64,000 nt of DNA from Novosphingobium sp. EMRT-2. Its GTDB lineage: Bacteria > Pseudomonadota > Alphaproteobacteria > Sphingomonadales > Sphingomonadaceae. Below are positions 1 through 64,000 of this stretch, piece after piece. The DNA lies in NCBI RefSeq assembly GCF_005145025.1, contig NZ_CP039695.1, positions 372,001 to 436,000 on the forward strand. The letters are read 5' to 3'. How positions within the stretch are numbered: position 1 is the first letter of the stretch; every line of letters begins with the position of its first letter. A program made the translations under genes and the position numbers. The notes under the pieces are model-generated. The model searched no databases and was not told the DNA's origin. It worked only from the letters and a program-made list of their open reading frames with translations.

Positions 1-109
1 TCTTGTCTCGCCTCCGATGTGGGGCCGGCGCCCGCGATTGCCACAAAGCATTTCTTCGGGGCCGGGAAAGGACGTTTGCACCGGACCCGCCCGGCGATAG
101 AGTGGCACG

Positions 110-1438
110 ATGACGTTCCGCTCCCTGCTGGCGCTCGGCGCCGCCGCCCTTTGCATCCCCGCCACCGCTCAAGCCGCCGCACCCGATCTGCGCGCGGAAA
201 TCGCCGCCGACCTGCCGGGGCTGCTGCAGACCTACCGCAACCTGCACGCGCACCCCGAACTCAGCTTCCAGGAAGTGAAGTCCGCCGCACAAATGGCCGC
301 CGCCGCGCGCAAGGCGGGATTCGAGGTGACGGAGAAAGTGGGCCGGACCGGCGTCGTGGCGGTGCTGCGCAACGGTGCTGGGCCGACGGTGCTGATCCGC
401 GCCGACATGGATGGTTTGCCGGTGGTCGAACAGACCGGGCTGCCCTTCGCCTCGAAGGATCGCGGCACGTCCACCGCTGGCGTCGAAAGCGGGATCATGC
501 ACGCCTGCGGGCACGACACGCACATGACCGCGTGGATGGAAGTCGCCAAGCTGATGGCCGCGCACCGGGATGCATGGTCGGGCACGCTGGTGATGATCGG
601 CCAGCCGGCGGAGGAAGTGGGCCTCGGCGCGCGCGCGATGCTGGCGGACGGGCTGTTCACCCGCTTTCCCAAGCCCGATTTCGCGCTGGCGTTCCACGAC
701 ACCGGCGATCTCCCCTCGGGCGTGATCGGTGTGACGCCGGGCTACGCGCTCGCTAACGTCGATAGCGTGGACATCACCGTGAAGGGCCTTGGCGGGCACG
801 GGGCCTATCCGCAGACGACGAAAGACCCGATCGTGCTGGCCAGCGCCATCGTCATGCGCCTGCAAACGCTGATCAGCCGCGAGAACAGCCCGTTCGAGCC
901 GGGTGTCGTCACCGTCGGCAGTTTCCATGCGGGTGCCAAGCACAACATCATCCCCGACGAGGCCAGGCTGCAACTCACCGTGCGCAGCTACAGCGACGAC
1001 CAGCGCAAGCTGTTGCTCGACGGCATTCGTCGTATCGCGGCGGGCGAGGCGATGGCGTCAGGCGTGCCGCAGGACCGGATGCCGGTGGTCTCGGTGCTCG
1101 ATCCCTATACCCGCGCCACGTTCAATCCGCCCGCGTTCAGCCAGCGCGTGCTGGCCGACATGAAGCGGCAGTTTGGCGATACGGGCGCGGTGCAGACGCC
1201 GCCGGTGATGGCGGGCGAGGATTTCGGCGAGTTCTGGCGCGCCGATCCTGACCGCATGGGCGCGACGATTTTCTGGGTCGGCGGCCGCCCGGCCAGCGAA
1301 CTGGACGCGGCAAAGCGCGAGGGACGGGCGCTGCCATCGCTCCACAGCCCGTTCTGGGCGCCGGAGGCGGACAAGGTCATCGCCGCTGGCGCGGAAGCGC
1401 TGGTCAGCGAGGCGATGCGGCTGATGCCCAAGGGATGA
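110..1438 (+). CDS. Secreted M20-family amidohydrolase/carboxypeptidase
   Basis: A 442-residue metallo-amidohydrolase of the M20D (IAA-amino acid hydrolase/hippurate hydrolase) type, expected to cleave N-acyl amino acids. The N-terminus is a typical Sec signal peptide (hydrophobic core, cut near ATAQA-AAP, about residue 22), so it probably acts in the periplasm. Metal-site motifs seen in order are RADMDGLP, HACGHDTHM (about residues 130-138), the general-base pair in GQPAEE, HDTGDLP, and AGEDFGEFW near the C-terminus. The dimerisation domain fits the middle third. Length is normal for the family. It ends 65 bases before radA and shows no operon partner upstream within the window. The exact substrate cannot be told from the sequence. 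Confidence 0.88.
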   Translation: MTFRSLLALGAAALCIPATAQAAAPDLRAEIAADLPGLLQTYRNLHAHPELSFQEVKSAAQMAAAARKAGFEVTEKVGRTGVVAVLRNGAGPTVLIRADMDGLPVVEQTGLPFASKDRGTSTAGVESGIMHACGHDTHMTAWMEVAKLMAAHRDAWSGTLVMIGQPAEEVGLGARAMLADGLFTRFPKPDFALAFHDTGDLPSGVIGVTPGYALANVDSVDITVKGLGGHGAYPQTTKDPIVLASAIVMRLQTLISRENSPFEPGVVTVGSFHAGAKHNIIPDEARLQLTVRSYSDDQRKLLLDGIRRIAAGEAMASGVPQDRMPVVSVLDPYTRATFNPPAFSQRVLADMKRQFGDTGAVQTPPVMAGEDFGEFWRADPDRMGATIFWVGGRPASELDAAKREGRALPSLHSPFWAPEADKVIAAGAEALVSEAMRLMPKG

Positions 1439-1482
1439 CGGTGAGGAGCGTTACGGCGATCACGCGGCTTGCGTTCCTGATA

Positions 1483-1497
1483 CGTTCCCGTTAAGCG
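1483..1497 (+). promoter_or_regulatory. Candidate LexA (SOS) box before radA
   Basis: GTTC, seven bases, GTTC: the direct repeat known as the LexA operator in alphaproteobacteria. It lies 6 bases before the radA start codon. The match covers all 8 specified bases. About two chance matches are expected in 64 kb on both strands, so position next to a DNA-repair gene carries most of the weight. Confidence 0.5.
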
Positions 1498-1503
1498 CCG
1501 GCC

Positions 1504-2871
1504 ATGGCCAAACCCAAGCGCCGCTATGTCTGCCAGTCCTGCGGCAGCGTTTCTCCCCGCTGGCAGGGGCAGTGCGCCGATTGCGGCGAATGGAACACGC
1601 TGGTGGAGGAAGCGCCGGAGACGGTGTTTTCGGCCCGGCATGATCTGTCGAGCGGCGGGCGGCTCGTTTCGTTCGTCTCGCTCGATCAGCCGGTCAAGTT
1701 GCCGGAACGGCGCAAGACCGGGCTTGCCGAATTCGACCGCGCGCTGGGCGGCGGGCTGGTGCCGGGCTCGGCGATACTGATGGGCGGCGATCCAGGAATC
1801 GGCAAGTCCACGCTGCTGTTGCAAGCGGCGGCCTCCATCGCGCTGTCAGGTGCGGAAGCAGTCTATATCAGCGGCGAGGAAGCGTCCGACCAGGTGCGCC
1901 TGCGTGCCGACCGGCTCGGCCTGGGCAACGCGCCAATCCGGCTCGCGTCCAACACCTCGGTGCGCGACATCCTGACGACGCTGGGCGGGATGACGCCGCC
2001 CGCGTTGCTGGTGATCGATTCGATCCAGACGATGCATTCGGACCAGATCGAAGGCGCGCCGGGCACGGTCAGCCAGGTGCGCGGCTGCGCGTTCGAACTG
2101 ATTCGCTATGCCAAGGAAAACGGCGTCGCGCTGGTGCTGGTGGGCCATGTCACCAAGGACGGCTCGATCGCCGGCCCGCGCGTGCTGGAACACATGGTCG
2201 ACGTGGTGATGAGCTTCGAGGGCGAACGCAGCCACCAGTACCGCATCTTGCGCGCGCTGAAGAACCGCTTCGGCGCGGTGGACGAGATCGGCGTTTTCGC
2301 GATGGCGGGGGCAGGGCTGGAGGAGATCGGCAACCCCTCCATGCTGTTCCTTTCGGGCCGCGACGAACCGGTGCCGGGCAGTTCGGTGTTCCCCGCGCTG
2401 GAAGGGACGCGGCCGGTGCTGGTAGAGATCCAGGCGCTCACCGTGCGCCTCGCCAGCGGGGCCACGCCGCGCCGCGCGGTGGTTGGCTGGGACAGCGGAC
2501 GGTTGGCCATGTTGCTGGCCGTGCTGGAAGCGCGCTGCGGGCTGAACTTCTCCGCCGCCGAAGTCTATCTCAACGTGGCGGGCGGCTATCGCCTGACCGA
2601 TCCCGCCGCCGATCTCGCGGTGGCGGCCGCGCTGGTTTCGGCGCTGGCCGACCGGCCGCTGCCGGCGCAGGCGGCGTGGTTCGGCGAAATATCGCTGGCG
2701 GGCGAGGTCCGGCCCGTGGCGCACAGTTCCATCCGGCTCAAAGAAGCCGCGAAACTGGGCTTTTCCCGCGCCTATGGCCCCGATGGGAGCACCGAGAAGG
2801 TTGCCGGCCTCAGCTATGCGCCATTGCGATTGCTGCCAAATCTCGTTGACCGGATTGTGGGCGGGGCCTAA
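1504..2871 (+). CDS. radA: DNA repair protein RadA
   Basis: RadA (Sms), a RecA-like branch-migration ATPase that helps process recombination intermediates. The 455-residue protein has every expected part. These are an N-terminal zinc finger (Cys10, Cys13, Cys24, Cys27), a Walker A motif GGDPGIGKST at about residues 94-103, a Walker B strand ending in LLVIDSIQTM, the RadA-specific KNRFG motif at about 253-257, and a C-terminal Lon-like P domain. Start at ATG 1504 gives the exact family N-terminus. cvpA follows after 12 bases, so the two are probably co-transcribed. A candidate LexA box directly precedes the gene, suggesting SOS induction (inference). Confidence 0.97.
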   Translation: MAKPKRRYVCQSCGSVSPRWQGQCADCGEWNTLVEEAPETVFSARHDLSSGGRLVSFVSLDQPVKLPERRKTGLAEFDRALGGGLVPGSAILMGGDPGIGKSTLLLQAAASIALSGAEAVYISGEEASDQVRLRADRLGLGNAPIRLASNTSVRDILTTLGGMTPPALLVIDSIQTMHSDQIEGAPGTVSQVRGCAFELIRYAKENGVALVLVGHVTKDGSIAGPRVLEHMVDVVMSFEGERSHQYRILRALKNRFGAVDEIGVFAMAGAGLEEIGNPSMLFLSGRDEPVPGSSVFPALEGTRPVLVEIQALTVRLASGATPRRAVVGWDSGRLAMLLAVLEARCGLNFSAAEVYLNVAGGYRLTDPAADLAVAAALVSALADRPLPAQAAWFGEISLAGEVRPVAHSSIRLKEAAKLGFSRAYGPDGSTEKVAGLSYAPLRLLPNLVDRIVGGA

Positions 2872-2883
2872 TTTCGGCGGGCA

Positions 2884-3504
2884 ATGACCGGCTTCGACTA
2901 TGTTGTATTCCTGATCGTCGCGGTCGGCGCGATCGGTGGATTCTTTCGCGGTTTCGTGGAGGAAATCCTCGCCGTGGCGGCATGGTGTATTTCGCTGTTC
3001 GCGGTGCACTACCTTCACGAACCGCTGACGCAACTGCTGACCCCTTATCTGGAAAACGAGACTGGCGGCGGCGTGCTGGCCTTCGTGCTGCTGCTGATCG
3101 TGCCCTATGGGATCACCCGCTTCATCGCGCGAAGAGTGGGAAGCGCCAGCCGGAACTCCGTGCTGGGGCCGATCGACCGGCTGCTCGGCTTCGGCTTCGG
3201 CGCGGTGAAGGGTTTTATCATCGTTGTCCTGGGCTTTTCGATTCTGGTCTTCGGCTATGACGTGGTGTGGGGCGTCAGCGGCCGGCCGATGTGGATTTCG
3301 CAGGCGCGCACCTATCCGTTCCTCAATGCGGCCAGCGAGGAACTCATGACGATGATCGCCGATCGTCGCGCCGCGGCCGAAGCGGACGCCAAGGCCGAGG
3401 AAGCCGCGAAGGCGAAGAAGGACAAGGCGGCCGCGCACAAGAAAGCGGCCAAGAAGCCGGCTTCACGCCATCGCGCCGACACGTCCGCCGACAAGGAAGA
3501 CTGA
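2884..3504 (+). CDS. cvpA: CvpA family inner-membrane protein
   Basis: A 206-residue membrane protein of the CvpA (colicin V production) family. Four hydrophobic segments lie within about the first 130 residues, starting with FDYVVFLIVAVGAIGGFFRG, which carries the glycine- and arginine-containing signature after the first helix. The last 50 residues form a highly charged Ala/Lys/Glu/Asp tail, probably a cytosolic helix or coiled coil, and longer than the minimal family domain. It sits 12 bases after radA and 3 bases before the NifU-like gene, so the three form one transcription unit. The molecular function of CvpA is not firmly established in the family. Confidence 0.88.
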   Translation: MTGFDYVVFLIVAVGAIGGFFRGFVEEILAVAAWCISLFAVHYLHEPLTQLLTPYLENETGGGVLAFVLLLIVPYGITRFIARRVGSASRNSVLGPIDRLLGFGFGAVKGFIIVVLGFSILVFGYDVVWGVSGRPMWISQARTYPFLNAASEELMTMIADRRAAAEADAKAEEAAKAKKDKAAAHKKAAKKPASRHRADTSADKED

Positions 3505-3507
3505 ACC

Positions 3508-3936
3508 ATGGCGAGTTCCGCGCGTGCGCTCTACACGCCGGCCATGCTGGCGGCGGCGGCGGGGCTGGCCAACTGGCCGTGGGACGAAGCCTTGCCCTTG
3601 CGCGGCGAGGCCCGCTCGCGCAGTTGCGGCAGCACGATCGGGCTGGCGCTGCGGACCGATGCCGATGGCAGGATCAGCGCGCTGGGCCTGCGTCCGCACG
3701 CCTGCGCGGTAGGGCAGGCGGCGGCATCCGTTTTCGCCGAAGCCGCGATCGGGCGCGATGCCGCTGCCATCTCCGCCGCGCGCGATGCGCTGGCGGCGTG
3801 GCTGGCCGGAGATGGCGCGATGCCGGACTGGCCGGGCATCGACCTGATCGCCGTCGCCCGCGACTATCCGGCGCGCCATGGCGCGATCATGCTGGCCTGG
3901 GAGGCCGCGCTTTCCGCGCTTGAGCAGGGGGGCTGA
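3508..3936 (+). CDS. NifU/IscU-like iron-sulfur scaffold protein, degenerate
   Basis: A 142-residue protein resembling the N-terminal scaffold domain of NifU/IscU. Two of the three cluster-ligand cysteines are recognisable, in RSCGSTIGLAL and in HACAVGQAAA. Where IscU has the third cysteine (the LHCS-type motif), this protein reads ARHGAIMLAWEA, with glycine and alanine instead. It may therefore be a cluster carrier or a non-assembling homologue rather than a full scaffold. The start at 3508 is 3 bases after cvpA, implying translational coupling. No iscS, iscA or suf genes are nearby. Family assignment is moderately sure; function is inference. Confidence 0.65.
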   Translation: MASSARALYTPAMLAAAAGLANWPWDEALPLRGEARSRSCGSTIGLALRTDADGRISALGLRPHACAVGQAAASVFAEAAIGRDAAAISAARDALAAWLAGDGAMPDWPGIDLIAVARDYPARHGAIMLAWEAALSALEQGG

Positions 3937-4001
3937 ACGGCTCTTTCCCCAAGGTCTCGCGTTCGCTAGAGCGGGGCTACAAACGGGGAAGAGGACGGAC
4001 C

Positions 4002-5618
4002 ATGGCAGCAGCGGGCGCTGAACCAAGCGCGGCGGATATTCGGCTGGTTATCGCCGCATCATCGGCCGGCACCGTGTTCGAATGGTACGATTTCTTCATC
4101 TACGGCACGCTGGGCGCCATCCTGTCCAAGGCGTTCTTTCCCACCGGCAACGCCACGCTGGAAATGCTGCTGTTCTGGCTGGTCTTCGCGGTCGGGTTCG
4201 GTTTCCGTCCGCTGGGAGCGATCCTGTTCGGCTTTCTGGGCGACCGGCTCGGCCGCAAATACACGTTTCTCGTCACGGTTACGCTGATGGGCATCGCCAC
4301 GGCGGGGGTTGGCCTGATCCCTTCCGCCGCGACGATCGGCATGGCCGCGCCGGTGCTCGTGATCCTGCTGCGCATCCTGCAGGGGCTAGCGCTGGGCGGC
4401 GAGTATGGCGGCGCGGCGGTCTATGTCGCCGAGCATTCCGAACCCGGCCGCCGCGGCTACTTCACCAGCTATATCCAGGCGAGCGTGGTCGGCGGGTTCG
4501 TGCTCAGCCTGATCGTGGTGCTGACCTGCAAGAGCCTGATGAGCGAGGCGGTGTGGAAGGACTGGGGCTGGCGCGTGCCGTTCCTGGTCAGCCTGGCGCT
4601 GCTGGCCATATCGCTGTGGATGCGCATGAAGCTCTCGGAAAGCCCGGTGTTCCAGGCGATGAAGGAACAAGGCGAGATCGCCGGCAACCCCTTCGTCGAA
4701 AGCCTGACCTATCCCGGCAACCGGAAGCGCCTGTTCATCGCGCTGTTCGGCATCGCCGCGGGGCTGACGGTGATCTGGTACACCGCGATGTTCACCGGTC
4801 TTTCGTTCCTGAAATCGGCGATGCGGGTGGAAGACACCATGGCCGAAATCGTGGTCGGCGTGGGCGCGGCGGTGGGCATGCTGTTCTACCTGCTGGCGGG
4901 GCACACCTCCGACAAGGTGGGCCGCAAGAAGCCGATCGTGATCGGCTATCTGGCCACGCTGTTGCTGCTGTTTCCGGCATTCTGGCTGATGGGCGCTTCC
5001 GCCAATCCCGCGCTGGCCGAACAGGCGCGCCGCGCGCCGGTTACGGTCGCTGGCCCGGATTGCAGCTTCAGCGCGTTTTCGACCGAGCAGTCGACGCAGT
5101 GCGGAAAGCTGCTGGCCGATCTGGCGGGATCGGGCGTGCCCTATAGCCTGAAGACCGCCCCGGCGCTGTCGTTGAGCGCGGGCAACCGCGTCCTGTCGCT
5201 CGACGCTTATCCCTGGAGTCACAAGGCGGGGCGCGCCAAGGCCTTGCAGGCGATGCTGGCCGATGCCGGATATGATTTCACCAAGGTCCGCCCTGGCCCG
5301 GTACAGATTGCGGGAATCATCGCCTCGTTACTGCTGCTGATGGCCCTGTCCGGCTTTACCTACGGCCCCGTCGCCGCGCTGCTGACCGAGATGTTTCCGC
5401 CCCGCATCCGCTACAGCTCGATGTCGATCCCCTATCACATCGGAACCGGGTATTTCGGCGGTTTCCTGCCATTCATATCGAGCCTGATCGTGGCCAAGAC
5501 CGGCGATCCCTATTCGGGTCTGTGGTACACGTGGGTCGTGGTAGCGGTGGCTTTCCTCGTGGCGATGTGGGGGCTAAAGGGCGGACCTCCACAAGCCTAT
5601 GGTGACGATGCCGTCTGA
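4002..5618 (+). CDS. MHS-family MFS transporter (ProP/KgtP-like)
   Basis: A 538-residue major facilitator of the metabolite:H+ symporter (MHS) family, which moves organic acids, betaine or dicarboxylates across the inner membrane. The N-terminus reads SSAGTVFEWYDFFIYG, a hallmark of MHS proteins. The cytosolic loop motif GDRLGRKYT follows, then GLALGGEYGGAAVYVAEH, and the matching loop TSDKVGRKKP in the second half. Between TM helices of the C-terminal half lies an insert of about 90 residues (near 335-430) with two cysteines, probably a periplasmic loop; it makes the protein longer than E. coli ProP/KgtP. The next gene, alr, overlaps its 3' end. Substrate unknown. Confidence 0.9.
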   Translation: MAAAGAEPSAADIRLVIAASSAGTVFEWYDFFIYGTLGAILSKAFFPTGNATLEMLLFWLVFAVGFGFRPLGAILFGFLGDRLGRKYTFLVTVTLMGIATAGVGLIPSAATIGMAAPVLVILLRILQGLALGGEYGGAAVYVAEHSEPGRRGYFTSYIQASVVGGFVLSLIVVLTCKSLMSEAVWKDWGWRVPFLVSLALLAISLWMRMKLSESPVFQAMKEQGEIAGNPFVESLTYPGNRKRLFIALFGIAAGLTVIWYTAMFTGLSFLKSAMRVEDTMAEIVVGVGAAVGMLFYLLAGHTSDKVGRKKPIVIGYLATLLLLFPAFWLMGASANPALAEQARRAPVTVAGPDCSFSAFSTEQSTQCGKLLADLAGSGVPYSLKTAPALSLSAGNRVLSLDAYPWSHKAGRAKALQAMLADAGYDFTKVRPGPVQIAGIIASLLLLMALSGFTYGPVAALLTEMFPPRIRYSSMSIPYHIGTGYFGGFLPFISSLIVAKTGDPYSGLWYTWVVVAVAFLVAMWGLKGGPPQAYGDDAV

Positions 5619-6672
5619 TCCCACCCGTTTCGCCCTTCCTCCCGCCGCGCTTCGCCTGAGGCTGGACCGGGAGGCGCTCGCCCACAACTGGCGGATGCTG
5701 GACGGATGGTCGGGCACGGCGACTGCCGGCGCGGCGGTGAAGGCCGATGCCTATGGCATGGGGGCAACCGTAGTGGTGCCGGAACTGACGCGCGCGGGGT
5801 GTCGCAACTGGTTCGTGGCGCACTGGGGCGAGGCGGCGGTGCTGTTGCCGCATGTGCCGGCAGAGCAGATCGCCGTGCTGCATGGTCCGCTGAACGATGC
5901 CGACGTGGCATTCGCGCTTGAAAGCGGCGTTCGGCCGGTCCTCAATTCGCTGGAGCAGGCGCGGCGCTGGTACGCCGCTGGCGGCGGCGTGTGCCATGTC
6001 ATGGTCGATACCGGCATCAACCGCCTGGGTCTGGCGATGGGCGACCTGGGCGATCCCGTGCTGCAGGCGCTGACCATCGATTGCTGCATCAGCCATCTGG
6101 CCTCGGCCGACGAGGACGTGCCGCAGAACGCACAGCAGCTGGACCGCTTCGGGCAGGTGCGCCAGCAGGTGCCGGCGCAGCGCTATAGTCTGGCCAACAG
6201 CGCGGGCATCATGCTGGGCGATGCCTACCATGCCGACCTGACACGGCCGGGACTGGCGCTCTACGGCGGGATCGCGCGCGCGGAAATGGCCGGCGCGATC
6301 CGCCAGGTCGCCTATCCCGAGGCGGCCGTGCTGCAGGTCCGCCGGATCGAAGCGGGTGAGGGCGTGGGATACAACGCCACCTTCATCGCCCCGCGCCCGA
6401 TGCGCGCGGGCGTGATCGCGCTGGGCTATGCCGACGGCTATATGCGTTGCTGGTCGGGCAAAGGCGGTCTTTCGTGGCGGGGCGCCCGCATTCCGGTGCT
6501 GGGACGTATCTCGATGGACCTCACCATCGTGGCGCTGGACGACGTGCCCGGTTGCGGCGAGGGCGACTGGCTGACGGTCGATTATGATCCCGTTTCGGCC
6601 GCCGCGATCAGCGGATTGTCTCAATATGAACTCTTTACCCTGCTGGGACGTCGCTTTTTCCGCCAATCCTGA
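5599..6672 (+). CDS. alr: Alanine racemase
   Basis: Alanine racemase, a PLP enzyme interconverting L- and D-alanine for peptidoglycan. The 357-residue protein shows the PLP lysine in AAVKADAYGMGA (about Lys48) and the catalytic tyrosine in GVGYNATF (about Tyr258). The C-terminal beta-domain contains GRISMDLTIV. The start at ATG 5599 overlaps the transporter gene by 20 bases; a second ATG at 5608 gives a protein three residues shorter and is equally possible. Either way translation is likely coupled to the transporter. It could be the biosynthetic or the catabolic racemase; sequence alone does not separate them. Confidence 0.95.
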   Translation: MVTMPSDPTRFALPPAALRLRLDREALAHNWRMLDGWSGTATAGAAVKADAYGMGATVVVPELTRAGCRNWFVAHWGEAAVLLPHVPAEQIAVLHGPLNDADVAFALESGVRPVLNSLEQARRWYAAGGGVCHVMVDTGINRLGLAMGDLGDPVLQALTIDCCISHLASADEDVPQNAQQLDRFGQVRQQVPAQRYSLANSAGIMLGDAYHADLTRPGLALYGGIARAEMAGAIRQVAYPEAAVLQVRRIEAGEGVGYNATFIAPRPMRAGVIALGYADGYMRCWSGKGGLSWRGARIPVLGRISMDLTIVALDDVPGCGEGDWLTVDYDPVSAAAISGLSQYELFTLLGRRFFRQS

Positions 6673-6755
6673 GACAAGTGGGCTTGTGCCCCTGTGTTGC
6701 GCCGCACATACTGCATCTGCTAATGACGCCGATAAACCATGAAGGGCGCACCACG

Positions 6756-7310
6756 ATGGCCAACCAGTCCAAAGACGGCGATACCGTAATCATCAAGAAG
6801 TACGCCAACCGGCGGCTCTACAATACGCGGACGTCGAGCTACATCACGCTGGACCATCTCGCCCAGATGGTGAAGGAAAACATCGACTTCCAGGTGATCG
6901 ACGCCAAGTCCGGCGCGGACCTGACACATTCGATCCTGGCGCAGATCATCATGGAAGAGGAAGCGGCGGGCGAGCAGATGCTGCCCACCAACTTCCTGCG
7001 GCAGCTGATCTCCATGTACGGCAATTCGATGCAGGCGCTGCTGCCCGGCTATCTCGAAGCCTCGATGGACTATTTCCGCGAAAACCAGAACAAGCTGCGC
7101 AAGGCGATCGAGGACAGCATCGGCGCCAACCCGCTGGCGCAACTGGCCCAGCGCAACATGGAAATCTTCAAGGCAGCCGCCGCCGCGTTTGTGCCGGGCG
7201 CCCCCGCGCGCGAAGCGGAAAAGCCTGCCGCCAGCGAAGGCGACGAACTAGCCGAACTGCGCAAGCAGATGGCCGAAATGCAGAAGAAGCTGGACCAGAT
7301 CACGAAATAG
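6756..7310 (+). CDS. phaR: Polyhydroxyalkanoate synthesis repressor PhaR
   Basis: PhaR, the DNA- and PHA-binding repressor of phasin and PHA granule genes. From ATG 6756 the 184-residue protein begins MANQSKDGDTVIIKKYANRR, followed by LYNTRTSSYITLDHL, the very conserved PHB/PHA accumulation regulator DNA-binding domain. Residues about 65-110 match the second PHB_acc domain. The tail ends in a charged stretch rich in Glu, Lys and Gln that looks like a short coiled coil. The open frame extends upstream to 6678, but the added residues resemble no PhaR N-terminus. No PHA synthase or phasin gene is in this window, so regulation here is in trans. Confidence 0.92.
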   Translation: MANQSKDGDTVIIKKYANRRLYNTRTSSYITLDHLAQMVKENIDFQVIDAKSGADLTHSILAQIIMEEEAAGEQMLPTNFLRQLISMYGNSMQALLPGYLEASMDYFRENQNKLRKAIEDSIGANPLAQLAQRNMEIFKAAAAAFVPGAPAREAEKPAASEGDELAELRKQMAEMQKKLDQITK

Positions 7311-7424
7311 TACCGGTTGCGCCGCGGGGGCGGGCGTCGGTGATCTTGTTCACCGGCGATGAACCTTACGGAACCGCCGCAAACCGTCTTGCCCCTTTGC
7401 CGATTGCCGCTTAACCCGCGCGGC

Positions 7425-8972
7425 ATGAACCAGTCCAAGATCAAGCACGCGCTAAACGTCACGCGCGACGAAGACTTCGCCCAGTGGTACCAGGCGGTGA
7501 TCGCCGAAGCCGAGCTTGCCGAGGAATCGGGGGTGCGCGGCTGCATGGTGATCAAGCCGTGGGGCTATGGCATCTGGGAACGCATCCAGAAGATCATGGA
7601 TGAACGCATCAAGGAAGCGGGCGTCGAGAACTGCTACTTCCCGCTGTTCATTCCGCTGTCCTACTTCGCCAAGGAAGCCGATCACGTCGAAGGCTTCGCC
7701 AAGGAGATGGCGGTCGTCACGCACCACCGCCTGATCGCCGACGCCAAGGGCGGGCTGGTGCCCGACCCCGAGGCGAAGCTGGAAGAGCCGCTGGTCGTGC
7801 GCCCCACCTCGGAAACGGTGATCGGCGCGGCCATGGCGCGCTGGATCCAGTCCTGGCGTGACCTGCCATTGCTCACGAACCAGTGGGCCAACGTCGTGCG
7901 CTGGGAAATGCGCACGCGCATGTTCCTGCGCACCAGCGAGTTCCTGTGGCAGGAAGGCCATACCGCGCACGCCGATGAAGCCGACGCTATGCAGGAAACG
8001 CTGCGCGCGCTGGAAATGTACCGCTCCTTCGCCGAGGACGTGCTGGCGATGCCGGTCATCGCCGGGGCCAAGCCAGAGAACGAACGCTTCCCCGGCGCGG
8101 TCGCGACCTATTCGATCGAGGCGATGATGCAGGACGGCAAGGCGCTGCAGGCCGGCACCTCGCACTATCTCGGCACCGGCTTCGCCGAGGCGGCGGGCAT
8201 CCGCTACCAGGACAAGGAAGGCCAGCAGACGCTGTGCCACACCACCAGCTGGGGCGTTTCCACCCGCATGATCGGCGGTGTCATCATGACTCACGGTGAC
8301 GATGACGGCTTGCGCGTGCCGCCGCAGGTGGCGCCGCAGCAGATCGTGATCCTGCCGATGCTGCGCGACAACGACGGCGACGAGGCGCTGCTCGCCTATT
8401 GCGAAAGCCTGCGCGCCGCGCTGGCGAAGCAATCGGCATTCGGCGAGCGTGTGCGCGTACTGCTCGACAAGCGCCCCGGCAAGGCGACTGCCAAGCGCTG
8501 GGCCTGGGTCAAGAAGGGCGTGCCGCTGGTGCTCGAAATCGGCGGCCGCGATGCCGAAGGCGGCCAGGTCAGCGCGCTGCGCCGCGACCGGCTGTGGCGC
8601 GAGGATGGCAAGCCCAACTTCGTGGCGCAGGCCAAGGACGATTTCGTCGCGGCGGCGATGGCTGAGCTGGAAGAAATCCAGCAGGCGCTCTTTACCGAAG
8701 CACAGGCCAAGCGCGATGCGCAGGTGGTGCGCGATGTGACCGACCTGGACGGCCTTGCCGCCTATTTCGCCGAAGACCGCAAGTTCCCCGGCTGGGTGGA
8801 AATGGGCTGGTCCCGCCCCACCGGCGCGGCTCTCGACAAAGTCGTCGAAACGCTCAAGGGTCTGAAACTGACCATCCGCAATACTCCGATGGACGCCGCG
8901 CCGCCGGAAGGGCCGTGCCCGTTCACCGGCGAACCGGCGGTCGAACGCATCCTGATCGCACGGGCTTATTGA
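7425..8972 (+). CDS. proS: Proline--tRNA ligase, archaeal/eukaryotic (type 3) form
   Basis: Prolyl-tRNA synthetase, class II, charging tRNA-Pro. From ATG 7425 it is 515 residues. The N-terminus (DFAQWYQAVIAEAELAEES), the motif 2 region (RWEMRTRMFLRTSEFLWQEG) and the C-terminal end in tyrosine belong to the archaeal/eukaryote-like ProS group. They do not match the E. coli type with its INS editing insert or the short alphaproteobacterial type. An upstream ATG at 7359 in the same frame adds 22 residues unlike the family. A GC-rich hairpin and T-run directly downstream make this a single-gene unit. Confidence 0.93.
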   Translation: MNQSKIKHALNVTRDEDFAQWYQAVIAEAELAEESGVRGCMVIKPWGYGIWERIQKIMDERIKEAGVENCYFPLFIPLSYFAKEADHVEGFAKEMAVVTHHRLIADAKGGLVPDPEAKLEEPLVVRPTSETVIGAAMARWIQSWRDLPLLTNQWANVVRWEMRTRMFLRTSEFLWQEGHTAHADEADAMQETLRALEMYRSFAEDVLAMPVIAGAKPENERFPGAVATYSIEAMMQDGKALQAGTSHYLGTGFAEAAGIRYQDKEGQQTLCHTTSWGVSTRMIGGVIMTHGDDDGLRVPPQVAPQQIVILPMLRDNDGDEALLAYCESLRAALAKQSAFGERVRVLLDKRPGKATAKRWAWVKKGVPLVLEIGGRDAEGGQVSALRRDRLWREDGKPNFVAQAKDDFVAAAMAELEEIQQALFTEAQAKRDAQVVRDVTDLDGLAAYFAEDRKFPGWVEMGWSRPTGAALDKVVETLKGLKLTIRNTPMDAAPPEGPCPFTGEPAVERILIARAY

Positions 8973-8979
8973 TAGGAAA

Positions 8980-9014
8980 GGGCGGGGCAACCTTCGGGTT
9001 CTCCGTCCTTTTTT
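8980..9014 (+). terminator. Rho-independent terminator after proS
   Basis: Stem GGGCGG (8980-8985) pairs with CCGTCC (9003-9008, one G-U). An inner stem AACC/GGTT closes a stable TTCG tetraloop at 8993-8996. Six T follow at 9009-9014. It starts 8 bases after the proS stop. Confidence 0.75.
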
Positions 9015-9061
9015 CCGCGTATGCTTGCGAGGAGCGCGGCCGAAGGGTTACCTTGCGGGGC

Positions 9062-10387
9062 ATGAAGCGCCTTCCCGTAATCGTCCTTCTCGCCCTGTCC
9101 TGCTCCGCGCCCGCGTTCGCGGCGCCCGAAGACGCCATCTCGCAGGGCCGCCTCGAAGCGGACGTGGCGAAGCTGGTGGCCTTCGGCACGCGCCATACCC
9201 TGTCCTCGCAGACCGATCCGAAACGCGGAATCGGCGCGGCGCGGGCTTGGGCCGAAGCGGAGTTTCGCAAGACCTCCAAAGCCTGCGGCAATTGCCTCGA
9301 GATCGTGCTGCCCGAACGCATGGTGCAGGGCGAGCGCGTGCCCACCCCGACGCGCCTGGTCGACGTGGTCGCGATCCAGCGCGGAACCGAACGCCCCAAC
9401 GAGGTGGTGATCGTGCAGGGGCACATCGACAGCCGCGCGTCGGACGTCCTCAACGCCACGATCGACGCACCCGGCGCCAATGACGACGGTTCGGGCACCG
9501 CGCTGGTGCTGGAAGCGGCGCGCGTCCTTTCGCGGCAAAAATTCCCCTCGACGATCGTCTATGCCGCGCTTTCCGGCGAGGAACAGGGGCTGCTGGGCGG
9601 TAAGTTGCTGGCCGATTACGCGGCGGAGCATGGCTGGACGATCAAGGCCGTGTTCAACAACGACATCGTCGGCGGTTCGCGCGGGTCCGACGGGTGGAAG
9701 GACGATACGCACGTCCGCATCCTCTCCGAAGGGCCGCGCGCCGATGGCACCGATGCGCTCCGCGCGGCGCAGAGGCGCTTCGGTGGCGAGAACGACAGCC
9801 CTTCGCGCAACCTTTCGCGCTGGCTTGCCGGGCTGGCCACGGGCGACGCGGCGGGGCTGGAAGTGCGGCAGATCTGGCGCGCCGACCGCATGGGGCGGGG
9901 CGGGGACCAGCTGCCGTTCTCCGACAAGGGCTATCCCGCCGTGCGCTTCACGGTGGCGGTGGAGGACTATGAGCATCAGCATCAGGATCTGCGCACCGAG
10001 GGCGGGGTGAAGTTCGGCGATACGATCGACGAGATGGACTTCCCCTATCTGGCCAAGGTCGTCCGCCTCAACGTGCGCGGGTTGGCGGCGCTGGCCGCCG
10101 CTCCGATGCCACCGGTGGCGACGGTCAAGGCGGCCGTATCCACCTGGACCGACATCGCGTGGAAGCCGGTGGACGGCGCGGCGAGCTACACGGTCTGGCG
10201 GCGGCGCACGGATGCGCCGGCGTGGCAGGAGAAAGTCCGCGAAGGCGTGACCGGCACCAGCGTCCGTTTCGATGGCGTGCGCGGTGACGACTGGTTCTTC
10301 GGGGTCAGCGCGAAAGCGGCGGACGGCAGCGAAAGCCCGATCGCCTCGGCGCTGCCCGGGGGTGGGTTCGAGCCGTCGGCGCCCTGA
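9062..10387 (+). CDS. Secreted M28-family zinc peptidase
   Basis: A 441-residue M28 metallopeptidase (aminopeptidase type) with a Sec signal peptide; cleavage is likely after PAFA near residue 20, so it should be periplasmic or secreted. Zinc-site motifs are GHIDSRAS, GANDDGSGTALVLEAARV (about residues 137-154), and ALSGEEQGLLGG with the catalytic Glu pair. The last 90 residues, after the peptidase fold, look like a fibronectin type III-like domain (WTDIAWKPVDGAASYTVWRR). The frame is open upstream to 8915, but that would overlap proS and its terminator, and ATG 9062 gives a clean signal peptide. Substrate unknown. Confidence 0.85.
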   Translation: MKRLPVIVLLALSCSAPAFAAPEDAISQGRLEADVAKLVAFGTRHTLSSQTDPKRGIGAARAWAEAEFRKTSKACGNCLEIVLPERMVQGERVPTPTRLVDVVAIQRGTERPNEVVIVQGHIDSRASDVLNATIDAPGANDDGSGTALVLEAARVLSRQKFPSTIVYAALSGEEQGLLGGKLLADYAAEHGWTIKAVFNNDIVGGSRGSDGWKDDTHVRILSEGPRADGTDALRAAQRRFGGENDSPSRNLSRWLAGLATGDAAGLEVRQIWRADRMGRGGDQLPFSDKGYPAVRFTVAVEDYEHQHQDLRTEGGVKFGDTIDEMDFPYLAKVVRLNVRGLAALAAAPMPPVATVKAAVSTWTDIAWKPVDGAASYTVWRRRTDAPAWQEKVREGVTGTSVRFDGVRGDDWFFGVSAKAADGSESPIASALPGGGFEPSAP

Positions 10388-10443
10388 GCCCCTAACCGGC
10401 ATCATCGCGATTGCGCATTGCCAAGGCGCGGTGAAGCGCCCAC

Positions 10444-12747
10444 ATGCCGGCGATGGTTCATGCGAAGTCTTCCCACGGTTCCCGCCCCCCGGAGGGCCTG
10501 CCCACGCGCCAGCAGGTGCTCGATTTCATCGCCCGGTCCGATGAGCCCGCCGGCAAGCGCGAGATCGCGCGCGCGTTCGGGCTGAAGGGGCAGGAGAAGA
10601 TCGCCCTCAAGGCGCTGCTCAAGGACATGGCCGAGGAAGGCCTGATCGACGGCAACCGCACCGCGTTTCACCGCATGGGCGGCGTGCCGCGCGTGACTGT
10701 GCTGCGCGTGGTCGATACCGAGGACGGTGAGGCAATCGCCATTCCCGATAGCTGGCACCCCGACGACGGCGCTCCGCCGCCGCGCCTGCGGCTGGTGGAG
10801 CAGCGCGGCAAGCAGCGGCAGCAGGCGTTGCGCGTGGGCGACCAGGTGCTGGCGCGGACCGAGGAAGCCGGGAAGGGCTGGATCGCCCATCCGATGAAGA
10901 AGCTGCCCGCCCAGACCGACCAGATGCTGGGCGTGGTCGAGATCGACGGCGCGGGCAAGGGATGGCTTGCCCCGGTGGACAAGCGCGTGCGCAATGCGGT
11001 GCCGATCAGCGATCTGGGGCAGGCGGAGGTCGGGCAGCTGGTGCTGGCGGAACCCGCCGGGCGTTCGCCCCGCTCGGGCCTGAAAGTGACGACGGTGCTG
11101 GGCGATCCGCTCGCCCCGCGCGCGTTCAGCCTGATCGCCATCCACAAGTACGGCATCCCGTTCTCGTTTACGGAAAAGGCCATCGAGGAAGCGAAGCTCG
11201 CGGCCGCCTTGCCGCTGAGCGAGGACTGTCGCGAGGATCTGCGCCATCTTCCGATCGTCGCCATCGACCCCGTCGACGCGCGCGATCATGACGACGCGAT
11301 CTGGGCGGAACCGGATGGCGAGGGCGGCTTCCGCGCGCTCGTCGCCATCGCCGACGTCAGCTTCTATGTCCGCCCCGGCGGCGCGGTCGACCGGGATGCG
11401 CGCAAGCGGGGCAACTCCGTCTATTTCCCCGATCGCGTCGTGCCGATGCTGCCCGAAGTGCTCAGCGCCGATGTCTGCTCGCTCAAGGCGGGATCGGACC
11501 GCGCGGCGATGGCATGCCACATGGTGATCGACGCGCAGGGCCGCGTGACGTCATGGCGCTTCACCCGCGCGCTGGTGCGGGTCGCCGAAGTGATCGCCTA
11601 TGAGGAAGCGCAGCGCCGGATCGACGCCAGCGAAGCAGCGCCGCACCTGGCGCACCTGTGGGCCGCGTGGCGGCTGCTGGAAAAGGCGCGGAAGGAGCGC
11701 GATCCGCTGGAACTCGATCTGCCCGAACGGCGCGTGATGCTCGACGAACAGGGGCGGATCGCCGAGGTGGCGCTGCGCGAACGGCTCGACGCGCATCGCG
11801 TGGTCGAGGATTTCATGGTCACCGCCAACGTCGCCGCCGCCAAGGCGCTGGAGGCGAAAGTCGCGCCGGTGATCTATCGCATCCATGAACCGCCCACGCG
11901 CGAAAAGCTGCTCGCGCTGAAGGACTACCTCGCCACGTTCGATCGCAAGCTGGCGCTGGGGCAGGTGATTACCCCGTCGCTGTTCAACCGGATGCTGAAG
12001 GACGTGACCGACGAGGCGGAAAAGGCGCTGGTCATGGAAGCGGTGCTGCGCAGCCAGACGCAAGCCTACTATGGCCCGCGCAACGCCGGCCACTTTGGCC
12101 TGTCGCTGGGCAGCTACGCCCATTTCACCTCGCCCATCCGCCGCTATTCGGACCTGCTGGTCCACCGCGCACTGGTCGATGCCTATGGTCTGGAACAGCC
12201 GCGCCCGCAGGACCACGACCTGCCGCCGACGAGCGGCCTGGCCGACCGCGACCGCAACGATCTGGCGCGGGTAAGCGAAGCGATCAGCGCCAGCGAGCGG
12301 CGGGCGATGGAAGCCGAGCGCGAAACGATCGACCGCTATGTGGCGGCATGGCTGGCCGGCCGCGTGGGCGAAGTGTTCGATACGCGCATCACCGGCGTCC
12401 AGAAGTTCGGCCTGTTCGCCACGATCATCGGGCTGGGCGGGGACGGGCTGGTGCCGGTTTCGGTGCTGGGCGCCGAACGCTTCGCCTATGACGAAAAGGC
12501 GCAAGTGCTGGAAGGCGAAAACAGCGGCGAACAGTTTGCGATGGGCATGATCCTCAAGCTGCGGCTGGCCGAGGCCAACCCGCTGACGGGCGCGCTGAAG
12601 TTCGAGCCGGTCGACGTGGCCGAAGGCGTGAGCCGGATCGAGCGCCGGGGTGGCAAGCTTCCGGGCAAGCCGAAGCCCAAGGGCAAGTTCATGACCGGAA
12701 AGCGCGGGCGGCCGTCCAACATCCGCCATCAGGGCAAGCGCAAGTAG
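10444..12747 (+). CDS. rnr: Ribonuclease R
   Basis: RNase R (VacB), a processive 3'-5' exoribonuclease that degrades structured RNA. The 767-residue protein has an N-terminal winged-helix-like region (about 15-70), cold-shock-type beta domains, and the RNB catalytic domain containing DPVDARDHDDAIWAE with the metal-binding aspartates (about residues 277-291). A C-terminal S1 domain follows (GRVGEVFDTRITGVQKFGLF), then a Lys/Arg/Gly-rich basic tail usual for RNase R. A second in-frame ATG at 10453 is an alternative start. It stands alone, ending just before a convergent AT-richer gene. Confidence 0.95.
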   Translation: MPAMVHAKSSHGSRPPEGLPTRQQVLDFIARSDEPAGKREIARAFGLKGQEKIALKALLKDMAEEGLIDGNRTAFHRMGGVPRVTVLRVVDTEDGEAIAIPDSWHPDDGAPPPRLRLVEQRGKQRQQALRVGDQVLARTEEAGKGWIAHPMKKLPAQTDQMLGVVEIDGAGKGWLAPVDKRVRNAVPISDLGQAEVGQLVLAEPAGRSPRSGLKVTTVLGDPLAPRAFSLIAIHKYGIPFSFTEKAIEEAKLAAALPLSEDCREDLRHLPIVAIDPVDARDHDDAIWAEPDGEGGFRALVAIADVSFYVRPGGAVDRDARKRGNSVYFPDRVVPMLPEVLSADVCSLKAGSDRAAMACHMVIDAQGRVTSWRFTRALVRVAEVIAYEEAQRRIDASEAAPHLAHLWAAWRLLEKARKERDPLELDLPERRVMLDEQGRIAEVALRERLDAHRVVEDFMVTANVAAAKALEAKVAPVIYRIHEPPTREKLLALKDYLATFDRKLALGQVITPSLFNRMLKDVTDEAEKALVMEAVLRSQTQAYYGPRNAGHFGLSLGSYAHFTSPIRRYSDLLVHRALVDAYGLEQPRPQDHDLPPTSGLADRDRNDLARVSEAISASERRAMEAERETIDRYVAAWLAGRVGEVFDTRITGVQKFGLFATIIGLGGDGLVPVSVLGAERFAYDEKAQVLEGENSGEQFAMGMILKLRLAEANPLTGALKFEPVDVAEGVSRIERRGGKLPGKPKPKGKFMTGKRGRPSNIRHQGKRK

Positions 12748-12784
12748 GGCAATTATTCCCGTTCGCGGATGATCCTGGGATCAC

Positions 12785-13261
12785 TCACTTCGCTGTGAGC
12801 CATGGCGGCAGCGCACTGTCATTCACGCGAAGGGGCAAAGGCTTGATCGAAAGCAACCTTTCAACGCGGTACTCGCTACCCCAGCCAGACATGTGACCGA
12901 ATCCGACGGGTATCAAGTAGCCGATCCCAAAGAATGATACCTTTTTACTACCTATGAAGCGGATCTTATACGGAGCGGGCGGCCAAATACGCACTTTACC
13001 CGTATGAGGTTCAAAGCTGTGCTGCATTATGCGATCGTAGTTTTCTCCACGTCCCTTATCGTAGAGGTAGTCGATCCATGAGCCGTCATGGCAACTTTGG
13101 CCCTCAACATCCTCTGGTCGAGCATTCTCGAAAAATTCGGAGCATTCGAAAGCGACACTCCAGATGCCTTCGATTGTTCTCGTTCTCTCGACGTAGGAAA
13201 GTATGCATGTCCAAGCGACAGCAAGAGCGCATAATCCTAAAAAAACCTTCGCAACTTTCAT
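12785..13261 (-). CDS. Hypothetical membrane-anchored protein (orphan)
   Basis: I do not recognise this 158-residue protein. It starts with a single hydrophobic segment (residues about 5-22, KVFLGLCALAVAWTCIL), either a signal anchor or an uncleaved signal, leaving the rest probably periplasmic. Two cysteines (in FECSEFF and EGQSCHDGSW) could form a disulfide. The DNA here is clearly richer in A and T than its neighbours, and codon choice differs accordingly, so the gene was probably acquired by transfer. It converges with rnr. Function unknown; it may even be a decaying gene, although the frame is intact. Confidence 0.55.
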   Translation of the reverse strand: MKVAKVFLGLCALAVAWTCILSYVERTRTIEGIWSVAFECSEFFENARPEDVEGQSCHDGSWIDYLYDKGRGENYDRIMQHSFEPHTGKVRIWPPAPYKIRFIGSKKVSFFGIGYLIPVGFGHMSGWGSEYRVERLLSIKPLPLRVNDSALPPWLTAK

Positions 13262-13378
13262 TCCTTTGACTTAAGGCTTTGGAGCGAAAGCGGCAACCCA
13301 TTGCAGGCCGTCATCATCGCTGAACTTCCGCAACTGGGCGACAACCGTCGAGACTTCTTCCGGCCTCTCCCTCCTTCG

Positions 13379-13455
13379 CCGTCATGCCAGCGTAGACTGG
13401 CATCTCTGGCCTCCGGCAATCCGGCATGAGATCCCGGCCTTCGCCGGGATGACGG
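13379..13455. repeat. 77-bp palindromic intergenic repeat (REP/MITE-like)
   Basis: The ends are an imperfect inverted repeat (CCGTCATGCC at 13379-13388 and GGGATGACGG at 13446-13455, 9 of 10 matching). Inside are two perfect hairpins: ATGCCAG-CGTAGA-CTGGCAT (13384-13403) and ATCCCGGC-CTTC-GCCGGGAT (13431-13450). The layout matches the small dispersed CGTCAT...ATGACG palindromic elements that are common between genes in many proteobacteria. Only one copy was noticed in this window. Confidence 0.65.
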
Positions 13456-13504
13456 GATTTTGATTTTGGGCGACGGGTCTCGGGCATGTCCGGACAGTAC
13501 GTTC

Positions 13505-13966
13505 CTAGCTCAGCGCGTCGATCGCCTCGTCGTCCATGCCGCCGGGAACGATCATCAGCGGGCAGGGCAGTTGCCCGGCGTGGGTGCTGAAATGGGTAAT
13601 CATCGGGCCGGGCGCGCCGTCGGCCGCGGCGCCCAGCACCAGCGCCGAAACCTCGGGATGTTCGCGCAGGTAGTCGCGCACGACGTCCGGACCGTTGCCC
13701 TGGCGCACCGAGATGATCGGCGTCAGCCCGGATTCGCTGGCCACGCTGCCGGCCGCGGTAGTGACCAGCACTTCGGCGCGATCCTTGGCCTCTTCCTCGA
13801 TCGTGGCTTGCACGCCCGCGAAAGCAACGAATTCCTGCTTCGGAACGAGTGCGAGGATGTGAACGGTGCCATCGGTGCGAACGGCGCGGCGGGCGGCGAA
13901 ACGCAGCGCTTGCCGCGCCTCGTCCGTTTCGTCCATAATGACCAGGTAGACACGCTGCTGAAGCAT
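13505..13966 (-). CDS. Universal stress protein, UspA family
   Basis: A 153-residue single-domain universal stress protein. The sequence starts with a beta strand and acidic loop (MLQQRVYLVIMDETDEARQA). It ends in the Usp nucleotide-binding region, where ALVLGAAADGAPGPMITHFS corresponds to the G-2X-G-9X-G(S/T) motif in altered form and is followed by CPLMIVPGG. The glycine spacing is not perfect, so ATP binding is likely but not certain. The start is ATG 13966; the frame continues far upstream only because it runs antisense to pdhC. It is divergent from pdhC and shares its 172-base promoter region. Confidence 0.82.
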   Translation of the reverse strand: MLQQRVYLVIMDETDEARQALRFAARRAVRTDGTVHILALVPKQEFVAFAGVQATIEEEAKDRAEVLVTTAAGSVASESGLTPIISVRQGNGPDVVRDYLREHPEVSALVLGAAADGAPGPMITHFSTHAGQLPCPLMIVPGGMDDEAIDALS

Positions 13967-14084
13967 GGCCTTTTCCTTCCCGGACCTCTCTACCGGCAAA
14001 TTCGTATGCAGGGCAAGCCTCAAGCCACTTGACCCGCAAGGCAAGGCCGTTGAAATGACGACAAGAGGTGAGGCAGCCTGAAAT

Positions 14085-14120
14085 AACCTATTTGGTTGCT
14101 TTTTGTTCAAATCAATAACC
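14085..14120. promoter_or_regulatory. AACC/GGTT inverted repeats between usp and pdhC
   Basis: An AACC-TATTT-GGTT palindrome (14085-14097) is followed by another AACC at 14117-14120, just before the pdhC start at 14139. The stretch is AT-rich against its surroundings. It could be an operator or hairpin leader for the pyruvate dehydrogenase genes. This is pattern only; no regulator is assigned. Confidence 0.3.
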
Positions 14121-14138
14121 AAGGATGGAAACTGCGCC

Positions 14139-15425
14139 ATGCCCATAGCCATCAAGATGCCCGCGCTTTCGCCGACGATGGAAGAAGGCACGCTTTCCAA
14201 GTGGCTGGTGAAGGTGGGCGACACGGTTTCGTCCGGCGACATCATGGCCGAAATCGAGACCGACAAGGCCACGATGGAGTTCGAGGCGGTCGATGAAGGC
14301 GTGATCGTTTCCATCGACGTGGCCGAAGGCAGCGAAGGCGTGAAGGTCGGCACGGTGATCGCCACGCTTGCGGGCGAGGACGAAGACGCCAGCGCGCCCG
14401 CACCGAAGGCCGCCCCGGCGCCCGCGCCAGCCACCACGCCGCCCCCTGCCGCGACACCCGCGCCTTCGCCGGCTCCCGCTCCCGTGGCTGCCGCCGCGCC
14501 CGCGCCCAAGGGAGATCGCGTCGTGGCGAGCCCGCTCGCCAAGCGCATCGCCGCCGACAAGGGCATCGATCTGGCGGGCGTGAAAGGCACCGGCCCCAAC
14601 GGCCGGATCGTGAAGGCCGATGTCGCAGGCGCGCAGCCCGCCGCCGCGCCTGTTGCCGCTTCGGCCCCGGCGCCCACGCCGGCAGCAGCCCCGACGCCCA
14701 CCCCGGCTCCCGCCGCCAGCGTTCCCGACTTCGGCATTCCCTTCGAAGCGCAGAAGCTCAACAACGTCCGCAAGACGATCGCGCGCCGCCTGACCGAAGC
14801 CAAGCAGACCATCCCGCACATCTACCTGACGGTGGACGTCCAGCTCGATGCGCTGCTCAAGCTGCGTGGCCAGCTCAACAAGGCGCTGGAAGCGCAGGGC
14901 GTGAAGCTTTCGGTCAACGACCTCATCATCAAGGCGCTGGCCAAGGCGCTGCTGCAGGTGCCCAAGTGCAACGTCAGCTTCGCTGGCGACGAACTGCGCA
15001 GCTTCCGCCGGGCGGACGTCTCGGTGGCCGTGGCAGCGCCTTCGGGCCTGATCACGCCGATCATCGTCGATGCCGGGGCCAAGTCGATCTCGACGATCGC
15101 GACCGAGATGAAGGAACTCGCGAACAAGGCGCGCGAAGGCAAGCTGCAGCCGCACGAATACCAGGGCGGCACGGCTTCGCTGTCCAACCTCGGTATGTTC
15201 GGCATCAAGCAGTTCGATGCGGTGATCAACCCGCCGCAGGGCATGATCATGGCGGTCGGCGCGGGCGAACAGCGGCCCTATGTGGTCGATGGCGCGCTCT
15301 CGATCGCCACGGTGATGAGCGCCACGGGCAGCTTCGACCATCGCGCGATCGACGGCGCGGATGGCGCGGAACTGATGCAGGCGTTCAAGGCGCTGATCGA
15401 AAACCCGCTCGGCCTGATCGCCTGA
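14139..15425 (+). CDS. pdhC: Pyruvate dehydrogenase complex E2 (dihydrolipoyl acetyltransferase)
   Basis: E2 core of pyruvate dehydrogenase, moving the acetyl group from lipoamide to CoA. The 428-residue protein contains one lipoyl domain with the lipoylated lysine in [11 protein letters not shown] (Lys43). An Ala/Pro-rich linker follows, then the peripheral subunit-binding domain ([20 protein letters not shown]), a second Ala/Pro linker and the catalytic domain with the active-site motif [14 protein letters not shown] 14139 gives the exact conserved N-terminus; the frame opens earlier at 14103. E1 genes are not adjacent; lpd (E3) lies two genes downstream, apparently in the same transcript. 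Confidence 0.95.
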
Positions 15426-15432
15426 CGCTGCC

Positions 15433-15852
15433 GTGTCGGACATCGACAACCCGCCGCTGCCCGGTTCGGAGCCGGCGATCCGCATCACGGCGATGCCGGC
15501 GGACGCCAATCCGGCCGGAGACATCTTCGGCGGGTGGCTGATGGCACAGATGGACATGGCGGCGGGCATCGTCGCCACTCGGCATTCGATGGGACGCGCC
15601 GCCACGATCGCGGTGGAAGGCATGAAGTTCCACCACCCCGTTCACATCGGGGATGAAGTGACGGTCTATGCCGATCTTGCGTCGGTGGGGCGGACATCGA
15701 TGGTCATCGACGTGGAAGCCTGGCGACGCCCGCGCACGGGGAACGAGCGGCAGCGCGTGACGCAGGCGCGGTTCATCTTCGTGGCCATCGACGAGATCCG
15801 GCAGCCGCGCGCGGTGCCGCCGATTCCCGTGGGAGAGAACGCGCATGGCTGA
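15433..15852 (+). CDS. Hot-dog acyl-CoA thioesterase, YciA-like, catalytic Asp present
   Basis: A 139-residue hot-dog fold acyl-CoA thioesterase. The segment TAMPADANPAGDIFGGWLMA (residues about 19-38) is the YciA/acyl-CoA hydrolase signature and includes the catalytic aspartate (Asp30). The later VEGMKFHHPVHIGDEVTVYA is also family-typical. Translation begins at GTG 15433, 8 bases after pdhC, and the 3' end overlaps the next gene by 8 bases. Its place inside a pyruvate dehydrogenase operon suggests control of the acetyl- or acyl-CoA pool, but the substrate is inference. Confidence 0.87.
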   Translation: MSDIDNPPLPGSEPAIRITAMPADANPAGDIFGGWLMAQMDMAAGIVATRHSMGRAATIAVEGMKFHHPVHIGDEVTVYADLASVGRTSMVIDVEAWRRPRTGNERQRVTQARFIFVAIDEIRQPRAVPPIPVGENAHG

Positions 15853-16216
15853 GGAACTGGTCATCCGCGTGACCGCGATGCCGACGGACCTGAACCCCTA
15901 TGGCGGGGTGTTCGGAGGCTGGCTGATGAGCCAGCTGGCGCTGGGGGCGGGCTCGCTCGCCTCGCGCCGGGGCAAGGGCAAGGCCGTGGTGGTCGCCGCT
16001 ACCGACTTTACCTTTCCGGGCGTGATGGCGGTGGGCGACGAACTGACCGTCCATGCCGAAATCGTTGCGCGGGGGCGCACCTCGCTGACGATCATCGCGC
16101 GGGGGGAAGGGCGCGAGCGGAATGGCGAAGCCGTGACCGAGGTCGCGCGCGGACAATTCAAATTCGTGTTGCTGGCCGATGATGGCCGGCCGCGCGCCAT
16201 CGATGCAGTGGAGTGA
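15845..16216 (+). CDS. Second hot-dog thioesterase paralogue, catalytic Asp missing
   Basis: A 123-residue hot-dog protein clearly related to its upstream neighbour: both share AMP-D-NP--G-FGGWLM. Here the sequence reads NPYGGVFGGWLM, so the position of the catalytic aspartate in the YciA-type active site is glycine (Gly21). The second subunit of the fold is intact. It overlaps the first thioesterase by 8 bases, with a good GGGAGAG ribosome site upstream, and overlaps the extended start of lpd. It may be an inactive partner in a hetero-oligomer, or it may use a different mechanism. Confidence 0.8.
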   Translation: MAEELVIRVTAMPTDLNPYGGVFGGWLMSQLALGAGSLASRRGKGKAVVVAATDFTFPGVMAVGDELTVHAEIVARGRTSLTIIARGEGRERNGEAVTEVARGQFKFVLLADDGRPRAIDAVE

Positions 16217-16218
16217 AC

Positions 16219-17631
<1,413 letters not shown>

Positions 17632-17655
17632 TCCCGGCCACCCCGGCGTTCCGGC

Positions 17656-18831
17656 ATGACCGCGACTCATGATGCGATCGTGCTGGGCGCCGGCGCGGCG
17701 GGGCTGATGTGCGCGGCCACCGCCGGGCAGAACGGCCGCCGCGTAGCCTTGCTCGATCACGCGGACGAGCCCGGCCGGAAGATCCTGATTTCCGGGGGCG
17801 GGCGGTGCAACTTCACCAATATCCACACCGCGCATGACCGCTATCTTTCGCAGAATGCCCACTTCGCGCGGTCGGCGCTGAGCCGCTATACCCCGGCCGA
17901 CTTCATCGCGCTGGTCGACCGCTATGGCATCGCCTGGCACGAGAAGACGCTGGGGCAACTGTTCTGCGATGGATCGGCGCGGCAGATCGTGGCCCTGCTG
18001 CTCGACGAATGCGCGGCGGGGCAGGTCGAGGTGCTGTGCGCCATGGCGGTGGGCGAGGTCGGCCACGCCGATGGCCTGTTCCGCGTGGAGGCGGGCGGAA
18101 GGACGTTCACCGCGCCGGCGCTGGTCCTGGCCACGGGCGGGCCGTCCATACCCAAGATGGGCGCGACCGGCTTCGCCTATGATATGGCGCGGCACTTCGG
18201 GCTGAAAGTGGTGCAACCACGCCCCGCACTCGTGCCGCTGACGCTGGGCGGGGACGAGGCCCTGTTCCGCGATCTGTCGGGCGTTTCGGCCGATGTGACC
18301 GCGCGCGCCGGCAAAACGGCGTTCCGCGAGGCGGCGCTGTTCACGCACCGGGGGCTGTCCGGCCCCGCCATTCTCCAGATCTCGTCCTACTGGCGGCATG
18401 GCGAACCGGTGGGCATCGATTTTCTGCCGGACCGGCCGCGCGAATGGCTGCTGGCAGCCAAGCGTGACCGGCCCCGCGTGGCGCTGCGCAAGGTGCTGGC
18501 CGAAGCGCTGCCCGAACGGCTCGCCACTGCCCTGTGCGAACGGCTTGGCGGTGGCGGCGAGCTTGGCGGCATGACCGACAAGGCCTTGCGCGCGGCCGAA
18601 GCCCGGCTTGCCGACTGGCGCTTCCACCCCAACGGCACCGAAGGCTTCGCCAAGGCCGAAGTCACCGCCGGCGGGATCGATACCGCCGGCCTTTCCTCCC
18701 AAACGATGGAGGCGCGTACCGTGCCCGGCCTCTACGCGATCGGAGAGGCGGTTGACGTCACCGGATGGCTCGGCGGGTACAATTTCCAGTGGGCCTGGGC
18801 CAGCGGCCGGGCGGCCGGTCTAGCGCTTTAG
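17656..18831 (+). CDS. NAD(P)/FAD-dependent oxidoreductase, HI0933/BaiN family
   Basis: A 391-residue flavoprotein of the HI0933-like (BaiN) family. The N-terminal dinucleotide site is GAGAAGLMCAATAGQNGR, followed by the family-diagnostic PGRKILISGGGRCNFTN. The C-terminus includes YAIGEAVDVTGWLGGYNFQWAW, the second FAD-binding signature of this group. The exact reaction is unknown for most members; some are annotated as aminoacetone- or dehydro-bile-acid reductases, which should not be transferred here. It starts 24 bases after lpd, so it may be read through from the pdhC operon. Confidence 0.85.
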   Translation: MTATHDAIVLGAGAAGLMCAATAGQNGRRVALLDHADEPGRKILISGGGRCNFTNIHTAHDRYLSQNAHFARSALSRYTPADFIALVDRYGIAWHEKTLGQLFCDGSARQIVALLLDECAAGQVEVLCAMAVGEVGHADGLFRVEAGGRTFTAPALVLATGGPSIPKMGATGFAYDMARHFGLKVVQPRPALVPLTLGGDEALFRDLSGVSADVTARAGKTAFREAALFTHRGLSGPAILQISSYWRHGEPVGIDFLPDRPREWLLAAKRDRPRVALRKVLAEALPERLATALCERLGGGGELGGMTDKALRAAEARLADWRFHPNGTEGFAKAEVTAGGIDTAGLSSQTMEARTVPGLYAIGEAVDVTGWLGGYNFQWAWASGRAAGLAL

Positions 18832-18884
18832 AGCAGCAATTTAACCGATCGCCTAAACACCCTTGCGCTCGGGCGCGTTCTTGA

Positions 18885-18898
18885 TGACAAGCGTGTCA
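18885..18898. promoter_or_regulatory. TGACA-AGCG-TGTCA palindrome before the GMC oxidoreductase
   Basis: A perfect 5-bp inverted repeat with a 4-base spacer, 28 bases before the start at 18927, within a short AT-richer stretch. It could be a repressor operator. No regulator gene is adjacent. Confidence 0.25.
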
Positions 18899-18926
18899 AT
18901 AAGAACGGTATCGGGATGGGCGTGCC

Positions 18927-20576
18927 ATGGCTTCGGGCGAATACGATTACATCATCATCGGCGCGGGCAGCGCGGGATCGGTGCTGGCGGCGCGGCTCAG
19001 CGAAGATCCCGCAGTCCGGGTACTGGTGCTCGAAGCGGGCGGGCGCAACACCTCGGTGCTGGTGCGGATGCCGGCCGGGGTGGGCACGCTGATCAAGCAG
19101 AAGAGCAAGTTCAACTGGGGCTTCTGGAGCGAGCCGGAACCGTTCATGGACGGCCGGCGCCTGTGGCATCCGCGCGGCAAGGGGCTGGGCGGCTCGTCGG
19201 CGATCAACGGCATGGTCTATATCCGCGGCCATGCGCGCGATTACGATCACTGGCGGCAGCTTGGCCTCGATGGCTGGTCCTATGCCGAAACGCTGCCCTA
19301 CTTCAAACGCGCCGAGAACTTTCAGGACGGCGCTTCGACCTACCACGGCGAAGGCGGGCCGCTTTCGGTCAGCTGGGGCGAACGGTCCGACCATCCGCTC
19401 TATGCCGGCGTAATCCGGGCCGGGGGCGAGGCCGGGCACAAGATCACTCCGGATTTCAACGGGTTCGATCAGGAAGGTTTCGGCCGGTATCAACTTACGA
19501 TCCGCGATGGCCAGCGGTGGAGCGCGGCGCGCGGCTATCTGCAGCCGATCGTCGGCCAGCGCCCCAATCTGACCGTGGTGACGGGCGCGCGCACCCACCG
19601 CATCGTCATCGAGAACGGTCGGGCAACGGGCGTGGAATACAGCCTGGGCAAGGGCAAGCCGGTGCAGACCGCGCATGTCGCGCGCGAGGTGCTGCTCTGC
19701 GCCGGGGCGTTCCAGTCGCCGCAGATCCTCAACCTTTCGGGCATCGGCGATCCCGAAGCGCTGGCCCGCCACGGCATCCGCGCGGTTCATGTGCGCAAGG
19801 GTGTGGGCGGCAACCTGCAGGATCACCTTGATGTCACGCTCAACTGGACCTGCCAGCAGCCGATCACACTTTACAACGATACGAAGGGCCTGAAGCAGCT
19901 CAAGGTCGGGCTGCAATACCTGCTCACCGGCAAGGGGCCGGGGCGGCAGAACGGGCTGGAGGCGGGCGCTTTCCTCAAGTCCCGCCCGGACCTCGACCGG
20001 CCGGACCTGCAGTTCCACTTCGTGCTCGCGATCATGCAGGAACACGCCAAGATTTCGGTGAAGCAGGATGGCTTCACCATGCACGTCTGCCAGCTGCGGC
20101 CCGAAAGCCGGGGCACCGTCTCGCTATCCTCGGCCGATCCTTACGACGATCCCGCGATCCTAGCCAACTTCCTCTCGACCGAGGAAGACCGCCGCGCGGT
20201 GCGCGAAGGCGTGCGCATGGCGCGCGCGGTGATCGCCCAGCCCGCGCTCGATGCGTTCCGGGGCGCGGAGTTCGCGCCGGGCGAGCAGGTGCGGACCGAC
20301 GAGGAAATCGACGCGTTCATCCGCGCCAAGGGCGAGACGATCTATCACCCCGTGGGCACCTGCCGCATGGGCCTGCCCACCGATCCGCTCGCCGTGGTGG
20401 ACAAGGACCTGAAGGTGATCGGCCTCGAAGGCCTGCGCGTTGTCGATGCCTCGGTCATGCCCACCCTGATCGGCGGCAACACCAATGCCCCCACGATCAT
20501 GATCGCGGAAAAGATCGCCGACGTGATCCGGGGCAGGGCGCCGCTGCTGCCCGAAGAGGTGCCGGTGGCGGGGTGA
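18927..20576 (+). CDS. GMC-family FAD oxidoreductase (choline/alcohol dehydrogenase type)
   Basis: A 549-residue glucose-methanol-choline oxidoreductase. Seen in order are the FAD motif GAGSAGSVLAARLSEDP (residues about 12-28), GMC signature 1 around GKGLGGSSAINGMVYIRGHA, signature 2 GAFQSPQILNLSGIGDPE, and the catalytic His region YHPVGTCRMG near residue 473. The C-terminal NTNAPTIMIAEKIAD matches the family. Length is normal for choline dehydrogenase-like alcohol dehydrogenases. No betaine genes accompany it, so the substrate is more likely a general alcohol (inference). It has its own promoter region of about 95 bases. Confidence 0.92.
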   Translation: MASGEYDYIIIGAGSAGSVLAARLSEDPAVRVLVLEAGGRNTSVLVRMPAGVGTLIKQKSKFNWGFWSEPEPFMDGRRLWHPRGKGLGGSSAINGMVYIRGHARDYDHWRQLGLDGWSYAETLPYFKRAENFQDGASTYHGEGGPLSVSWGERSDHPLYAGVIRAGGEAGHKITPDFNGFDQEGFGRYQLTIRDGQRWSAARGYLQPIVGQRPNLTVVTGARTHRIVIENGRATGVEYSLGKGKPVQTAHVAREVLLCAGAFQSPQILNLSGIGDPEALARHGIRAVHVRKGVGGNLQDHLDVTLNWTCQQPITLYNDTKGLKQLKVGLQYLLTGKGPGRQNGLEAGAFLKSRPDLDRPDLQFHFVLAIMQEHAKISVKQDGFTMHVCQLRPESRGTVSLSSADPYDDPAILANFLSTEEDRRAVREGVRMARAVIAQPALDAFRGAEFAPGEQVRTDEEIDAFIRAKGETIYHPVGTCRMGLPTDPLAVVDKDLKVIGLEGLRVVDASVMPTLIGGNTNAPTIMIAEKIADVIRGRAPLLPEEVPVAG

Positions 20577-20703
20577 GGCGCTGCACACCTTCTGCTTCTT
20601 AGCCCTGTCGATTAGGTTCGCGCGGTGGGTCAAGCAGCGGTGCGTTTCAATCCTGCTTCGGATGTACCAAACGCTCGATTTGTTGATGGCCGGCGAGTGA
20701 AAG

Positions 20704-21471
20704 CTATGAGAAGTCATTTCCCACAGCCGCGATCCGAATACGCCCGCCCACGCCTTCCGGCCCGGCGTCGCTCCCATGAAATTCGATCTGAAAGCTCGTG
20801 TGCCTTTTGCGACGGAACATATCCCGATAGTCAACTCTGCCCCTTGCATAGACAACTGCCCGGCCTTGTAAAATCGCCGAATGAACGTCTCTCGACAAAG
20901 GGGCATCCATTTCCAGCTTAATTAGACTTGGCGAGTCGGGGTGAATCGTGATTGCTGGTCGATTTTCGTGTAACTGGTCGATGTTATTGGGTTCATGACT
21001 CCACGCCCAATCCGGGGGACGCACAACCACGCAGCTTTGCACACAACATTCCACTGCGGGCGTGGCACCATAGTTGATAATATGGAAGGGGAGAGAAAGC
21101 CTGCGTTCAGGCTGCACCGAACCTTGGCCTATCGGCTCTACACGTAGGTATGCGCGAAGCTCGCGGCGTGATATTTCCCGTGTTTCCCATAGCGTCCACA
21201 AGAGCAACGCGGTCCCAAGGCCGCTGATCAACACCCCCCACAGAGAATAGCGAGCCGCCGTCTCAGCCGCGTCAGCCGACTTCCATGCGGCACACGCTTC
21301 TGTGGTGCTTTCATACCTGCCTGGCCCGCAAGTTAGCTGTCTCGGTGGACGGGGTTTCACTTGCGCGCGCAGGGCCACGATCGCTTCGGGCTGATCCCGC
21401 TGCGCGCTTGGCGACGCAGCCACTAAGACAACGGCAATTGCTGCAAGTGCCAAACTTTGGCCAGCTTTCAT
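20704..21471 (-). CDS. Hypothetical protein with signal segment and one TM helix (orphan)
   Basis: A 255-residue protein of unknown function. ATG 21471 opens with a signal-like segment (SLALAAIAVVLVAA), then a Cys-containing region (LTCGPGRY, EACAAW). Next is one clear membrane helix (LWGVLISGLGTALLLWTLWE) followed at once by TREISRRELRAYLRV. That TM plus positively charged ELRAYL pattern occurs in many uncharacterised accessory proteins. The frame is open upstream to 21564, but those residues interrupt the signal. Base composition is lower in GC than the neighbours, and a tRNA gene lies just beyond its 5' end, pointing to an inserted segment. Confidence 0.55.
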   Translation of the reverse strand: MKAGQSLALAAIAVVLVAASPSAQRDQPEAIVALRAQVKPRPPRQLTCGPGRYESTTEACAAWKSADAAETAARYSLWGVLISGLGTALLLWTLWETREISRRELRAYLRVEPIGQGSVQPERRLSLPFHIINYGATPAVECCVQSCVVVRPPDWAWSHEPNNIDQLHENRPAITIHPDSPSLIKLEMDAPLSRDVHSAILQGRAVVYARGRVDYRDMFRRKRHTSFQIEFHGSDAGPEGVGGRIRIAAVGNDFS

Positions 21472-21644
21472 GGTTTGACAATTCTCAAGCCGATTTCGCC
21501 CCTTTTGGTGAGCTGCGCTCACAACCCCGTCGTTCATTATCGACCGAAATTGATCCGCGCTCAAATATGGGTAGAGGTTTGGATAGAGATAGCGTCTGTC
21601 GATATTATATTTTTTATAAATTGAATGCCATAAACGGATTTAAA

Positions 21645-21734
21645 TGGCGGACAGGGTGGGATTCGAACCCACGGTGAGCTTGCACCCACGGCGGTTTTCA
21701 AGACCGCTGCCTTAAACCACTCGGCCACCTGTCC
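21645..21734 (-). tRNA. tRNA-Ser(UGA)
   Basis: On the - strand, acceptor stem GGACAGG pairs with CCTGTCC, followed by discriminator G and an encoded CCA (21645-21647). The anticodon loop CTTGAAA carries TGA (complement of 21698-21700), reading serine UCA. A long variable arm, the GTTCGAATCC T-loop and a D-arm with GGCCGAGTGG are present, as in class II tRNA-Ser. The 90-base length fits. An AT-rich stretch lies directly beyond its 3' end (21560-21644). Confidence 0.95.
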
Positions 21735-21856
21735 GCACCGGCGCGGCCCTTGGGCGCGCGGCGTGGAGGGGCGATAGCGGCGAACCGCTCCGTCGTGAAG
21801 AGGAATTGCGCCGCGGGGGATTCCCAATCGCTCCCCCCTGTGCGAGTGTCGATCGG

Positions 21857-22909
21857 ATGACGCTTCTTGCCAGTATCCGATCATCGTGGCGCGTGACTGC
21901 GGCCGCGCTTGCCGCCCTTGCGCTGGGCGCGCCCGCCAGCGCCCAGAACAGCAGCGAGGAAGCGGGCTTCCAGGGCTATCTCCAGCTTCTTGCCGCCAAG
22001 GCGCGCGCGGAAGGGGTGCGCGAATCGACGATCAACAGCGTGCTGCCGGGGCTGACGTTCAACCCGCGCGTGATCGCGTTCGACCGGAACCAGCCCGGCG
22101 GCGGCCCGTCCTCGTCGATTCCGGCGTTCGAGCCCTATCGCCGCAAGCATGTCGACGCGGCGCGGATCAGCGGCGGCCGGCGGCAGTACGCGGCGGTGGC
22201 CGGGCAGGCCGGCGCGCTGGAGCGGCGCTATGGCGTGCCGCTGCCGATCATCCTCGCCATCTGGGGGCACGAGAGCCACTATGGCGGCTACACCGGCGAT
22301 TTCGATCTGGCGCGCTCGCTGGCGACGCTGGCCTACGAAGGGCGGCGGCGCGACCTGTTCACCGAGGAATTCATCGCCCTGCTCAAGATGATGGACCGGG
22401 GCGTGCCGCGCTCCAAGCTGGTGGGCAGCTGGGCCGGGGCGTTCGGCAACCCGCAGTTCCTGCCCAGCGTCTATCTGCGCGTGGCGCAGGATGCCGACGG
22501 CGACGGGCTGGCCGACATCTGGAGCAGCCGGGCCGATACGCTGGCATCGATCGGCAACTATTTCCGCGATGCCGGATGGCGGCCGGGCGAGCCCTGGGGC
22601 ATCGCCGTCAGCGTGCCGGACGGGCTCGACCGCGCTACGCTCGGCACGGCGCTGGCCAGCCCGCGCTGTCCGCAGGTGTTCGCGCGGCACAGCCGCTGGA
22701 AGACCATGCGCGAATGGCGCGCGCTGGGGCTGGCGCCGAAATCCGGCGTCTGGCCGGGCGACGATGTGCTCGCCTCGCTGCTGGAACCGGACGGGAAAGG
22801 GCGGACCGCCTACCTGCTAACCGGAAATTATCGAGTTATCCTCGATTACAACTGCTCGAACTTTTACGCTCTGTCCGTAGGACTTCTTGCAGATGAGATC
22901 AGCCGTTAG
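21857..22909 (+). CDS. mltB: Lytic murein transglycosylase, MltB family
   Basis: A 350-residue peptidoglycan lytic transglycosylase of the SLT_2/MltB type, cutting glycan strands to 1,6-anhydro products. ATG 21857 gives a Sec signal peptide ending near ASAQ. The catalytic glutamate lies in IWGHESHYGGYTG. Further along are GSWAGAFGNPQFLPSVYL and ADIWSSRADTLASIGNYF, both strongly family-specific. The usual lipobox cysteine of MltB is missing, so it is periplasmic rather than a lipoprotein. The C-terminal DYNCSNFYALSVG matches other members. The next gene overlaps its last 17 bases, linking it to rlpA-like and dacF-like cell-wall genes. Confidence 0.92.
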   Translation: MTLLASIRSSWRVTAAALAALALGAPASAQNSSEEAGFQGYLQLLAAKARAEGVRESTINSVLPGLTFNPRVIAFDRNQPGGGPSSSIPAFEPYRRKHVDAARISGGRRQYAAVAGQAGALERRYGVPLPIILAIWGHESHYGGYTGDFDLARSLATLAYEGRRRDLFTEEFIALLKMMDRGVPRSKLVGSWAGAFGNPQFLPSVYLRVAQDADGDGLADIWSSRADTLASIGNYFRDAGWRPGEPWGIAVSVPDGLDRATLGTALASPRCPQVFARHSRWKTMREWRALGLAPKSGVWPGDDVLASLLEPDGKGRTAYLLTGNYRVILDYNCSNFYALSVGLLADEISR

Positions 22910-23972
22910 CCGTTTCGCTTCCGCCACCGCGATGATCGCGGTCACTGCTCTTGCCTTTTCCGCACCCCTCATGGGCGGGATGGCGCTGGCGAAAGGCCAG
23001 CCAGCCTCTGACGAGGACCGTGCCGGCCCGGCGGGCGATTACCCGATGGTGCTGGGTGCGCCGTTCGTGGTCGATGGCGTGACCTATACGCCAGCGGATA
23101 CGATGAACTACGACGCCGTCGGCTATGCCGGTCAAGACGACGGCGCTGGCATCAGCGGCGCGCACCGCACGCTGCCTCTGCCCAGCTACGTGGAAGTGAC
23201 CGCGCTCGATTCGGGCAAGACCATCCTCGTCCGGCTCGAGCGGCGCGGACCGATGATAGGCAAAAAGCTGGTGGACCTCTCGCCCGCCGCGTGGGCGCAA
23301 CTGGGGCTGGCGCCGGGATCGCAGGCGCCGGTGCGCGTCCGCCGCGTCAATCCGATCGAGCCGGAACGGGCCTTGCTCCGGCAGGGCGAACGAGCGCCGG
23401 CGCGCATGGATACGCCGCCAGGCCTGCTCACCGCGCTGCGCCGCAAACTGGGCACCGCGACCGGCGTGACGCTGGCGCCTGCGGGAACTCCGGCCCCAGC
23501 GGCCACGCCACACCCCGTGCTTCCCTCCGTCGCGCCGCCCAAGCCGGCGGCTTCCCCGACGCCAAAGCCGACGCCACGCCCCGCTCCTTCCGCGCCGGTG
23601 ACGGCGGCAACGCCCGCGCCGAAGCCGGCACCAGTCGCGAAACCGTCTCCGCATCCCGTCGTCGCGCCTGCCCCCACGCCGAGGCCGGTGCCCACGGCGA
23701 CGCCTTCGCCCAAGCCCACGCCAAAGCCGTCTCCCAAGCCCGCTCCCGCCGCTGCGCGCCAGACCGCGGGCCTCTACGTTCAGGTCGGCGCGTTTTCCAC
23801 GCGGCCACGGGCCGAAACGGTCGCCAAGGCCGTCGGCGGAGGCGTGACGGCCGTGGGATCGCTGTGGCGCGTGCGCAGCGGCCCCTTCGTCACGCAGGCG
23901 GAAGCAGATGCGGCCTTGGCGAAAGCGCGTCGCTCCGGCTATGCGGATGCGCGGATTCTGCGCGCGCCCTGA
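22893..23972 (+). CDS. RlpA-like septal protein with Pro-rich linker and SPOR domain
   Basis: A 359-residue exported protein. After the signal peptide comes an RlpA-like double-psi beta-barrel region (residues about 45-150, with PLPSYVEVTALDSGKTILVRL and RRGPMIGKKLVDLSPAAW). A Pro/Ala/Thr/Lys-rich linker of about 110 residues follows, then a C-terminal SPOR domain (GLYVQVGAFSTRPRAETVA onward) that would bind denuded glycan at the division septum. The start is ATG 22893; the frame also reads from TTG 22887. It overlaps mltB by 17 bases. In RlpA the barrel can be a lytic transglycosylase; whether this copy is active is not clear. Confidence 0.85.
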   Translation: MRSAVSRFASATAMIAVTALAFSAPLMGGMALAKGQPASDEDRAGPAGDYPMVLGAPFVVDGVTYTPADTMNYDAVGYAGQDDGAGISGAHRTLPLPSYVEVTALDSGKTILVRLERRGPMIGKKLVDLSPAAWAQLGLAPGSQAPVRVRRVNPIEPERALLRQGERAPARMDTPPGLLTALRRKLGTATGVTLAPAGTPAPAATPHPVLPSVAPPKPAASPTPKPTPRPAPSAPVTAATPAPKPAPVAKPSPHPVVAPAPTPRPVPTATPSPKPTPKPSPKPAPAAARQTAGLYVQVGAFSTRPRAETVAKAVGGGVTAVGSLWRVRSGPFVTQAEADAALAKARRSGYADARILRAP

Positions 23973-24010
23973 AAGGGGGCAGGGAATCCGCAAGCCTCCG
24001 GGGATGCCGA

Positions 24011-25186
24011 TTGCCTGAACGCCCGACTCTTTTACCGCTGATGACGCTGACGGCGCTGGCCGTTGGCGCAGCGCCTTCGGCCGCCACGGTGCAGGCGCCG
24101 CCGGCCATCGCCATGCCGCAGCTCGATGCGCCGACGGCTTACATGGTCGATGTCAGTTCCGGGCGCGTGCTGTTCGAACGCGACGCCCATCGCCGGTTTA
24201 TTCCGGCCTCGCTGACCAAGATCATGACGAGTTATGTCGCCTTCGAACTCGTCGCGCAGGGCAAGCTCTCGCTCGATCGCAAGCTGCCCGTCCGCCATGA
24301 CACGTTCAAGCAGTGGCGCGGCGTGGGCAGCACGATGTTCCTGGCCGACGGCGCCGAAGTGACGGTGGCGGACCTGCTGCGCGGCATCGTCACGGTCTCC
24401 GCGAACGATGCCTGCGTGGTGCTCGCGGAAGGCGTCGCCGGCAGCGTGCCCGCGTTCACCGCGATGATGAATGCCGAGGCGCGCAAGCTCGGCATGCGCG
24501 ATACGCATTACAACACGCCCAACGGCTGGCCCGACGGGGGACAGACCTATGTCTCGGCCGCGGACCTCGCCACGCTGAGCCAGGCGCTGATCCTGCGCCA
24601 TCCCCAGCTCTACCGCCGCTTCTATGGCCACGCGAAAATGGATTGGGATGGCATCGAGCAGGAAAACCACAACCCGCTTTACGGCTACACCGCCGGCGCG
24701 GACGGGGTGAAGACCGGCTTCACCAACGAGGCCGGATACGGTTTCGTGGGATCGGCCATCCGCAACGGTCGGCGCATCATCATGGTCGTCGGGGGCTATG
24801 ACAAGCCGGCCCCGCGCGCGAAGCAGTCGCGCGATTTCATGGAATGGGGTTTCGCCGCCTGGCGGGATCGGCCGCTCTACGGCCCCGGCGCGCTGGTGGG
24901 GGAAGCGCGCGTGCGGGGCGGCACGACCCGTGCGGTGCGGCTGATCGCGCCCCGGGCGCTGGCGATCTCCATGCCGGCGGGCGAGCTCGGCGGTTACACC
25001 CTCTCGATCCGTTACAAGGGGCCGTTGCGCGCGCCCATCGCCAAGGGACAGGAAGTCGCCACGCTGATCGCCAAGGTTCCCGGACTGCCCGATGAACGCC
25101 TGCCGCTGATCGCGGCGGATGCCGTGGACACCGGCGGTCCGGTGGCGCGGATGCGCGATGGCCTGCTTTCGCTGGTCGGCCGATGA
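24011..25186 (+). CDS. dacF: D-alanyl-D-alanine carboxypeptidase (PBP5/6/DacF type)
   Basis: A 391-residue low-molecular-weight penicillin-binding protein trimming D-Ala from pentapeptides. The three active-site motifs are SLTK (Ser67, Lys70), SAN (Ser130, Asn132) and KTGFTNEAGYG (from Lys234). A C-terminal PBP5-like beta domain follows (to about residue 385), which in the family leads to membrane anchoring. The start is uncertain: TTG 24011 yields a signal peptide with a positive N-region, whereas ATG 24041 gives a shorter hydrophobic start without one. I prefer 24011. The stop overlaps the tmk start (ATGA). Confidence 0.9.
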   Translation: MPERPTLLPLMTLTALAVGAAPSAATVQAPPAIAMPQLDAPTAYMVDVSSGRVLFERDAHRRFIPASLTKIMTSYVAFELVAQGKLSLDRKLPVRHDTFKQWRGVGSTMFLADGAEVTVADLLRGIVTVSANDACVVLAEGVAGSVPAFTAMMNAEARKLGMRDTHYNTPNGWPDGGQTYVSAADLATLSQALILRHPQLYRRFYGHAKMDWDGIEQENHNPLYGYTAGADGVKTGFTNEAGYGFVGSAIRNGRRIIMVVGGYDKPAPRAKQSRDFMEWGFAAWRDRPLYGPGALVGEARVRGGTTRAVRLIAPRALAISMPAGELGGYTLSIRYKGPLRAPIAKGQEVATLIAKVPGLPDERLPLIAADAVDTGGPVARMRDGLLSLVGR

Positions 25187-25812
25187 CCGGGCGCTTCATC
25201 GCATTCGAGGGCGGCGAAGGCGCGGGCAAGTCCACGCAGGCCCGCCTGCTGGCCGAGGCGCTGCGCCGGCGGGGCGTGGACGTGGTCGTCACGCGCGAGC
25301 CGGGCGGCACTGCCGGCGCCGAAGCGATCCGCGCGCTGTTGTTGTCCACCGAGGGCGAGGGCTGGGGCGCGCGGGCCGAGGCCCTGCTGTTCGCCGCCGC
25401 GCGGGCCGATCATGTCGAACGGCTGATCCGTCCGGCGCTGGCGCGCGGGGGATGGGTGATCTGCGACCGGTTTATCGACAGTAGCCGCGCCTACCAGGGT
25501 GGTGGCGGTGGCCTTTCGGACGACGACATCCGCACCTTGCACCGGATCGGCAGCGAGGGACTGCTGCCCGACCTCACGCTCTTGCTGGAACTGCCGGCGG
25601 ACGATGCGGAGAGAAGGCTGGCCCTACGCGATACGGACGGCGCGGATCGCATTGGCGGGCGCGCGGCCGCGTATCACGCGCGCGTGGCCGGCGCATTCCG
25701 GCGATTTGCCGAAGAAGAGCCGGCCCGTTTCGCGCGGATCGACGCCGACGGATCGCCCGAAGCGGTGCACGATCGCATCGTCGCCGCGCTCGACCGGTTG
25801 CCGCCGTCATGA
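25183..25812 (+). CDS. tmk: Thymidylate kinase
   Basis: dTMP kinase, making dTDP for DNA synthesis. The 209-residue protein starts MTGRFIAFEGGEGAGKSTQA with the P-loop at residues 10-17. It has the DRFIDSSRAYQGGGGGL motif that binds dTMP, a LID region RDTDGADRIGGR, and normal family length. It overlaps dacF by 4 bases and holB by 4 bases (ATGA both times). The dacF-tmk-holB-metG-tatD order is a familiar alphaproteobacterial arrangement. Confidence 0.97.
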   Translation: MTGRFIAFEGGEGAGKSTQARLLAEALRRRGVDVVVTREPGGTAGAEAIRALLLSTEGEGWGARAEALLFAAARADHVERLIRPALARGGWVICDRFIDSSRAYQGGGGGLSDDDIRTLHRIGSEGLLPDLTLLLELPADDAERRLALRDTDGADRIGGRAAAYHARVAGAFRRFAEEEPARFARIDADGSPEAVHDRIVAALDRLPPS

Positions 25813-26789
25813 CGCCGCCGCCAAGCGGGCCGATGGTCGGCCACGAGGAACCGTGGCGCACGTGGTGCACCGCGATGGCCGGGCACCGGATGCACCACGC
25901 CTGGCTGCTCGCCGGCCGCGAAGGGCTGGGCAAGGCCGGCTTCGCGCGAATGGCCGCGGCGGAACTCGTGGCGGAACGCGGCATTCCCCAGCCTCCTCCC
26001 GATTCCCATCCCGATATTCTCACGCTGTCGCCGCTGCCGGCGAACGATGACGAGGCGAAGAAGAAGGCGGACGGAAAGCCCTATCTCACCAAGCGGAACA
26101 TTTCTGTCGACCAGGTGCGCGAGATGCAGCGGCGCCTTGTCACCCGCCCCACGCTAGGCGCGCGCCGGGCGGTCATCATCGACGCGGCGGACCAGCTGGA
26201 AAAAAGCGCGGTCAATGCCTTGCTGAAAAGTCTTGAGGAACCGCCGCAAGGCACGTTCTTCCTGCTGGTGGTGCACGGATTGGGCCGCCTGCTGCCGACG
26301 ATCCGTTCGCGCTGCCTTGTCATGCGGTTCCACCCGCTCGACCGGGACCAGCTTTCGCAGGCGGTCGATGCGGCGATGCCGGGGCTGGACAGCGCGACGC
26401 GTGCGGCCGCCATTGCTGTCGCCGGCGGATCGCCGGGCGCCGCCATTGCCTTCGCCGAACAGGATCTGGGCAAGGTGCACGGCCTGTTCCGCAAGCTCGT
26501 TACGCAAGGCGATGCCGACTTCGCCTTGCGCGGGGCACTGAGCGGAGCGATGGGGCAGCGGCCCGACCGGGAACGCCAGCTTGCGGCAATCGAGTGCGCG
26601 CGCATGGTGCTGGTGGACCATTTGCGCGAGATTGACGACGCTTCCAGGCTGCGCATCGCCGAGGCCCATGCCGCGCTTGTTCGCCTTGCCGGCCAGGCGC
26701 CCACCTACAACTTCGACCCGGCCTTGCTGATGATGGAAATCGGCGGGTTGCTGGCATCGGTCGCGCCCTCTAGGGAAGGGGCGCATTAA
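25809..26789 (+). CDS. holB: DNA polymerase III subunit delta-prime
   Basis: Delta-prime subunit of the clamp loader. The 326-residue protein has an AAA+ fold with a degenerate P-loop (AGREGLGKAGFARM), as expected for the non-hydrolysing delta-prime. A sensor region follows with ISVDQVREMQRRL and IIDAADQLEKSAVNALLKSLEEPP, the standard delta-prime/DnaX stretch. RSRC of the SRC motif is present (TIRSRCLVMRFHPL). The zinc-finger cysteines seen in gamma/tau are absent. ATGA overlap with tmk suggests coupled translation; metG follows after a short gap. Confidence 0.93.
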   Translation: MTPPPSGPMVGHEEPWRTWCTAMAGHRMHHAWLLAGREGLGKAGFARMAAAELVAERGIPQPPPDSHPDILTLSPLPANDDEAKKKADGKPYLTKRNISVDQVREMQRRLVTRPTLGARRAVIIDAADQLEKSAVNALLKSLEEPPQGTFFLLVVHGLGRLLPTIRSRCLVMRFHPLDRDQLSQAVDAAMPGLDSATRAAAIAVAGGSPGAAIAFAEQDLGKVHGLFRKLVTQGDADFALRGALSGAMGQRPDRERQLAAIECARMVLVDHLREIDDASRLRIAEAHAALVRLAGQAPTYNFDPALLMMEIGGLLASVAPSREGAH

Positions 26790-26822
26790 GCGCATGTCTC
26801 CAGAGTGAAAGCGACTGGCCCG

Positions 26823-28400
26823 ATGGGCGAACATTACTACGTTACTACCGCGATCAGCTATCCCAACGGCAAGCCGCACATAGGCCATGCCTATGAGGCG
26901 ATTGCCGCCGACGTTATCACGCGCTTCCAGAAATCGATGGGCCGTGACGCGCGCCTGCAGACCGGAACGGACGAGCACGGCCTGAAGATGGCGCAGAAGG
27001 CGCGCGAACTGGGTGTGACGCCGAAGCAGCTCAGCGATGAAATGTCGCAATATTTCATCGATATGTGCGATGCCTTGAACGTCGATTATGATCGCTTCCA
27101 GCGCACCACCGAACCAGGGCATCACCTTGCCACGCAGGAACTGTGGCGGCGCATGGAGGCCAACGGCGATCTTTATCTCAGCCGCTACGAGGGCTGGTAC
27201 TCGATCCGCGACGAAGCCTATTACGACGAGAGCGAACTCGTGGCGGGGGAAGGGGGCGAGAAGCTCTCGCCGCAGGGAACGCCGGTCGAATGGACGGTCG
27301 AGGAGAGCTGGTTCTTCCGCCTATCGGCCTATGGCGAAAAGCTGCTGGCGCACTATCGCGACAACCCCGATTTCATCCGGCCCGAAAGCCGCCGCAACGA
27401 GATGATCGCGTTCGTCAGCCAGGGCTTGCGCGATCTGTCGGTCTCACGCACCAGCTTTGACTGGGGCGTCAAGGTGCCGGGCAGCGAAAACCACGTCATG
27501 TACGTGTGGGTGGATGCGCTGACGAACTACCTGACAGGGCTGGGCTGGCCGGAGGAAACGGCGGAATACAATGACTATTGGCCGGCGAACCTGCACCTGA
27601 TCGGCAAGGACATTGTCCGCTTCCACACGATCTACTGGCCGGCCTTCCTGATGAGCGCAGGCCTGCCATTGCCCCGGCAGGTCTTCGGCCATGGCTTCCT
27701 GCTCAACCGGGGGCAGAAGGAATCGAAGTCGCTCGGCAACGTCACCGATCCGCTGGCGCTGGCCGCGCAGTTCGGCGTCGATCCGCTGCGCTATTTCTTC
27801 CTGCGCGAAGTCGCGTTCGGGCAGGACGGCAGCTATTCGCCCGAAGCCATCGTTACGCGCTGCAACGCCGAGCTGGCGAACAGCTACGGCAATCTCGTCC
27901 AGCGCGTTCTGTCCATGATCTTCAAGAATCTGGATGGCAAACTTGGCGCGTTTTCGAGCACTGAGGCTGACGAAGCGCTGCTCGCTACCGTCGCGCTGGC
28001 CTGCCGCGACGAGCTGCCGTCCGCCTTCGCCGATCTCAACTTCTCGGCCGGGATCGACGCGTGGATGCGCGCGGTGTTCGCCTGCAACCAGTACATCGAC
28101 GAACAGGCGCCGTGGTCCTTGCGCAAGACCGATCCGGAGCGGATGCGCGCCGTGCTGCTGACGCTGTTCATGGCTATCCGCGATCTGACCATCGCGATCC
28201 TCCCGGTGGTTCCAGCTGCGGCGAACAAGGTGCTGGACCAGTTGGGCATACCACTGGACACACGCAACATCGCCAATCTCACCGATGCGGACTGGTACAT
28301 GGCGCGCGTCGCCACCGGGGAGCGCCTGGCGCAGCCGGTCGGCGCGTTCCCGCGCCTCGAACTGCCCGCCGATGCCGAAGGCGCGGAAACGGACGCCTGA
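26823..28400 (+). CDS. metG: Methionine--tRNA ligase, zinc-free short form
   Basis: Methionyl-tRNA synthetase, class I. From ATG 26823 it has 525 residues. The HIGH motif is PHIGHAYEAIAADV (His19-His22), and the catalytic region includes TGTDEHGLKM. The connecting domain lacks the zinc-binding cysteine pairs of E. coli MetRS, so it is the zinc-free form, and it has no C-terminal tRNA-binding extension. The KMSKS loop reads QKESKSLGN (residues 299-303), with glutamate instead of methionine. A GTG at 26805 could add six residues. The stop overlaps the tatD start (TGATG). Confidence 0.95.
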   Translation: MGEHYYVTTAISYPNGKPHIGHAYEAIAADVITRFQKSMGRDARLQTGTDEHGLKMAQKARELGVTPKQLSDEMSQYFIDMCDALNVDYDRFQRTTEPGHHLATQELWRRMEANGDLYLSRYEGWYSIRDEAYYDESELVAGEGGEKLSPQGTPVEWTVEESWFFRLSAYGEKLLAHYRDNPDFIRPESRRNEMIAFVSQGLRDLSVSRTSFDWGVKVPGSENHVMYVWVDALTNYLTGLGWPEETAEYNDYWPANLHLIGKDIVRFHTIYWPAFLMSAGLPLPRQVFGHGFLLNRGQKESKSLGNVTDPLALAAQFGVDPLRYFFLREVAFGQDGSYSPEAIVTRCNAELANSYGNLVQRVLSMIFKNLDGKLGAFSSTEADEALLATVALACRDELPSAFADLNFSAGIDAWMRAVFACNQYIDEQAPWSLRKTDPERMRAVLLTLFMAIRDLTIAILPVVPAAANKVLDQLGIPLDTRNIANLTDADWYMARVATGERLAQPVGAFPRLELPADAEGAETDA

Positions 28401-29176
28401 TGCTGATCGATTCCCACTGCCATCTGAATTACAAGGGCCTGGTCGAGCAACAGGACGAGGTGCTGGCGCGCGCGCGCGAAACCGGCGTGCGCGGCTTCCT
28501 CAACATTTCCACCCGAGAGCGCGAATGGGCCGATATCATCGCCACCGCGCATCGGGAGCCTGATGTGTGGGCCACTGTGGGCATTCACCCGCACGAAGCC
28601 GATGCCCATGCCGACCTGGGTGAAAGCGTGCTGCTGGAAGCGACGCGCGACAACCGGGTCATCGGCATCGGCGAGACCGGGCTGGATTACTTCTACGACC
28701 ATTCCGACCGCGCCGTGCAGCAGGACCTGTTCCGGGCGCATATCCGCGTGGCGCGCGAAACCGGGCTGCCGCTGATCATCCACACGCGCGATGCCGAGGA
28801 GGATACCGCACGCATCCTGACCGAGGAAATGGGGAAGGGGGCCTTCCCCGCGCTGATCCATTGCTTCACGGCCTCGGCCGATCTGGCCCGGACCGCGCTC
28901 GAGCTCGGCCTGACGATTTCGCTTTCCGGCATCGTGACATTCAAGAATGCCAAGGACTTGCAGGCGATTGCGGCGGAACTGCCTGAAGATCGCCTGCTGG
29001 TCGAGACCGATGCGCCGTTTCTGGCTCCTGTGCCGCATCGCGGCAAGACTTGCGAGCCGGCGTTCGTGTCCGACACCGGCGCGTTCGTGGCCGGGCTGCG
29101 CGGCATCAGCAGCGAGCGTCTGGCGGATGTGACCGGGAAAAACTTTTTCCGGCTGTTCCGCAAGGCCAGCCTGTGA
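28400..29176 (+). CDS. TatD-family metal-dependent hydrolase
   Basis: A 258-residue TIM-barrel hydrolase of the TatD/YcfH deoxyribonuclease family. Metal motifs in order are DSHCHLN at residues 4-10, GIHPHEAD, GETGLDYFYD, IHTRDAEEDT, HCFTAS and ETDAPFLAP. Members next to metG and holB are usually the YcfH type; nuclease activity is shown for some relatives, but the physiological substrate is unsettled. The ATG at 28400 shares a base with the metG stop, so translation is coupled. Confidence 0.93.
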   Translation: MLIDSHCHLNYKGLVEQQDEVLARARETGVRGFLNISTREREWADIIATAHREPDVWATVGIHPHEADAHADLGESVLLEATRDNRVIGIGETGLDYFYDHSDRAVQQDLFRAHIRVARETGLPLIIHTRDAEEDTARILTEEMGKGAFPALIHCFTASADLARTALELGLTISLSGIVTFKNAKDLQAIAAELPEDRLLVETDAPFLAPVPHRGKTCEPAFVSDTGAFVAGLRGISSERLADVTGKNFFRLFRKASL

Positions 29177-29186
29177 AAGCGGCTCG

Positions 29187-29954
29187 GTGAAACTGACCGT
29201 ACTCGGGTCCGGCACGTCGACCGGCGTACCGCGCATCGGCAACGACTGGGGCGCATGCGATCCGGAGGAGCCGCGCAATCGCCGCACGCGCGTGGCGATC
29301 GTGGTCGAAGGCGCGGACGGATCGCGCTTGCTGGTGGATACGCCGACGGACTTGCGCCAGCAATTGCTGGCAACCGGAATAGACCGGCTCGACGGCGTGT
29401 TGTGGACGCACGATCACGCCGATCACACGCATGGCATCGATGATCTGCGGCCGCTGCGCATGGGGCGTGGCGGGCCTTTGCCGGGCTATGCAGCCGAAGA
29501 AACGGTCCGCCGCCTGCGCCAGCGCTTTGGCTACGTTTTTGCCGGCCAGCACGGCTATCACACGATCTGTAACCTTGATAATCTCGATCGCGTGCGCATG
29601 ATCGCCGGCATCGGCATCAGCCATTGCCAGATGCCGCACGGACCGGCGCAATCCACCGCGTTTCGCTTCGATCAAGACGGAAAATCAATAGGTTATGCGA
29701 CAGACTTCAGCGAGATAAATGCGGATATGGTCGCGCTGTTCGATCGGGTGGACGTGCTGGTGGTCGATGCCTTGCGCCGGCAGCCGCATCCCACGCACGC
29801 TCATCTGGCCATGGCGCTCGAGCTGGTCGAGGCGTGCCGCGCCGGGCGCGCCGTGCTGACGCATCTCGACAAGAGCATGGATTACCGTACGCTTTGCGAC
29901 GAGACGCCGCCGCATGTCGATCCCGGCTATGACGGGATGGAGATCGAACTCTAA
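29187..29954 (+). CDS. MBL-fold metallo-hydrolase, PhnP-like
   Basis: A 255-residue metallo-beta-lactamase-fold hydrolase. The N-terminus (GSGTSTGVPRIGNDWGACDP) and the metal motif THDHADHTHGIDDLRPL (about residues 71-87) are those of PhnP/YcbJ-like phosphodiesterases. Later ligands are in GYATDFSE and VDALRRQPHPTHAH. It starts with GTG 29187, 10 bases after tatD. Related proteins are found next to tatD in many alphaproteobacteria; activity is probably cyclic or linear phosphodiester cleavage, which is inference. Confidence 0.88.
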   Translation: MKLTVLGSGTSTGVPRIGNDWGACDPEEPRNRRTRVAIVVEGADGSRLLVDTPTDLRQQLLATGIDRLDGVLWTHDHADHTHGIDDLRPLRMGRGGPLPGYAAEETVRRLRQRFGYVFAGQHGYHTICNLDNLDRVRMIAGIGISHCQMPHGPAQSTAFRFDQDGKSIGYATDFSEINADMVALFDRVDVLVVDALRRQPHPTHAHLAMALELVEACRAGRAVLTHLDKSMDYRTLCDETPPHVDPGYDGMEIEL

Positions 29955-29972
29955 GGCCGAAGGATCGCCGCC

Positions 29973-30137
29973 GTGACCGATCAATGGATCAGCATTATCG
30001 GAATCCTTGCCGCGCTGGTCCTGGTGCTTTCCAATCGTCGACTGACACGATTGCCGCTGGGAACGAAAGCCTGGATGGCCTTGGCGTGGGTCGCCATCAT
30101 TGCTGTTGTGGCGCTGGTGTTCACCCGGATGGGATGA
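29973..30137 (+). CDS. Small two-helix membrane protein, 54 residues
   Basis: A short gene from GTG 29973 to TGA 30135-30137 with an AAGGA-like ribosome site about ten bases upstream. The product has 54 residues: hydrophobic segments at about 5-22 (WISIIGILAALVLVLSN) and 33-50 (AWMALAWVAIIAVVALVFT) joined by a basic loop (RRLTRLPLGTKA). That gives a hairpin with both ends probably outside and a positively charged inside loop. It starts 18 bases after the MBL hydrolase and would be the last gene of the mltB-to-MBL run. Function unknown. Confidence 0.65.
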   Translation: MTDQWISIIGILAALVLVLSNRRLTRLPLGTKAWMALAWVAIIAVVALVFTRMG

Positions 30138-30205
30138 TCGGAGCGCCCTTCCGCCTCGATGCTAATTTACATAATACTTATTATCGCACTTCGTGAGGTG
30201 ATAAG

Positions 30206-30233
30206 ACGGGGAATGCCGATCGGCTCCCCCCGT
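30206..30233 (-). terminator. GC-rich hairpin between convergent genes
   Basis: ACGGGG (30206-30211) pairs with CCCCGT (30228-30233), and the loop holds the palindrome GCCGATCGGC (30215-30224). It lies between the stop of the 54-residue gene and the DUF4197 gene, which converge. There is no good T-run, so it is a weak terminator call. Confidence 0.4.
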
Positions 30234-30236
30234 GCC

Positions 30237-30935
30237 TCAGTTTCCGAGAATGCCCTTGAGCAACGAGCCGGCGGTTCCGGCGGGGTTGGCGCGCAGCCGG
30301 CCTTCCTCGCTGCCGATGTATTTGAAGATGCCGTTGAGCGCCTGGTCGGTCACCGAATTGCCGAGCTTGTCGCGCGTGATGCCGGCGGCCGAAATCAGGC
30401 TGGAGCGACGCGACAGGCTGTCGAGCTGGTTGAACGCGCCGACCTTGCCGAGCGCGGCACTGATCAGCGGGCGCATCTTGCCGGTCAGCTCGGCCCCGGC
30501 GCTGCGCCGCAGGTACTGGCTCGCGCCGTCGTTCTGCGAAACGATACCGGGAACGTCGTTGAGCGACAGGCGGCTGATTGCGGCGCGGAAGATAGGCTTG
30601 GCCTCCTTGGCGGCAAGGCCCGCCGCATCGTTGAGCTTGCGGGTGATGCCATCGGTCAGCCCCAACCGGTCGCCCGCGCCCAGCACGGATCCCAGCGCGC
30701 CGCCAAGGCCGCCCGCGTTGCCCACCAGCGGCAGCAGGATGCGCACCGCAGTATCGTTGTAGAACGCACCGGGCACGGCCAGCTTGTCGAGCGCGCTATC
30801 CGATGCGTTGCCGAGAATGCCGGAGAGGCCGCTGCCGAGGACCTGCGCCTGCGCGGTTGCGCCGAACAGGGGTGCCACGGCCATCGACGCCATGCCCGCC
30901 AGAATCATGCGCCGCTGCTGATCGTGTTCTGCCAT
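30237..30935 (-). CDS. Exported DUF4197 protein
   Basis: A 232-residue exported protein of the DUF4197 family. ATG 30935 gives a start with basic residues (EHDQQRRM), then a hydrophobic stretch and cleavage near ATAQA; RR at positions 8-9 might allow Tat export, but it is not a perfect twin-arginine motif. The mature part contains the family repeats GLTDGITRKLNDAAGLA and TDQALNGIFKYIGSEE. Family function is unknown; the fold is predicted to be all-alpha. It converges with the preceding 54-residue gene and is divergent from mazG. Confidence 0.82.
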   Translation of the reverse strand: MAEHDQQRRMILAGMASMAVAPLFGATAQAQVLGSGLSGILGNASDSALDKLAVPGAFYNDTAVRILLPLVGNAGGLGGALGSVLGAGDRLGLTDGITRKLNDAAGLAAKEAKPIFRAAISRLSLNDVPGIVSQNDGASQYLRRSAGAELTGKMRPLISAALGKVGAFNQLDSLSRRSSLISAAGITRDKLGNSVTDQALNGIFKYIGSEEGRLRANPAGTAGSLLKGILGN

Positions 30936-31116
30936 GGTTGAACGTCCTTTCCCGAAGTGCTCCCCGACGGTTTCACATGCGCCGGATCGGATCAAGGGAG
31001 CGGTGGGCGAGAATGCTCCATTCCGCCCCGATCCGATGGCTGACGCGCCGCCGGTGACATCGCCGTGGCGCTGGCATAGGGAACATCCCGCCCTTCCCCG
31101 GCCAGGACGATTCCCC

Positions 31117-31929
31117 GTGACGACGCCCGCCCCCACTCCCCTGCCCCCCGACGCGATTTCCCGAATCCTGAGGATCATGGCGCGGTTGCGCGATCCGCAA
31201 TCGGGCTGCGAATGGGACCGGGCGCAGACTTTCGCTACCATCTTCCCCTACACGATCGAGGAAGCCTACGAAGTGGCCGATGCGATCACGCGCGGCGACA
31301 TGGCGGCCTTGCGCGAGGAACTGGGCGATCTGCTGTTCCAGGTGGTGTTCCACAGCCGCATGGCCGAGGAAGCCGGCCTGTTCGCCTTCGCCGACGTCGC
31401 CAACGCCATTTCGGACAAGATGGAAGCGCGGCACCCGCATATCTTCGGTGATGCCAGCGATGGCGGCGGCGATCCGGGTCAGGCGCGCGAGGACCGCTGG
31501 GAAGCGCTCAAGGCGAGCGAACGGGCCGCCAAGGGCGAACAAAGCGCCATGGACGGCGTGGCCATTGCCCTCCCCGCGCTGATGCGTGCCGAAAAGCTCC
31601 AGAAAAGGGCCGCTCGCCAAGGCTTCGACTGGCCCGATACGGCCGGTCCGGTGACCAAGCTGGCCGAGGAAGCCGCCGAACTCGAAGCCGCGCGGAACGA
31701 TGCCGAGCGGCTGGAAGAAGCGGGTGACCTGCTGTTCGCCGCGGTCAACGTGGTCAGAAGCCATGGCATTGCCCCCGAAGATGCGCTGCGGGCCGCCAAC
31801 GCCAAGTTCGAGCGGCGCTTCCGGGCGATGGAAGCCATGGCGGGGGGCCGCTTTGCCGATCTGACGCTGGATGAACAGGAAGCGCTATGGCAGGCGGTCA
31901 AGGCGTCAGAGGCTGTTGAAGCGCCCTAG
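31117..31929 (+). CDS. mazG: Nucleoside triphosphate pyrophosphohydrolase MazG
   Basis: MazG hydrolyses NTPs to NMP and PPi as house-cleaning. The 270-residue protein has two MazG folds. The first carries the metal-binding EEAYEVADAI and EELGDLLFQVVFH (residues about 48-78). The second carries KLAEEAAELEAA and EEAGDLLFAAVNV (about 185-210). A central Lys/Trp element (EDRWEALKASER) is also typical. The start GTG 31117 is chosen because the frame upstream covers the promoter region of the divergent DUF4197 gene. Its last 24 bases overlap the 3' end of hflX, which runs the other way. Confidence 0.93.
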   Translation: MTTPAPTPLPPDAISRILRIMARLRDPQSGCEWDRAQTFATIFPYTIEEAYEVADAITRGDMAALREELGDLLFQVVFHSRMAEEAGLFAFADVANAISDKMEARHPHIFGDASDGGGDPGQAREDRWEALKASERAAKGEQSAMDGVAIALPALMRAEKLQKRAARQGFDWPDTAGPVTKLAEEAAELEAARNDAERLEEAGDLLFAAVNVVRSHGIAPEDALRAANAKFERRFRAMEAMAGGRFADLTLDEQEALWQAVKASEAVEAP

Positions 31930-33255
31930 TTCGCGCGGCGTCAGCCGCACTTTCAGGCGCACCTGCGGCTCGCCCGCCGCGCTTTCTATCTCTCGTTCCG
32001 ACAGAACCTCGCCGTGGGCATGGAGCCAGGCCAGCTTCTGACCATCGCCCATCGGAATCGACAACTCCAGCTCGGTCGCGCCGCCGGTCAGCATCGTGCC
32101 GAGGCGGGCAAGCAGGTCGTCCACGCCTTCGCCCGTCATCGCGGAGATCGGCACGACCGGGCGGTCCGGCACATCGGCCGCGATCAGGTCCAGTCGCATC
32201 GCGCGTTCGTCTTCCGGGAGCAGGTCCCACTTGTTCCACGCCTCGATGATCGGAACGCTGGCCCCGTCCTCCCCGATCACGCCGAGATCGGCGAGGACGT
32301 CTTCGACCTGCTTCTTCTGCGCGGACGTAGCCGGGTTGGCGATATCGCGGACATGGACGATGACGTCCGCCGCCGTCACTTCCTCCAGCGTGGCGCGGAA
32401 GGCGGCGACAAGCTGGGTCGGCAGATCGGAAATGAAGCCCACGGTATCGGACAGGATCGCCTTTTCCACGCCAGGCAGGCGGATCGCGCGCATGGTGGGG
32501 TCCAGCGTGGCGAACAGCAGGTCTTCGGCCATCACACCTGCGCCGGTCAGGCGGTTGAACAGCGTGGACTTGCCCGCGTTGGTGTAGCCGACCAGCGCGA
32601 TGATCGGCCAGGGCGCGCGCTGGCGCCGGTCGCGGTGGAGCCCGCGCGTGCGGCGGACCTGCTCCAGTTCGCGGCGGATGCGCGCCATGCGGTTGCGGAT
32701 CAGCCGCCGGTCGGCCTCGATCTGGGTTTCGCCGGGGCCGCCCAGGAAGCCGAAGCCGCCGCGCTGGCGTTCAAGGTGGGTCCAGCTGCGCACGAGCCTC
32801 CCCGCTTGGTAATCGAGATGGGCAAGTTCAACCTGCAAACGCCCTTCGGCGGTCGCCGCGCGCTCGCCAAAGATCTCCAGGATCAGGCCGGTCCGATCGA
32901 TGACCTTGCGCTTGAGCTTGTCTTCGAGATTGCGCTGCTGGATCGCCGAAAGCGCGCCATCGACGATGACGAGTTCGGCATCGGACTGGTTGGCGGCAAC
33001 CGCCATCCGTTCCACTTGCCCTTCGCCGAACAGGGTGGCGGGACGCACCGCGCGGATCGGCAGGACAAAGGCATCTACCACCTCGATCCCGATCGCGAGA
33101 GCCAGCCCCTTCCCTTCTTCCAGGCGCGCATCGGTATCGTCGCCCAGCCCGCCGCCGCGCTGCCGGATATCCGGCAGAACGACGAGCGCGCGGGCGCCGC
33201 GGGCCACTTCGTTGCGCTGTTCTTCGGAGCGGTTCCCGAACTCGAACGAACTCAT
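31906..33255 (-). CDS. hflX: GTPase HflX
   Basis: Ribosome-associated GTPase HflX, which splits stalled or hibernating ribosomes. The 449-residue protein has the HflX N-terminal domain (residues to about 180, with GGFGFLGGPGETQIEADRR). The GTPase motifs are GYTNAGKSTLFN (about 215-226), TVGFI and NKWD. It starts 24 bases after the hfq stop and is the last gene of the dusB-ntrBC-ntrYX-hfq-hflX string. The 3' end overlaps mazG in opposite orientation by 24 bases, so the two transcripts may collide. Confidence 0.95.
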   Translation of the reverse strand: MSSFEFGNRSEEQRNEVARGARALVVLPDIRQRGGGLGDDTDARLEEGKGLALAIGIEVVDAFVLPIRAVRPATLFGEGQVERMAVAANQSDAELVIVDGALSAIQQRNLEDKLKRKVIDRTGLILEIFGERAATAEGRLQVELAHLDYQAGRLVRSWTHLERQRGGFGFLGGPGETQIEADRRLIRNRMARIRRELEQVRRTRGLHRDRRQRAPWPIIALVGYTNAGKSTLFNRLTGAGVMAEDLLFATLDPTMRAIRLPGVEKAILSDTVGFISDLPTQLVAAFRATLEEVTAADVIVHVRDIANPATSAQKKQVEDVLADLGVIGEDGASVPIIEAWNKWDLLPEDERAMRLDLIAADVPDRPVVPISAMTGEGVDDLLARLGTMLTGGATELELSIPMGDGQKLAWLHAHGEVLSEREIESAAGEPQVRLKVRLTPRELGRFNSL

Positions 33256-33279
33256 CAGGACGCGTCCGAAGCCACCCGG

Positions 33280-33861
33280 TCAGGCGCTTTCGCCGTCCCA
33301 ATCGCCGGTCAGGTCGACATGGCCGGCGGGCTGGATCGTGGAAACCGCGTGCTTGTAGGCAAGCTGGACGTAGCCTTCGCGCTCCAGCAGCATGCAGAAC
33401 AGGTCATAGGCCGCGACCTTGCCCTGCAGCATCACGCCGTTGACGAGGAACATCGTCACCTGCACGCCGGCATCGCGCACGCTGGAGAGGAACACTTCCT
33501 GCAACAGCCGCTTGCGGCCGCCTTCGTCATTCGCGCCCTGGAAGTGCGCCACGGAAAGCTGCTGACCCGGCATGATCGTCGAAATCGCGTGCTTGTAGAC
33601 AAGCTGCGATTGCCCATCCCGGCGGAGCAGGATGGAGAAATTGTCGAACCACGTCACGATGCCCTGCAGCTTCACGCCCTTCACCAGGAACATGGTGACG
33701 GGGATCTTGTTCTTGCGCAGGTGGTTCAGGAAGAGGTCCTGAAGGTTCTGGCCCTTGGCCCCGCCTGCCGGCGCGCCGGACTGAGGGGCGGGGGCCGTTT
33801 CGGCCGCGGGAGCCGCTTCGGCCTTGGCGCGCGGACGTGCGGAAAGTGTCTTGCCGGTCAT
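33280..33861 (-). CDS. hfq: RNA chaperone Hfq with two tandem Sm-like domains
   Basis: Hfq, the Sm-like chaperone pairing small RNAs with mRNAs. At 193 residues it is about double the usual core, with two complete Hfq domains in one chain after a disordered Ala/Pro-rich N-tail (1-37). Domain 1 (38-98) keeps GQNLQD, the rim basics R49, K50 and K52, distal-face Lys64, Phe75, and the proximal YKHAISTI (89-96). Domain 2 (116-178) keeps LQE, Phe155 and YKHAVSTI (169-176), but the rim is RDAG (129-132), the Lys of KLQG is methionine (VMLQG), and proximal surface charges differ. A ring would need only three chains for six Sm folds (inference). Confidence 0.95.
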
Positions 33862-33977
33862 TCGTGTGACTCCTTCGTATTGGCGCGCCCTTTGTGGCGT
33901 CGCGATCTGGCGTGTTCGAAGCTCCGTCGCCGGAACCCGTTCAAGCCGGTTTCGATGACTCTCTTATTGCGGGAACC

Positions 33978-34006
33978 CTTGCGCGTAAACTTGGAAAATG
34001 CGCAAG
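33978..34006. promoter_or_regulatory. Inverted repeat in the hfq leader region
   Basis: CTTGCGC (33978-33984) and GCGCAAG (34000-34006) are perfect 7-bp arms separated by 15 AT-rich bases. The element lies in the 186-base gap between ntrX and hfq, the only sizeable gap inside the ntr-hfq string, so it may mark a separate hfq promoter or operator. No T-run follows, so it is not a standard terminator. Confidence 0.35.
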
Positions 34007-34047
34007 AGTTCCGACAGAAAACGCAATTGCCCCCTTGCCGTCGGAAA

Positions 34048-35433
34048 TCAGTCGTCGATTTCGTCTTCGCGCCGGTCGACCATGCCCAGCAGCTTGAGCT
34101 TGCGGTGCAGCGCCGAGCGCTCCATGCCGATGAAGTTCGCGGTTTTCGAGATATTGCCGGAAAAGCGCCGGATCTGGACCTTGAGATATTCCCGCTCGAA
34201 GTTCTCGCGCGCTTCGCGCAGCGGCACGCCCATCAGCGCCGGCGTACCTGCTTCCGCCCCCAGACGGCCGCTGACGATCTCTGACGGCAGCATGTCGGAA
34301 TCGATCCGGCCCAACCGGTCGCGCGGTGCCAGGATGACGGTCCGTTCCACGACATTACGCAGTTCGCGCACGTTGCCTGGCCAGTCGTGGCTTTGCAGCG
34401 CGGCCATGGCCTCTGGCGATATGGCCGGCGGGGTAATTCCCTGCTCGGTGGCGTAGCGGGTGAAGAAATGGTCCACCAGCGCGGGAATATCGTCGCGCCG
34501 TTCCGCCAGCGAGGGAATCGTCACCGGCACGACATTGAGCCGGTAGTAAAGGTCCTCGCGAAAGCGTCGTTCGGCGATTTCCTTTTCCAGCGGACGTGAC
34601 GACGACGAGACCACGCGCACGTCCACGCGGATCTGGCGGTGCCCGCCCACGCGCACGAACGATTGTTCCGTCAGCACGCGCAGGATGCGCGCCTGGCTGG
34701 AAGGCGGCATGTCCGCCACTTCATCGAGAAACAGCGTGCCACCATCGGCCATTTCGAGCAGCCCGGCCCGAACCAGCTTGCCATCGGCTTCTTCCCCGAA
34801 CAGTTCCTGTTCGAACCGTTCGGGCGTGATCCGGGCGGAATTGACCGTGACGAACGCGCTTTGCGCGCGCGGGCTCCAGCTGTGAAGAAGGCGCGCGGCC
34901 ACTTCCTTGCCCGATCCCGCCGGGCCTGAAATCAGCAGGCGGCTGCCGGTGTTGGCCACGCGCTTCAGCGTGGCGCGCACAGCATTGATCGAGGAACTGT
35001 TGCCGGTGAACTCGTCAGCGGTAGCAAAGCCGCTGCGCAGCCGCGCGTTCTCGCGGCGGAGTCTTTCCGTCTCGGTGGCGCGCTCGACCAGCAGCAACAG
35101 GCGTTCCGCCTCGAACGGCTTTTCGATGAAATCCATCGCGCCGCGGCTGATTGCGGATACCGCGGTGTCGATGCCGCCATGGCCCGAGAAGATGATGACG
35201 GGCAGTTCCGGCTCGCGCTTCTTGATCTCGTCCAGCACTTCCAGCCCGTCCATCGGGCTGCCGTGCAGCCACACGTCGAGCAGCACGAGGCTGGGCCGGC
35301 GCTCGTCGATCGCCGCCAGCGCGGCGGTGCTGTCGGCGGCCAGACGGCAGCCATAGCCTTCGTCGCTGAGCACGCCCGCGACGAGTTCGCGAATGTCGCG
35401 TTCATCGTCAACGATCAGGATGTCGAGTGCCAT
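34048..35433 (-). CDS. ntrX: Nitrogen/redox response regulator NtrX
   Basis: NtrX, partner of the sensor NtrY. The 461-residue protein has a receiver domain (MALDILIVDDERDIRELVAG, phospho-Asp in LLLDVWLHG at about residue 53), an AAA+ domain with Walker A SGPAGSGKEVAA (near 170) and GGTLFLDEVADM, and a Fis-type helix-turn-helix at the C-terminus (GNISKTANFIGMERSALHR). The sigma54-contact loop GAFTGA is absent: after QELFGEE the sequence reads ADGKLVRAGLLE (near 210-222). Sigma54 activation is therefore doubtful. It follows ntrY by 54 bases. Confidence 0.93.
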   Translation of the reverse strand: MALDILIVDDERDIRELVAGVLSDEGYGCRLAADSTAALAAIDERRPSLVLLDVWLHGSPMDGLEVLDEIKKREPELPVIIFSGHGGIDTAVSAISRGAMDFIEKPFEAERLLLLVERATETERLRRENARLRSGFATADEFTGNSSSINAVRATLKRVANTGSRLLISGPAGSGKEVAARLLHSWSPRAQSAFVTVNSARITPERFEQELFGEEADGKLVRAGLLEMADGGTLFLDEVADMPPSSQARILRVLTEQSFVRVGGHRQIRVDVRVVSSSSRPLEKEIAERRFREDLYYRLNVVPVTIPSLAERRDDIPALVDHFFTRYATEQGITPPAISPEAMAALQSHDWPGNVRELRNVVERTVILAPRDRLGRIDSDMLPSEIVSGRLGAEAGTPALMGVPLREARENFEREYLKVQIRRFSGNISKTANFIGMERSALHRKLKLLGMVDRREDEIDD

Positions 35434-35487
35434 GTGCGGGTTCCGTAAATCGAGCAGGTTCCGTAAATCTTGATTTCACGCGCGGGT

Positions 35488-37734
35488 TCAAGACGCTGTA
35501 ACGACGCCGGGCGGCTCCGGCGCCGGCGCCGCTTCGGATTGCGGTTCGCGCGCGAAGCGCATGGCCACGCACGTGCCGCCTTGGTCGGCCGACGTGAATG
35601 TCATTTCCCCGCCGTGTTCCTCGACGATCTTGTTCACGATCGCGAGGCCCAGCCCGGTGCCCTTCTCCCGCGTGGTCATGTACGGTTCCAGGATGCGCTC
35701 GCGCTCCGCCGGCAGGCCGATCCCGTTGTCGGTGACGGTGACGGTGACGGCGCTTTCGGTGCTGGCGAGGTGCACAGCGATGCGCCCCCGGAAATCGACA
35801 TCTTCCTTGCGCGCCCGGCTGTCGATCGCTTCCGCCGCGTTCTTGAGCACGTTGGTCATCGCTTGGCCGAACTGATGGCGATCGCACTGGATTGCCGCCG
35901 AATCCCCGTCGGAGCTGAAGCTGTAGGCGATCTCGGTATGCGCCACTTCCTGAAGGAACAGCGCCTGCCGCACGAGGTCGCTCGCGTCTTCGGCCCTGAA
36001 CACGGGCTTGGGCAACCGCGCGAAGGACGAAAATTCGTCGACCATCTTCCGCAGATCGCCCACCTGCCGGATGATGGTGCTGGTCAGTTCCTCGAACAGC
36101 TCGGGATCGGTGGTGATTTGCCGTCCGTAGCGGCGGCGCAGGCGTTCGGTGGCAAGCTGGATCGGCGTCAGCGGGTTCTTGATCTCGTGCGCGATGCGTC
36201 GCGCCACGTCGGACCAGGCCGCGCGCCGCTGATCCAGCAACTGGCGGGTGATGTCCTCGAAGGTGATGACGTGGCCGTTGCGGTCGGCGGTGACTTTTAC
36301 CGCCAGCGTGAGCAGATCGCCCCCCTTGGCATACTGGACGATGCCGCCGTGCTGCCCGTCCGCGGCAAGCTGGGCAAACTGCGGGGCGATCCTGTCCAGC
36401 GGGCGGCCGAGCAGATCGGGCGCGTCCGCTGCCTGCAGGAGCTTCTGCGCGGAACTGTTCACGAGCTGGATGGTGCCATCCGGCCCGACCGAGATGATGC
36501 CGGCGGTAATCGATTCCAGCACCGCCTCGATAAAGGCCCGGCGCACTTCGAGCTGGCTGTTGGCGCTGACCAGCGCCTGCGTCTGCCCTTCCAGCTGCGC
36601 GGTCATGCGGTTGAACGCGCGCGCCAGCAGCGCGATTTCGTCCGTGCCGCCGCGATGCGCCACGCGCATGGAGAAATTGCCGCTGCCGACGGTCCGTGCA
36701 GCGGACACCAGTTCCACCAGCGGAGAGACCTGGCGGTCGGCGAAACGCAGCGCCACCCACACCGCCAGCCCCACCAGCGCCAGACTGATCGTGAGCAGCG
36801 CAAGGTTGAAGCGCAATTGCAGCGCGCGGGCGCGGCCGCTGAGAATATCATAGGCCTTGAGCACGCTTTGCGCGCGCGCCCACTGGTTGAGCGCCAGCGT
36901 ATCGGAATTGCGCGCGACATAGAGATAGATGCCTCGCACGGGATCGACCGTGGAGATCGCCTCGATCCGCTGGGCGGAAGCCTTCACCACCACGGCTTCG
37001 CCGGCATCGAGCCGTTTCATGTCGTCGGGCGTGATCCGCTCGCGGCTCTCGTCGCTGTTGGGATCGACGATGGCGGCGGTGCGCAGGTTGCCGTCCGGTC
37101 CCTTTTCGATCAGCGCGGATTCGTTCAGCTTGCGGCTTATCACCTGCCAGGAATACCCCTCGGCAAAGTCCTGGCTGGTGATGGGCGTCTGGTTCAGATA
37201 GGCGCGCATGTCGCTGGCCATGGCCACGCTTTCGTTGCCGACATCGCGCAGCTTGTCCGCGTAGTATCCGCGCGCCAGACTGTTGGCGTTCTCCAGCATT
37301 CCGCGCGAGTTGTCGGAAAACCAGAACTCCACGCCCGATTGGAACAGCAGCGAGGCGAAGATCACCACCAGCAGGGTCGGGATCGCGGCGATCAGCGAAA
37401 ACAGCCAGACAAGGCGGACGTGCAGGCGCCCGCTGGCGCCAAGGCCGCTCTGTTTGGCGCGGCGCAGCGCAATCCTGCGGCCCACGAGCACGATCAGCGC
37501 CATGGCCGGAACCAGCGTGCCGATCAGCAGCGTGGACGTCAGCCGCGAAGGCAGCAACTGGTTGCTGGCAGTATTGGCGCTGACCGCCATCCAGCTTACC
37601 GCCAGCATGGCGACGAGCGCGGTCGTGGCGACGAGTTCCAGCAGGAAGAACACGTTGGCGCGCCGCAGGCCGATCAGCAAGCGCCGCCACCAGCGCGGCG
37701 AGCGGTTTACGCCAGCTTTGCCTTCACCAACCAT
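35488..37734 (-). CDS. ntrY: Sensor histidine kinase NtrY
   Basis: NtrY, the membrane sensor for NtrX. The 748-residue protein has three N-terminal TM segments (residues about 23-50, 65-90 and 105-130). A periplasmic region of about 150 residues follows, then a further TM helix (LALLTISLALVGLAVWVAL), HAMP, a PAS domain, the dimerisation/phosphoacceptor segment [20 protein letters not shown], and HATPase_c with DNGIGLPAE and TGLGLAIVNKIVEEHGG. Length matches alphaproteobacterial NtrY. It is read after ntrC with an 80-base gap (37735-37814). Confidence 0.95.
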   Translation of the reverse strand: MVGEGKAGVNRSPRWWRRLLIGLRRANVFFLLELVATTALVAMLAVSWMAVSANTASNQLLPSRLTSTLLIGTLVPAMALIVLVGRRIALRRAKQSGLGASGRLHVRLVWLFSLIAAIPTLLVVIFASLLFQSGVEFWFSDNSRGMLENANSLARGYYADKLRDVGNESVAMASDMRAYLNQTPITSQDFAEGYSWQVISRKLNESALIEKGPDGNLRTAAIVDPNSDESRERITPDDMKRLDAGEAVVVKASAQRIEAISTVDPVRGIYLYVARNSDTLALNQWARAQSVLKAYDILSGRARALQLRFNLALLTISLALVGLAVWVALRFADRQVSPLVELVSAARTVGSGNFSMRVAHRGGTDEIALLARAFNRMTAQLEGQTQALVSANSQLEVRRAFIEAVLESITAGIISVGPDGTIQLVNSSAQKLLQAADAPDLLGRPLDRIAPQFAQLAADGQHGGIVQYAKGGDLLTLAVKVTADRNGHVITFEDITRQLLDQRRAAWSDVARRIAHEIKNPLTPIQLATERLRRRYGRQITTDPELFEELTSTIIRQVGDLRKMVDEFSSFARLPKPVFRAEDASDLVRQALFLQEVAHTEIAYSFSSDGDSAAIQCDRHQFGQAMTNVLKNAAEAIDSRARKEDVDFRGRIAVHLASTESAVTVTVTDNGIGLPAERERILEPYMTTREKGTGLGLAIVNKIVEEHGGEMTFTSADQGGTCVAMRFAREPQSEAAPAPEPPGVVTAS

Positions 37735-37814
37735 AGTTGCTCATATACAACACTGCTGTTGCACAAGCGCAAGTAAATTCTGCCGTCGAATGGGAAGTGG
37801 AGCGATACCGAAAA

Positions 37815-39287
37815 TCAGACGCGCTGGATCGCCTCGTCGGGATGGATGCCCAGTTCGGCCAATCGCTTGCGCAAGGTGTTGCGATTGATCCCCAGCAAGT
37901 GGGCCGCGCGCAACTGGTTTCCGCCGGTCTGCGACAAGGCATGCAGGAACAGCGGTTTCTCGAAAGCGGCCAGCGCTTCGTCATACAGCGCACCGGCTTC
38001 GGGGCGCGCCTGCGCCAGCCAGTGCGCGAGCGCCGAGGCGAAATCCGCCGCCCCGCCCTCGCCTGCCGCGCCGCCGCTGCCCGGGGCGTGGGCGCCGATG
38101 TCATCGGCGGGCCGAAGGGATGTCTGGCCGTCCTGTATCAGCAGGGGCTCGATCGCGCCGGCGTCGATCACTTCGTCGCGCGCGAGCAGCGCGAGGCGAT
38201 AGATGAAGTTGCGCAGTTCGCGCACGTTGCCGCGCCAAGGTTGCTGCGCGAGCAAAGCGGCGCCGCTTGGCGAGAGCTGGCGGCGCGGAAGCCCCTCGGA
38301 CGCGGCCTGGAACAGGAAATGGCGTGACAGCGCCTCGATATCGTCTGCCCGGTCGCGCAAGGGGGGCAATTCGATCGGGACGACCGCAAGCCGGTAGTAC
38401 AGATCCTCGCGGAACTGCCCGGCCGCGATCATCGGCAGCAGATCCTTGTTGGTGGCCGCGATGATACGGCAATCCAGCGTGATTTCGTCACGCCCGCCGA
38501 CGCGGCGGATCCGCCCGGACTGGAGCGCGCGCAGCAACCTGGTCTGCGCCTGCATCGGCATGTCACCGATTTCGTCGAGGAACAGCGTGCCGCCGCTCGC
38601 CTGCTCGAACTTGCCGACATGGCGCGCCACTGCCCCGGTGAACGCGCCCTTTTCGTGGCCGAACAGTTCGCTTTCGATCAGCTCCCCAGGAATGGCGGCG
38701 GTGTTGACCGCCACGAACGGCCCGGCGGAGCGATTGCCCAGTTGATGGACCGCTTCGGCGACCAGTTCCTTGCCCGTTCCGGACTCGCCGAGGATCAGGA
38801 CGGTAAGATCGTTGCGCAGGACGCGCGTAATCATGCGATAGACCGCCTGCATCGCCTGGCTGCGCCCGACCAGCGGCAGCGCCTGCGGCACGTCTTCGTG
38901 CTCGTTCTCGGTTTCCGTGGTCGCCGCCGAGGCGAAAGCCTGGCGCACGGTGCGGACAAGTTCCTCAAGGTCAAACGGCTTGGGGAAATATTCGAAAGCG
39001 CCGGTATCACTGGCACGCACGGCGGTATCCAGCGTGTTCTGGGCGGACAGGATGATGATCGGCAGCCGCGGATGGCCCTGCCGCACGCGTGCCAGCGTTT
39101 CGATGCCGTCGCCATCGGTCAGCATCACGTCGGTCAGCATCAGCCCATAGCGCTGGCCGGCCAGCAGCCGGTCGCGTTCGGCGATGCTGTCGCAGCGGTC
39201 GACGAGGAAGCCCTCCGCTTCCAGCGCCGCGGTGATGACCAGGGCGATCGAGGCGTCGTCCTCCACCAGCAGGACGTACTTCTTCAT
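37815..39287 (-). CDS. ntrC: Nitrogen regulation response regulator NtrC
   Basis: NtrC (NR-I), the sigma54-dependent activator of nitrogen assimilation. The 490-residue protein has a receiver with VEDDASIALVITAALEAEG and phospho-Asp in LMLTDVMLTDGDG, and a sigma54 AAA+ domain with GESGTGKELVAEAVH. Here GAFTGA is intact in ELFGHEKGAFTGAVARHVGK (about 208-225). GGTLFLDEIGDMP and a Fis-type DNA-binding end (GGNQLRAAHLLGINRNTLR) follow. ntrB ends 2 bases before its start, so the pair is translationally coupled. Confidence 0.96.
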   Translation of the reverse strand: MKKYVLLVEDDASIALVITAALEAEGFLVDRCDSIAERDRLLAGQRYGLMLTDVMLTDGDGIETLARVRQGHPRLPIIILSAQNTLDTAVRASDTGAFEYFPKPFDLEELVRTVRQAFASAATTETENEHEDVPQALPLVGRSQAMQAVYRMITRVLRNDLTVLILGESGTGKELVAEAVHQLGNRSAGPFVAVNTAAIPGELIESELFGHEKGAFTGAVARHVGKFEQASGGTLFLDEIGDMPMQAQTRLLRALQSGRIRRVGGRDEITLDCRIIAATNKDLLPMIAAGQFREDLYYRLAVVPIELPPLRDRADDIEALSRHFLFQAASEGLPRRQLSPSGAALLAQQPWRGNVRELRNFIYRLALLARDEVIDAGAIEPLLIQDGQTSLRPADDIGAHAPGSGGAAGEGGAADFASALAHWLAQARPEAGALYDEALAAFEKPLFLHALSQTGGNQLRAAHLLGINRNTLRKRLAELGIHPDEAIQRV

Positions 39288-39289
39288 GC

Positions 39290-40405
39290 CTATCCTCTCA
39301 CCGTTCCCGCCACCGGCAGATGCAGGCGGAAATGCGTCCAGCCCCGTGCCTCGTCCCGATCATGGCTGATCCGCCCGTTCATTTCACGCACCAGCTTCTG
39401 CACCAGCGCCAGTCCCAGCCCCTGCCCCTGCTTCTTGGCGGTGACGAACGGCTCGAAAATATGATCGCGCAGCGCGGGGTCTATGCCAGGCCCGATATCG
39501 CTCACGCGAAGTTCGATCGGCAGGCGCAAGGGTTTGCCTTCCGGCCCCGTGTGCAACTGGATACCACTGGCGAAGCGGGTGCGCACCGCGATGCGGCGGT
39601 CGGCCTGCCCTTCGCACGCCTCACGCGCGTTGGTCAGAAGATTCAGCAGGACTTGCACAAGCGCATCGGGGTTGGCCATGATAGGCGGCAGCGAGGGATC
39701 GAACTCCTCCTCGATCACCACCCTGCCTGGATCGCTTGCCGCGATAACCGCCTGCGCGCGCCGCACCGCTTCATGCAGATTGCACGGCACCGCCGGTTCC
39801 TGGCTGCGCCGAGAAAGCGACTGCATCTGGTCGATTAGTTTCGCAATGCGGTCGACTTCCGAGGTGATCAATTCCGTCAGCGCCCGGTCGCTTCCTTCCA
39901 GTTTACGGTTGAGAAGCTGGGCCGCCCCCCTGATCCCCGCGAGCGGATTCTTGATCTCGTGCGCCAAGACTTCGGGCGCGCGCAGCGTTACCCCGCCCTG
40001 ATCGCTTGCCCCGCCCACGCTGCCGCCCAGCGCCTCGACCCCGATGGGTTCGTGCAGCACGAGCAATTGCCAGCCCGGGGTATGCGCTACCGGCGCGGTC
40101 ATGACGTCAAGCCTGCGCGCGGGCTGGTTGTTGATCCGAACTTGCGCATCGCGCGCGGAAAGCTGCGCCTCGCCTTCCGTGAGACGGTTCATGATCAGTG
40201 GTTCGTCGAACTCGAACAGGCTCGACACGCGGCGCCCCACGAGGCGGCTCGCGCCCTGCCCCGTCAACTGTTCGGCGGCCGGGTTGGCGGAGACGATCGA
40301 CAGGTCGGGCGCGATCAGCAGAACCGCCATCGGCATGCTGCCGATCAGGCGCTTGGCATCCGGCCTGGCCGCGTCGGGCAGGCGCCAGTCCGCCGCCCCG
40401 GTCAT
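39290..40405 (-). CDS. ntrB: Nitrogen sensor histidine kinase/phosphatase NtrB
   Basis: NtrB (NR-II), the soluble PII-regulated kinase/phosphatase of NtrC. The 371-residue protein has an N-terminal PAS domain (residues about 15-130, including [11 protein letters not shown]), the phosphoacceptor motif [20 protein letters not shown], and HATPase_c with [20 protein letters not shown] and [18 protein letters not shown]. No membrane helix is present, as expected for NtrB. ATGA overlap with dusB (40402-40405) and a 2-base gap to ntrC show one transcript. Confidence 0.95.
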
Positions 40406-41418
40406 GCCGCCGCGCGATGCTCCGCGGGCGCGTAGAAGCGTGCCAGGCTATCGAGCACTTCGCGCGGGTCATCGATGAAGTTCACCCGGTTGCGGAATTC
40501 GGCCGATCCGGGCAGCCCCTTGGTGTACCAGCCAAGATGCTTGCGCGCCATTTTCACGCCGGTTTCCGCGCCGTAGTGATCGAGCATGGCCTGGTAGTGT
40601 TCCACGATCAGCCGATACTGTTCGTCGATCGATGGATCGGCCCGCAACTGGCCGGTCTGGAGCCAGTGCATCACCTGCCCCAGCAGCCACGGCTTGCCAT
40701 AGGCGCCGCGCCCGATCATCACGCCATCCGCGCCGCTCTGTTCCAGCGCGGTGGCCACGTCCTCGATGCCGCAGATGTCGCCGTTGACGATGACCGGCAG
40801 CGATACCGCTTCCTTGACCTTGCGCACAAAGGCCCAGTCCGCGCTGCCCTTGTACATCTGGTTGCGCGTGCGGCCGTGAACGGTGATCAGCTTGGCGCCG
40901 AGATCCTCGGCGATCCGCGCCAGTTCGGGCGCGTTCAGCGCGTTGTGATCCCAGCCCATGCGCATCTTGACGGTAACGGGCACGTCCACCGCCTTCACCG
41001 TCGCCTCTATCAGCGAAGCGGCCAGCGGCAGATCGCGCATCAGAGCCGATCCGGCATCGCCGTTGACCACCTTCTTCACCGGGCAGCCCATGTTGATGTC
41101 GATGATCGCGGCGCCACGATCGGCGTTCAGTTTCGCCGCTTCCGCCATCTCGACCGGGTTGCAACCGGCCAGCTGGAGCGAAACCGGCTCCTCCACGGCA
41201 TCCCAGGCGGCCTTCTGAAGCGATTGGCGGGTCTCGCGGATCATCGCCGGGCTGGCGATCATCTCGGTAACGTTAAGGCCCGATCCGAAGCGCCGTACGA
41301 GCGTGCGAAAGGGCATGTCCGTAACCCCGGTCATCGGGGCGAGGATCACCGGACAATCGATACGCACCGGCCCGACCTGAAGCGGTGCGAGGCGCGGAGG
41401 ATGCGGGAGCGTGCTCAT
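40402..41418 (-). CDS. dusB: tRNA-dihydrouridine synthase DusB (NifR3)
   Basis: FMN-dependent tRNA dihydrouridine synthase. The 338-residue protein begins at ATG 41418, with [15 protein letters not shown] in the FMN site, [10 protein letters not shown] carrying the catalytic cysteine (about residue 109), VKMRMGW, HGRTR-QMYKG and [23 protein letters not shown]. The frame is open upstream to 41958, but that is antisense to ispDF. Alphaproteobacteria commonly place dusB (nifR3) at the head of the ntrBC operon, exactly as here. Confidence 0.95.
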
Positions 41419-41431
41419 CGTATGTACAAAT

Positions 41432-41450
41432 CTGCCTAAAAAACAGGCAG
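41432..41450. promoter_or_regulatory. CTGCCT/AGGCAG inverted repeat between dusB and ispDF
   Basis: A perfect 6-bp inverted repeat with a 7-base A-rich spacer, in the 82-base space between two divergent starts (41418 and 41501). It may be an operator for either gene or a 5' leader hairpin for dusB-ntrBC. No T-run on either strand argues against a terminator. Confidence 0.35.
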
Positions 41451-41500
41451 CGCTTAGTCCATTGCGGGGCGCACGGCAAGGCTGATAGAGGCGCGCCCGC

Positions 41501-42685
41501 ATGAACCACACGTTTCCCGATCCGGCCGGCAAGCGAGTCGCGGCCGTTGTCGTCGCGGCTGGCCAAGGTCTGCGCGCCGGTGGCTCTGTCCCCAAGCAGT
41601 TCGCCCAGTGGCGCGGCGCACCGCTTGTCCGCCATTCGGTGAAGCGGATGGCGGACGCAGGCATCGCTCCCATCGTCGTCGCCATTCCGGAGAACTGGCG
41701 CGCAACCGCCGAGGAGTCGCTCGCCGGGATTTCCGATGTCCGCCTTGTGGCGGGTGGCGCCACACGCCAGCTTTCGGTGCGCGCCGCGCTGGAAGCGCTC
41801 GAAGCCGACGCCCCCGACCTGGTGCTGATCCACGATGCAGCCCGCCCCGATCTGCCGGAAAGCGTGATCGCGGCGCTGGTGGAAGCGCTGACCCGGCACG
41901 AAGCGGCCATTCCGGTCCTTCCTGTCGTCGACAGCCTCGTGCGCGGCGGAGACGGCATGATGCTGGAACCGGCGCGGCGCGAAGGGCTTTACAGAGTGCA
42001 GACGCCCCAGGCGTTCCGCTATCCGGTGATCCTAGCCGCGCACCGTGCCTGGCAGGGGGAAGCCGAAGCGGGTGATGACGCGCAGGTCGCCGTCGCCACC
42101 GGGCACGCCGTCGCGCTGGTTCAGGGTGAGGAAAGGCTGCGCAAGGTCACATTCGCCAGTGACCTTCAGGAGAGCGACCTTCAGGAGAATGCGGTGACGA
42201 TTCCCATCCCCCGTACCGGATCGGGCTTCGACGTCCACCGCCTCGTCCCCGGCGAGGAACTGTGGCTATGCGGACTGCGCATCGAACACACGCATGGACT
42301 ATCTGGGCACAGCGATGCCGACGTGGCGATCCATGCGCTGGTCGATGCGCTGCTCGGCAGCATCGCCGCCGGCGACATCGGCGACCATTTTCCGCCGTCC
42401 GATGCCCGCTGGAAAGGCGCTTCTTCCGACCGGTTCCTGGCGCACGCGGCGGAGCTTGTCGCGCAATCCGGCCATGCCATCGCGCATGTTGACGTCACGA
42501 TCATCTGCGAGGCGCCCAAAATCGGCCCGCACAAGGCGACGATGCGCGCAAGGCTGGCGGAGATTCTTGCAATTGACATTGGCCGGGTGAGCGTGAAGGC
42601 CACGACCACCGAACGGCTTGGCATGACCGGACGGGGTGAAGGCATCGCCGCACAAGCCGTCGCCACCGTCGTTCCGGTCCAGTGA
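41501..42685 (+). CDS. ispDF: Bifunctional IspD/IspF (MEP pathway)
   Basis: Fused 2-C-methyl-D-erythritol 4-phosphate cytidylyltransferase (IspD) and 2,4-cyclodiphosphate synthase (IspF), steps 3 and 5 of isoprenoid synthesis. IspD covers residues about 8-228 and starts [16 protein letters not shown], with HDAARPDLP and VQTPQAF. IspF covers about 230-394 and starts [19 protein letters not shown], with [19 protein letters not shown] for metal binding and [13 protein letters not shown] near the end. Length 394 fits the alphaproteobacterial fusion. It is divergent from dusB. Confidence 0.96.
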
Positions 42686-42696
42686 AAGGAAACGCC

Positions 42697-43254
42697 ATGC
42701 GTCCTGTCAGTTCTTCCACCAGAATCGCCGCGACGCTGGTCGCGGGTGCCGCGCTTGTTCTCCAGTCGCAGGCCGCTCTGGCGCAGAATTGCCTGACCGA
42801 ACGGGAAGTGACGGGCCTTGTCACGTTCGCGCTGCCGACCGTAATGAACAGCGCGATCACCACCTGCCAGCCGCAGCTTTCCCCCAACGGCTATTTCGCC
42901 ACGCAGGGCCGGTCGCTGGTTGCCCGTTATGCGGCGGGCAAGGCCGCCGCCTGGCCCACGGCCAAGGCTGCCCTGTTCAAGCTGGGCGGGGACAAGGGCG
43001 ATGCCCAGACGCGCGATCTTCTTGCCAAGATGCCTGACGAAGCGCTCCAGCCTTTCGCGGAGGGCATGGTCGGGCAGATGGTGGGCAGCGGGATCAAACC
43101 CGACCAGTGCGTCGCCATCGAACGCGGCGCGCGCCTGCTGGCGCCGCTGCCGCCGGAAAACACCGCCGAACTGATCACCTTCATCATCTCCGTCGCGGAC
43201 AAGCCCAAGCCCGGCAAGACCCCCAAGCTGTCGATCTGCCCCGCGCAGAATTGA
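42697..43254 (+). CDS. Exported hypothetical protein
   Basis: A 185-residue protein from ATG 42697 with a GAAAGGA ribosome site eight bases upstream; an in-frame GTG at 42682 overlaps the ispDF stop but lacks a site. The first 28 residues form a Sec signal peptide ending in ALAQ. The mature part is helical looking, with four cysteines (in NCLTE, TTCQPQ, DQCVAI and LSICPAQN) that could make two disulfides in the periplasm. I do not recognise the family. It lies between ispDF and pncC, all on the same strand. Confidence 0.72.
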   Translation: MRPVSSSTRIAATLVAGAALVLQSQAALAQNCLTEREVTGLVTFALPTVMNSAITTCQPQLSPNGYFATQGRSLVARYAAGKAAAWPTAKAALFKLGGDKGDAQTRDLLAKMPDEALQPFAEGMVGQMVGSGIKPDQCVAIERGARLLAPLPPENTAELITFIISVADKPKPGKTPKLSICPAQN

Positions 43255-43272
43255 CGCCGAAAGCCCGATTTC

Positions 43273-43776
43273 ATGGACAACCTGCTTCCCGCCGACATTG
43301 CCGACCTGGCACGCCGCGTGATCGAGACCAACCTTGCCGCCGGCCGCACGGTGGCCGTGGCCGAAAGCTGCACCGGCGGGCTGGTCGCTGCCGCGCTGAC
43401 CGAGATCGCCGGCAGCTCGGCCGTGCTCGATCGCGGTTTCGTGACCTATTCCAACGAGGCCAAGAACGAAATGCTGGGCGTGGCCATGGATGTGATCGAC
43501 ACGTTCGGCGCGGTCTCGGTAGCCGTGGCCTGGTCGATGGCGCAGGGCGCGCTCAAGCATTCGGGCGCCGACGTGGCGGTGGCGATCACCGGCGTTGCCG
43601 GTCCGGACGGAGGATCGCCGCAGAAGCCGGTGGGGACGGTCGTGTTCGCCAAGGCCGAACGCGGCGAGGACCCGGAAGCGGTCAACGCCGAGATGAAGTT
43701 CTTCGAGGACGCGAAGACGCGCGCGGACGTGCGCCGTCAGGCAACGCTGGTCGCGCTGGACCTGCTGCTGCCGTAG
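43273..43776 (+). CDS. pncC: CinA C-terminal family nicotinamide-nucleotide amidohydrolase
   Basis: A 167-residue stand-alone CinA C-terminal domain (PncC), which deamidates nicotinamide mononucleotide to nicotinate mononucleotide for NAD recycling. The signature VAVAESCTGGLVAAALTEIA is at residues about 27-46, followed by DRGFVTYSNEAKNEMLGV and AITGVAGPDGGSPQKPVGTV. Length fits the single-domain family. Its last 40 bases overlap the antisense end of the ratA/COQ10-like gene. Confidence 0.92.
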   Translation: MDNLLPADIADLARRVIETNLAAGRTVAVAESCTGGLVAAALTEIAGSSAVLDRGFVTYSNEAKNEMLGVAMDVIDTFGAVSVAVAWSMAQGALKHSGADVAVAITGVAGPDGGSPQKPVGTVVFAKAERGEDPEAVNAEMKFFEDAKTRADVRRQATLVALDLLLP

Positions 43777-44198
43777 AGCTTTTCGGCCCGCGTCTCGAAC
43801 GCGGCCACCATCTTGCGGAAGGCGCTGTCGAGGTACTGCCCGGCGAGCTTTTCGAAAATGACGTTGCGGAACGCGAAGTCGACCTGAAAATCGACGATGC
43901 AGCCGCCTTCCCCGTCAGGCGCGAAGGCCCAGTCGTTCTCCAGCTTGCGCAACGGCCCGTCGAGATATTCGACGACGATCCCTTGCGGACGGTCGAACCG
44001 CACGCGCGAGGTGAACTTCTCCTTCAGCGCGCTGAAGCCGACCAGCATGTCCGCGATCATTTCCGATTCGTCTTCGGAGCGGATGCGCGTGGCGACGACC
44101 CAGGGCAGAAATTCCGGATAGCGGCGCACGTCCGCCACCAGATCGAACATCTGTTCGGGCGACCAGGGCAGGCGCCGCTTCTCGGCGATATGCGGCAC
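43737..44198 (-). CDS. COQ10/RatA-type START-domain ubiquinone-binding protein
   Basis: A 153-residue START/SRPBCC protein like COQ10 of mitochondria and RatA of E. coli. The N-terminus EKRRLPWSPEQMFDLVADVR followed by YPEFLPW is diagnostic, as is SRVRFDRPQGIVVEYLDGP later. In the family it binds ubiquinone or acts in respiration; the toxin annotation of RatA probably does not apply. Translation starts at GTG 44198, 6 bases after lipA, so the two are an operon. Its 3' end overlaps pncC by 40 bases in the opposite sense. Confidence 0.9.
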   Translation of the reverse strand: MPHIAEKRRLPWSPEQMFDLVADVRRYPEFLPWVVATRIRSEDESEMIADMLVGFSALKEKFTSRVRFDRPQGIVVEYLDGPLRKLENDWAFAPDGEGGCIVDFQVDFAFRNVIFEKLAGQYLDSAFRKMVAAFETRAEKLYGSSRSSATSVA

Positions 44199-44204
44199 GC
44201 CCGA

Positions 44205-45149
44205 TCAGCCCTGCGCTGCGGCCTTCTGCGCGGCCTTGGCCAATTGCGCCTCACGGGTGGCGCGCATTTCGCGGAAATCGTCACCGGCGTGATAGCTGGA
44301 CCGGGTCAGCGGACTGGCGGCGACCTGCAGGAAGCCCTTGGCCCGCGCGATCGCGCCATAGGCCTCGAATGCCTTGGGCGTCACGAACTCGGCCACGCTG
44401 GCATGGCGGGGAGTGGGCTGGAGGTATTGCCCCATCGTCAGGAAGTCGATCTGCGCCGAACGCATGTCGTCCATCACCTGATGGACCTCGAGGCGCTCCT
44501 CGCCCAGCCCCAGCATGATGCCGGACTTGGTGAAGATGCGCGGATCGAGCCGCTTCACGTGCTCCAGCAGACGCAGCGAAGCGTAATAACGAGCGCCGGG
44601 CCGGATCGTGGGATAGAGCCGGGGCACGGTTTCAAGGTTGTGGTTGTACACGTCCGGCCCGGCCGCGACGATCGATTCCACCGCGCTTTCCATCTTGTTG
44701 CGGAAATCGGGCGTCAGGATTTCGATGGTCGTCTTTGGTGTGGCGCGACGCAGTGCCTCGATCACCTTGACGAACTGCGAAGCGCCGCCATCGGGCAGAT
44801 CGTCGCGATCGACCGAGGTGATGACGATATGTTCCAGCCCCATCTTCGCGGCCGCTTCGGCCACGTGCTCCGGCTCAAGCGGATCGACGGCGCGGGGCAT
44901 GCCGGTCTTGACGTTGCAGAACGCGCAGGCGCGCGTGCAGACGTCGCCCAGGATCATCACGGTCGCGTGCTTCTTGGTCCAGCATTCGCCGATGTTCGGG
45001 CAGGCCGCTTCCTCGCAAACGGTGTTCAGCCGAAGGTCGCGCATCAGCTGGCGCGTTTCGCCGTAACCGCGGCTGGTCGGCGCTTTCACGCGGATCCAGT
45101 CCGGCTTGCGCTGGCGTTCCGGGCGAGGCGATGAGGCTAGATCGTTCAT
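44205..45149 (-). CDS. lipA: Lipoyl synthase
   Basis: Lipoyl synthase, a radical-SAM enzyme inserting two sulfurs into the octanoyl group on E2 and GcvH proteins. The 314-residue protein has the auxiliary cluster motif [13 protein letters not shown], the radical-SAM motif [13 protein letters not shown] and the C-terminal RSSYHAGD, whose serine also ligates the auxiliary cluster. ATG 45149 matches the family start; the frame is open to 45191. It would supply the cofactor for PdhC encoded at 14.1 kb. Confidence 0.96.
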
Positions 45150-45215
45150 GGCGTCCAGATAGGCGCATCTTCGGGCACTTGAAAGTGGCAATCGACCCGC
45201 GCATTAGCCTTCGTC

Positions 45216-45869
45216 ATGTCAGACGATTCATCGCCAGAGCTGGACAAGCTCATCGCCGGCTATCGCCGTTTCCGTGACCATGGATGGACGCCTCGCCTCG
45301 AACGCTGGCAGCAGCTGAGCGAAGGGCAGGAGCCGCGCGTGATGATCATCGCCTGCTCCGACAGCCGCGTCGATCCCGCGCAGATCTTCGATACGGACCC
45401 CGGCGAGATGTTCGTGGTGCGCAACGTGGCGGCGATGGTGCCGCCGTTCGAAACTTCCCCGGGCCATCACGGCGTGTCCGCCGCGCTGGAATTCGCGGTG
45501 CAGGTACTGAAGGTAAAGGAAGTCGTGGTCATGGGCCACGGCATGTGCGGCGGCTGCAAGGCCGCGCTGACGCAGGAACTGCGCGGAACAGAACCGGGCG
45601 AAGGCGGCTTCATCGCCGACTGGATCGCCCTGCTGGACGAGGCGCGCGAGCCCGTGGCCGAGGCGCACGGCACGACCGGGCGCACGGCCGAGCGTGCGAT
45701 GGAGCAGGCCGGCGTCAAGGCCAGCCTCAAGAATCTGCGCACCTTCCCGTGCATCCAGCGCAAGGAGGCCAGGGGCGAACTCATCCTGCGCGGCGCCTTC
45801 TTCGCGATTTCAGACGGCGTTCTTCACCTGCTGGATGAAGCCAGCGGCGATTTCCATCCCGTCGGGTAA
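45216..45869 (+). CDS. Beta-class carbonic anhydrase
   Basis: A 217-residue beta-carbonic anhydrase, interconverting CO2 and bicarbonate. The zinc ligands and catalytic dyad are in IIACSDSRVDPAQIF (Cys47, Asp49, Arg51) and in MGHGMCGGCKAA (His108, Cys111). No signal peptide, so cytosolic. It is divergent from lipA. A strong hairpin with T-run follows the stop by about 25 bases. Confidence 0.94.
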   Translation: MSDDSSPELDKLIAGYRRFRDHGWTPRLERWQQLSEGQEPRVMIIACSDSRVDPAQIFDTDPGEMFVVRNVAAMVPPFETSPGHHGVSAALEFAVQVLKVKEVVVMGHGMCGGCKAALTQELRGTEPGEGGFIADWIALLDEAREPVAEAHGTTGRTAERAMEQAGVKASLKNLRTFPCIQRKEARGELILRGAFFAISDGVLHLLDEASGDFHPVG

Positions 45870-45892
45870 ACCCCTGTCCGGGTGAAGGACGC

Positions 45893-45932
45893 AAAAAAGG
45901 GGGCGACCACCGCAGTGGCCGCCCCCTTTTTT
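45893..45932. terminator. Bidirectional rho-independent terminator
   Basis: GGGGGCG (45899-45905) pairs with CGCCCCC (45920-45926). An inner CCAC/GTGG stem closes a CGCA loop. Six A precede and six T follow, so it works for carbonic anhydrase (+) and for the TPR gene (-), which converge here. Confidence 0.88.
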
Positions 45933-45952
45933 CATACACCTGGCGCCAGCGG

Positions 45953-47296
45953 TTACTTGGCGGCCTTGGTGGTCGCGTAAACCGTCCACAGCTTGGCCAG
46001 CGGTGCGCGGACGGCACCGGTGATCTGGGCGAAGGTGGCCTTGGCTTCCTCGTACTTGCCTTCATCGCACTGGGCGATGCCCAGGCGGGTCAGCGCGCGA
46101 TCCTTGTCGATGTTGCCCTTCTGGATCGCCAGCTTGTAGAGATCCTCGGCCTTGGCGGCATCGCCATAGGACAGGTAGGCGTCGGCCGTTGCCAGCGCAC
46201 CCTTGCCATCGGCGCCGGCGCGGGCATCGCGCTCCAGGCCGGGCAGCGAGGCCTTGTCCGCCGCGATGCGGCCCTTGGCCTGCGAGATCGCATCCGCCAC
46301 GAACTGGTCGTTCGCGCGCAGCACGCCGGCGGCGACGCCGGCTTCCGCCACCTTCAGAACTTCGCCCGGCAGACGACGCGGGTCAGCGGCCTCGATATAT
46401 TCGACGTATTCGCGTTCGAGATACTTGGGATCGCTCTGGAACGCCCCCGAACGCATCATCAGGCGGCCCAGATCGAGCGATTCCTGATTGGTGAACGTAC
46501 CGAATTCGCGGGTCAGCTGGCCGGCGCCCAGCCAGTTGATCGGCGAGGGATCGTTCTCGACCATCATCGTTGACCATTCGATGGCCTGCGGCCCCAGCTT
46601 CGCCTTGTAGGCGATCAGGTTGGCGCGCTTGAACCAGTCGGCGGGAACGGTGCCACCGGCAGCCTTGCGCGTGTCAACGGCAAGCTTGAGCGCCTGGAGG
46701 CCTTCTGCCGGCTTGCCCTGCTGAACGTAGGCATCCGCCAGAAGTTCGGCCGCCGTGTCCTCGCTGTAGTTCGCCTGCACGACCTTGGTCAGCGCATCGA
46801 CCGCGACCGGCCAGTCCTTCTGCGTATAGGCGAAGTTGCCCAGATAGAACTGGTACTCGCTGACCTTGTCGGCGGGCACCAGTCCGCTGTCGAGCATGTT
46901 CTTGATGCCGCGTTCGCGCATCCCGATGTCGCCCAGCATGCCGCCGAGGTTCACGGCGAACTGGCCTGCCGTCATCCGGTCGGTGGGGTTCTTGATCGCG
47001 GCTTCGGCGGCTGCCAGCTGCGCCGGAGCGCCAGCAAGCTGCGTCTTGATATCGGCGTCAGAAGTACCCTTCGCCTTGGCGGCGGCGGCATCGCCCAGAA
47101 CCTTCTGCAGCGGCCCGGCAACGGCGATGAATTCCTTGGAGAAGGCGCCGCCCTTGGCCGCTTCCTTTTCCTTGGCGATGGCGGCCGTCGCGCCCAGCGT
47201 CGCTCCGCCCGCGACAAGGCCGGTCGCCAGCGCGGTCGCCAGCGCCATGCGGGCTGCACCACCCTTGGCAAACTTCCCGAAAGAAACCCGCATCAT
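45953..47296 (-). CDS. Exported TPR-like helical-repeat protein
   Basis: A 447-residue protein with an N-terminal signal (hydrophobic core at about 16-38, cleavage near AIA-KEKE). The mature part is rich in Ala/Leu helices in loose TPR-like pairs, for example EYQFYLGNFAYTQKDWPVAV, AELLADAYVQQGKPAEGLQA and ATADAYLSYGDAAKAEDLYK. A good AGGAGA site lies before the ATG on the - strand. It stands alone and shares a bidirectional terminator with the carbonic anhydrase gene. The periplasmic scaffold role is inference; no named family is recognised. Confidence 0.78.
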   Translation of the reverse strand: MMRVSFGKFAKGGAARMALATALATGLVAGGATLGATAAIAKEKEAAKGGAFSKEFIAVAGPLQKVLGDAAAAKAKGTSDADIKTQLAGAPAQLAAAEAAIKNPTDRMTAGQFAVNLGGMLGDIGMRERGIKNMLDSGLVPADKVSEYQFYLGNFAYTQKDWPVAVDALTKVVQANYSEDTAAELLADAYVQQGKPAEGLQALKLAVDTRKAAGGTVPADWFKRANLIAYKAKLGPQAIEWSTMMVENDPSPINWLGAGQLTREFGTFTNQESLDLGRLMMRSGAFQSDPKYLEREYVEYIEAADPRRLPGEVLKVAEAGVAAGVLRANDQFVADAISQAKGRIAADKASLPGLERDARAGADGKGALATADAYLSYGDAAKAEDLYKLAIQKGNIDKDRALTRLGIAQCDEGKYEEAKATFAQITGAVRAPLAKLWTVYATTKAAK

Positions 47297-47617
47297 GCAT
47301 TCTCCTGTTCGACCCGGAAACCCGAAGGCAAGCGTTCGAGGAATCGCTTCTGCACCCTGCCCCGGCCGGCGTTCATTGACTTGTGGCCGGCTCCGCTAGT
47401 GGCGCGGATCCATGACCTTTGCAACCGCTCCGGCGATACCTTTTGCGCAGTGAACCGCGATTGAACGGCGCTTCGTCCCGCAACGCGGTCAACCTGTCGC
47501 ATGTGTGGAAAACTCCCGCCGTAACGGCCCGAAATTCCCGGCGTTGCTGGCCATTCGCGCCTGTTTGTCCTAGGGCGAAGGTTCAATCCTGACAACTAGA
47601 GCGAAATAGCCACCGAC
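47297..47617. other. 321-base divergent intergenic region before gyrA
   Basis: The space between the TPR gene (-) and gyrA (+) should hold promoters for both. I saw no confident -35/-10 pair, palindrome, small gene or RNA in it. The part next to gyrA is less GC-rich than coding DNA. Confidence 0.5.
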
Positions 47618-50326
47618 GTGAGCGACGACACCACCATCATCGATCCCCCTGCCCCCGCGCCGGAACCCGAATTCCAGCGGATCGACATCGTCGATGAAAT
47701 GAAGACCAGCTATCTCGATTACGCGATGAGCGTGATCGTCAGCCGCGCGCTGCCCGACGTGCGCGACGGCCTGAAGCCGGTCCACCGCCGCATCCTCTTC
47801 GCCAGCCAGGAAGGCGGCTTCGTCGCCGGGCGGCCCTATCGCAAATCGGCCAAGATCGTCGGCGACGTGATGGGCAACTATCACCCGCACGGCGACAGCG
47901 CGATCTATGATGCGCTCGCGCGCATGACGCAGAACTGGTCGATGCGACTGCCGCTGATCGACGGCCAGGGCAACTTCGGCTCGATGGACCCCGATCCGCC
48001 GGCCTCGATGCGCTATACCGAGGCGCGGCTGGCGCGCGTGGCCAATTCGCTGCTCGACGATCTCGATAAGGATACCGTCGATTTCACCGACAACTACGAC
48101 GGTTCGCGGCAGGAACCCTCGGTCCTGCCCGCGCGCTTTCCCAACCTGCTGGTCAACGGCGCGGGCGGCATCGCGGTCGGCATGGCCACCAACATTCCCC
48201 CGCACAACCTGGGCGAAGTGATCGACGGTTGCCTTGCTTACATGGACAACCCGCTGATCACGATCGACGAACTGATCGAGATCATTCCGGGGCCGGATTT
48301 CCCCACCGCGCCGCTGATCCTGGGCGCCGCCGGTGCGCGCAAGGCCTACCACGAAGGCCGTGGCTCGATCATCATGCGCGCCTGCCACAAGATCGAGGAA
48401 GGCCGGGGCGACCGGCGCTCGATCGTGCTCACCTCGATCCCCTATCAGGTCGGCAAGTCCGGCCTCGTCGAGAAGATCGCCGAAGCCGCCAAGGACAAGC
48501 GGATCGAGGGCATCTCGGACATCCGTGACGAATCCAACCGCGAAGGCGTGCGCGTGGTCATCGACCTCAAGCGCGACGCGACGCCCGAAGTGGTGCTCAA
48601 CCAGCTCTGGCGCAACACGCCGGCGCAATCGAACTTCCCGGCCAACATGCTGGCGATCCGCGGCGGCCGCCCGGAAATCCTGAGCCTCAAGGACATCATC
48701 GAATCCTTCGTGCGGTTCCGCGAGGAAGTGATCACGCGGCGCACCAAGTTCGAACTGAACAAGGCGCGGGACCGAGCGCATATCCTGCTCGGCCTCGTCA
48801 TCGCGGTCACCAATCTCGATGAAGTCGTGCGGATCATCCGGGGATCGGCCAACCCGGCGCTGGCGCGCGAAACGCTGCTCGCCCGCGAATGGCCGATGGG
48901 CGAGATCGCGCCCTATATCCGGCTGGTCGAAGCAATCGAGCATGACGCCAGCATCGGCGGAGAAAGCTATCGCCTGTCCGAAACGCAGGTCCGCGCCATT
49001 CTCGACCTGCGCCTCCACCGCCTGACCGCGCTCGGCCGCGACGAGATCGGTGACGAGCTGGAAGTGCTGGCCAAGGCGATCGAGGAGTTCCTCTCGATCC
49101 TGGCCGACCGCGTGAAGCTCTATGGCGTGATGCGCCAGGAACTGATCGAGGTCCGCGATGCCTATGCCACGCCGCGCGTCTCGCTGATCGCGCCGGCGGC
49201 GGACGGGATCGACGACGAGGACCTGATCGAGCGCGAGGACATGGTCGTCACGATCACGCTCGATGGCTACATCAAGCGCACTCCGCTCTCCACCTTCCGC
49301 GCACAGAACCGGGGCGGTAAAGGCCGCTCGGGCATGGCGACGAAGGAAGAGGATGCCGTCGCGAACATGTTCGTCACCAGCACCCACACGCCCGTGCTGT
49401 TCTTCTCGACCGCCGGCAAGGTCTATCGCCTGAAAGTGTGGCGCCTGCCCGAAGGCGGGCCGGCCACGCGCGGCCGCCCGGTGGTCAATCTGCTGCCCGC
49501 GCTCGACCAGGGCGAGACGATCGCCGCCGTGCTGCCACTGCCGGAGGACGAAGGCGAATGGAGCAAGCTCCACGTCATGTTCGCCACGGCCAAGGGCAAC
49601 GTGCGCCGCAACGCCATGGACCTTTTCGCCAACATCCCGTCGAACGGGAAGTACGCGATGAAGTTCGAGGAAGAGAGCGAGGACCGCCTGATCGGCGTCG
49701 CCCTGCTGTCCGAAGGCGATGATGTGCTGCTGGCGAGCCGGCAGGGCAAGGCCATCCGCTTCCCGGCAGACGACGTGCGCGAATTCCAGAGCCGCACCTC
49801 CACTGGCGTGCGCGGCATGACGCTGAAGGAAGGCGACGAGGTCATCTCGCTGTCGATCCTCCACCGCGTCGGCGTGAAGGATCAGGACGAGCGTGAGGAC
49901 TATCTCCGCTTCGCCCCGTGGAAGGCGGAGAAGGAGGGCGAACCGCAGATGGCCGCCGAGCGCTATGCCGAACTGGCGGAGAAGGAGCAGTTCATCCTCA
50001 CCGTCTGCGCCAACGGCTATGGCAAGCTATCGTCCGCCTACGAATACCGGCGGACCGGCCGCGGCGGCCAGGGCATCACCAATATCGACAACATCGGCCG
50101 CAACGGCCCGGTGGTGGCGAGCTTCCCGGCGGTGCAGGCCGACCAGCTGATGCTCGTTACCGATCAGGCCAAGCTGATCCGCCTGCCGCTCGATTCGCTG
50201 CGCGTGATCGGGCGTGGCAGCGCGGGCGTGCGGCTGTTCCACGTCGCCGATGACGAGCACGTCGTCAGCGCGGTGCGTCTGGCCGAGGAAGAAGGCGGCG
50301 AAGGCGAGGCGCCGTCCGAGGCATGA
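47618..50326 (+). CDS. gyrA: DNA gyrase subunit A
   Basis: GyrA, the breakage-reunion subunit of gyrase. The 902-residue protein starts at GTG 47618. The catalytic tyrosine is Tyr133 in [11 protein letters not shown] (E. coli Tyr122). The quinolone-resistance region reads [13 protein letters not shown], with Ser94 and Asp98 at the positions of E. coli Ser83 and Asp87, that is, the sensitive type. The C-terminal beta-pinwheel includes the GyrA box [11 protein letters not shown] (E. coli QRRGGKG). A Glu-rich tail ends the protein. The stop overlaps the next gene (ATGA). Confidence 0.97.
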
Positions 50327-50670
50327 CCTCTGCCGTCGCCTACAAGGTGCTGACCGCGGCGCAGATGGCCGAACTGGAGCATGCCGGCGTGTTCCGGGGC
50401 GCGCCGGTCGATCTGGCCGATGGCTATATCCACCTGTCCACCGAGGCACAGCTTGCCGAAACGATCGACAAGCACTTCGCCGGGCAGGACGATCTGCACA
50501 TCGTCGCGGTCGATCTGGATGCGCTGGGAGACGCGGTGAAGTGGGAACCTTCGCGCGGCGGTCAACTGTTCCCGCATATTTACGCCGAGCTGCCGCTGGA
50601 TGCGGCGATCGCCTATGGTCCGCTGCGGTGCCACCCGGATGGCGCGATCGCGCTGCCGGTGGCGGGATAA
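50323..50670 (+). CDS. DUF952 family protein
   Basis: A 115-residue cytosolic protein of the DUF952 family. The segment DGYIHLSTEAQLAETIDKHF (residues about 27-46) is the family core, and DLHIVAVDLDALGD and FPHIYAELPLDAAI follow. Function is unknown; the fold resembles ADP-ribosyltransferase-related proteins in some predictions. The ATGA overlap with gyrA implies translation coupled to gyrase, which is curious for such a gene but may be incidental. Confidence 0.85.
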   Translation: MTSAVAYKVLTAAQMAELEHAGVFRGAPVDLADGYIHLSTEAQLAETIDKHFAGQDDLHIVAVDLDALGDAVKWEPSRGGQLFPHIYAELPLDAAIAYGPLRCHPDGAIALPVAG

Positions 50671-50682
50671 GGCGCAGGAGCA

Positions 50683-51354
50683 CTACTCCGCGCTGAACTC
50701 CCCTTCGCGGCGCAGCGTGGCGATCACGCCGGTGCAGATCAGGAACTGGCCGAAGTAATAGAGCGGCCAGATCAGCAGGTGCGGCAGCGGGCTGGTGGCG
50801 AGCGGCCCCATGCGCGCGAAGATCAGCAGGTCCGACGCGACGAACAGCAACGCGCCCGCGCCCACCCGTCCGCGCGGAAAGGCGCTGAGCCACGCCGCCG
50901 CCGCCATCCCGCCCAGCGGCAGGGCATAGAGCGCGACCTGCATCGCCATCGCCCGGTCCGCTGGTAGCAGCCAGGCCAGCGCCGGCATGCCGACGACCAG
51001 CGCGACCGCCAGCCCTTTGTCTCGCAGGCTCACCGCCCCGCCCCGCCCGTGCCGCAGGTAGAGCGCGATGGCGACGAGGTGGCCCGCGAGGAACGCCGCC
51101 GCGCCGGCGGTGAACGCCACTTCCAGCACCACGTCGCCCAGCGCGCCCAGTGCCATGACCAGCGCGATCCGGTGCGCCCCGCGCGATGGGTGGTGCAGCC
51201 AGGCATAGACCGCGAGCAGGCCCACGCCCGCGCCCTTCCACGCGATCTGGTACAGCCCCGGCACCGCCCCGCCGGCGATGAACCCATAGCTGATGCCGAA
51301 AACCAGGCTGGCGAGCAGCCAGGGCCGCCGCTCGGCCAATGCGCGACCTGTCAT
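50683..51354 (-). CDS. YhhN family membrane protein (lysoplasmalogenase-like)
   Basis: A 223-residue integral membrane protein with about eight hydrophobic segments. The YhhN/TMEM86 pattern is visible in GALGDVVLEVAF, FLAGHLVAIALYLRH, GALLFVASDLLIF and the C-terminal LIWPLYYFGQFLICTG. Eukaryotic TMEM86 is a lysoplasmalogenase; bacterial homologues may hydrolyse alkenyl lysolipids, but that is family inference. ATG 51354 is the start; the frame is open much further upstream only as antisense to trmFO. It converges with the DUF952 gene. Confidence 0.85.
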   Translation of the reverse strand: MTGRALAERRPWLLASLVFGISYGFIAGGAVPGLYQIAWKGAGVGLLAVYAWLHHPSRGAHRIALVMALGALGDVVLEVAFTAGAAAFLAGHLVAIALYLRHGRGGAVSLRDKGLAVALVVGMPALAWLLPADRAMAMQVALYALPLGGMAAAAWLSAFPRGRVGAGALLFVASDLLIFARMGPLATSPLPHLLIWPLYYFGQFLICTGVIATLRREGEFSAE

Positions 51355-51426
51355 ACCGTCCTTCCCGCGTGATGGCCGCGCACCTTGGGGTTGTCCGCGC
51401 CGCAAGGCAATGCCAATGCGCGAGAC

Positions 51427-52791
51427 ATGACGCATCAGGTTCACATCATCGGCGGCGGCATGGCCGGCAGCGAGGCGGCATGGCAGCTCGCCCGGCGCGG
51501 CGTGCGCGTGCGCCTTTCGGAAATGCGGGGCGCCAACCTGCCCGGTGGGGGAGACACCACGGCCGCGCACCAGGGCACGGGCCTGGCCGAACTGGTCTGC
51601 TCCAACAGCTTCCGCTCGGACGATCACGAAAAGAACGCGGTCGGCCTGCTGCACGAGGAAATGCGCCGCTGCGACAGCCTGCTGATGGCGGCGGCCGAAA
51701 AGGCGCGCGTGCCCGCCGGCTCGGCGCTCGCCGTGGACCGTGAGGTGTTCTCGGCGGCAGTCGAACAGGCGCTGGCGGAACTGCCCAACCTGGAGATCGT
51801 GCGCGAGCGGGTGGACGTGCTGCCGGCGCAGGGTCCGGTGATCGTCGCCACCGGCCCGCTCACCGCGCCGGCGCTGGCCGAGAGCATCGGCGGCGCGACC
51901 GGGGCGGACGCGCTCGCGTTCTTCGATGCCATCGCCCCCATCATCCACCGCGACAGCATCGACATGGACGTGTGCTGGATGGCGAGCCGGTGGGACCGGG
52001 GCGAGACCAAGGACTACATCAACTGCCCGATGAACCGCGAGCAATACATCGCGTTCCGGCAGGGCCTGCTCGATGGCGAGAAGACCGCGTTCAAGGAATG
52101 GGAAGCGGATACGCCCTATTTCGATGGCTGCATGCCGATCGAGGTAATGGCCGAACGGGGCGAGGACACGCTGCGCTTCGGGCCGATGAAGCCGGTGGGG
52201 CTGGACAACCCGCACAGCGCCACGCCCGAATTTCCGCGCGGGCGCTGGCCCTATGCCGTGGTGCAGCTGCGGCAGGACAACAAGCTCGGCACGCTGTGGA
52301 ACATGGTGGGCTTCCAGACCAAGCTGAAGCACGCCGAACAGGTGCGGCTGTTCCGCACCATTCCCGGCCTGGAGAACGCCGAATTCGCGCGGCTGGGCGG
52401 GCTGCACCGCAACACCTTCCTCAATTCGCCCACGCTGCTGGACCGGCAGCTGCGCCTGAAAAGCCGCCCGCACATCCGCTTCGCCGGGCAGATCACCGGC
52501 TGCGAAGGCTATGTCGAAAGCGCCTCGGTCGGCCTGCTCGCCGGACTGATGACCGCCCACGAACTCGCCGGCCGCCCCTGGACCCCGCCCCCCCGCACCA
52601 CCGCGCTCGGCGCGCTGCTCGCCCACATCACCGGCGACGCCGAGGCGGAAAGCTACCAGCCGATGAACGTGAACTTCGGCCTGTTCCCGCCGGTGGACGC
52701 CAGCGTGAAGAAGAAAGTGCGCAAGGAGGCGTACACGGCGCGGGCGAAGCGGGACTTGGGGGAGTGGCTGTTGGGGGGGTGTGAGGTTTAA
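51427..52791 (+). CDS. trmFO: tRNA (m5U54) methyltransferase TrmFO
   Basis: Folate- and FAD-dependent enzyme making ribothymidine at position 54 of tRNA. The 454-residue protein starts at ATG 51427. It has the FAD site [19 protein letters not shown] (residues 6-24), [20 protein letters not shown], a catalytic-cysteine region around NCPMNREQY, and [17 protein letters not shown] in the C-terminal third. The frame opens earlier at 51385, but those residues lie outside the family. Its use here, rather than a SAM-dependent TrmA, is usual for alphaproteobacteria. Confidence 0.95.
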
Positions 52792-53192
52792 TCGAAGGTT
52801 GGGGTGCTAGGGCGAGAGCCGACCAGACCCGGTCATTCCTGATTAGAGCAATGAACGTCTGCTTCCGCCAAGAGCAGCCCGGCTGCTTCCGGGGTCCTGA
52901 CCCTAGGCCGCGGGTTCCTGCACTGGAGGCTTTCGTACGCAAGCGCCCGAAATTCTTCGCAACGCACGCCGTTTCGGGACTCATGCTTTAGCCACTGATC
53001 TTATCGGAACCTACCGATTCTATTCTAAAAAACAGTCCAGCATGGCACGCACAAAGAAGAACAGCGACCGTTATGGATTCGGTAATTCCAATTTTCGAGA
53101 TGGAGCAAGATTTCCGATTGCTGCGTGTGCAGCCAGACTGCGCCGCCGGAGAGCAACAAACACGTTTTGTACGCCGGAGGCGTCTTGCTGTG
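52792..53192. other. 401-base gene-free stretch after trmFO
   Basis: No gene with coding character was found. Composition drops in GC from about 52,980 onward. A perfect short hairpin ACGCC-GGA-GGCGT (53171-53183) lies 10 bases beyond the stop of the histidine kinase, which reads towards it, and may end that transcript, though it lacks a T-run. The part at 52,840-52,910 looks like degenerate intergenic sequence, possibly an old repeat. Confidence 0.5.
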
Positions 53193-55118
53193 TCATCTGA
53201 ATAGCGGGAGCCAGAGCGAAACCTGTGTCCCGTCCTCCTTTGCGTTTACGATGGTTAACTGAGCACCCAGGGCCTTTGCCCTTACCATCATGTTATGGTG
53301 ACCTTTCCCGCGCGGTCGGGCTACATCAGCACCAAGGGACCGATCAAGACCCGCACCGTTATCAGCGAGAATGATTTCGGCACCGGGTCTCCCTTCACGG
53401 AATGACAGCCGCGAGGTGAAGGTAATGACATTGCCCCCGGAATGGGTGAGTGCATTGCTCAGCGCCTCCTGAAGAATGCGCAGGACGTGCAGGGCGTTGG
53501 CCGAATCCAGCCATTCGAGGGCAGGCACGTTCTCGACCCGCCAGTCAAATCGCCAGCCCGCAGCGCGCAGCTCCGGCTCCATGCGATAGCGGAAACTGGC
53601 CAGCAGCAGGGTGATATCGCCATCGACCTGTTCGAGCGAATCGACCGCGATCCTGAGATCGGTAAGTGAACGCTTTAGCGTGGCGACTGTACGGCGGGAT
53701 GCATCGCCATGTTCGGCAACAGCAAGTGCGGAGATCAGGTTGGCGCCGACGCTGTCATGCATCTCGCGCATGATCCGCTCGCGCTCCTGTTCTAGCGCCA
53801 CGGCAACTTCGAGTTCGCGGATCTGCTTCTGATTGCGCTCCAGTTCGGCGCTGGCGACGGCCACCCGCTCTTCGAGGATGACGTTGAGGTTCTCGACCGT
53901 GCCCAGTGCATCGATCAGGCGTCGGCCCAGCGCAAAGGCAAAGACCAGGAAGATCATCACGCCCGCATAGGGAAGCAGCGCGAAATGCACGCCCTGCCAC
54001 GCCTTCATGCCGAGACCGAAATCGTGGATGGCCGAGGCGATGCCCATCGCCGCAGCGGTGAACATCGCGATATTCTCGGGCTTGCGATTCACCAGAGCGG
54101 CCCGGCCGAACACGACGAGGATGGCGATCGACAGCGGGATGACGAGCAGGTGGCTGAAGACATCGCCCACGCCCAGGCTGGTCAGCACCAACTGGCTGAC
54201 GATCGCGGTCGCGGCGATGCCTAGCGACACGATGGTCCACAGCTGCCGGTTGCGGATGTCCAGAAAGCGGGCTGCAAAGCAGTAGAATACGGCCATCATT
54301 GCGAAGATGATGTTGATCTGCACATGCCAGTATAGGTCGATCGGAACCGGCGGCGCTTCATAGTAATAGCGCAGGTTGCGGATGAACCACAGACTGCCGA
54401 GCAGCGCCAGCCAGCCCAGTGTGGCGTCCTGCCGTCGCCGCAACCACAGCAGGATCGCAAAAAGGGCGAGGATACCTAGCATGGAATTGGAGACGAGCAC
54501 CCCCTGAAACTGGGTGATGTAGCGCCAGTTGTAGATTTTGCGGATCGCTGTTTCCGGGCCGATTTCCATGCGGCTGACGCCGAGCGTGTAGATCTTTGCG
54601 GATTCGAGCCGGATTGCGATTTCATTGCGGCCAGGGCGGATCAAGGCCGCCGGCAGTCCTACCAGTTGCGGCTTGAAGGTCGACACCGGAAGGTCCGCCG
54701 GGTCGGCGTAGTTGCGGAAAACCTCCCTCCCGTTGATGAAGAAGCGGAAGCGCTCGCTCATGTAGGCGGCGGTCCAGGCGATCGGGACGGCACTGACCGA
54801 CGCAGCGCGCGATGAGCCCGGCAAGTCTGTGTCCAGATAAAAGCGCACCCACATTACGCGTGGCTGGGGGTTGCGCGGCGCGGCATAGAGATCGAGCAAG
54901 GGCACGCTGGCGCGCTGCCAGCCTTCCGTGGGAGGCTGCTGCGCATCGCTGTAGAGGTAATCGCCTGCCGGCACGGATACGGCGGCTTTGTCTGACAGAT
55001 GCACCACCGCGCTCGCCGGCTGCGCTGCCTGCACGGCAGGAGGCAGGACGGCGCTGGCGACGATCCAGAAGCCAATGCCCACGAGAAACGCCGACAATCG
55101 CGCCAGTAGCCGTGGCAT
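53193..55118 (-). CDS. 7TM-type sensor histidine kinase (HisKA_3)
   Basis: A 641-residue sensor kinase. From ATG 55118 it has a signal peptide and a periplasmic beta-rich domain of about 160 residues like the 7TMR-DISM extracellular domain. About seven TM helices follow (residues about 210-400), then a coiled coil, a HisKA_3 phosphoacceptor ERERIMREMHDSVGANLISA and HATPase_c with LQEALSNALTHSGG and DNGAGLDRS. The frame continues to a TTG at 55157. Its LuxR-type partner lies just upstream in the same operon. The sensed signal is unknown; DISM domains often bind carbohydrates. Confidence 0.9.
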   Translation of the reverse strand: MPRLLARLSAFLVGIGFWIVASAVLPPAVQAAQPASAVVHLSDKAAVSVPAGDYLYSDAQQPPTEGWQRASVPLLDLYAAPRNPQPRVMWVRFYLDTDLPGSSRAASVSAVPIAWTAAYMSERFRFFINGREVFRNYADPADLPVSTFKPQLVGLPAALIRPGRNEIAIRLESAKIYTLGVSRMEIGPETAIRKIYNWRYITQFQGVLVSNSMLGILALFAILLWLRRRQDATLGWLALLGSLWFIRNLRYYYEAPPVPIDLYWHVQINIIFAMMAVFYCFAARFLDIRNRQLWTIVSLGIAATAIVSQLVLTSLGVGDVFSHLLVIPLSIAILVVFGRAALVNRKPENIAMFTAAAMGIASAIHDFGLGMKAWQGVHFALLPYAGVMIFLVFAFALGRRLIDALGTVENLNVILEERVAVASAELERNQKQIRELEVAVALEQERERIMREMHDSVGANLISALAVAEHGDASRRTVATLKRSLTDLRIAVDSLEQVDGDITLLLASFRYRMEPELRAAGWRFDWRVENVPALEWLDSANALHVLRILQEALSNALTHSGGNVITFTSRLSFREGRPGAEIILADNGAGLDRSLGADVARPRGKGHHNMMVRAKALGAQLTIVNAKEDGTQVSLWLPLFR

Positions 55119-55172
55119 GGCGGTGGCCGAAGGGAATGCGGGCGGCAAGAGAGTCAACGCGGCGATACCGGA

Positions 55173-55814
55173 TCAGTAGAGCGAAATTATGCCACGCGAA
55201 CTGGCTTCGAACACGGCTTCGGACCGGGATCGTACCTCAAGCTTGCGGTACAGGTTCTTGACGTGGGTGGCGATGGTCTGCGCCGAGAGATGCAGCATGT
55301 CGGCGATCTCGCCATAGGAAAAGCCACGGGCCAGCATGTTGAGCACTTCCGTCTCGCGCGGAGTCAGGGCAACCTCGGGTCCGTCGGACGCTGTGGCCGG
55401 GGCCAGCTGGCGCAGCAATTGCCGGGCGATGATCGGGCTGATGGGAGAGCCACCAGCGCGCACTTCACGGATTCGTTCGGAACAGCCATCGAGATTTTCG
55501 TCCTTGAGCAGGTAGCCGCGCGCGCCTGCCTTGATGCTGTTCAGCACTTTGGCCTGTTCGGCAAATACGGTGATGACGATGATGTCTGCTTCAGGATTGA
55601 CGGTGCTGCTGGCGCGGATCACATCGATGCCGCTGCCATCGGGAAGGCCAAGGTCGCACAGCAACACGTCATAGCCGCCTGCCGCGATCAGCGGGTGGCT
55701 CTGCGCAACATTGGCGGCAGTGCCGACGACGGTCATGTCCTCCAGACCGACAAGACTGTGTTCAATGCGTCCCAAAGTCACAGGATCATCTTCCACAATG
55801 GTGATTCGGATCAT
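55173..55814 (-). CDS. LuxR/NarL-family response regulator
   Basis: A 213-residue two-component response regulator. The receiver (1-120) has VEDDPVTLGRIEH, phospho-Asp54 in LLCDLGLPDGSG, and VFAEQAKVLNSIKAGARGYLLKD. The C-terminal GerE helix-turn-helix reads LTPRETEVLNMLARGFSYGE followed by IADMLHLSAQTIATHVKNLY. The histidine kinase follows after 54 bases (15 bases to its extended TTG start). It is divergent from the DUF3617-like gene and the adhesin cluster, which makes that cluster its most likely target (inference). Confidence 0.93.
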   Translation of the reverse strand: MIRITIVEDDPVTLGRIEHSLVGLEDMTVVGTAANVAQSHPLIAAGGYDVLLCDLGLPDGSGIDVIRASSTVNPEADIIVITVFAEQAKVLNSIKAGARGYLLKDENLDGCSERIREVRAGGSPISPIIARQLLRQLAPATASDGPEVALTPRETEVLNMLARGFSYGEIADMLHLSAQTIATHVKNLYRKLEVRSRSEAVFEASSRGIISLY

Positions 55815-55851
55815 GCTGTGCCCCTGTTTGCACGAACCTGTGGCTTATAGT

Positions 55852-55908
55852 GTGGTTTGTCACAAATCACGCTACCCAGTTCGGGTGAGATACACCCTAC
55901 CGGAACTG
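55852..55908. promoter_or_regulatory. Two inverted repeats in the divergent promoter
   Basis: IR1: GTGGTTTGT (55852-55860), one base, ACAAATCAC (55862-55870), 8 of 9 positions paired. IR2: CAGTTCGGG (55877-55885) and CCGGAACTG (55900-55908), 8 of 9 paired, with 14 bases between the arms. They lie 38 bases upstream of the response-regulator start and 41 bases upstream of the lipoprotein start. They are the obvious candidate sites for the adjacent LuxR-type regulator. Confidence 0.55.
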
Positions 55909-55949
55909 TTTTAGCAAACGTCATGCAGCACCCAAAAGAGGCGACAAGC

Positions 55950-56417
55950 ATGACTTTCCGATCCTGCCTGATGGCAACCTGCGTGATGTTGGCGACGGCG
56001 TGCGGCTCCGCCCCGGAACCTGAGCAAACCAAGGCGGGCAGCGCGAGTCCCGCCGCGGCAATGGCCGGTGGCACTACGCGGCCAAGCCTGAACCCCGGCC
56101 TGTGGCAGACGACATCGGACCGGGCAAAGGTGGCAGGCCCGCAGGAAAGCCGCTGCATCTCGAAGGAAGAGGCCGATCGCACTGTCAACGGCAGCGACGA
56201 ACAGATCCGCAAGGCGCTTGAGGAACAGGCGGCGAAAGATTCCTGCACGCTGAACGATGTCAGGATCAACGGTTCGACCATAGCCTTCGGCATGACATGC
56301 AGCGGCATAAAGATGTCTGTTTCGACCGACTATCGTGGCGACAGTTCGACGACGACCATGACCAGCGGCGCGATGGGAAAGATGACCACCGAAGGCGTGC
56401 GCAAGGGCGACTGCTGA
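55950..56417 (+). CDS. DUF3617-like lipoprotein
   Basis: A 155-residue protein starting at ATG 55950. The N-terminus (MTFRSCLMATCVMLATACGS) ends in a lipobox-like LATAC, so it should be a lipoprotein whose mature part starts at Cys18. The mature part shows the DUF3617 pattern: PGLWQTTSDRAK, a CISKEEAD segment, a second cysteine in DSCTLNDVRI and MTTEGVRKGDC at the end. DUF3617 proteins are abundant in sphingomonads and have no known function. It faces the regulator genes across a promoter with two inverted repeats and precedes the trimeric autotransporter by 153 bases. Confidence 0.78.
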   Translation: MTFRSCLMATCVMLATACGSAPEPEQTKAGSASPAAAMAGGTTRPSLNPGLWQTTSDRAKVAGPQESRCISKEEADRTVNGSDEQIRKALEEQAAKDSCTLNDVRINGSTIAFGMTCSGIKMSVSTDYRGDSSTTTMTSGAMGKMTTEGVRKGDC

Positions 56418-56462
56418 CCTTCGCGATAGCAGCGACACTGCGCTGATCCTTTCCTGAAACTC

Positions 56463-56491
56463 GCGGACCCCGGCGCAACGAGCGGGGCCGC
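56463..56491 (+). terminator. Strong hairpin between the lipoprotein and adhesin genes
   Basis: GCGG-A-CCCC (56463-56471) pairs with GGGG-CCGC (56484-56491), with one bulged A and a 12-base loop. No T-run follows, so it could attenuate or protect the mRNA rather than fully terminate. Confidence 0.4.
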
Positions 56492-56570
56492 TCCGGGCCG
56501 ACCGCCGCGGGCGGGCTGGCCTTCGCCGGGTCGCGTCCAAACCGAACTTCAATTGATCGAGGATTGTACG

Positions 56571-58754
56571 ATGACACACGAGTCTCTTTTGCGCGGCGCA
56601 AGCAAGGCAGCCCTGGTTGCTGCGCTGTCGCTTGGCGCTGCCACCGCCGCCTACGCCGATGCCACGCCACAGTGCAATGATGGCGCCGTTGTGCAAGCGG
56701 CTACCGAATGCGGTAGCAGTTCCACCGCGTTGGCGGAGGGCGCAACCGCCGTTGGCGTTGGTGCGATTATCGATCCCAATTCGACGCAGGGCACGGCAGT
56801 CGGCTCGTTCTCCGTTATACAGAATCGGCATGGGGTCGCACTGGGCACTGGCACTTTTGCGATGGGCTCGACGCCGGGCAGCGTCGCACTGGGCGCGTTC
56901 TCCGTTGCAAGCTCTACCATGGCAGCCGGACCGGTCATCATACAGCCGGCGGCCGGTCCGATCGGCAGCGTATCCGTCGGCTATCTGGCCCGCGCATCGG
57001 GCCTCAGCAATGTGGCGCTGGGCGGCGGTGCGCTTGTGGGTGTGCCCGACCTGTTCAACACCTTCCAGAACAGCACGGCGATCGGCGCCTTTGCGCTGGT
57101 CAGCGCCAATAATGCCGTCGCGCTGGGCCGTGGTGCCACTGTTGCCGCCGATGGTGGCCTTGCCATCGGCAATGACGTGATTGTCCGTGGCGCAGGGACC
57201 ACGCTTATCAACAGCAGGGGCACCAATTCCGCGTTGGCGACCGGGCTTAACAGTGCCTTCACCGCGGATCGCAGCGTAACCATCGGGTCAGAAAGCTTCA
57301 CCGCCAAGGCGAACTCGATTGCCATCGGCGTTTCGGCCGCGGTCAACGCGGGCGATGGAACGGGACAGTTGCCTGTCCGCCTGCCCGAAAATGAGCCGGC
57401 CGGGAATGTCGTGATCGGTGCATTGTCCACCTCCAATGGCGACAACAATCTCGTGCTCGGCAATTATGCCGCTGCATCTGGCCGCTATGACGCTGCCGGG
57501 AACACGCTCCCGATCGTGAACTATGCAACGGCGGTCGGCACCGGCGCGACTGTCGAGGCCACGCGCGGCACGGCGCTAGGGCATGGCGCGCTGGTCACTA
57601 CCGCCAATTCGGTCGCCATTGGGGCCGGTTCGGTGGCCAACGAGGAAGGCACCGTCTCCTTCGGCACCATCGGCAACGAGCGCCGCCTGACGAACGTGTC
57701 CGCCGGGCTTGCCGAAACCGATGCCGTCAATCTGGGCCAGCTCAATGCCCTGCAGGCGAATTTCTATATCACCGCCATCGCCGCCCAGCAGCAGATCAAC
57801 AATGCGCTTTCGCGCACGGATTACATCGCGGTCAACTCGGGCGAAGGGTCGGTCCGGCCCCGCGCAACCGGGCGCAATGCCTTGGCGATCGGATCGGGTG
57901 CAGTGGCCGACAGCGACGCCGCAGTGGCCATGGGCGAAGGCGCGCAGGCAACCGAGGGCAAGGCCGTGTCGATCGGCGCGGGCAATGTCGCCGCGGGCAA
58001 TGGTGCAGTCGCGATCGGCGATCCGAACCTTGCCACGGGAACCGGCGCGGTCGCCATTGGCAAGGACAATACCACGACCGGCGATGGAGCCGTGGCGCTT
58101 GGCAATGCTTCCACTGCAAGCGGCGCTGGCGGGGTCGCCATCGGCAACCAGGCCAATGCCGGAGATTCATCCATCGCCATCGGCAACGGTGCCGAGGCAG
58201 GCCTGGCGGGCAGCGTGGCGATCGGCAATGGCGCGCAGGCAAGCCGTGAAAACGAGGTGGCGCTGGGCAATTCCAGTTCGACCTACACGTTCGCCGGGCT
58301 CGCCCGTGGTGGCGAAGGCCCGCCTGCGCCGCCAAAGTTCACCGAGGTGGATGCGCAGGGGCGCGTTACCAGTTCGTCGGTCGGCCCGCAGGACATCGTC
58401 AACCTTCAGGGCCAGCTGGCCACGCTGGCTGCGCAGACGACGGGCATCTCTAACCGGGTCGATGCTCTGGCGGGCCGTGTCGACGGCATCGATTCGCGCA
58501 CGACCGCTCTCGAACGCCAAGCCCGCCAAGCCAATGGCGGGATCGCCGCCGCCATGGCCATCGGCAACGCGTTCCTGCCCGAAGGGCAAAGCGTCGCCAT
58601 CTCGTTCAATCTCGCTACCTATCGCGGCGAACAGGGCTTTTCCGGTGCCGTGGTCGCGCGGGTGAACGACCATGTCTGGGTCAGCGGAGGCTTTGCCGGA
58701 TCGACAATCCGGGGATCGGCGGGCGGGCGCGCCGGGATCACCTTCGGCTGGTAA
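56571..58754 (+). CDS. YadA-type trimeric autotransporter adhesin
   Basis: A 727-residue trimeric autotransporter (type Vc secretion). ATG 56571 gives a Sec signal ending near AYADA. The passenger is mostly YadA-head-type beta-roll: dozens of small-residue strands of the form AVA(I/L)G, sparse at first, then a tight array of about ten 14-residue repeats at residues about 440-575 (examples: GAVAIGKDNTTTGDGAVALG, GSVAIGNGAQASRENEVALG). A short coiled-coil stalk (about 615-655) leads to the four-strand YadA anchor ending ...GRAGITFGW. Three chains would form the outer-membrane pore. It is complete, with no frameshift. The stalk is unusually short. Confidence 0.93.
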   Translation: MTHESLLRGASKAALVAALSLGAATAAYADATPQCNDGAVVQAATECGSSSTALAEGATAVGVGAIIDPNSTQGTAVGSFSVIQNRHGVALGTGTFAMGSTPGSVALGAFSVASSTMAAGPVIIQPAAGPIGSVSVGYLARASGLSNVALGGGALVGVPDLFNTFQNSTAIGAFALVSANNAVALGRGATVAADGGLAIGNDVIVRGAGTTLINSRGTNSALATGLNSAFTADRSVTIGSESFTAKANSIAIGVSAAVNAGDGTGQLPVRLPENEPAGNVVIGALSTSNGDNNLVLGNYAAASGRYDAAGNTLPIVNYATAVGTGATVEATRGTALGHGALVTTANSVAIGAGSVANEEGTVSFGTIGNERRLTNVSAGLAETDAVNLGQLNALQANFYITAIAAQQQINNALSRTDYIAVNSGEGSVRPRATGRNALAIGSGAVADSDAAVAMGEGAQATEGKAVSIGAGNVAAGNGAVAIGDPNLATGTGAVAIGKDNTTTGDGAVALGNASTASGAGGVAIGNQANAGDSSIAIGNGAEAGLAGSVAIGNGAQASRENEVALGNSSSTYTFAGLARGGEGPPAPPKFTEVDAQGRVTSSSVGPQDIVNLQGQLATLAAQTTGISNRVDALAGRVDGIDSRTTALERQARQANGGIAAAMAIGNAFLPEGQSVAISFNLATYRGEQGFSGAVVARVNDHVWVSGGFAGSTIRGSAGGRAGITFGW

Positions 58755-58817
58755 CGGGATGGCCCGGGGCAGCGCACACTGTCCCGGGCCATGCCGATCC
58801 TGAAAGAGGCAAGAGAC

Positions 58818-59279
58818 ATGGCTTCTTCAATCTCCCTTGCGGCGATCTGCCTGATCCTGACCAATGCTGTCGGGGCCGTCACTGCGGCGCGCCTGCTACC
58901 ACCGGATACATCGCAACCAATCACCATCCGCGCATCGTGCACGGGCGGGCTGGTTCCGCTCGAACGTGATATCACCGTGTCCACTGCGGGAACCGTCGTG
59001 GCGCGCGTGGCCGGGCGCGTTTCGACGGGCCGGATCGAACCGCAGGAGGTGCGAGCGCTGTCTGCGCGCATGGATGCGAGCGGGTTCGATGCGGTCACGG
59101 CTCCGGTGCGACCTTCCATGCCGCGGGCCGATGCCCGCCTTTGCGCCCTGGTGCGAACTTCAAGGACCGGAACGCAGAGCATTGCGATGTCGCGCAAGAC
59201 ACCGGTCGGACTGCGCCGGGTGCTGGACGATCTGCTGCGCATCAAGGTGCAGCCAGAACCCTCAGGTGTCGGACGATGA
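58818..59279 (+). CDS. Exported hypothetical protein downstream of the adhesin
   Basis: A 153-residue protein starting at ATG 58818 behind a strong purine-rich site (AAGAGGCAAGAG); an in-frame ATG at 58791 lacks one. The first 25 residues are a Sec signal. The mature part has two cysteines (IRASCTGG and DARLCALV) and a central RIEPQEVRALSARMDASGFD helix. I recognise no family. It follows the adhesin by 63 bases and overlaps the next gene by 4 bases (ATGA), so it is a member of the same transcript. Confidence 0.75.
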   Translation: MASSISLAAICLILTNAVGAVTAARLLPPDTSQPITIRASCTGGLVPLERDITVSTAGTVVARVAGRVSTGRIEPQEVRALSARMDASGFDAVTAPVRPSMPRADARLCALVRTSRTGTQSIAMSRKTPVGLRRVLDDLLRIKVQPEPSGVGR

Positions 59280-59917
59280 GCGGAACCCCACACCTGCCCA
59301 CACGGCGATTGCGCCCTGCCTCGAAAACCCTGATTGCTGGCGCGCTCGGCCTGACCACTCTCACGGCGGGACCGACAGCGCTGGCCGCGCCCCGCTTTCC
59401 CACCGCGGCGCAGGTGAACCGGGCGATGGCGCGCAGCGACGACTATAGGGGGACGTCTGTCGGCCGCATGGCCGGATGTTTCCCGTTGATCTCCGAAGAG
59501 GGCGCGCAAGGCCCTGCCGGGCGCTCATGGTACTGTGCAGCTCAAGGGTCACCAGTGCCGGCGGGGGCTGCATTCCTCGAATTCGCCATTCGCCGGGCAG
59601 GGCGGACCGGCCCCTGGGCCATGGTGGTGGGCGAACTGGGCGCGGCCTGCCCACCGGGGGCAGCGATCAGACAGGAAGGCCTGCGCGCCATGTCCCGGCG
59701 CGGGGTGACCGGCCTGTTCACCGACAAGGGGCCGTTCCTGGGTGACCTTGGCGAGGAACCTAGCGGGCGGGCCATAGTCGCTTGTCCCTATCTCGGCAGG
59801 CTGGGGGCAAACCACTTCCAGATCACGCTGCGCTTCACCTTCGATGGCACAGACTACCGCCGCGTGGGCGCGGTCACCGAAGAGGTGTTCGACAGCAACG
59901 GAAACCCCGTCCCATGA
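59276..59917 (+). CDS. Exported hypothetical protein, 213 residues
   Basis: A 213-residue protein starting at ATG 59276, overlapping the previous stop. It has an unusually long, Arg-rich N-region (LPTRRLRPASK) before a signal core (LIAGALGLTTLTAG), with cleavage near ALA-APR. The mature part contains four cysteines (in GCFPLI, WYCAAQG, AACPPG and VACPYLG), suggesting disulfide-stabilised folding in the periplasm, and ends FDSNGNPVP. No family recognised. The frame is open upstream to 59141, which would overlap the preceding gene wholly. It is 74 bases before the next gene. Confidence 0.75.
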   Translation: MSGTPHLPTRRLRPASKTLIAGALGLTTLTAGPTALAAPRFPTAAQVNRAMARSDDYRGTSVGRMAGCFPLISEEGAQGPAGRSWYCAAQGSPVPAGAAFLEFAIRRAGRTGPWAMVVGELGAACPPGAAIRQEGLRAMSRRGVTGLFTDKGPFLGDLGEEPSGRAIVACPYLGRLGANHFQITLRFTFDGTDYRRVGAVTEEVFDSNGNPVP

Positions 59918-59991
59918 CGGGCGGCCTCCGGCGCCCATCCCGCCCGCCCCTGCCATGCAGCCATCCCACTTTCCGTCAGAAGGGAACCTCC

Positions 59992-60984
59992 ATGAAACGA
60001 CTATCCGCCCTCAGCCTCGTCCTTGCCAGCCTCACCCTGTTCGAACCGATTACCGCTGCCGCGCAGGTAGGGCCGCTTGCCAGGCGCGGACCAGCTACCC
60101 CCACCGCAATCCCGCCAAGCCTTGCCCCAAACATCCGCCGGGTGCGCACGGATCGGCCGGATAGTCGCCAGCCACTGCGCGAAGAAGCTGCCGCCCTGCG
60201 AAGCATGGGGCCGGTGCCGGGTCCGATCTGCGAGGATTGCGTGACCACTATCAATGGCCGGACCATCGCCAATGTGACTTTCACCCCAAGCGCGGCCGAC
60301 ATCCCGGCAATTTACACCATCACCGGCAACGGCTTTGGCGATGTGCCAGGCGGGGTGTTCCTGACCGGACCGTTCAAGACCCGCCCGGAACTGCGCGTCG
60401 AAAGCTGGAACAACCGCCAGATCAAGGTCTACTTTCCCCAGGGCCTGCGCGGCGAACCTGATCTTCAGGGCGTGGGCCTTACGGTTCGCCTGAAGAGCGG
60501 CAAGCTTATCTCCACGCCGATGACCGCGCGCTTCCTGGCCGCGCGCGAGGAACAGGTGATCGACTTTGCCGGCATCCCTCAAAAATCTGTCCGCTGGCAA
60601 AGCAACACTTCGCTGACGATGACGATTGAAGATGGTGGCCTCAGGTTTTCGGGCGTGAATGTCGGGGATTCGGTGAAGACCGGCTACACCGACCGGATCG
60701 TGCTGAACTTCCTGGCCAGTGGCTTTGCCGCGACGTCCTTCTCGGTCGGCTTCTGTCGGCAGGATACTGGCGATGGCGCTGCCTATGGAGGCGCGGGAGG
60801 CCGTTACCTCTATGGCCGCTACGATGCGCGCTGGGATGGCGACGATATCGTGATCGACCGCGCCATGTGGCACACCCATCGGTCACGCAATCTGCTGATT
60901 CCCGAGGACGACGCTTTCCTGTCCTGCTTCCGCGATCTGCGCATCACCGTCGAAGGCCCTGCCGGGCTGAAGCCGGTTCGCTGA
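59992..60984 (+). CDS. Exported protein with IPT/TIG-like beta-domain
   Basis: A 330-residue exported protein from ATG 59992 (AAGGGAAC site upstream); the signal ends near AAAQ. A Pro-rich region covers about 30-75, then CEDC (a CxxC pair), then a stretch like an IPT/TIG domain: YTITGNGFGDVPGGVFLTGP and VESWNNRQIKVYFPQGLRG. The C-terminal half has FCRQDTGDG, LSCFRDLRITVEGPAGL and no obvious active site. It resembles the next gene in strand order and in the final VEGP-G--P motif, so the two are probably paralogues. Function unknown; a surface-binding or structural partner of the adhesin is possible. Confidence 0.72.
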   Translation: MKRLSALSLVLASLTLFEPITAAAQVGPLARRGPATPTAIPPSLAPNIRRVRTDRPDSRQPLREEAAALRSMGPVPGPICEDCVTTINGRTIANVTFTPSAADIPAIYTITGNGFGDVPGGVFLTGPFKTRPELRVESWNNRQIKVYFPQGLRGEPDLQGVGLTVRLKSGKLISTPMTARFLAAREEQVIDFAGIPQKSVRWQSNTSLTMTIEDGGLRFSGVNVGDSVKTGYTDRIVLNFLASGFAATSFSVGFCRQDTGDGAAYGGAGGRYLYGRYDARWDGDDIVIDRAMWHTHRSRNLLIPEDDAFLSCFRDLRITVEGPAGLKPVR

Positions 60985-60996
60985 GGGAGACGATCC

Positions 60997-61938
60997 ATGC
61001 GCTATCCAGCCGCTTCCACCGCTCGCCTTGCCGGTCTGGCATTTCTGGCCATGACCGCGTCCAACACTGCATCTGCCCAGCCTGCCCCCCGACGCGCGTT
61101 GGAAAGACCCCCCGTCCAGACCGCTCCGGCGCTCGATCAGGGCAGCCAGCAAGACTTGAAGGGGCTGCTCATCAACAACGGAACTTTCCCAGAGTACCGC
61201 ACCGGCATCAATCTCGACATTCGCCACGAAGCCATCAGGGAGAGCGGCCCGCGTGTACGCGTGCAGCTCTATCTGCCGCTGGATAACCTGAGGGTCCTGA
61301 TCGCGCCGCAGGCGCAGCTTGACGGCAGGCTGATCGCGCATCTGCCAGCCGATCTCTACGCCCGTTCGGGAAAAGCCGAACTGACCGTGATCGTCGGCGA
61401 CACCACGCTGCGCAATACCACCGGGCGGTTCGTCGCCGAGATCGTGCCTGTGCACGCCGACAAGATCCTCCCGTTCACCACGGTCCGCTGCACAGTGATG
61501 TGCGTCAGCTGGCCCGCGTCGAAGGATCTTCCAGCCAAGTGGGTGAGCACGACGAAGATCCACGACCAGTTCGAACATACCGCGCCAACCGGCGAGGAAG
61601 TGGGCGGCAAATGGTCGGTCGGGCAGACAACCTATCACCTCACCTCGCGGCGCCTGAAGGATCAGTTCCGGTTCACGCGGGTTCGCATGTTCTCGCCCAC
61701 AATGTCGGGCGGGTGCCCGGCCAACATCAGGGAGAATGTCTGGGTCTATCCGGGCCAGCCCCTGCCGCAAGCTGATGATTACAGCGGTCTGCACGAACTC
61801 GATGTCTACGCCCGCGCCAATGTCGTCCACTGTCGCGCGCGCGGCAAGAACAACTTCGATGCGACCCATTTCGTGTTTGCGGACATGGTTGTCGAAGTCG
61901 ATGTCGAAGGTCCGAAAGGGGTGGACCCGTGGCAATAG
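60997..61938 (+). CDS. Exported protein, probable paralogue of the preceding gene
   Basis: A 313-residue exported protein; signal core LAGLAFLAMTASNTASAQ at residues about 11-28. A linker of about 30 residues leads to a beta-rich domain (VRVQLYLPLDNLRVLIAPQA, AELTVIVGDTTLRNTTGRFV). Cysteines lie at VRCTVMC, SGGCPAN and VVHCRARG. The end MVVEVDVEGPKGVDPWQ matches the end ITVEGPAGLKPVR of the upstream protein, and LTV...T..RF-A.....I-F also aligns. It starts 12 bases after that gene and overlaps the next by 10 bases. Function unknown. Confidence 0.72.
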   Translation: MRYPAASTARLAGLAFLAMTASNTASAQPAPRRALERPPVQTAPALDQGSQQDLKGLLINNGTFPEYRTGINLDIRHEAIRESGPRVRVQLYLPLDNLRVLIAPQAQLDGRLIAHLPADLYARSGKAELTVIVGDTTLRNTTGRFVAEIVPVHADKILPFTTVRCTVMCVSWPASKDLPAKWVSTTKIHDQFEHTAPTGEEVGGKWSVGQTTYHLTSRRLKDQFRFTRVRMFSPTMSGGCPANIRENVWVYPGQPLPQADDYSGLHELDVYARANVVHCRARGKNNFDATHFVFADMVVEVDVEGPKGVDPWQ

Positions 61939-62432
61939 CCCGATGGCCGCTGCTCGCCCTCTTCGCCGCGTGTGCCTGCACGGCCAGGGGCCGGCACGCT
62001 GCAAACGGCCACGATGGCGTGCCGGTCCGGCCCGGCCTGTGGAGTGTCGTTGCCCTGACCGACGACGGGGAAGACCCGGCAAGCCGCACCGAAGCCTGCC
62101 TTGCCGAACAGACCTGGTTCGCGATGGCTGCGCTGACCTCCGGCTCGCGCGAGATGGGCTGCGAACCGCTCGAAGCCATGTTGCCACGCGGGCCGGGCGC
62201 ACCGGTAACCGGTGCCCGTGAAGTGTGCCGACAAGGCAGTAAGACCGTAGTCCGCACCGTGTCGCTTGATGGCGTCCGTCCGGCGGGTCAGCCGCTCGTG
62301 GCTTTCGACGAAGTGACCCGCCTGCGTGTCGAAGGTCAGCCTGGCGAGGAGATCAGCCGCACACGCCATGTCTGGCTGGGAGCTTGTCCGGGTCCGAGCG
62401 GCGAGCTTCTCGGACTTAAGGCGGAGCGATGA
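61929..62432 (+). CDS. Putative lipoprotein, DUF3617-like
   Basis: A 167-residue protein starting at GTG 61929, inside the 3' end of the preceding gene. The N-terminus (PLLALFAACACTARG) offers a lipobox-like LFAAC. The mature part has VRPGLWSVVALTDDGEDPAS, a cysteine in TEACLAEQ, one in EMGCEPL, one in REVCRQGS and one in LGACPGP; the GLW start and cysteine layout resemble DUF3617, the family seen at the front of this cluster. Assignment is tentative. It overlaps the next gene by 4 bases. Confidence 0.7.
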   Translation: MAIARWPLLALFAACACTARGRHAANGHDGVPVRPGLWSVVALTDDGEDPASRTEACLAEQTWFAMAALTSGSREMGCEPLEAMLPRGPGAPVTGAREVCRQGSKTVVRTVSLDGVRPAGQPLVAFDEVTRLRVEGQPGEEISRTRHVWLGACPGPSGELLGLKAER

Positions 62433-62875
62433 ACTTGGGCTTCGATCGCACTTTCACCCTGGGAAAGACGAATAGAATGACGAACGGAGATGGCTTTCAG
62501 CCTCATGATGCGCAGCAGCTTCGCCTGAAGCTGCGCAGGCTCTGGAAGCCTTTCATCGCACTCGCCATTGTTGTTGCGGCTGGCCACGTCGTGTCATTTA
62601 GCCTTGCAGAGCGCTATCTTCGCCCAGCCTGCGCTGCCGCTGCGGAACAAAGGCACTGGCAAAACGACGGCTACCGGCTTCCAGGCCCGGTCAAAGCGCG
62701 CGGCCCGCGACGTAGCTATTGCATCATGCGCGATGCCCAAGGCAGCGTGCACCTGCTTTCGGCAAACCGTGTGGCGATTTTCGCAATTGTCTTCGATCCT
62801 TGGTTGGTGAGCGTCGTCGTTGGCGTGCTCGCCGCTATCATTCTAGTTCGAAGAGATCGGCAGTCACCCAGCTGA
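62429..62875 (+). CDS. Hypothetical inner-membrane protein with two TM helices
   Basis: A 148-residue protein starting at ATG 62429 (ATGA overlap). A cytosolic N-tail of about 40 residues is followed by a TM helix (FIALAIVVAAGHVVSF), a loop with two cysteines (RPACAAA and SYCIMRD) and a second TM helix (WLVSVVVGVLAAIILV) ending in an Arg/Asp tail. Both ends would be cytosolic and the loop of about 60 residues periplasmic. It closes the run of cluster genes and is less GC-rich than they are. A hairpin with T-rich flank follows. No family recognised. Confidence 0.68.
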   Translation: MNLGFDRTFTLGKTNRMTNGDGFQPHDAQQLRLKLRRLWKPFIALAIVVAAGHVVSFSLAERYLRPACAAAAEQRHWQNDGYRLPGPVKARGPRRSYCIMRDAQGSVHLLSANRVAIFAIVFDPWLVSVVVGVLAAIILVRRDRQSPS

Positions 62876-63403
62876 GTAAAATTCGCACTGACGTGCTCGG
62901 CTCGGTCTGCAATGGCAGCGTTTGCAATACAGTGTTGCTTACGGCGTGGTCATTACATCCGAGTATCAGCCTGACTTTTTAGGCAGTAAGACTCTGACAG
63001 CAAAGTATGAAGGAAGGGCAACAATCAAGCTGCCCTCTTTTATGGATTGAAAGCGCGCCGCGGGTGATCAGAACTCCCCAGGCACCCCGGCACGGCCGGT
63101 AAACATACGTCTGCCTGCGTCGAGCGCGCCTGCTGCCACAACGTATGGATTGTCCGTGTCCATGCGATGCGCCAGCGATACGCGCGAACCCACCTGCCGG
63201 CGATAGACCGATATGCCTGCTGTATGCACTGCGCACCATGAATGGCAGGTCCCGACGTAACTTGCCGTTCCTACGCGGGTTGGCGAACAACGGCTTTGTC
63301 CCAAGATCGGTCGATCGCGATATCCCACTAGCTTCGCAAAAGAACGGCAGCTTCCCAGCAGCGATTCCCGGCAATCGAAAATCGCCTTTATTGGCACGCC
63401 CCC
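62876..63403. other. 528-base gene-free stretch after the adhesin cluster
   Basis: I find no convincing gene. The part at 62,880-63,060 is AT-richer and includes a terminator. A 109-codon open frame on the - strand (63,068-63,397) has no recognisable product, no good ribosome site and atypical composition, and may be chance or a gene relic. This stretch separates the accessory cluster from the EF-hand gene. Confidence 0.5.
63015..63041 (+). terminator. Probable terminator closing the adhesin cluster
   Basis: AGGGCA (63015-63020) pairs with TGCCCT (63031-63036) around a 10-base loop, followed by CTTTT. It lies about 140 bases after the last cluster gene. The stem is only 6 bp, so strength is moderate. 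Confidence 0.5.
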
Positions 63404-63871
63404 TCACCTGCACGCGCAATCCTGTCTTTTCTTCACCTTCGGCTTCGTCGTCGCGAATTCCGTGCGGGTGAGGGACTGGTCGCCGTTGGCGTCGGCAGTC
63501 TTGAAGCGGTCGGCGGTCTTGACCGCCCATTCCTCGAAGCTGAGCAGGTTGTTGCCGTCCACGTCGAGCTTGCGGAAATCGCGGACGCGCGGGGCCAGCA
63601 TCTCGTTGCGGGTGATGCGGCCGTCGCGGTCGCGGTCGAGGCGGTCGAAGCGCTGCTGTTCGCGGGTCTGCTCGCTCGCCTGCGGCAGCGCGGGGCCTTG
63701 CAGCCCTTCCCCGTCGGCATCGGGCAATTCGTCCGCCTCGGCCGTGGGCGTATCGAGCGCGAGCCGGGGCGCAGGCGGCGCGCCAGCTTGGGTCGCGCGG
63801 CCTTGCCACCAGAACAGGCCGGCGGCCACCAGCAACAAGGCTCCCAGGGCACCCAGCACGATCCGGTTCAC
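63404..63871 (-). CDS. Membrane-anchored EF-hand calcium-binding protein
   Basis: A 155-residue protein starting at GTG 63871. An N-terminal hydrophobic anchor or signal (LGALGALLLVAAGLFWWQG) is followed by an Ala/Pro/Glu-rich spacer and three EF-hand loops: DRDRDGRITRNE, DVDGNNLLSFEE and DANGDQSLTRTE, each with acidic or Asn residues at positions 1, 3, 5 and Glu at 12. It should bind calcium outside the cytosol. The C-terminus is a short Lys-rich tail with two cysteines. It reads away from a gene on the same strand that begins beyond the window edge. Confidence 0.85.
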   Translation of the reverse strand: MNRIVLGALGALLLVAAGLFWWQGRATQAGAPPAPRLALDTPTAEADELPDADGEGLQGPALPQASEQTREQQRFDRLDRDRDGRITRNEMLAPRVRDFRKLDVDGNNLLSFEEWAVKTADRFKTADANGDQSLTRTEFATTKPKVKKRQDCACR

Positions 63872-63953
63872 CGCGCGCTTCCTCCGATCCGGACGAAGCT
63901 ATCGCGCGGGCGGCCCGTGCGGCAGGGCGAGTTGGGACCGATTTGGCGGGGAG

Positions 63954-64000
63954 TTAGCGGCCGGTCAGGCCCAGCCTTAGCGCCGCGCCGAAGCCGCGCA
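63954..64000 (-). CDS. C-terminal end of a gene running off the window
   Basis: On the - strand, one frame is open from the window edge and ends GFGAALRLGLTGR, stop at 63954-63956. The composition fits coding DNA, and the EF-hand gene follows on the same strand. Fifteen codons are too few to name a product. Confidence 0.35.
   Translation of the reverse strand, partial: RGFGAALRLGLTGR

Follow-up and report, generated by a model that had tools for sequence, protein, structure and literature searches.

A trimeric adhesin, a two-component pair and linked, very rare exported proteins on an inserted block in Novosphingobium sp. EMRT-2

The described partners of trimeric autotransporters, SadB and TpgA, come one per adhesin, as far as the accounts drawn on here describe them (PMC3953254, PMC8151025). 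In the SadA/SadB system of Salmonella a small lipoprotein gene lies directly upstream of the trimeric autotransporter gene on the same strand, and a similar arrangement is seen in the window studied here, a 64,000-nucleotide stretch of contig NZ_CP039695.1 of Novosphingobium sp. EMRT-2. The likeness seen is one of position: the lipoprotein belongs to the DUF3617 family and is present also at a locus without an adhesin (genome G671), and here, in contrast to SadA/SadB, a divergent two-component pair adjoins the lipoprotein gene and six further genes (X1-X6) lie downstream. In Acinetobacter Tol 5, an exported partner gene likewise adjoins the trimeric autotransporter gene (AtaA/TpgA); however, a peptidoglycan-binding family of the TpgA type was sought among the Pfam matches of X1-X6 at E-values up to 0.5 and none was found. 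The two-component pair has the predicted domain order, in kinase and regulator, of NarL/FixJ systems with 7TM (7TMR-DISM) kinases, but differs from them in being restricted and accessory and in diverging from a DUF3617 lipoprotein gene. With moderate confidence, the locus is read as a horizontally acquired, two-component-controlled adhesion island, consisting of a regulator-lipoprotein-adhesin unit and a separable linked cassette.

The inserted block and its gene order

A block of ~10.6 kb (52786..63402, edges approximate, no strand assigned) is an insertion between trmFO (51427-52791) and an EF-hand gene (63404-63871). Of seven same-genus genomes, six have 86-253 bp between the stretches aligned to these two genes, while in the seventh, G015, whose flanks at this site are 93-95% identical to the window, 2082 bp with another reading frame separate them. 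The ten island proteins gave no match at E-values up to 1e-3 in the seven same-genus trmFO/EF-hand loci, and a search for terminal repeats of the island returned short, chance-level matches only. Base composition was also considered. Third-position GC is 0.62-0.77 in the ten island genes against 0.90 and 0.87 in the two flanking genes, but the window's other predicted reading frames average 0.79, with 8 of 33 below 0.78, and the measure was therefore dropped as evidence for an island. We infer a horizontal origin for the adhesin island.

The LuxR-type regulator and 7TM kinase genes diverge from a plus-strand lipoprotein-adhesin run, as the first-pass annotation had described, with coordinates and strands in agreement. 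It had counted five genes after the adhesin; there are six, X1-X6, to which its own listing also sums. The overlaps it reported, of 4 (X1/X2), 10 (X4/X5) and 4 bases (X5/X6), and the 12-base gap between X3 and X4 were all found, and a 74-base gap between X2 and X3 is to be added. These tight junctions, together with a gap of 63 bp between the adhesin stop and the start of X1 at 58818, are compatible with a single operon. Pairwise pN/pS values of 0.17-0.56 for the kinase, regulator, lipoprotein, adhesin, X4, X5 and X6, together with the existence of protein relatives for X2, X3 and X4, indicate that these reading frames are more than chance.

A strong 14-pair hairpin with no T-run lies on the plus strand just past the adhesin stop, between the adhesin and X1 (58755..58796; -39.3 kcal/mol, z -5.25, none of 200 shuffles as stable), and its arm pattern is unique within the genome. 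An ATG at 58791 sits inside this hairpin, which makes 58818 the more likely start of X1. At the same place past the adhesin stop, locus L063, that of G015, has an unrelated hairpin of -37.4 kcal/mol, with 3 of 200 shuffles as stable. A possible intrinsic terminator, a plus-strand hairpin followed by CTTTT, lies past X6 (63009..63041; fold z -2.9); it is absent from the listing of the consensus scan, and the matching stretch beside a second gene copy on contig C5 of the same genome folds no better than its shuffles (z -0.99).

The two-component pair, the lipoprotein and the adhesin

The sensor histidine kinase (53193..55157, minus strand) is predicted to have an N-terminal membrane segment, an exported domain, a 7TM region and HisKA_3 and HATPase domains, with Pfam scores that are all below cut-off (7TMR-DISM_7TM 27.9 against 29, HATPase_c 25.9 against 26.4 and HisKA_3 18.4 against 24 bits). 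The response regulator (55173..55814, minus strand) combines a receiver with a GerE helix-turn-helix, both over cut-off (Response_reg 64.2 and GerE 65.9 bits), and is thus of the NarL/FixJ type; it is 83-84% identical in loci L002 and L063. The kinase is present in 3 of 195 genus genomes, and at all three orthologous loci a DUF3617 lipoprotein gene diverges from it.

Comparison of the three divergent intergenic regions gave a conserved promoter footprint, TACCCAGTTCSGGKNAGATAC (55873..55893, plus strand), a candidate regulator site with a 12-column invariant run (column-shuffle frequency 0.00035). It matches the window once at up to 3 mismatches, and no second copy was found upstream of the adhesin or of X1. 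When 2 mismatches are allowed, the short core TACCCAGTTCSGG is matched 7 times in the window against 1.5 expected, the other six matches lying outside the island. On this arrangement, the exported domain of the 7TM kinase would sense an external cue and the kinase would phosphorylate the regulator, which may then bind the divergent-promoter site and switch on the DUF3617 lipoprotein-adhesin unit, and perhaps also drive its own operon. The presence of a two-component pair beside an adhesin was considered as a peculiarity of the island and rejected: distant pairs occur near genus adhesins at L057 (30% and 33% identical) and L062 (34% and 40%), and at further genus YadA loci a receiver-domain protein is encoded less than 5 kb away.

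The DUF3617 lipoprotein (55950..56417, plus strand) scores 48 bits against PF12276, with a cut-off of 24.5. Its gene is found also in L063, L002 and L015, adjoining the regulator, the adhesin or both, and the L015 copy scores 48.1 bits. By tblastn among 36 other genus YadA loci, DUF3617 was detected at L063 alone, while a four-member profile found the window, L063, L015 and a weak match at L049 (E 0.001), which is separated from the adhesin by 2987 bp.

The YadA-type trimeric autotransporter adhesin (56571..58754, plus strand; 727 aa) had been called complete. This was borne out for the head repeats and stalk, which pass the Pfam cut-offs (YadA_head 66.7 bits against 25, in 10 stretches; YadA_stalk 29.1 against 28.4), whereas the C-terminal anchor scores under its cut-off, YadA_anchor reaching 16.1 bits against 22.7 (E 0.012). 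The relatives in L063 and L015 also fall under this cut-off (19.8 and 18.7 bits), and a search of the whole EMRT-2 genome with the anchor family alone gave no match. The L063 adhesin is 66% identical to that of the window over its full length. The predicted product would be a trimeric fibre of type Vc, serving in attachment or in contact between cells.

The X1-X6 cassette

All six genes are on the plus strand. X1 (58818..59279; 153 aa) is a small predicted exported protein with a hydrophobic N-terminus and had no family match in profile searches. X2 (59276..59917; 213 aa, 4 Cys) is also predicted to be exported. Five protein-database matches were obtained with it, of which the 100% one was taken as X2 itself and the other four are 80-89% identical; a remnant of 37 residues is present in L002. 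The predicted exported proteins X3 (59992..60984) and X4 (60997..61938) are modelled with an IPT/TIG-like (X3, residues 88-183) or Ig/IPT-like (X4, residues 55-148) domain and, in each, a C-terminal beta domain. X5 (61929..62432; 167 aa), predicted to be exported or lipoprotein-like, has no canonical lipobox by eye, and a second copy on contig C5 is 86% identical (pN/pS 0.27). X6 (62429..62875; 148 aa) is a predicted two-helix membrane protein, with hydrophobic segments near residues 42-60 and 120-138 and copies in L090 (81%) and L002 (63% over 81 aa). A role for X5 as a second DUF3617 protein was rejected, there being no Pfam match and a profile-comparison probability of 0.5%.

The description of these small proteins as unrecognized stands: for X1-X6, no curated family scored above its cut-off. 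An export signal or helix had also been claimed for every product. Hydropathy supports this for X1, X3 and X5, each with a hydrophobic stretch at the N-terminus, and for X6 with its two segments, but for X2, X4 and the DUF3617 lipoprotein nothing passed the hydropathy threshold, and their signals were judged by eye alone (the lipoprotein has Ala at -3).

Both X3 and X4 are great rarities, and they are linked. Among 5.8 billion proteins, 11 matches were found for X3 and 10 for X4, relatives of roughly 50-60% identity among them; six longest-contig sizes are common to the two sets, one of them shared also with X2. Neither protein was found in viral contigs or in plasmids. A search for X3 in 385 genomes of the class found the EMRT-2 copy only; its genus search covered 24 of the 195 genomes besides this one. 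X4 was not found in 131 genomes of a Brevundimonas-like genus or 269 of its family, searches that held no positive control of their own, while the same profile on 259 genomes of the window's family matched the EMRT-2 genome and nothing else.

In structural models of modest confidence (mean pLDDT 59 and 72), X3 and X4 both show an IPT/TIG-like domain alongside another beta domain. The only usable structural matches are to the IPT-like halves, at Z-scores just over a level that unrelated models often reach, and the rest of each model is not put forward as a new fold. Kinship between X3 and X4 by profile comparison was rejected, as this gave one 74-column stretch (probability 16%, E 0.0016), and the shared design accordingly rests on the two models. 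The predicted folds of X3 88-183 and X4 55-148 resemble those of IPT/TIG-domain proteins such as Bacteroides glycan-binding proteins and a cyclodextrin glucanotransferase domain. In contrast to these, X3 and X4 have a second beta domain with no clear match and invariant Cys residues, and no enzyme domain was found in them.

It could be that the X cassette is the main contact or competition effector, with the adhesin as its accessory and the sensor family controlling contact effectors generally. Kinase neighbourhoods elsewhere lend this some colour: G671 has a further regulator-kinase pair (59% and 32-33% identical) whose divergent neighbour encodes a MACPF-domain protein; on an Acinetobacter plasmid, a kinase of 23% identity lies downstream of a chaperone-usher pilus operon; and a kinase on an Azospirillum plasmid precedes NHLP bacteriocin export genes. 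However, kinases of 23-30% identity are distant, two Variovorax/Cupriavidus neighbourhoods, seen as reading frames only, have no evident contact system, and family searches of X1-X6 found no toxin-like domain. This explanation is considered highly improbable.

Loci that carry the adhesin unit and the cassette apart

The separability of the two halves was directly observed at few loci, the base for comparison being three genus loci with the kinase, one of them on a MAG contig. G015 (L063) has an orthologous kinase, regulator and lipoprotein and a full-length adhesin, without any of X1-X6, and X3 was not found in its genome. Conversely, G671 (L086) has the kinase, regulator, lipoprotein, X4 and X6, with no adhesin at the locus. 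Note, however, that G671 is an incomplete MAG (81% complete, 500 contigs), so that an adhesin may lie elsewhere in its genome; the first-pass annotation had named a wide occurrence of the small genes without any adhesin as a refutation of its reading, and such an occurrence was seen at this one locus, not widely. On contig C5 of the EMRT-2 genome there is a second copy of the X4 end, X5 and X6, with no adhesin in the surrounding 19.9 kb.

Other genus adhesin loci were searched for X1-X6 by tblastn at E-values up to 1e-3, and 0 of 36 were positive. These loci represent 32 of the 33 further genus genomes positive for the YadA head (G701 and some G680 loci were left out); 14 of the stretches fall short of 19 kb, and counting head-repeat motifs identified an adhesin gene in 31 of the 36, rows without one being kept. 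The negatives rest on tblastn since the gene caller of that locus set dropped X3 of L015. On these 36 loci, X1-X6 as a common helper of genus adhesins were rejected.

The earlier suggestion of a dedicated helper set, in which the lipoprotein and X1-X6 assemble, anchor or decorate the adhesin as a larger form of SadB/TpgA-like assistance, with X3 and X4 attaching to the fibre or capping it, is therefore unsupported, with an orthologous adhesin unit free of the six in G015 and X4 and X6 free of an adhesin at the G671 locus. Tight gene packing, the one-partner precedents as these sources present them (PMC3953254, PMC8151025) and the proximity of X3 to a DUF3617-adhesin pair both in the window's genus and in a Brevundimonas-like genome, where X3 is divergent from the pair, speak in its favour, and it is retained as an unlikely explanation. 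A narrower version, somewhat more doubtful still, is that X3 and X4 are a new IPT/TIG-type exported partner pair that, with the DUF3617 lipoprotein, decorates or anchors a sensor-controlled trimeric autotransporter. If true, this would amount to a regulated multi-protein type Vc surface apparatus common to two orders of Alphaproteobacteria.

A different interpretation is that the adhesin unit sits beside the X cassette by chance, the two being unrelated cargo at an insertion hot spot with ordinary gene packing. The different cargo at the trmFO/EF-hand site of G015, the hairpin past the adhesin and the separate occurrence of the X4 end, X5 and X6 on contig C5 all point this way. Yet in G671 the kinase, regulator and DUF3617 gene are again accompanied by X4 and X6, though in a gene order different from that of the window, and in a different bacterial order X3 keeps its link with DUF3617 and an adhesin. 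Chance association is likewise considered unlikely.

Since the fibre part and some of the extra genes occur separately in relatives, X1-X6 look like a co-carried add-on. Under the favoured reading, of an adhesion island with a separable cassette, the two rare IPT/TIG-like exported proteins, three small exported or lipoprotein-like products and one membrane protein would travel with the same two-component system, probably under its control, and may fulfil an additional role at the surface or in the periplasm instead of acting as obligatory adhesin assembly factors. The island couples a trimeric adhesin to its own putative two-component switch, a DUF3617 lipoprotein and linked, very rare exported proteins, and offers a genetic handle on the DUF3617 and X3/X4 families; the natural loci without one half, in G015 and G671, indicate which of the parts can be studied separately.

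Other small exported families recur at genus YadA loci, one of them in 4 loci and another in 3; the tested member of the latter, from L075, matched DUF4019.

The gene island at the trmFO/EF-hand site

Ten genes occupy the region at about 52786-63402, between trmFO and an EF-hand gene. A histidine kinase (53193-55157) and a regulator (55173-55814) are encoded on the minus strand, and a DUF3617 lipoprotein (55950-56417), the adhesin (56571-58754) and, 3' of the latter and reaching 62875, the genes X1-X6 on the plus strand. The adhesin is followed by six genes, not by the five of the first-pass annotation. YadA head repeats and a stalk scored above the Pfam cut-offs in the adhesin, and the anchor scored below its cut-off, as it did in two relatives.

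The trmFO gene was present in all seven same-genus genomes chosen, and in six of them the aligned trmFO and EF-hand stretches lay 86-253 bp apart (92, 110, 86, 253, 128 and 133 bp). Nowhere in the seven stretches did any of the ten island proteins find a match (E up to 1e-3), so that ~52786-63402 is accessory DNA. In the seventh genome, G015, whose flanks were 93-95% identical, 2082 bp separated the two stretches (7248-9329 of the fetched locus L103). This different insert of ~2 kb carries a 686-aa reading frame that by its look we take to be an S9-type peptidase, and the site may thus be an insertion hot spot. An origin of the island by horizontal transfer is inferred; its ten genes include no visible integrase, and a look at its ends gave no convincing repeats.

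The genome containing the window (4.77 Mb, five contigs) carries a second, partial copy. On contig C5, a stretch 87% identical to window positions 61778-63303 comprises the end of X4 followed by X5 and X6 (86% and 81% identical; 6999-10496 of L090, G000:C5:97000-116900), beside reading frames that resemble an IS21-type insertion element.

Separability of the adhesin unit and X1-X6

The kinase (74.7% identical), regulator (84.0%), DUF3617 protein (56.1%) and adhesin (66.2% over its full length) were all found at the G015 adhesin locus, L063, and X1-X6 were absent at E up to 1e-3 within the 19.7 kb fetched. Reading frames nearby resemble conjugation and transposase genes. The same-genus genome G671 (L002/L086; L002 lies on contig G671:C162) has the regulator pair, the DUF3617 gene, an X2 remnant, X4 (67%) and X6 (63% over 81 residues), arranged otherwise than in the window, and tblastn of the whole 17.6-kb contig detected no adhesin, X1, X3 or X5. 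YadA heads were present in 34 of 195 genus genomes, G671 not among them, although the absence of an adhesin there carries little weight because this metagenome-assembled genome is incomplete (81%, 500 contigs). Finally, X1-X6 were found at none of the 36 other genus adhesin loci (from 32 genomes, G015 included), 14 of which were cut to <19 kb. The regulator-lipoprotein-adhesin unit is well supported, and the gene run is real and accessory, but the proposal that X1-X6 form a dedicated helper set for the adhesin is not borne out by the G015 unit without X1-X6, the G671 X4 and X6 without an adhesin, and the 0/36 count. The linked cassette, with its IPT/TIG-like proteins X3 and X4, is rare.

SadA is described as aided by SadB and AtaA by TpgA (PMC8151025, PMC3953254). 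No literature linking DUF3617 with an autotransporter was found, and none of the papers found for trimeric autotransporters with Novosphingobium was on the subject, judged by title and opening abstract lines. Two families of small exported proteins were observed beside other genus adhesins, one at four loci (L058, L064, L069, L073) and one at three (L047, L075, L078; the L075 member matches DUF4019), and both are possibly those adhesins' own partners.

The two-component pair and its promoter

At E up to 1e-60 the kinase was found in three of 195 genus genomes (that of the window, G015 and G671), and the regulator and divergent DUF3617 gene were kept in all three orthologous loci. When the three divergent promoters are aligned, a block matching TACCCAGTTCSGGKNAGATAC stands out, 12 consecutive columns of which are invariant. 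In 20000 column shuffles, a test that ignores the relatedness of the three loci, a run of this length arose in 0.035% of trials, and no trial equalled the best 25-column count. There is a single occurrence of the block in the window, with no second site before the adhesin or X1, and it is a candidate site of the regulator.

G671 has a second such pair (regulator 59% and kinase 32-33% identical to those of the window) divergent from the gene for a 713-aa MACPF-domain protein (43.4 bits, cut-off 21.5; L087, contig G671:C154, 312-5135), which is the same layout with another effector. Distant kinase-regulator pairs of the same general type at L062 and L057 (34%/40% and 30%/33% identical) lie no more than a few kb from unrelated YadA-type genes, and a 23% identical kinase on an Acinetobacter plasmid (L092, NZ_CP024012.1) follows an operon for a chaperone-usher pilus that includes a subunit of the spore-coat-U type.

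Coding constraint and transcription signals

Pairwise pN/pS was 0.27 for X5 and 0.33 for X6 against the C5 copy, 0.45 for X4 and 0.52 for X6 against L002, 0.34 for the adhesin, 0.52-0.56 for DUF3617, 0.17-0.20 for the regulator and 0.25 for the kinase, values that fit coding genes under constraint, the ratios being rough because synonymous distances are near saturation in the older pairs.

A 14-pair hairpin with no T-run lies directly 3' of the adhesin stop, and this position is taken by an unrelated hairpin in L063, where X1-X6 are missing. The pattern would fit, without proving, processing or partial termination at the 3' end of the adhesin mRNA. The promoter scan returned no plus-strand sigma-70-like site in 55700-63400. 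Downstream of X6, a hairpin with a T-run (about 63009-63041, z -2.9) is only a possible terminator, because it was not listed by the consensus scan and its C5 counterpart folds no more stably than shuffles (z -0.99). In a Brevundimonas-like genome (L015), a perfect 15-base inverted repeat at 11422-11456, which separates X3 from the DUF3617 gene divergent to it, is possibly an operator or a two-way terminator.
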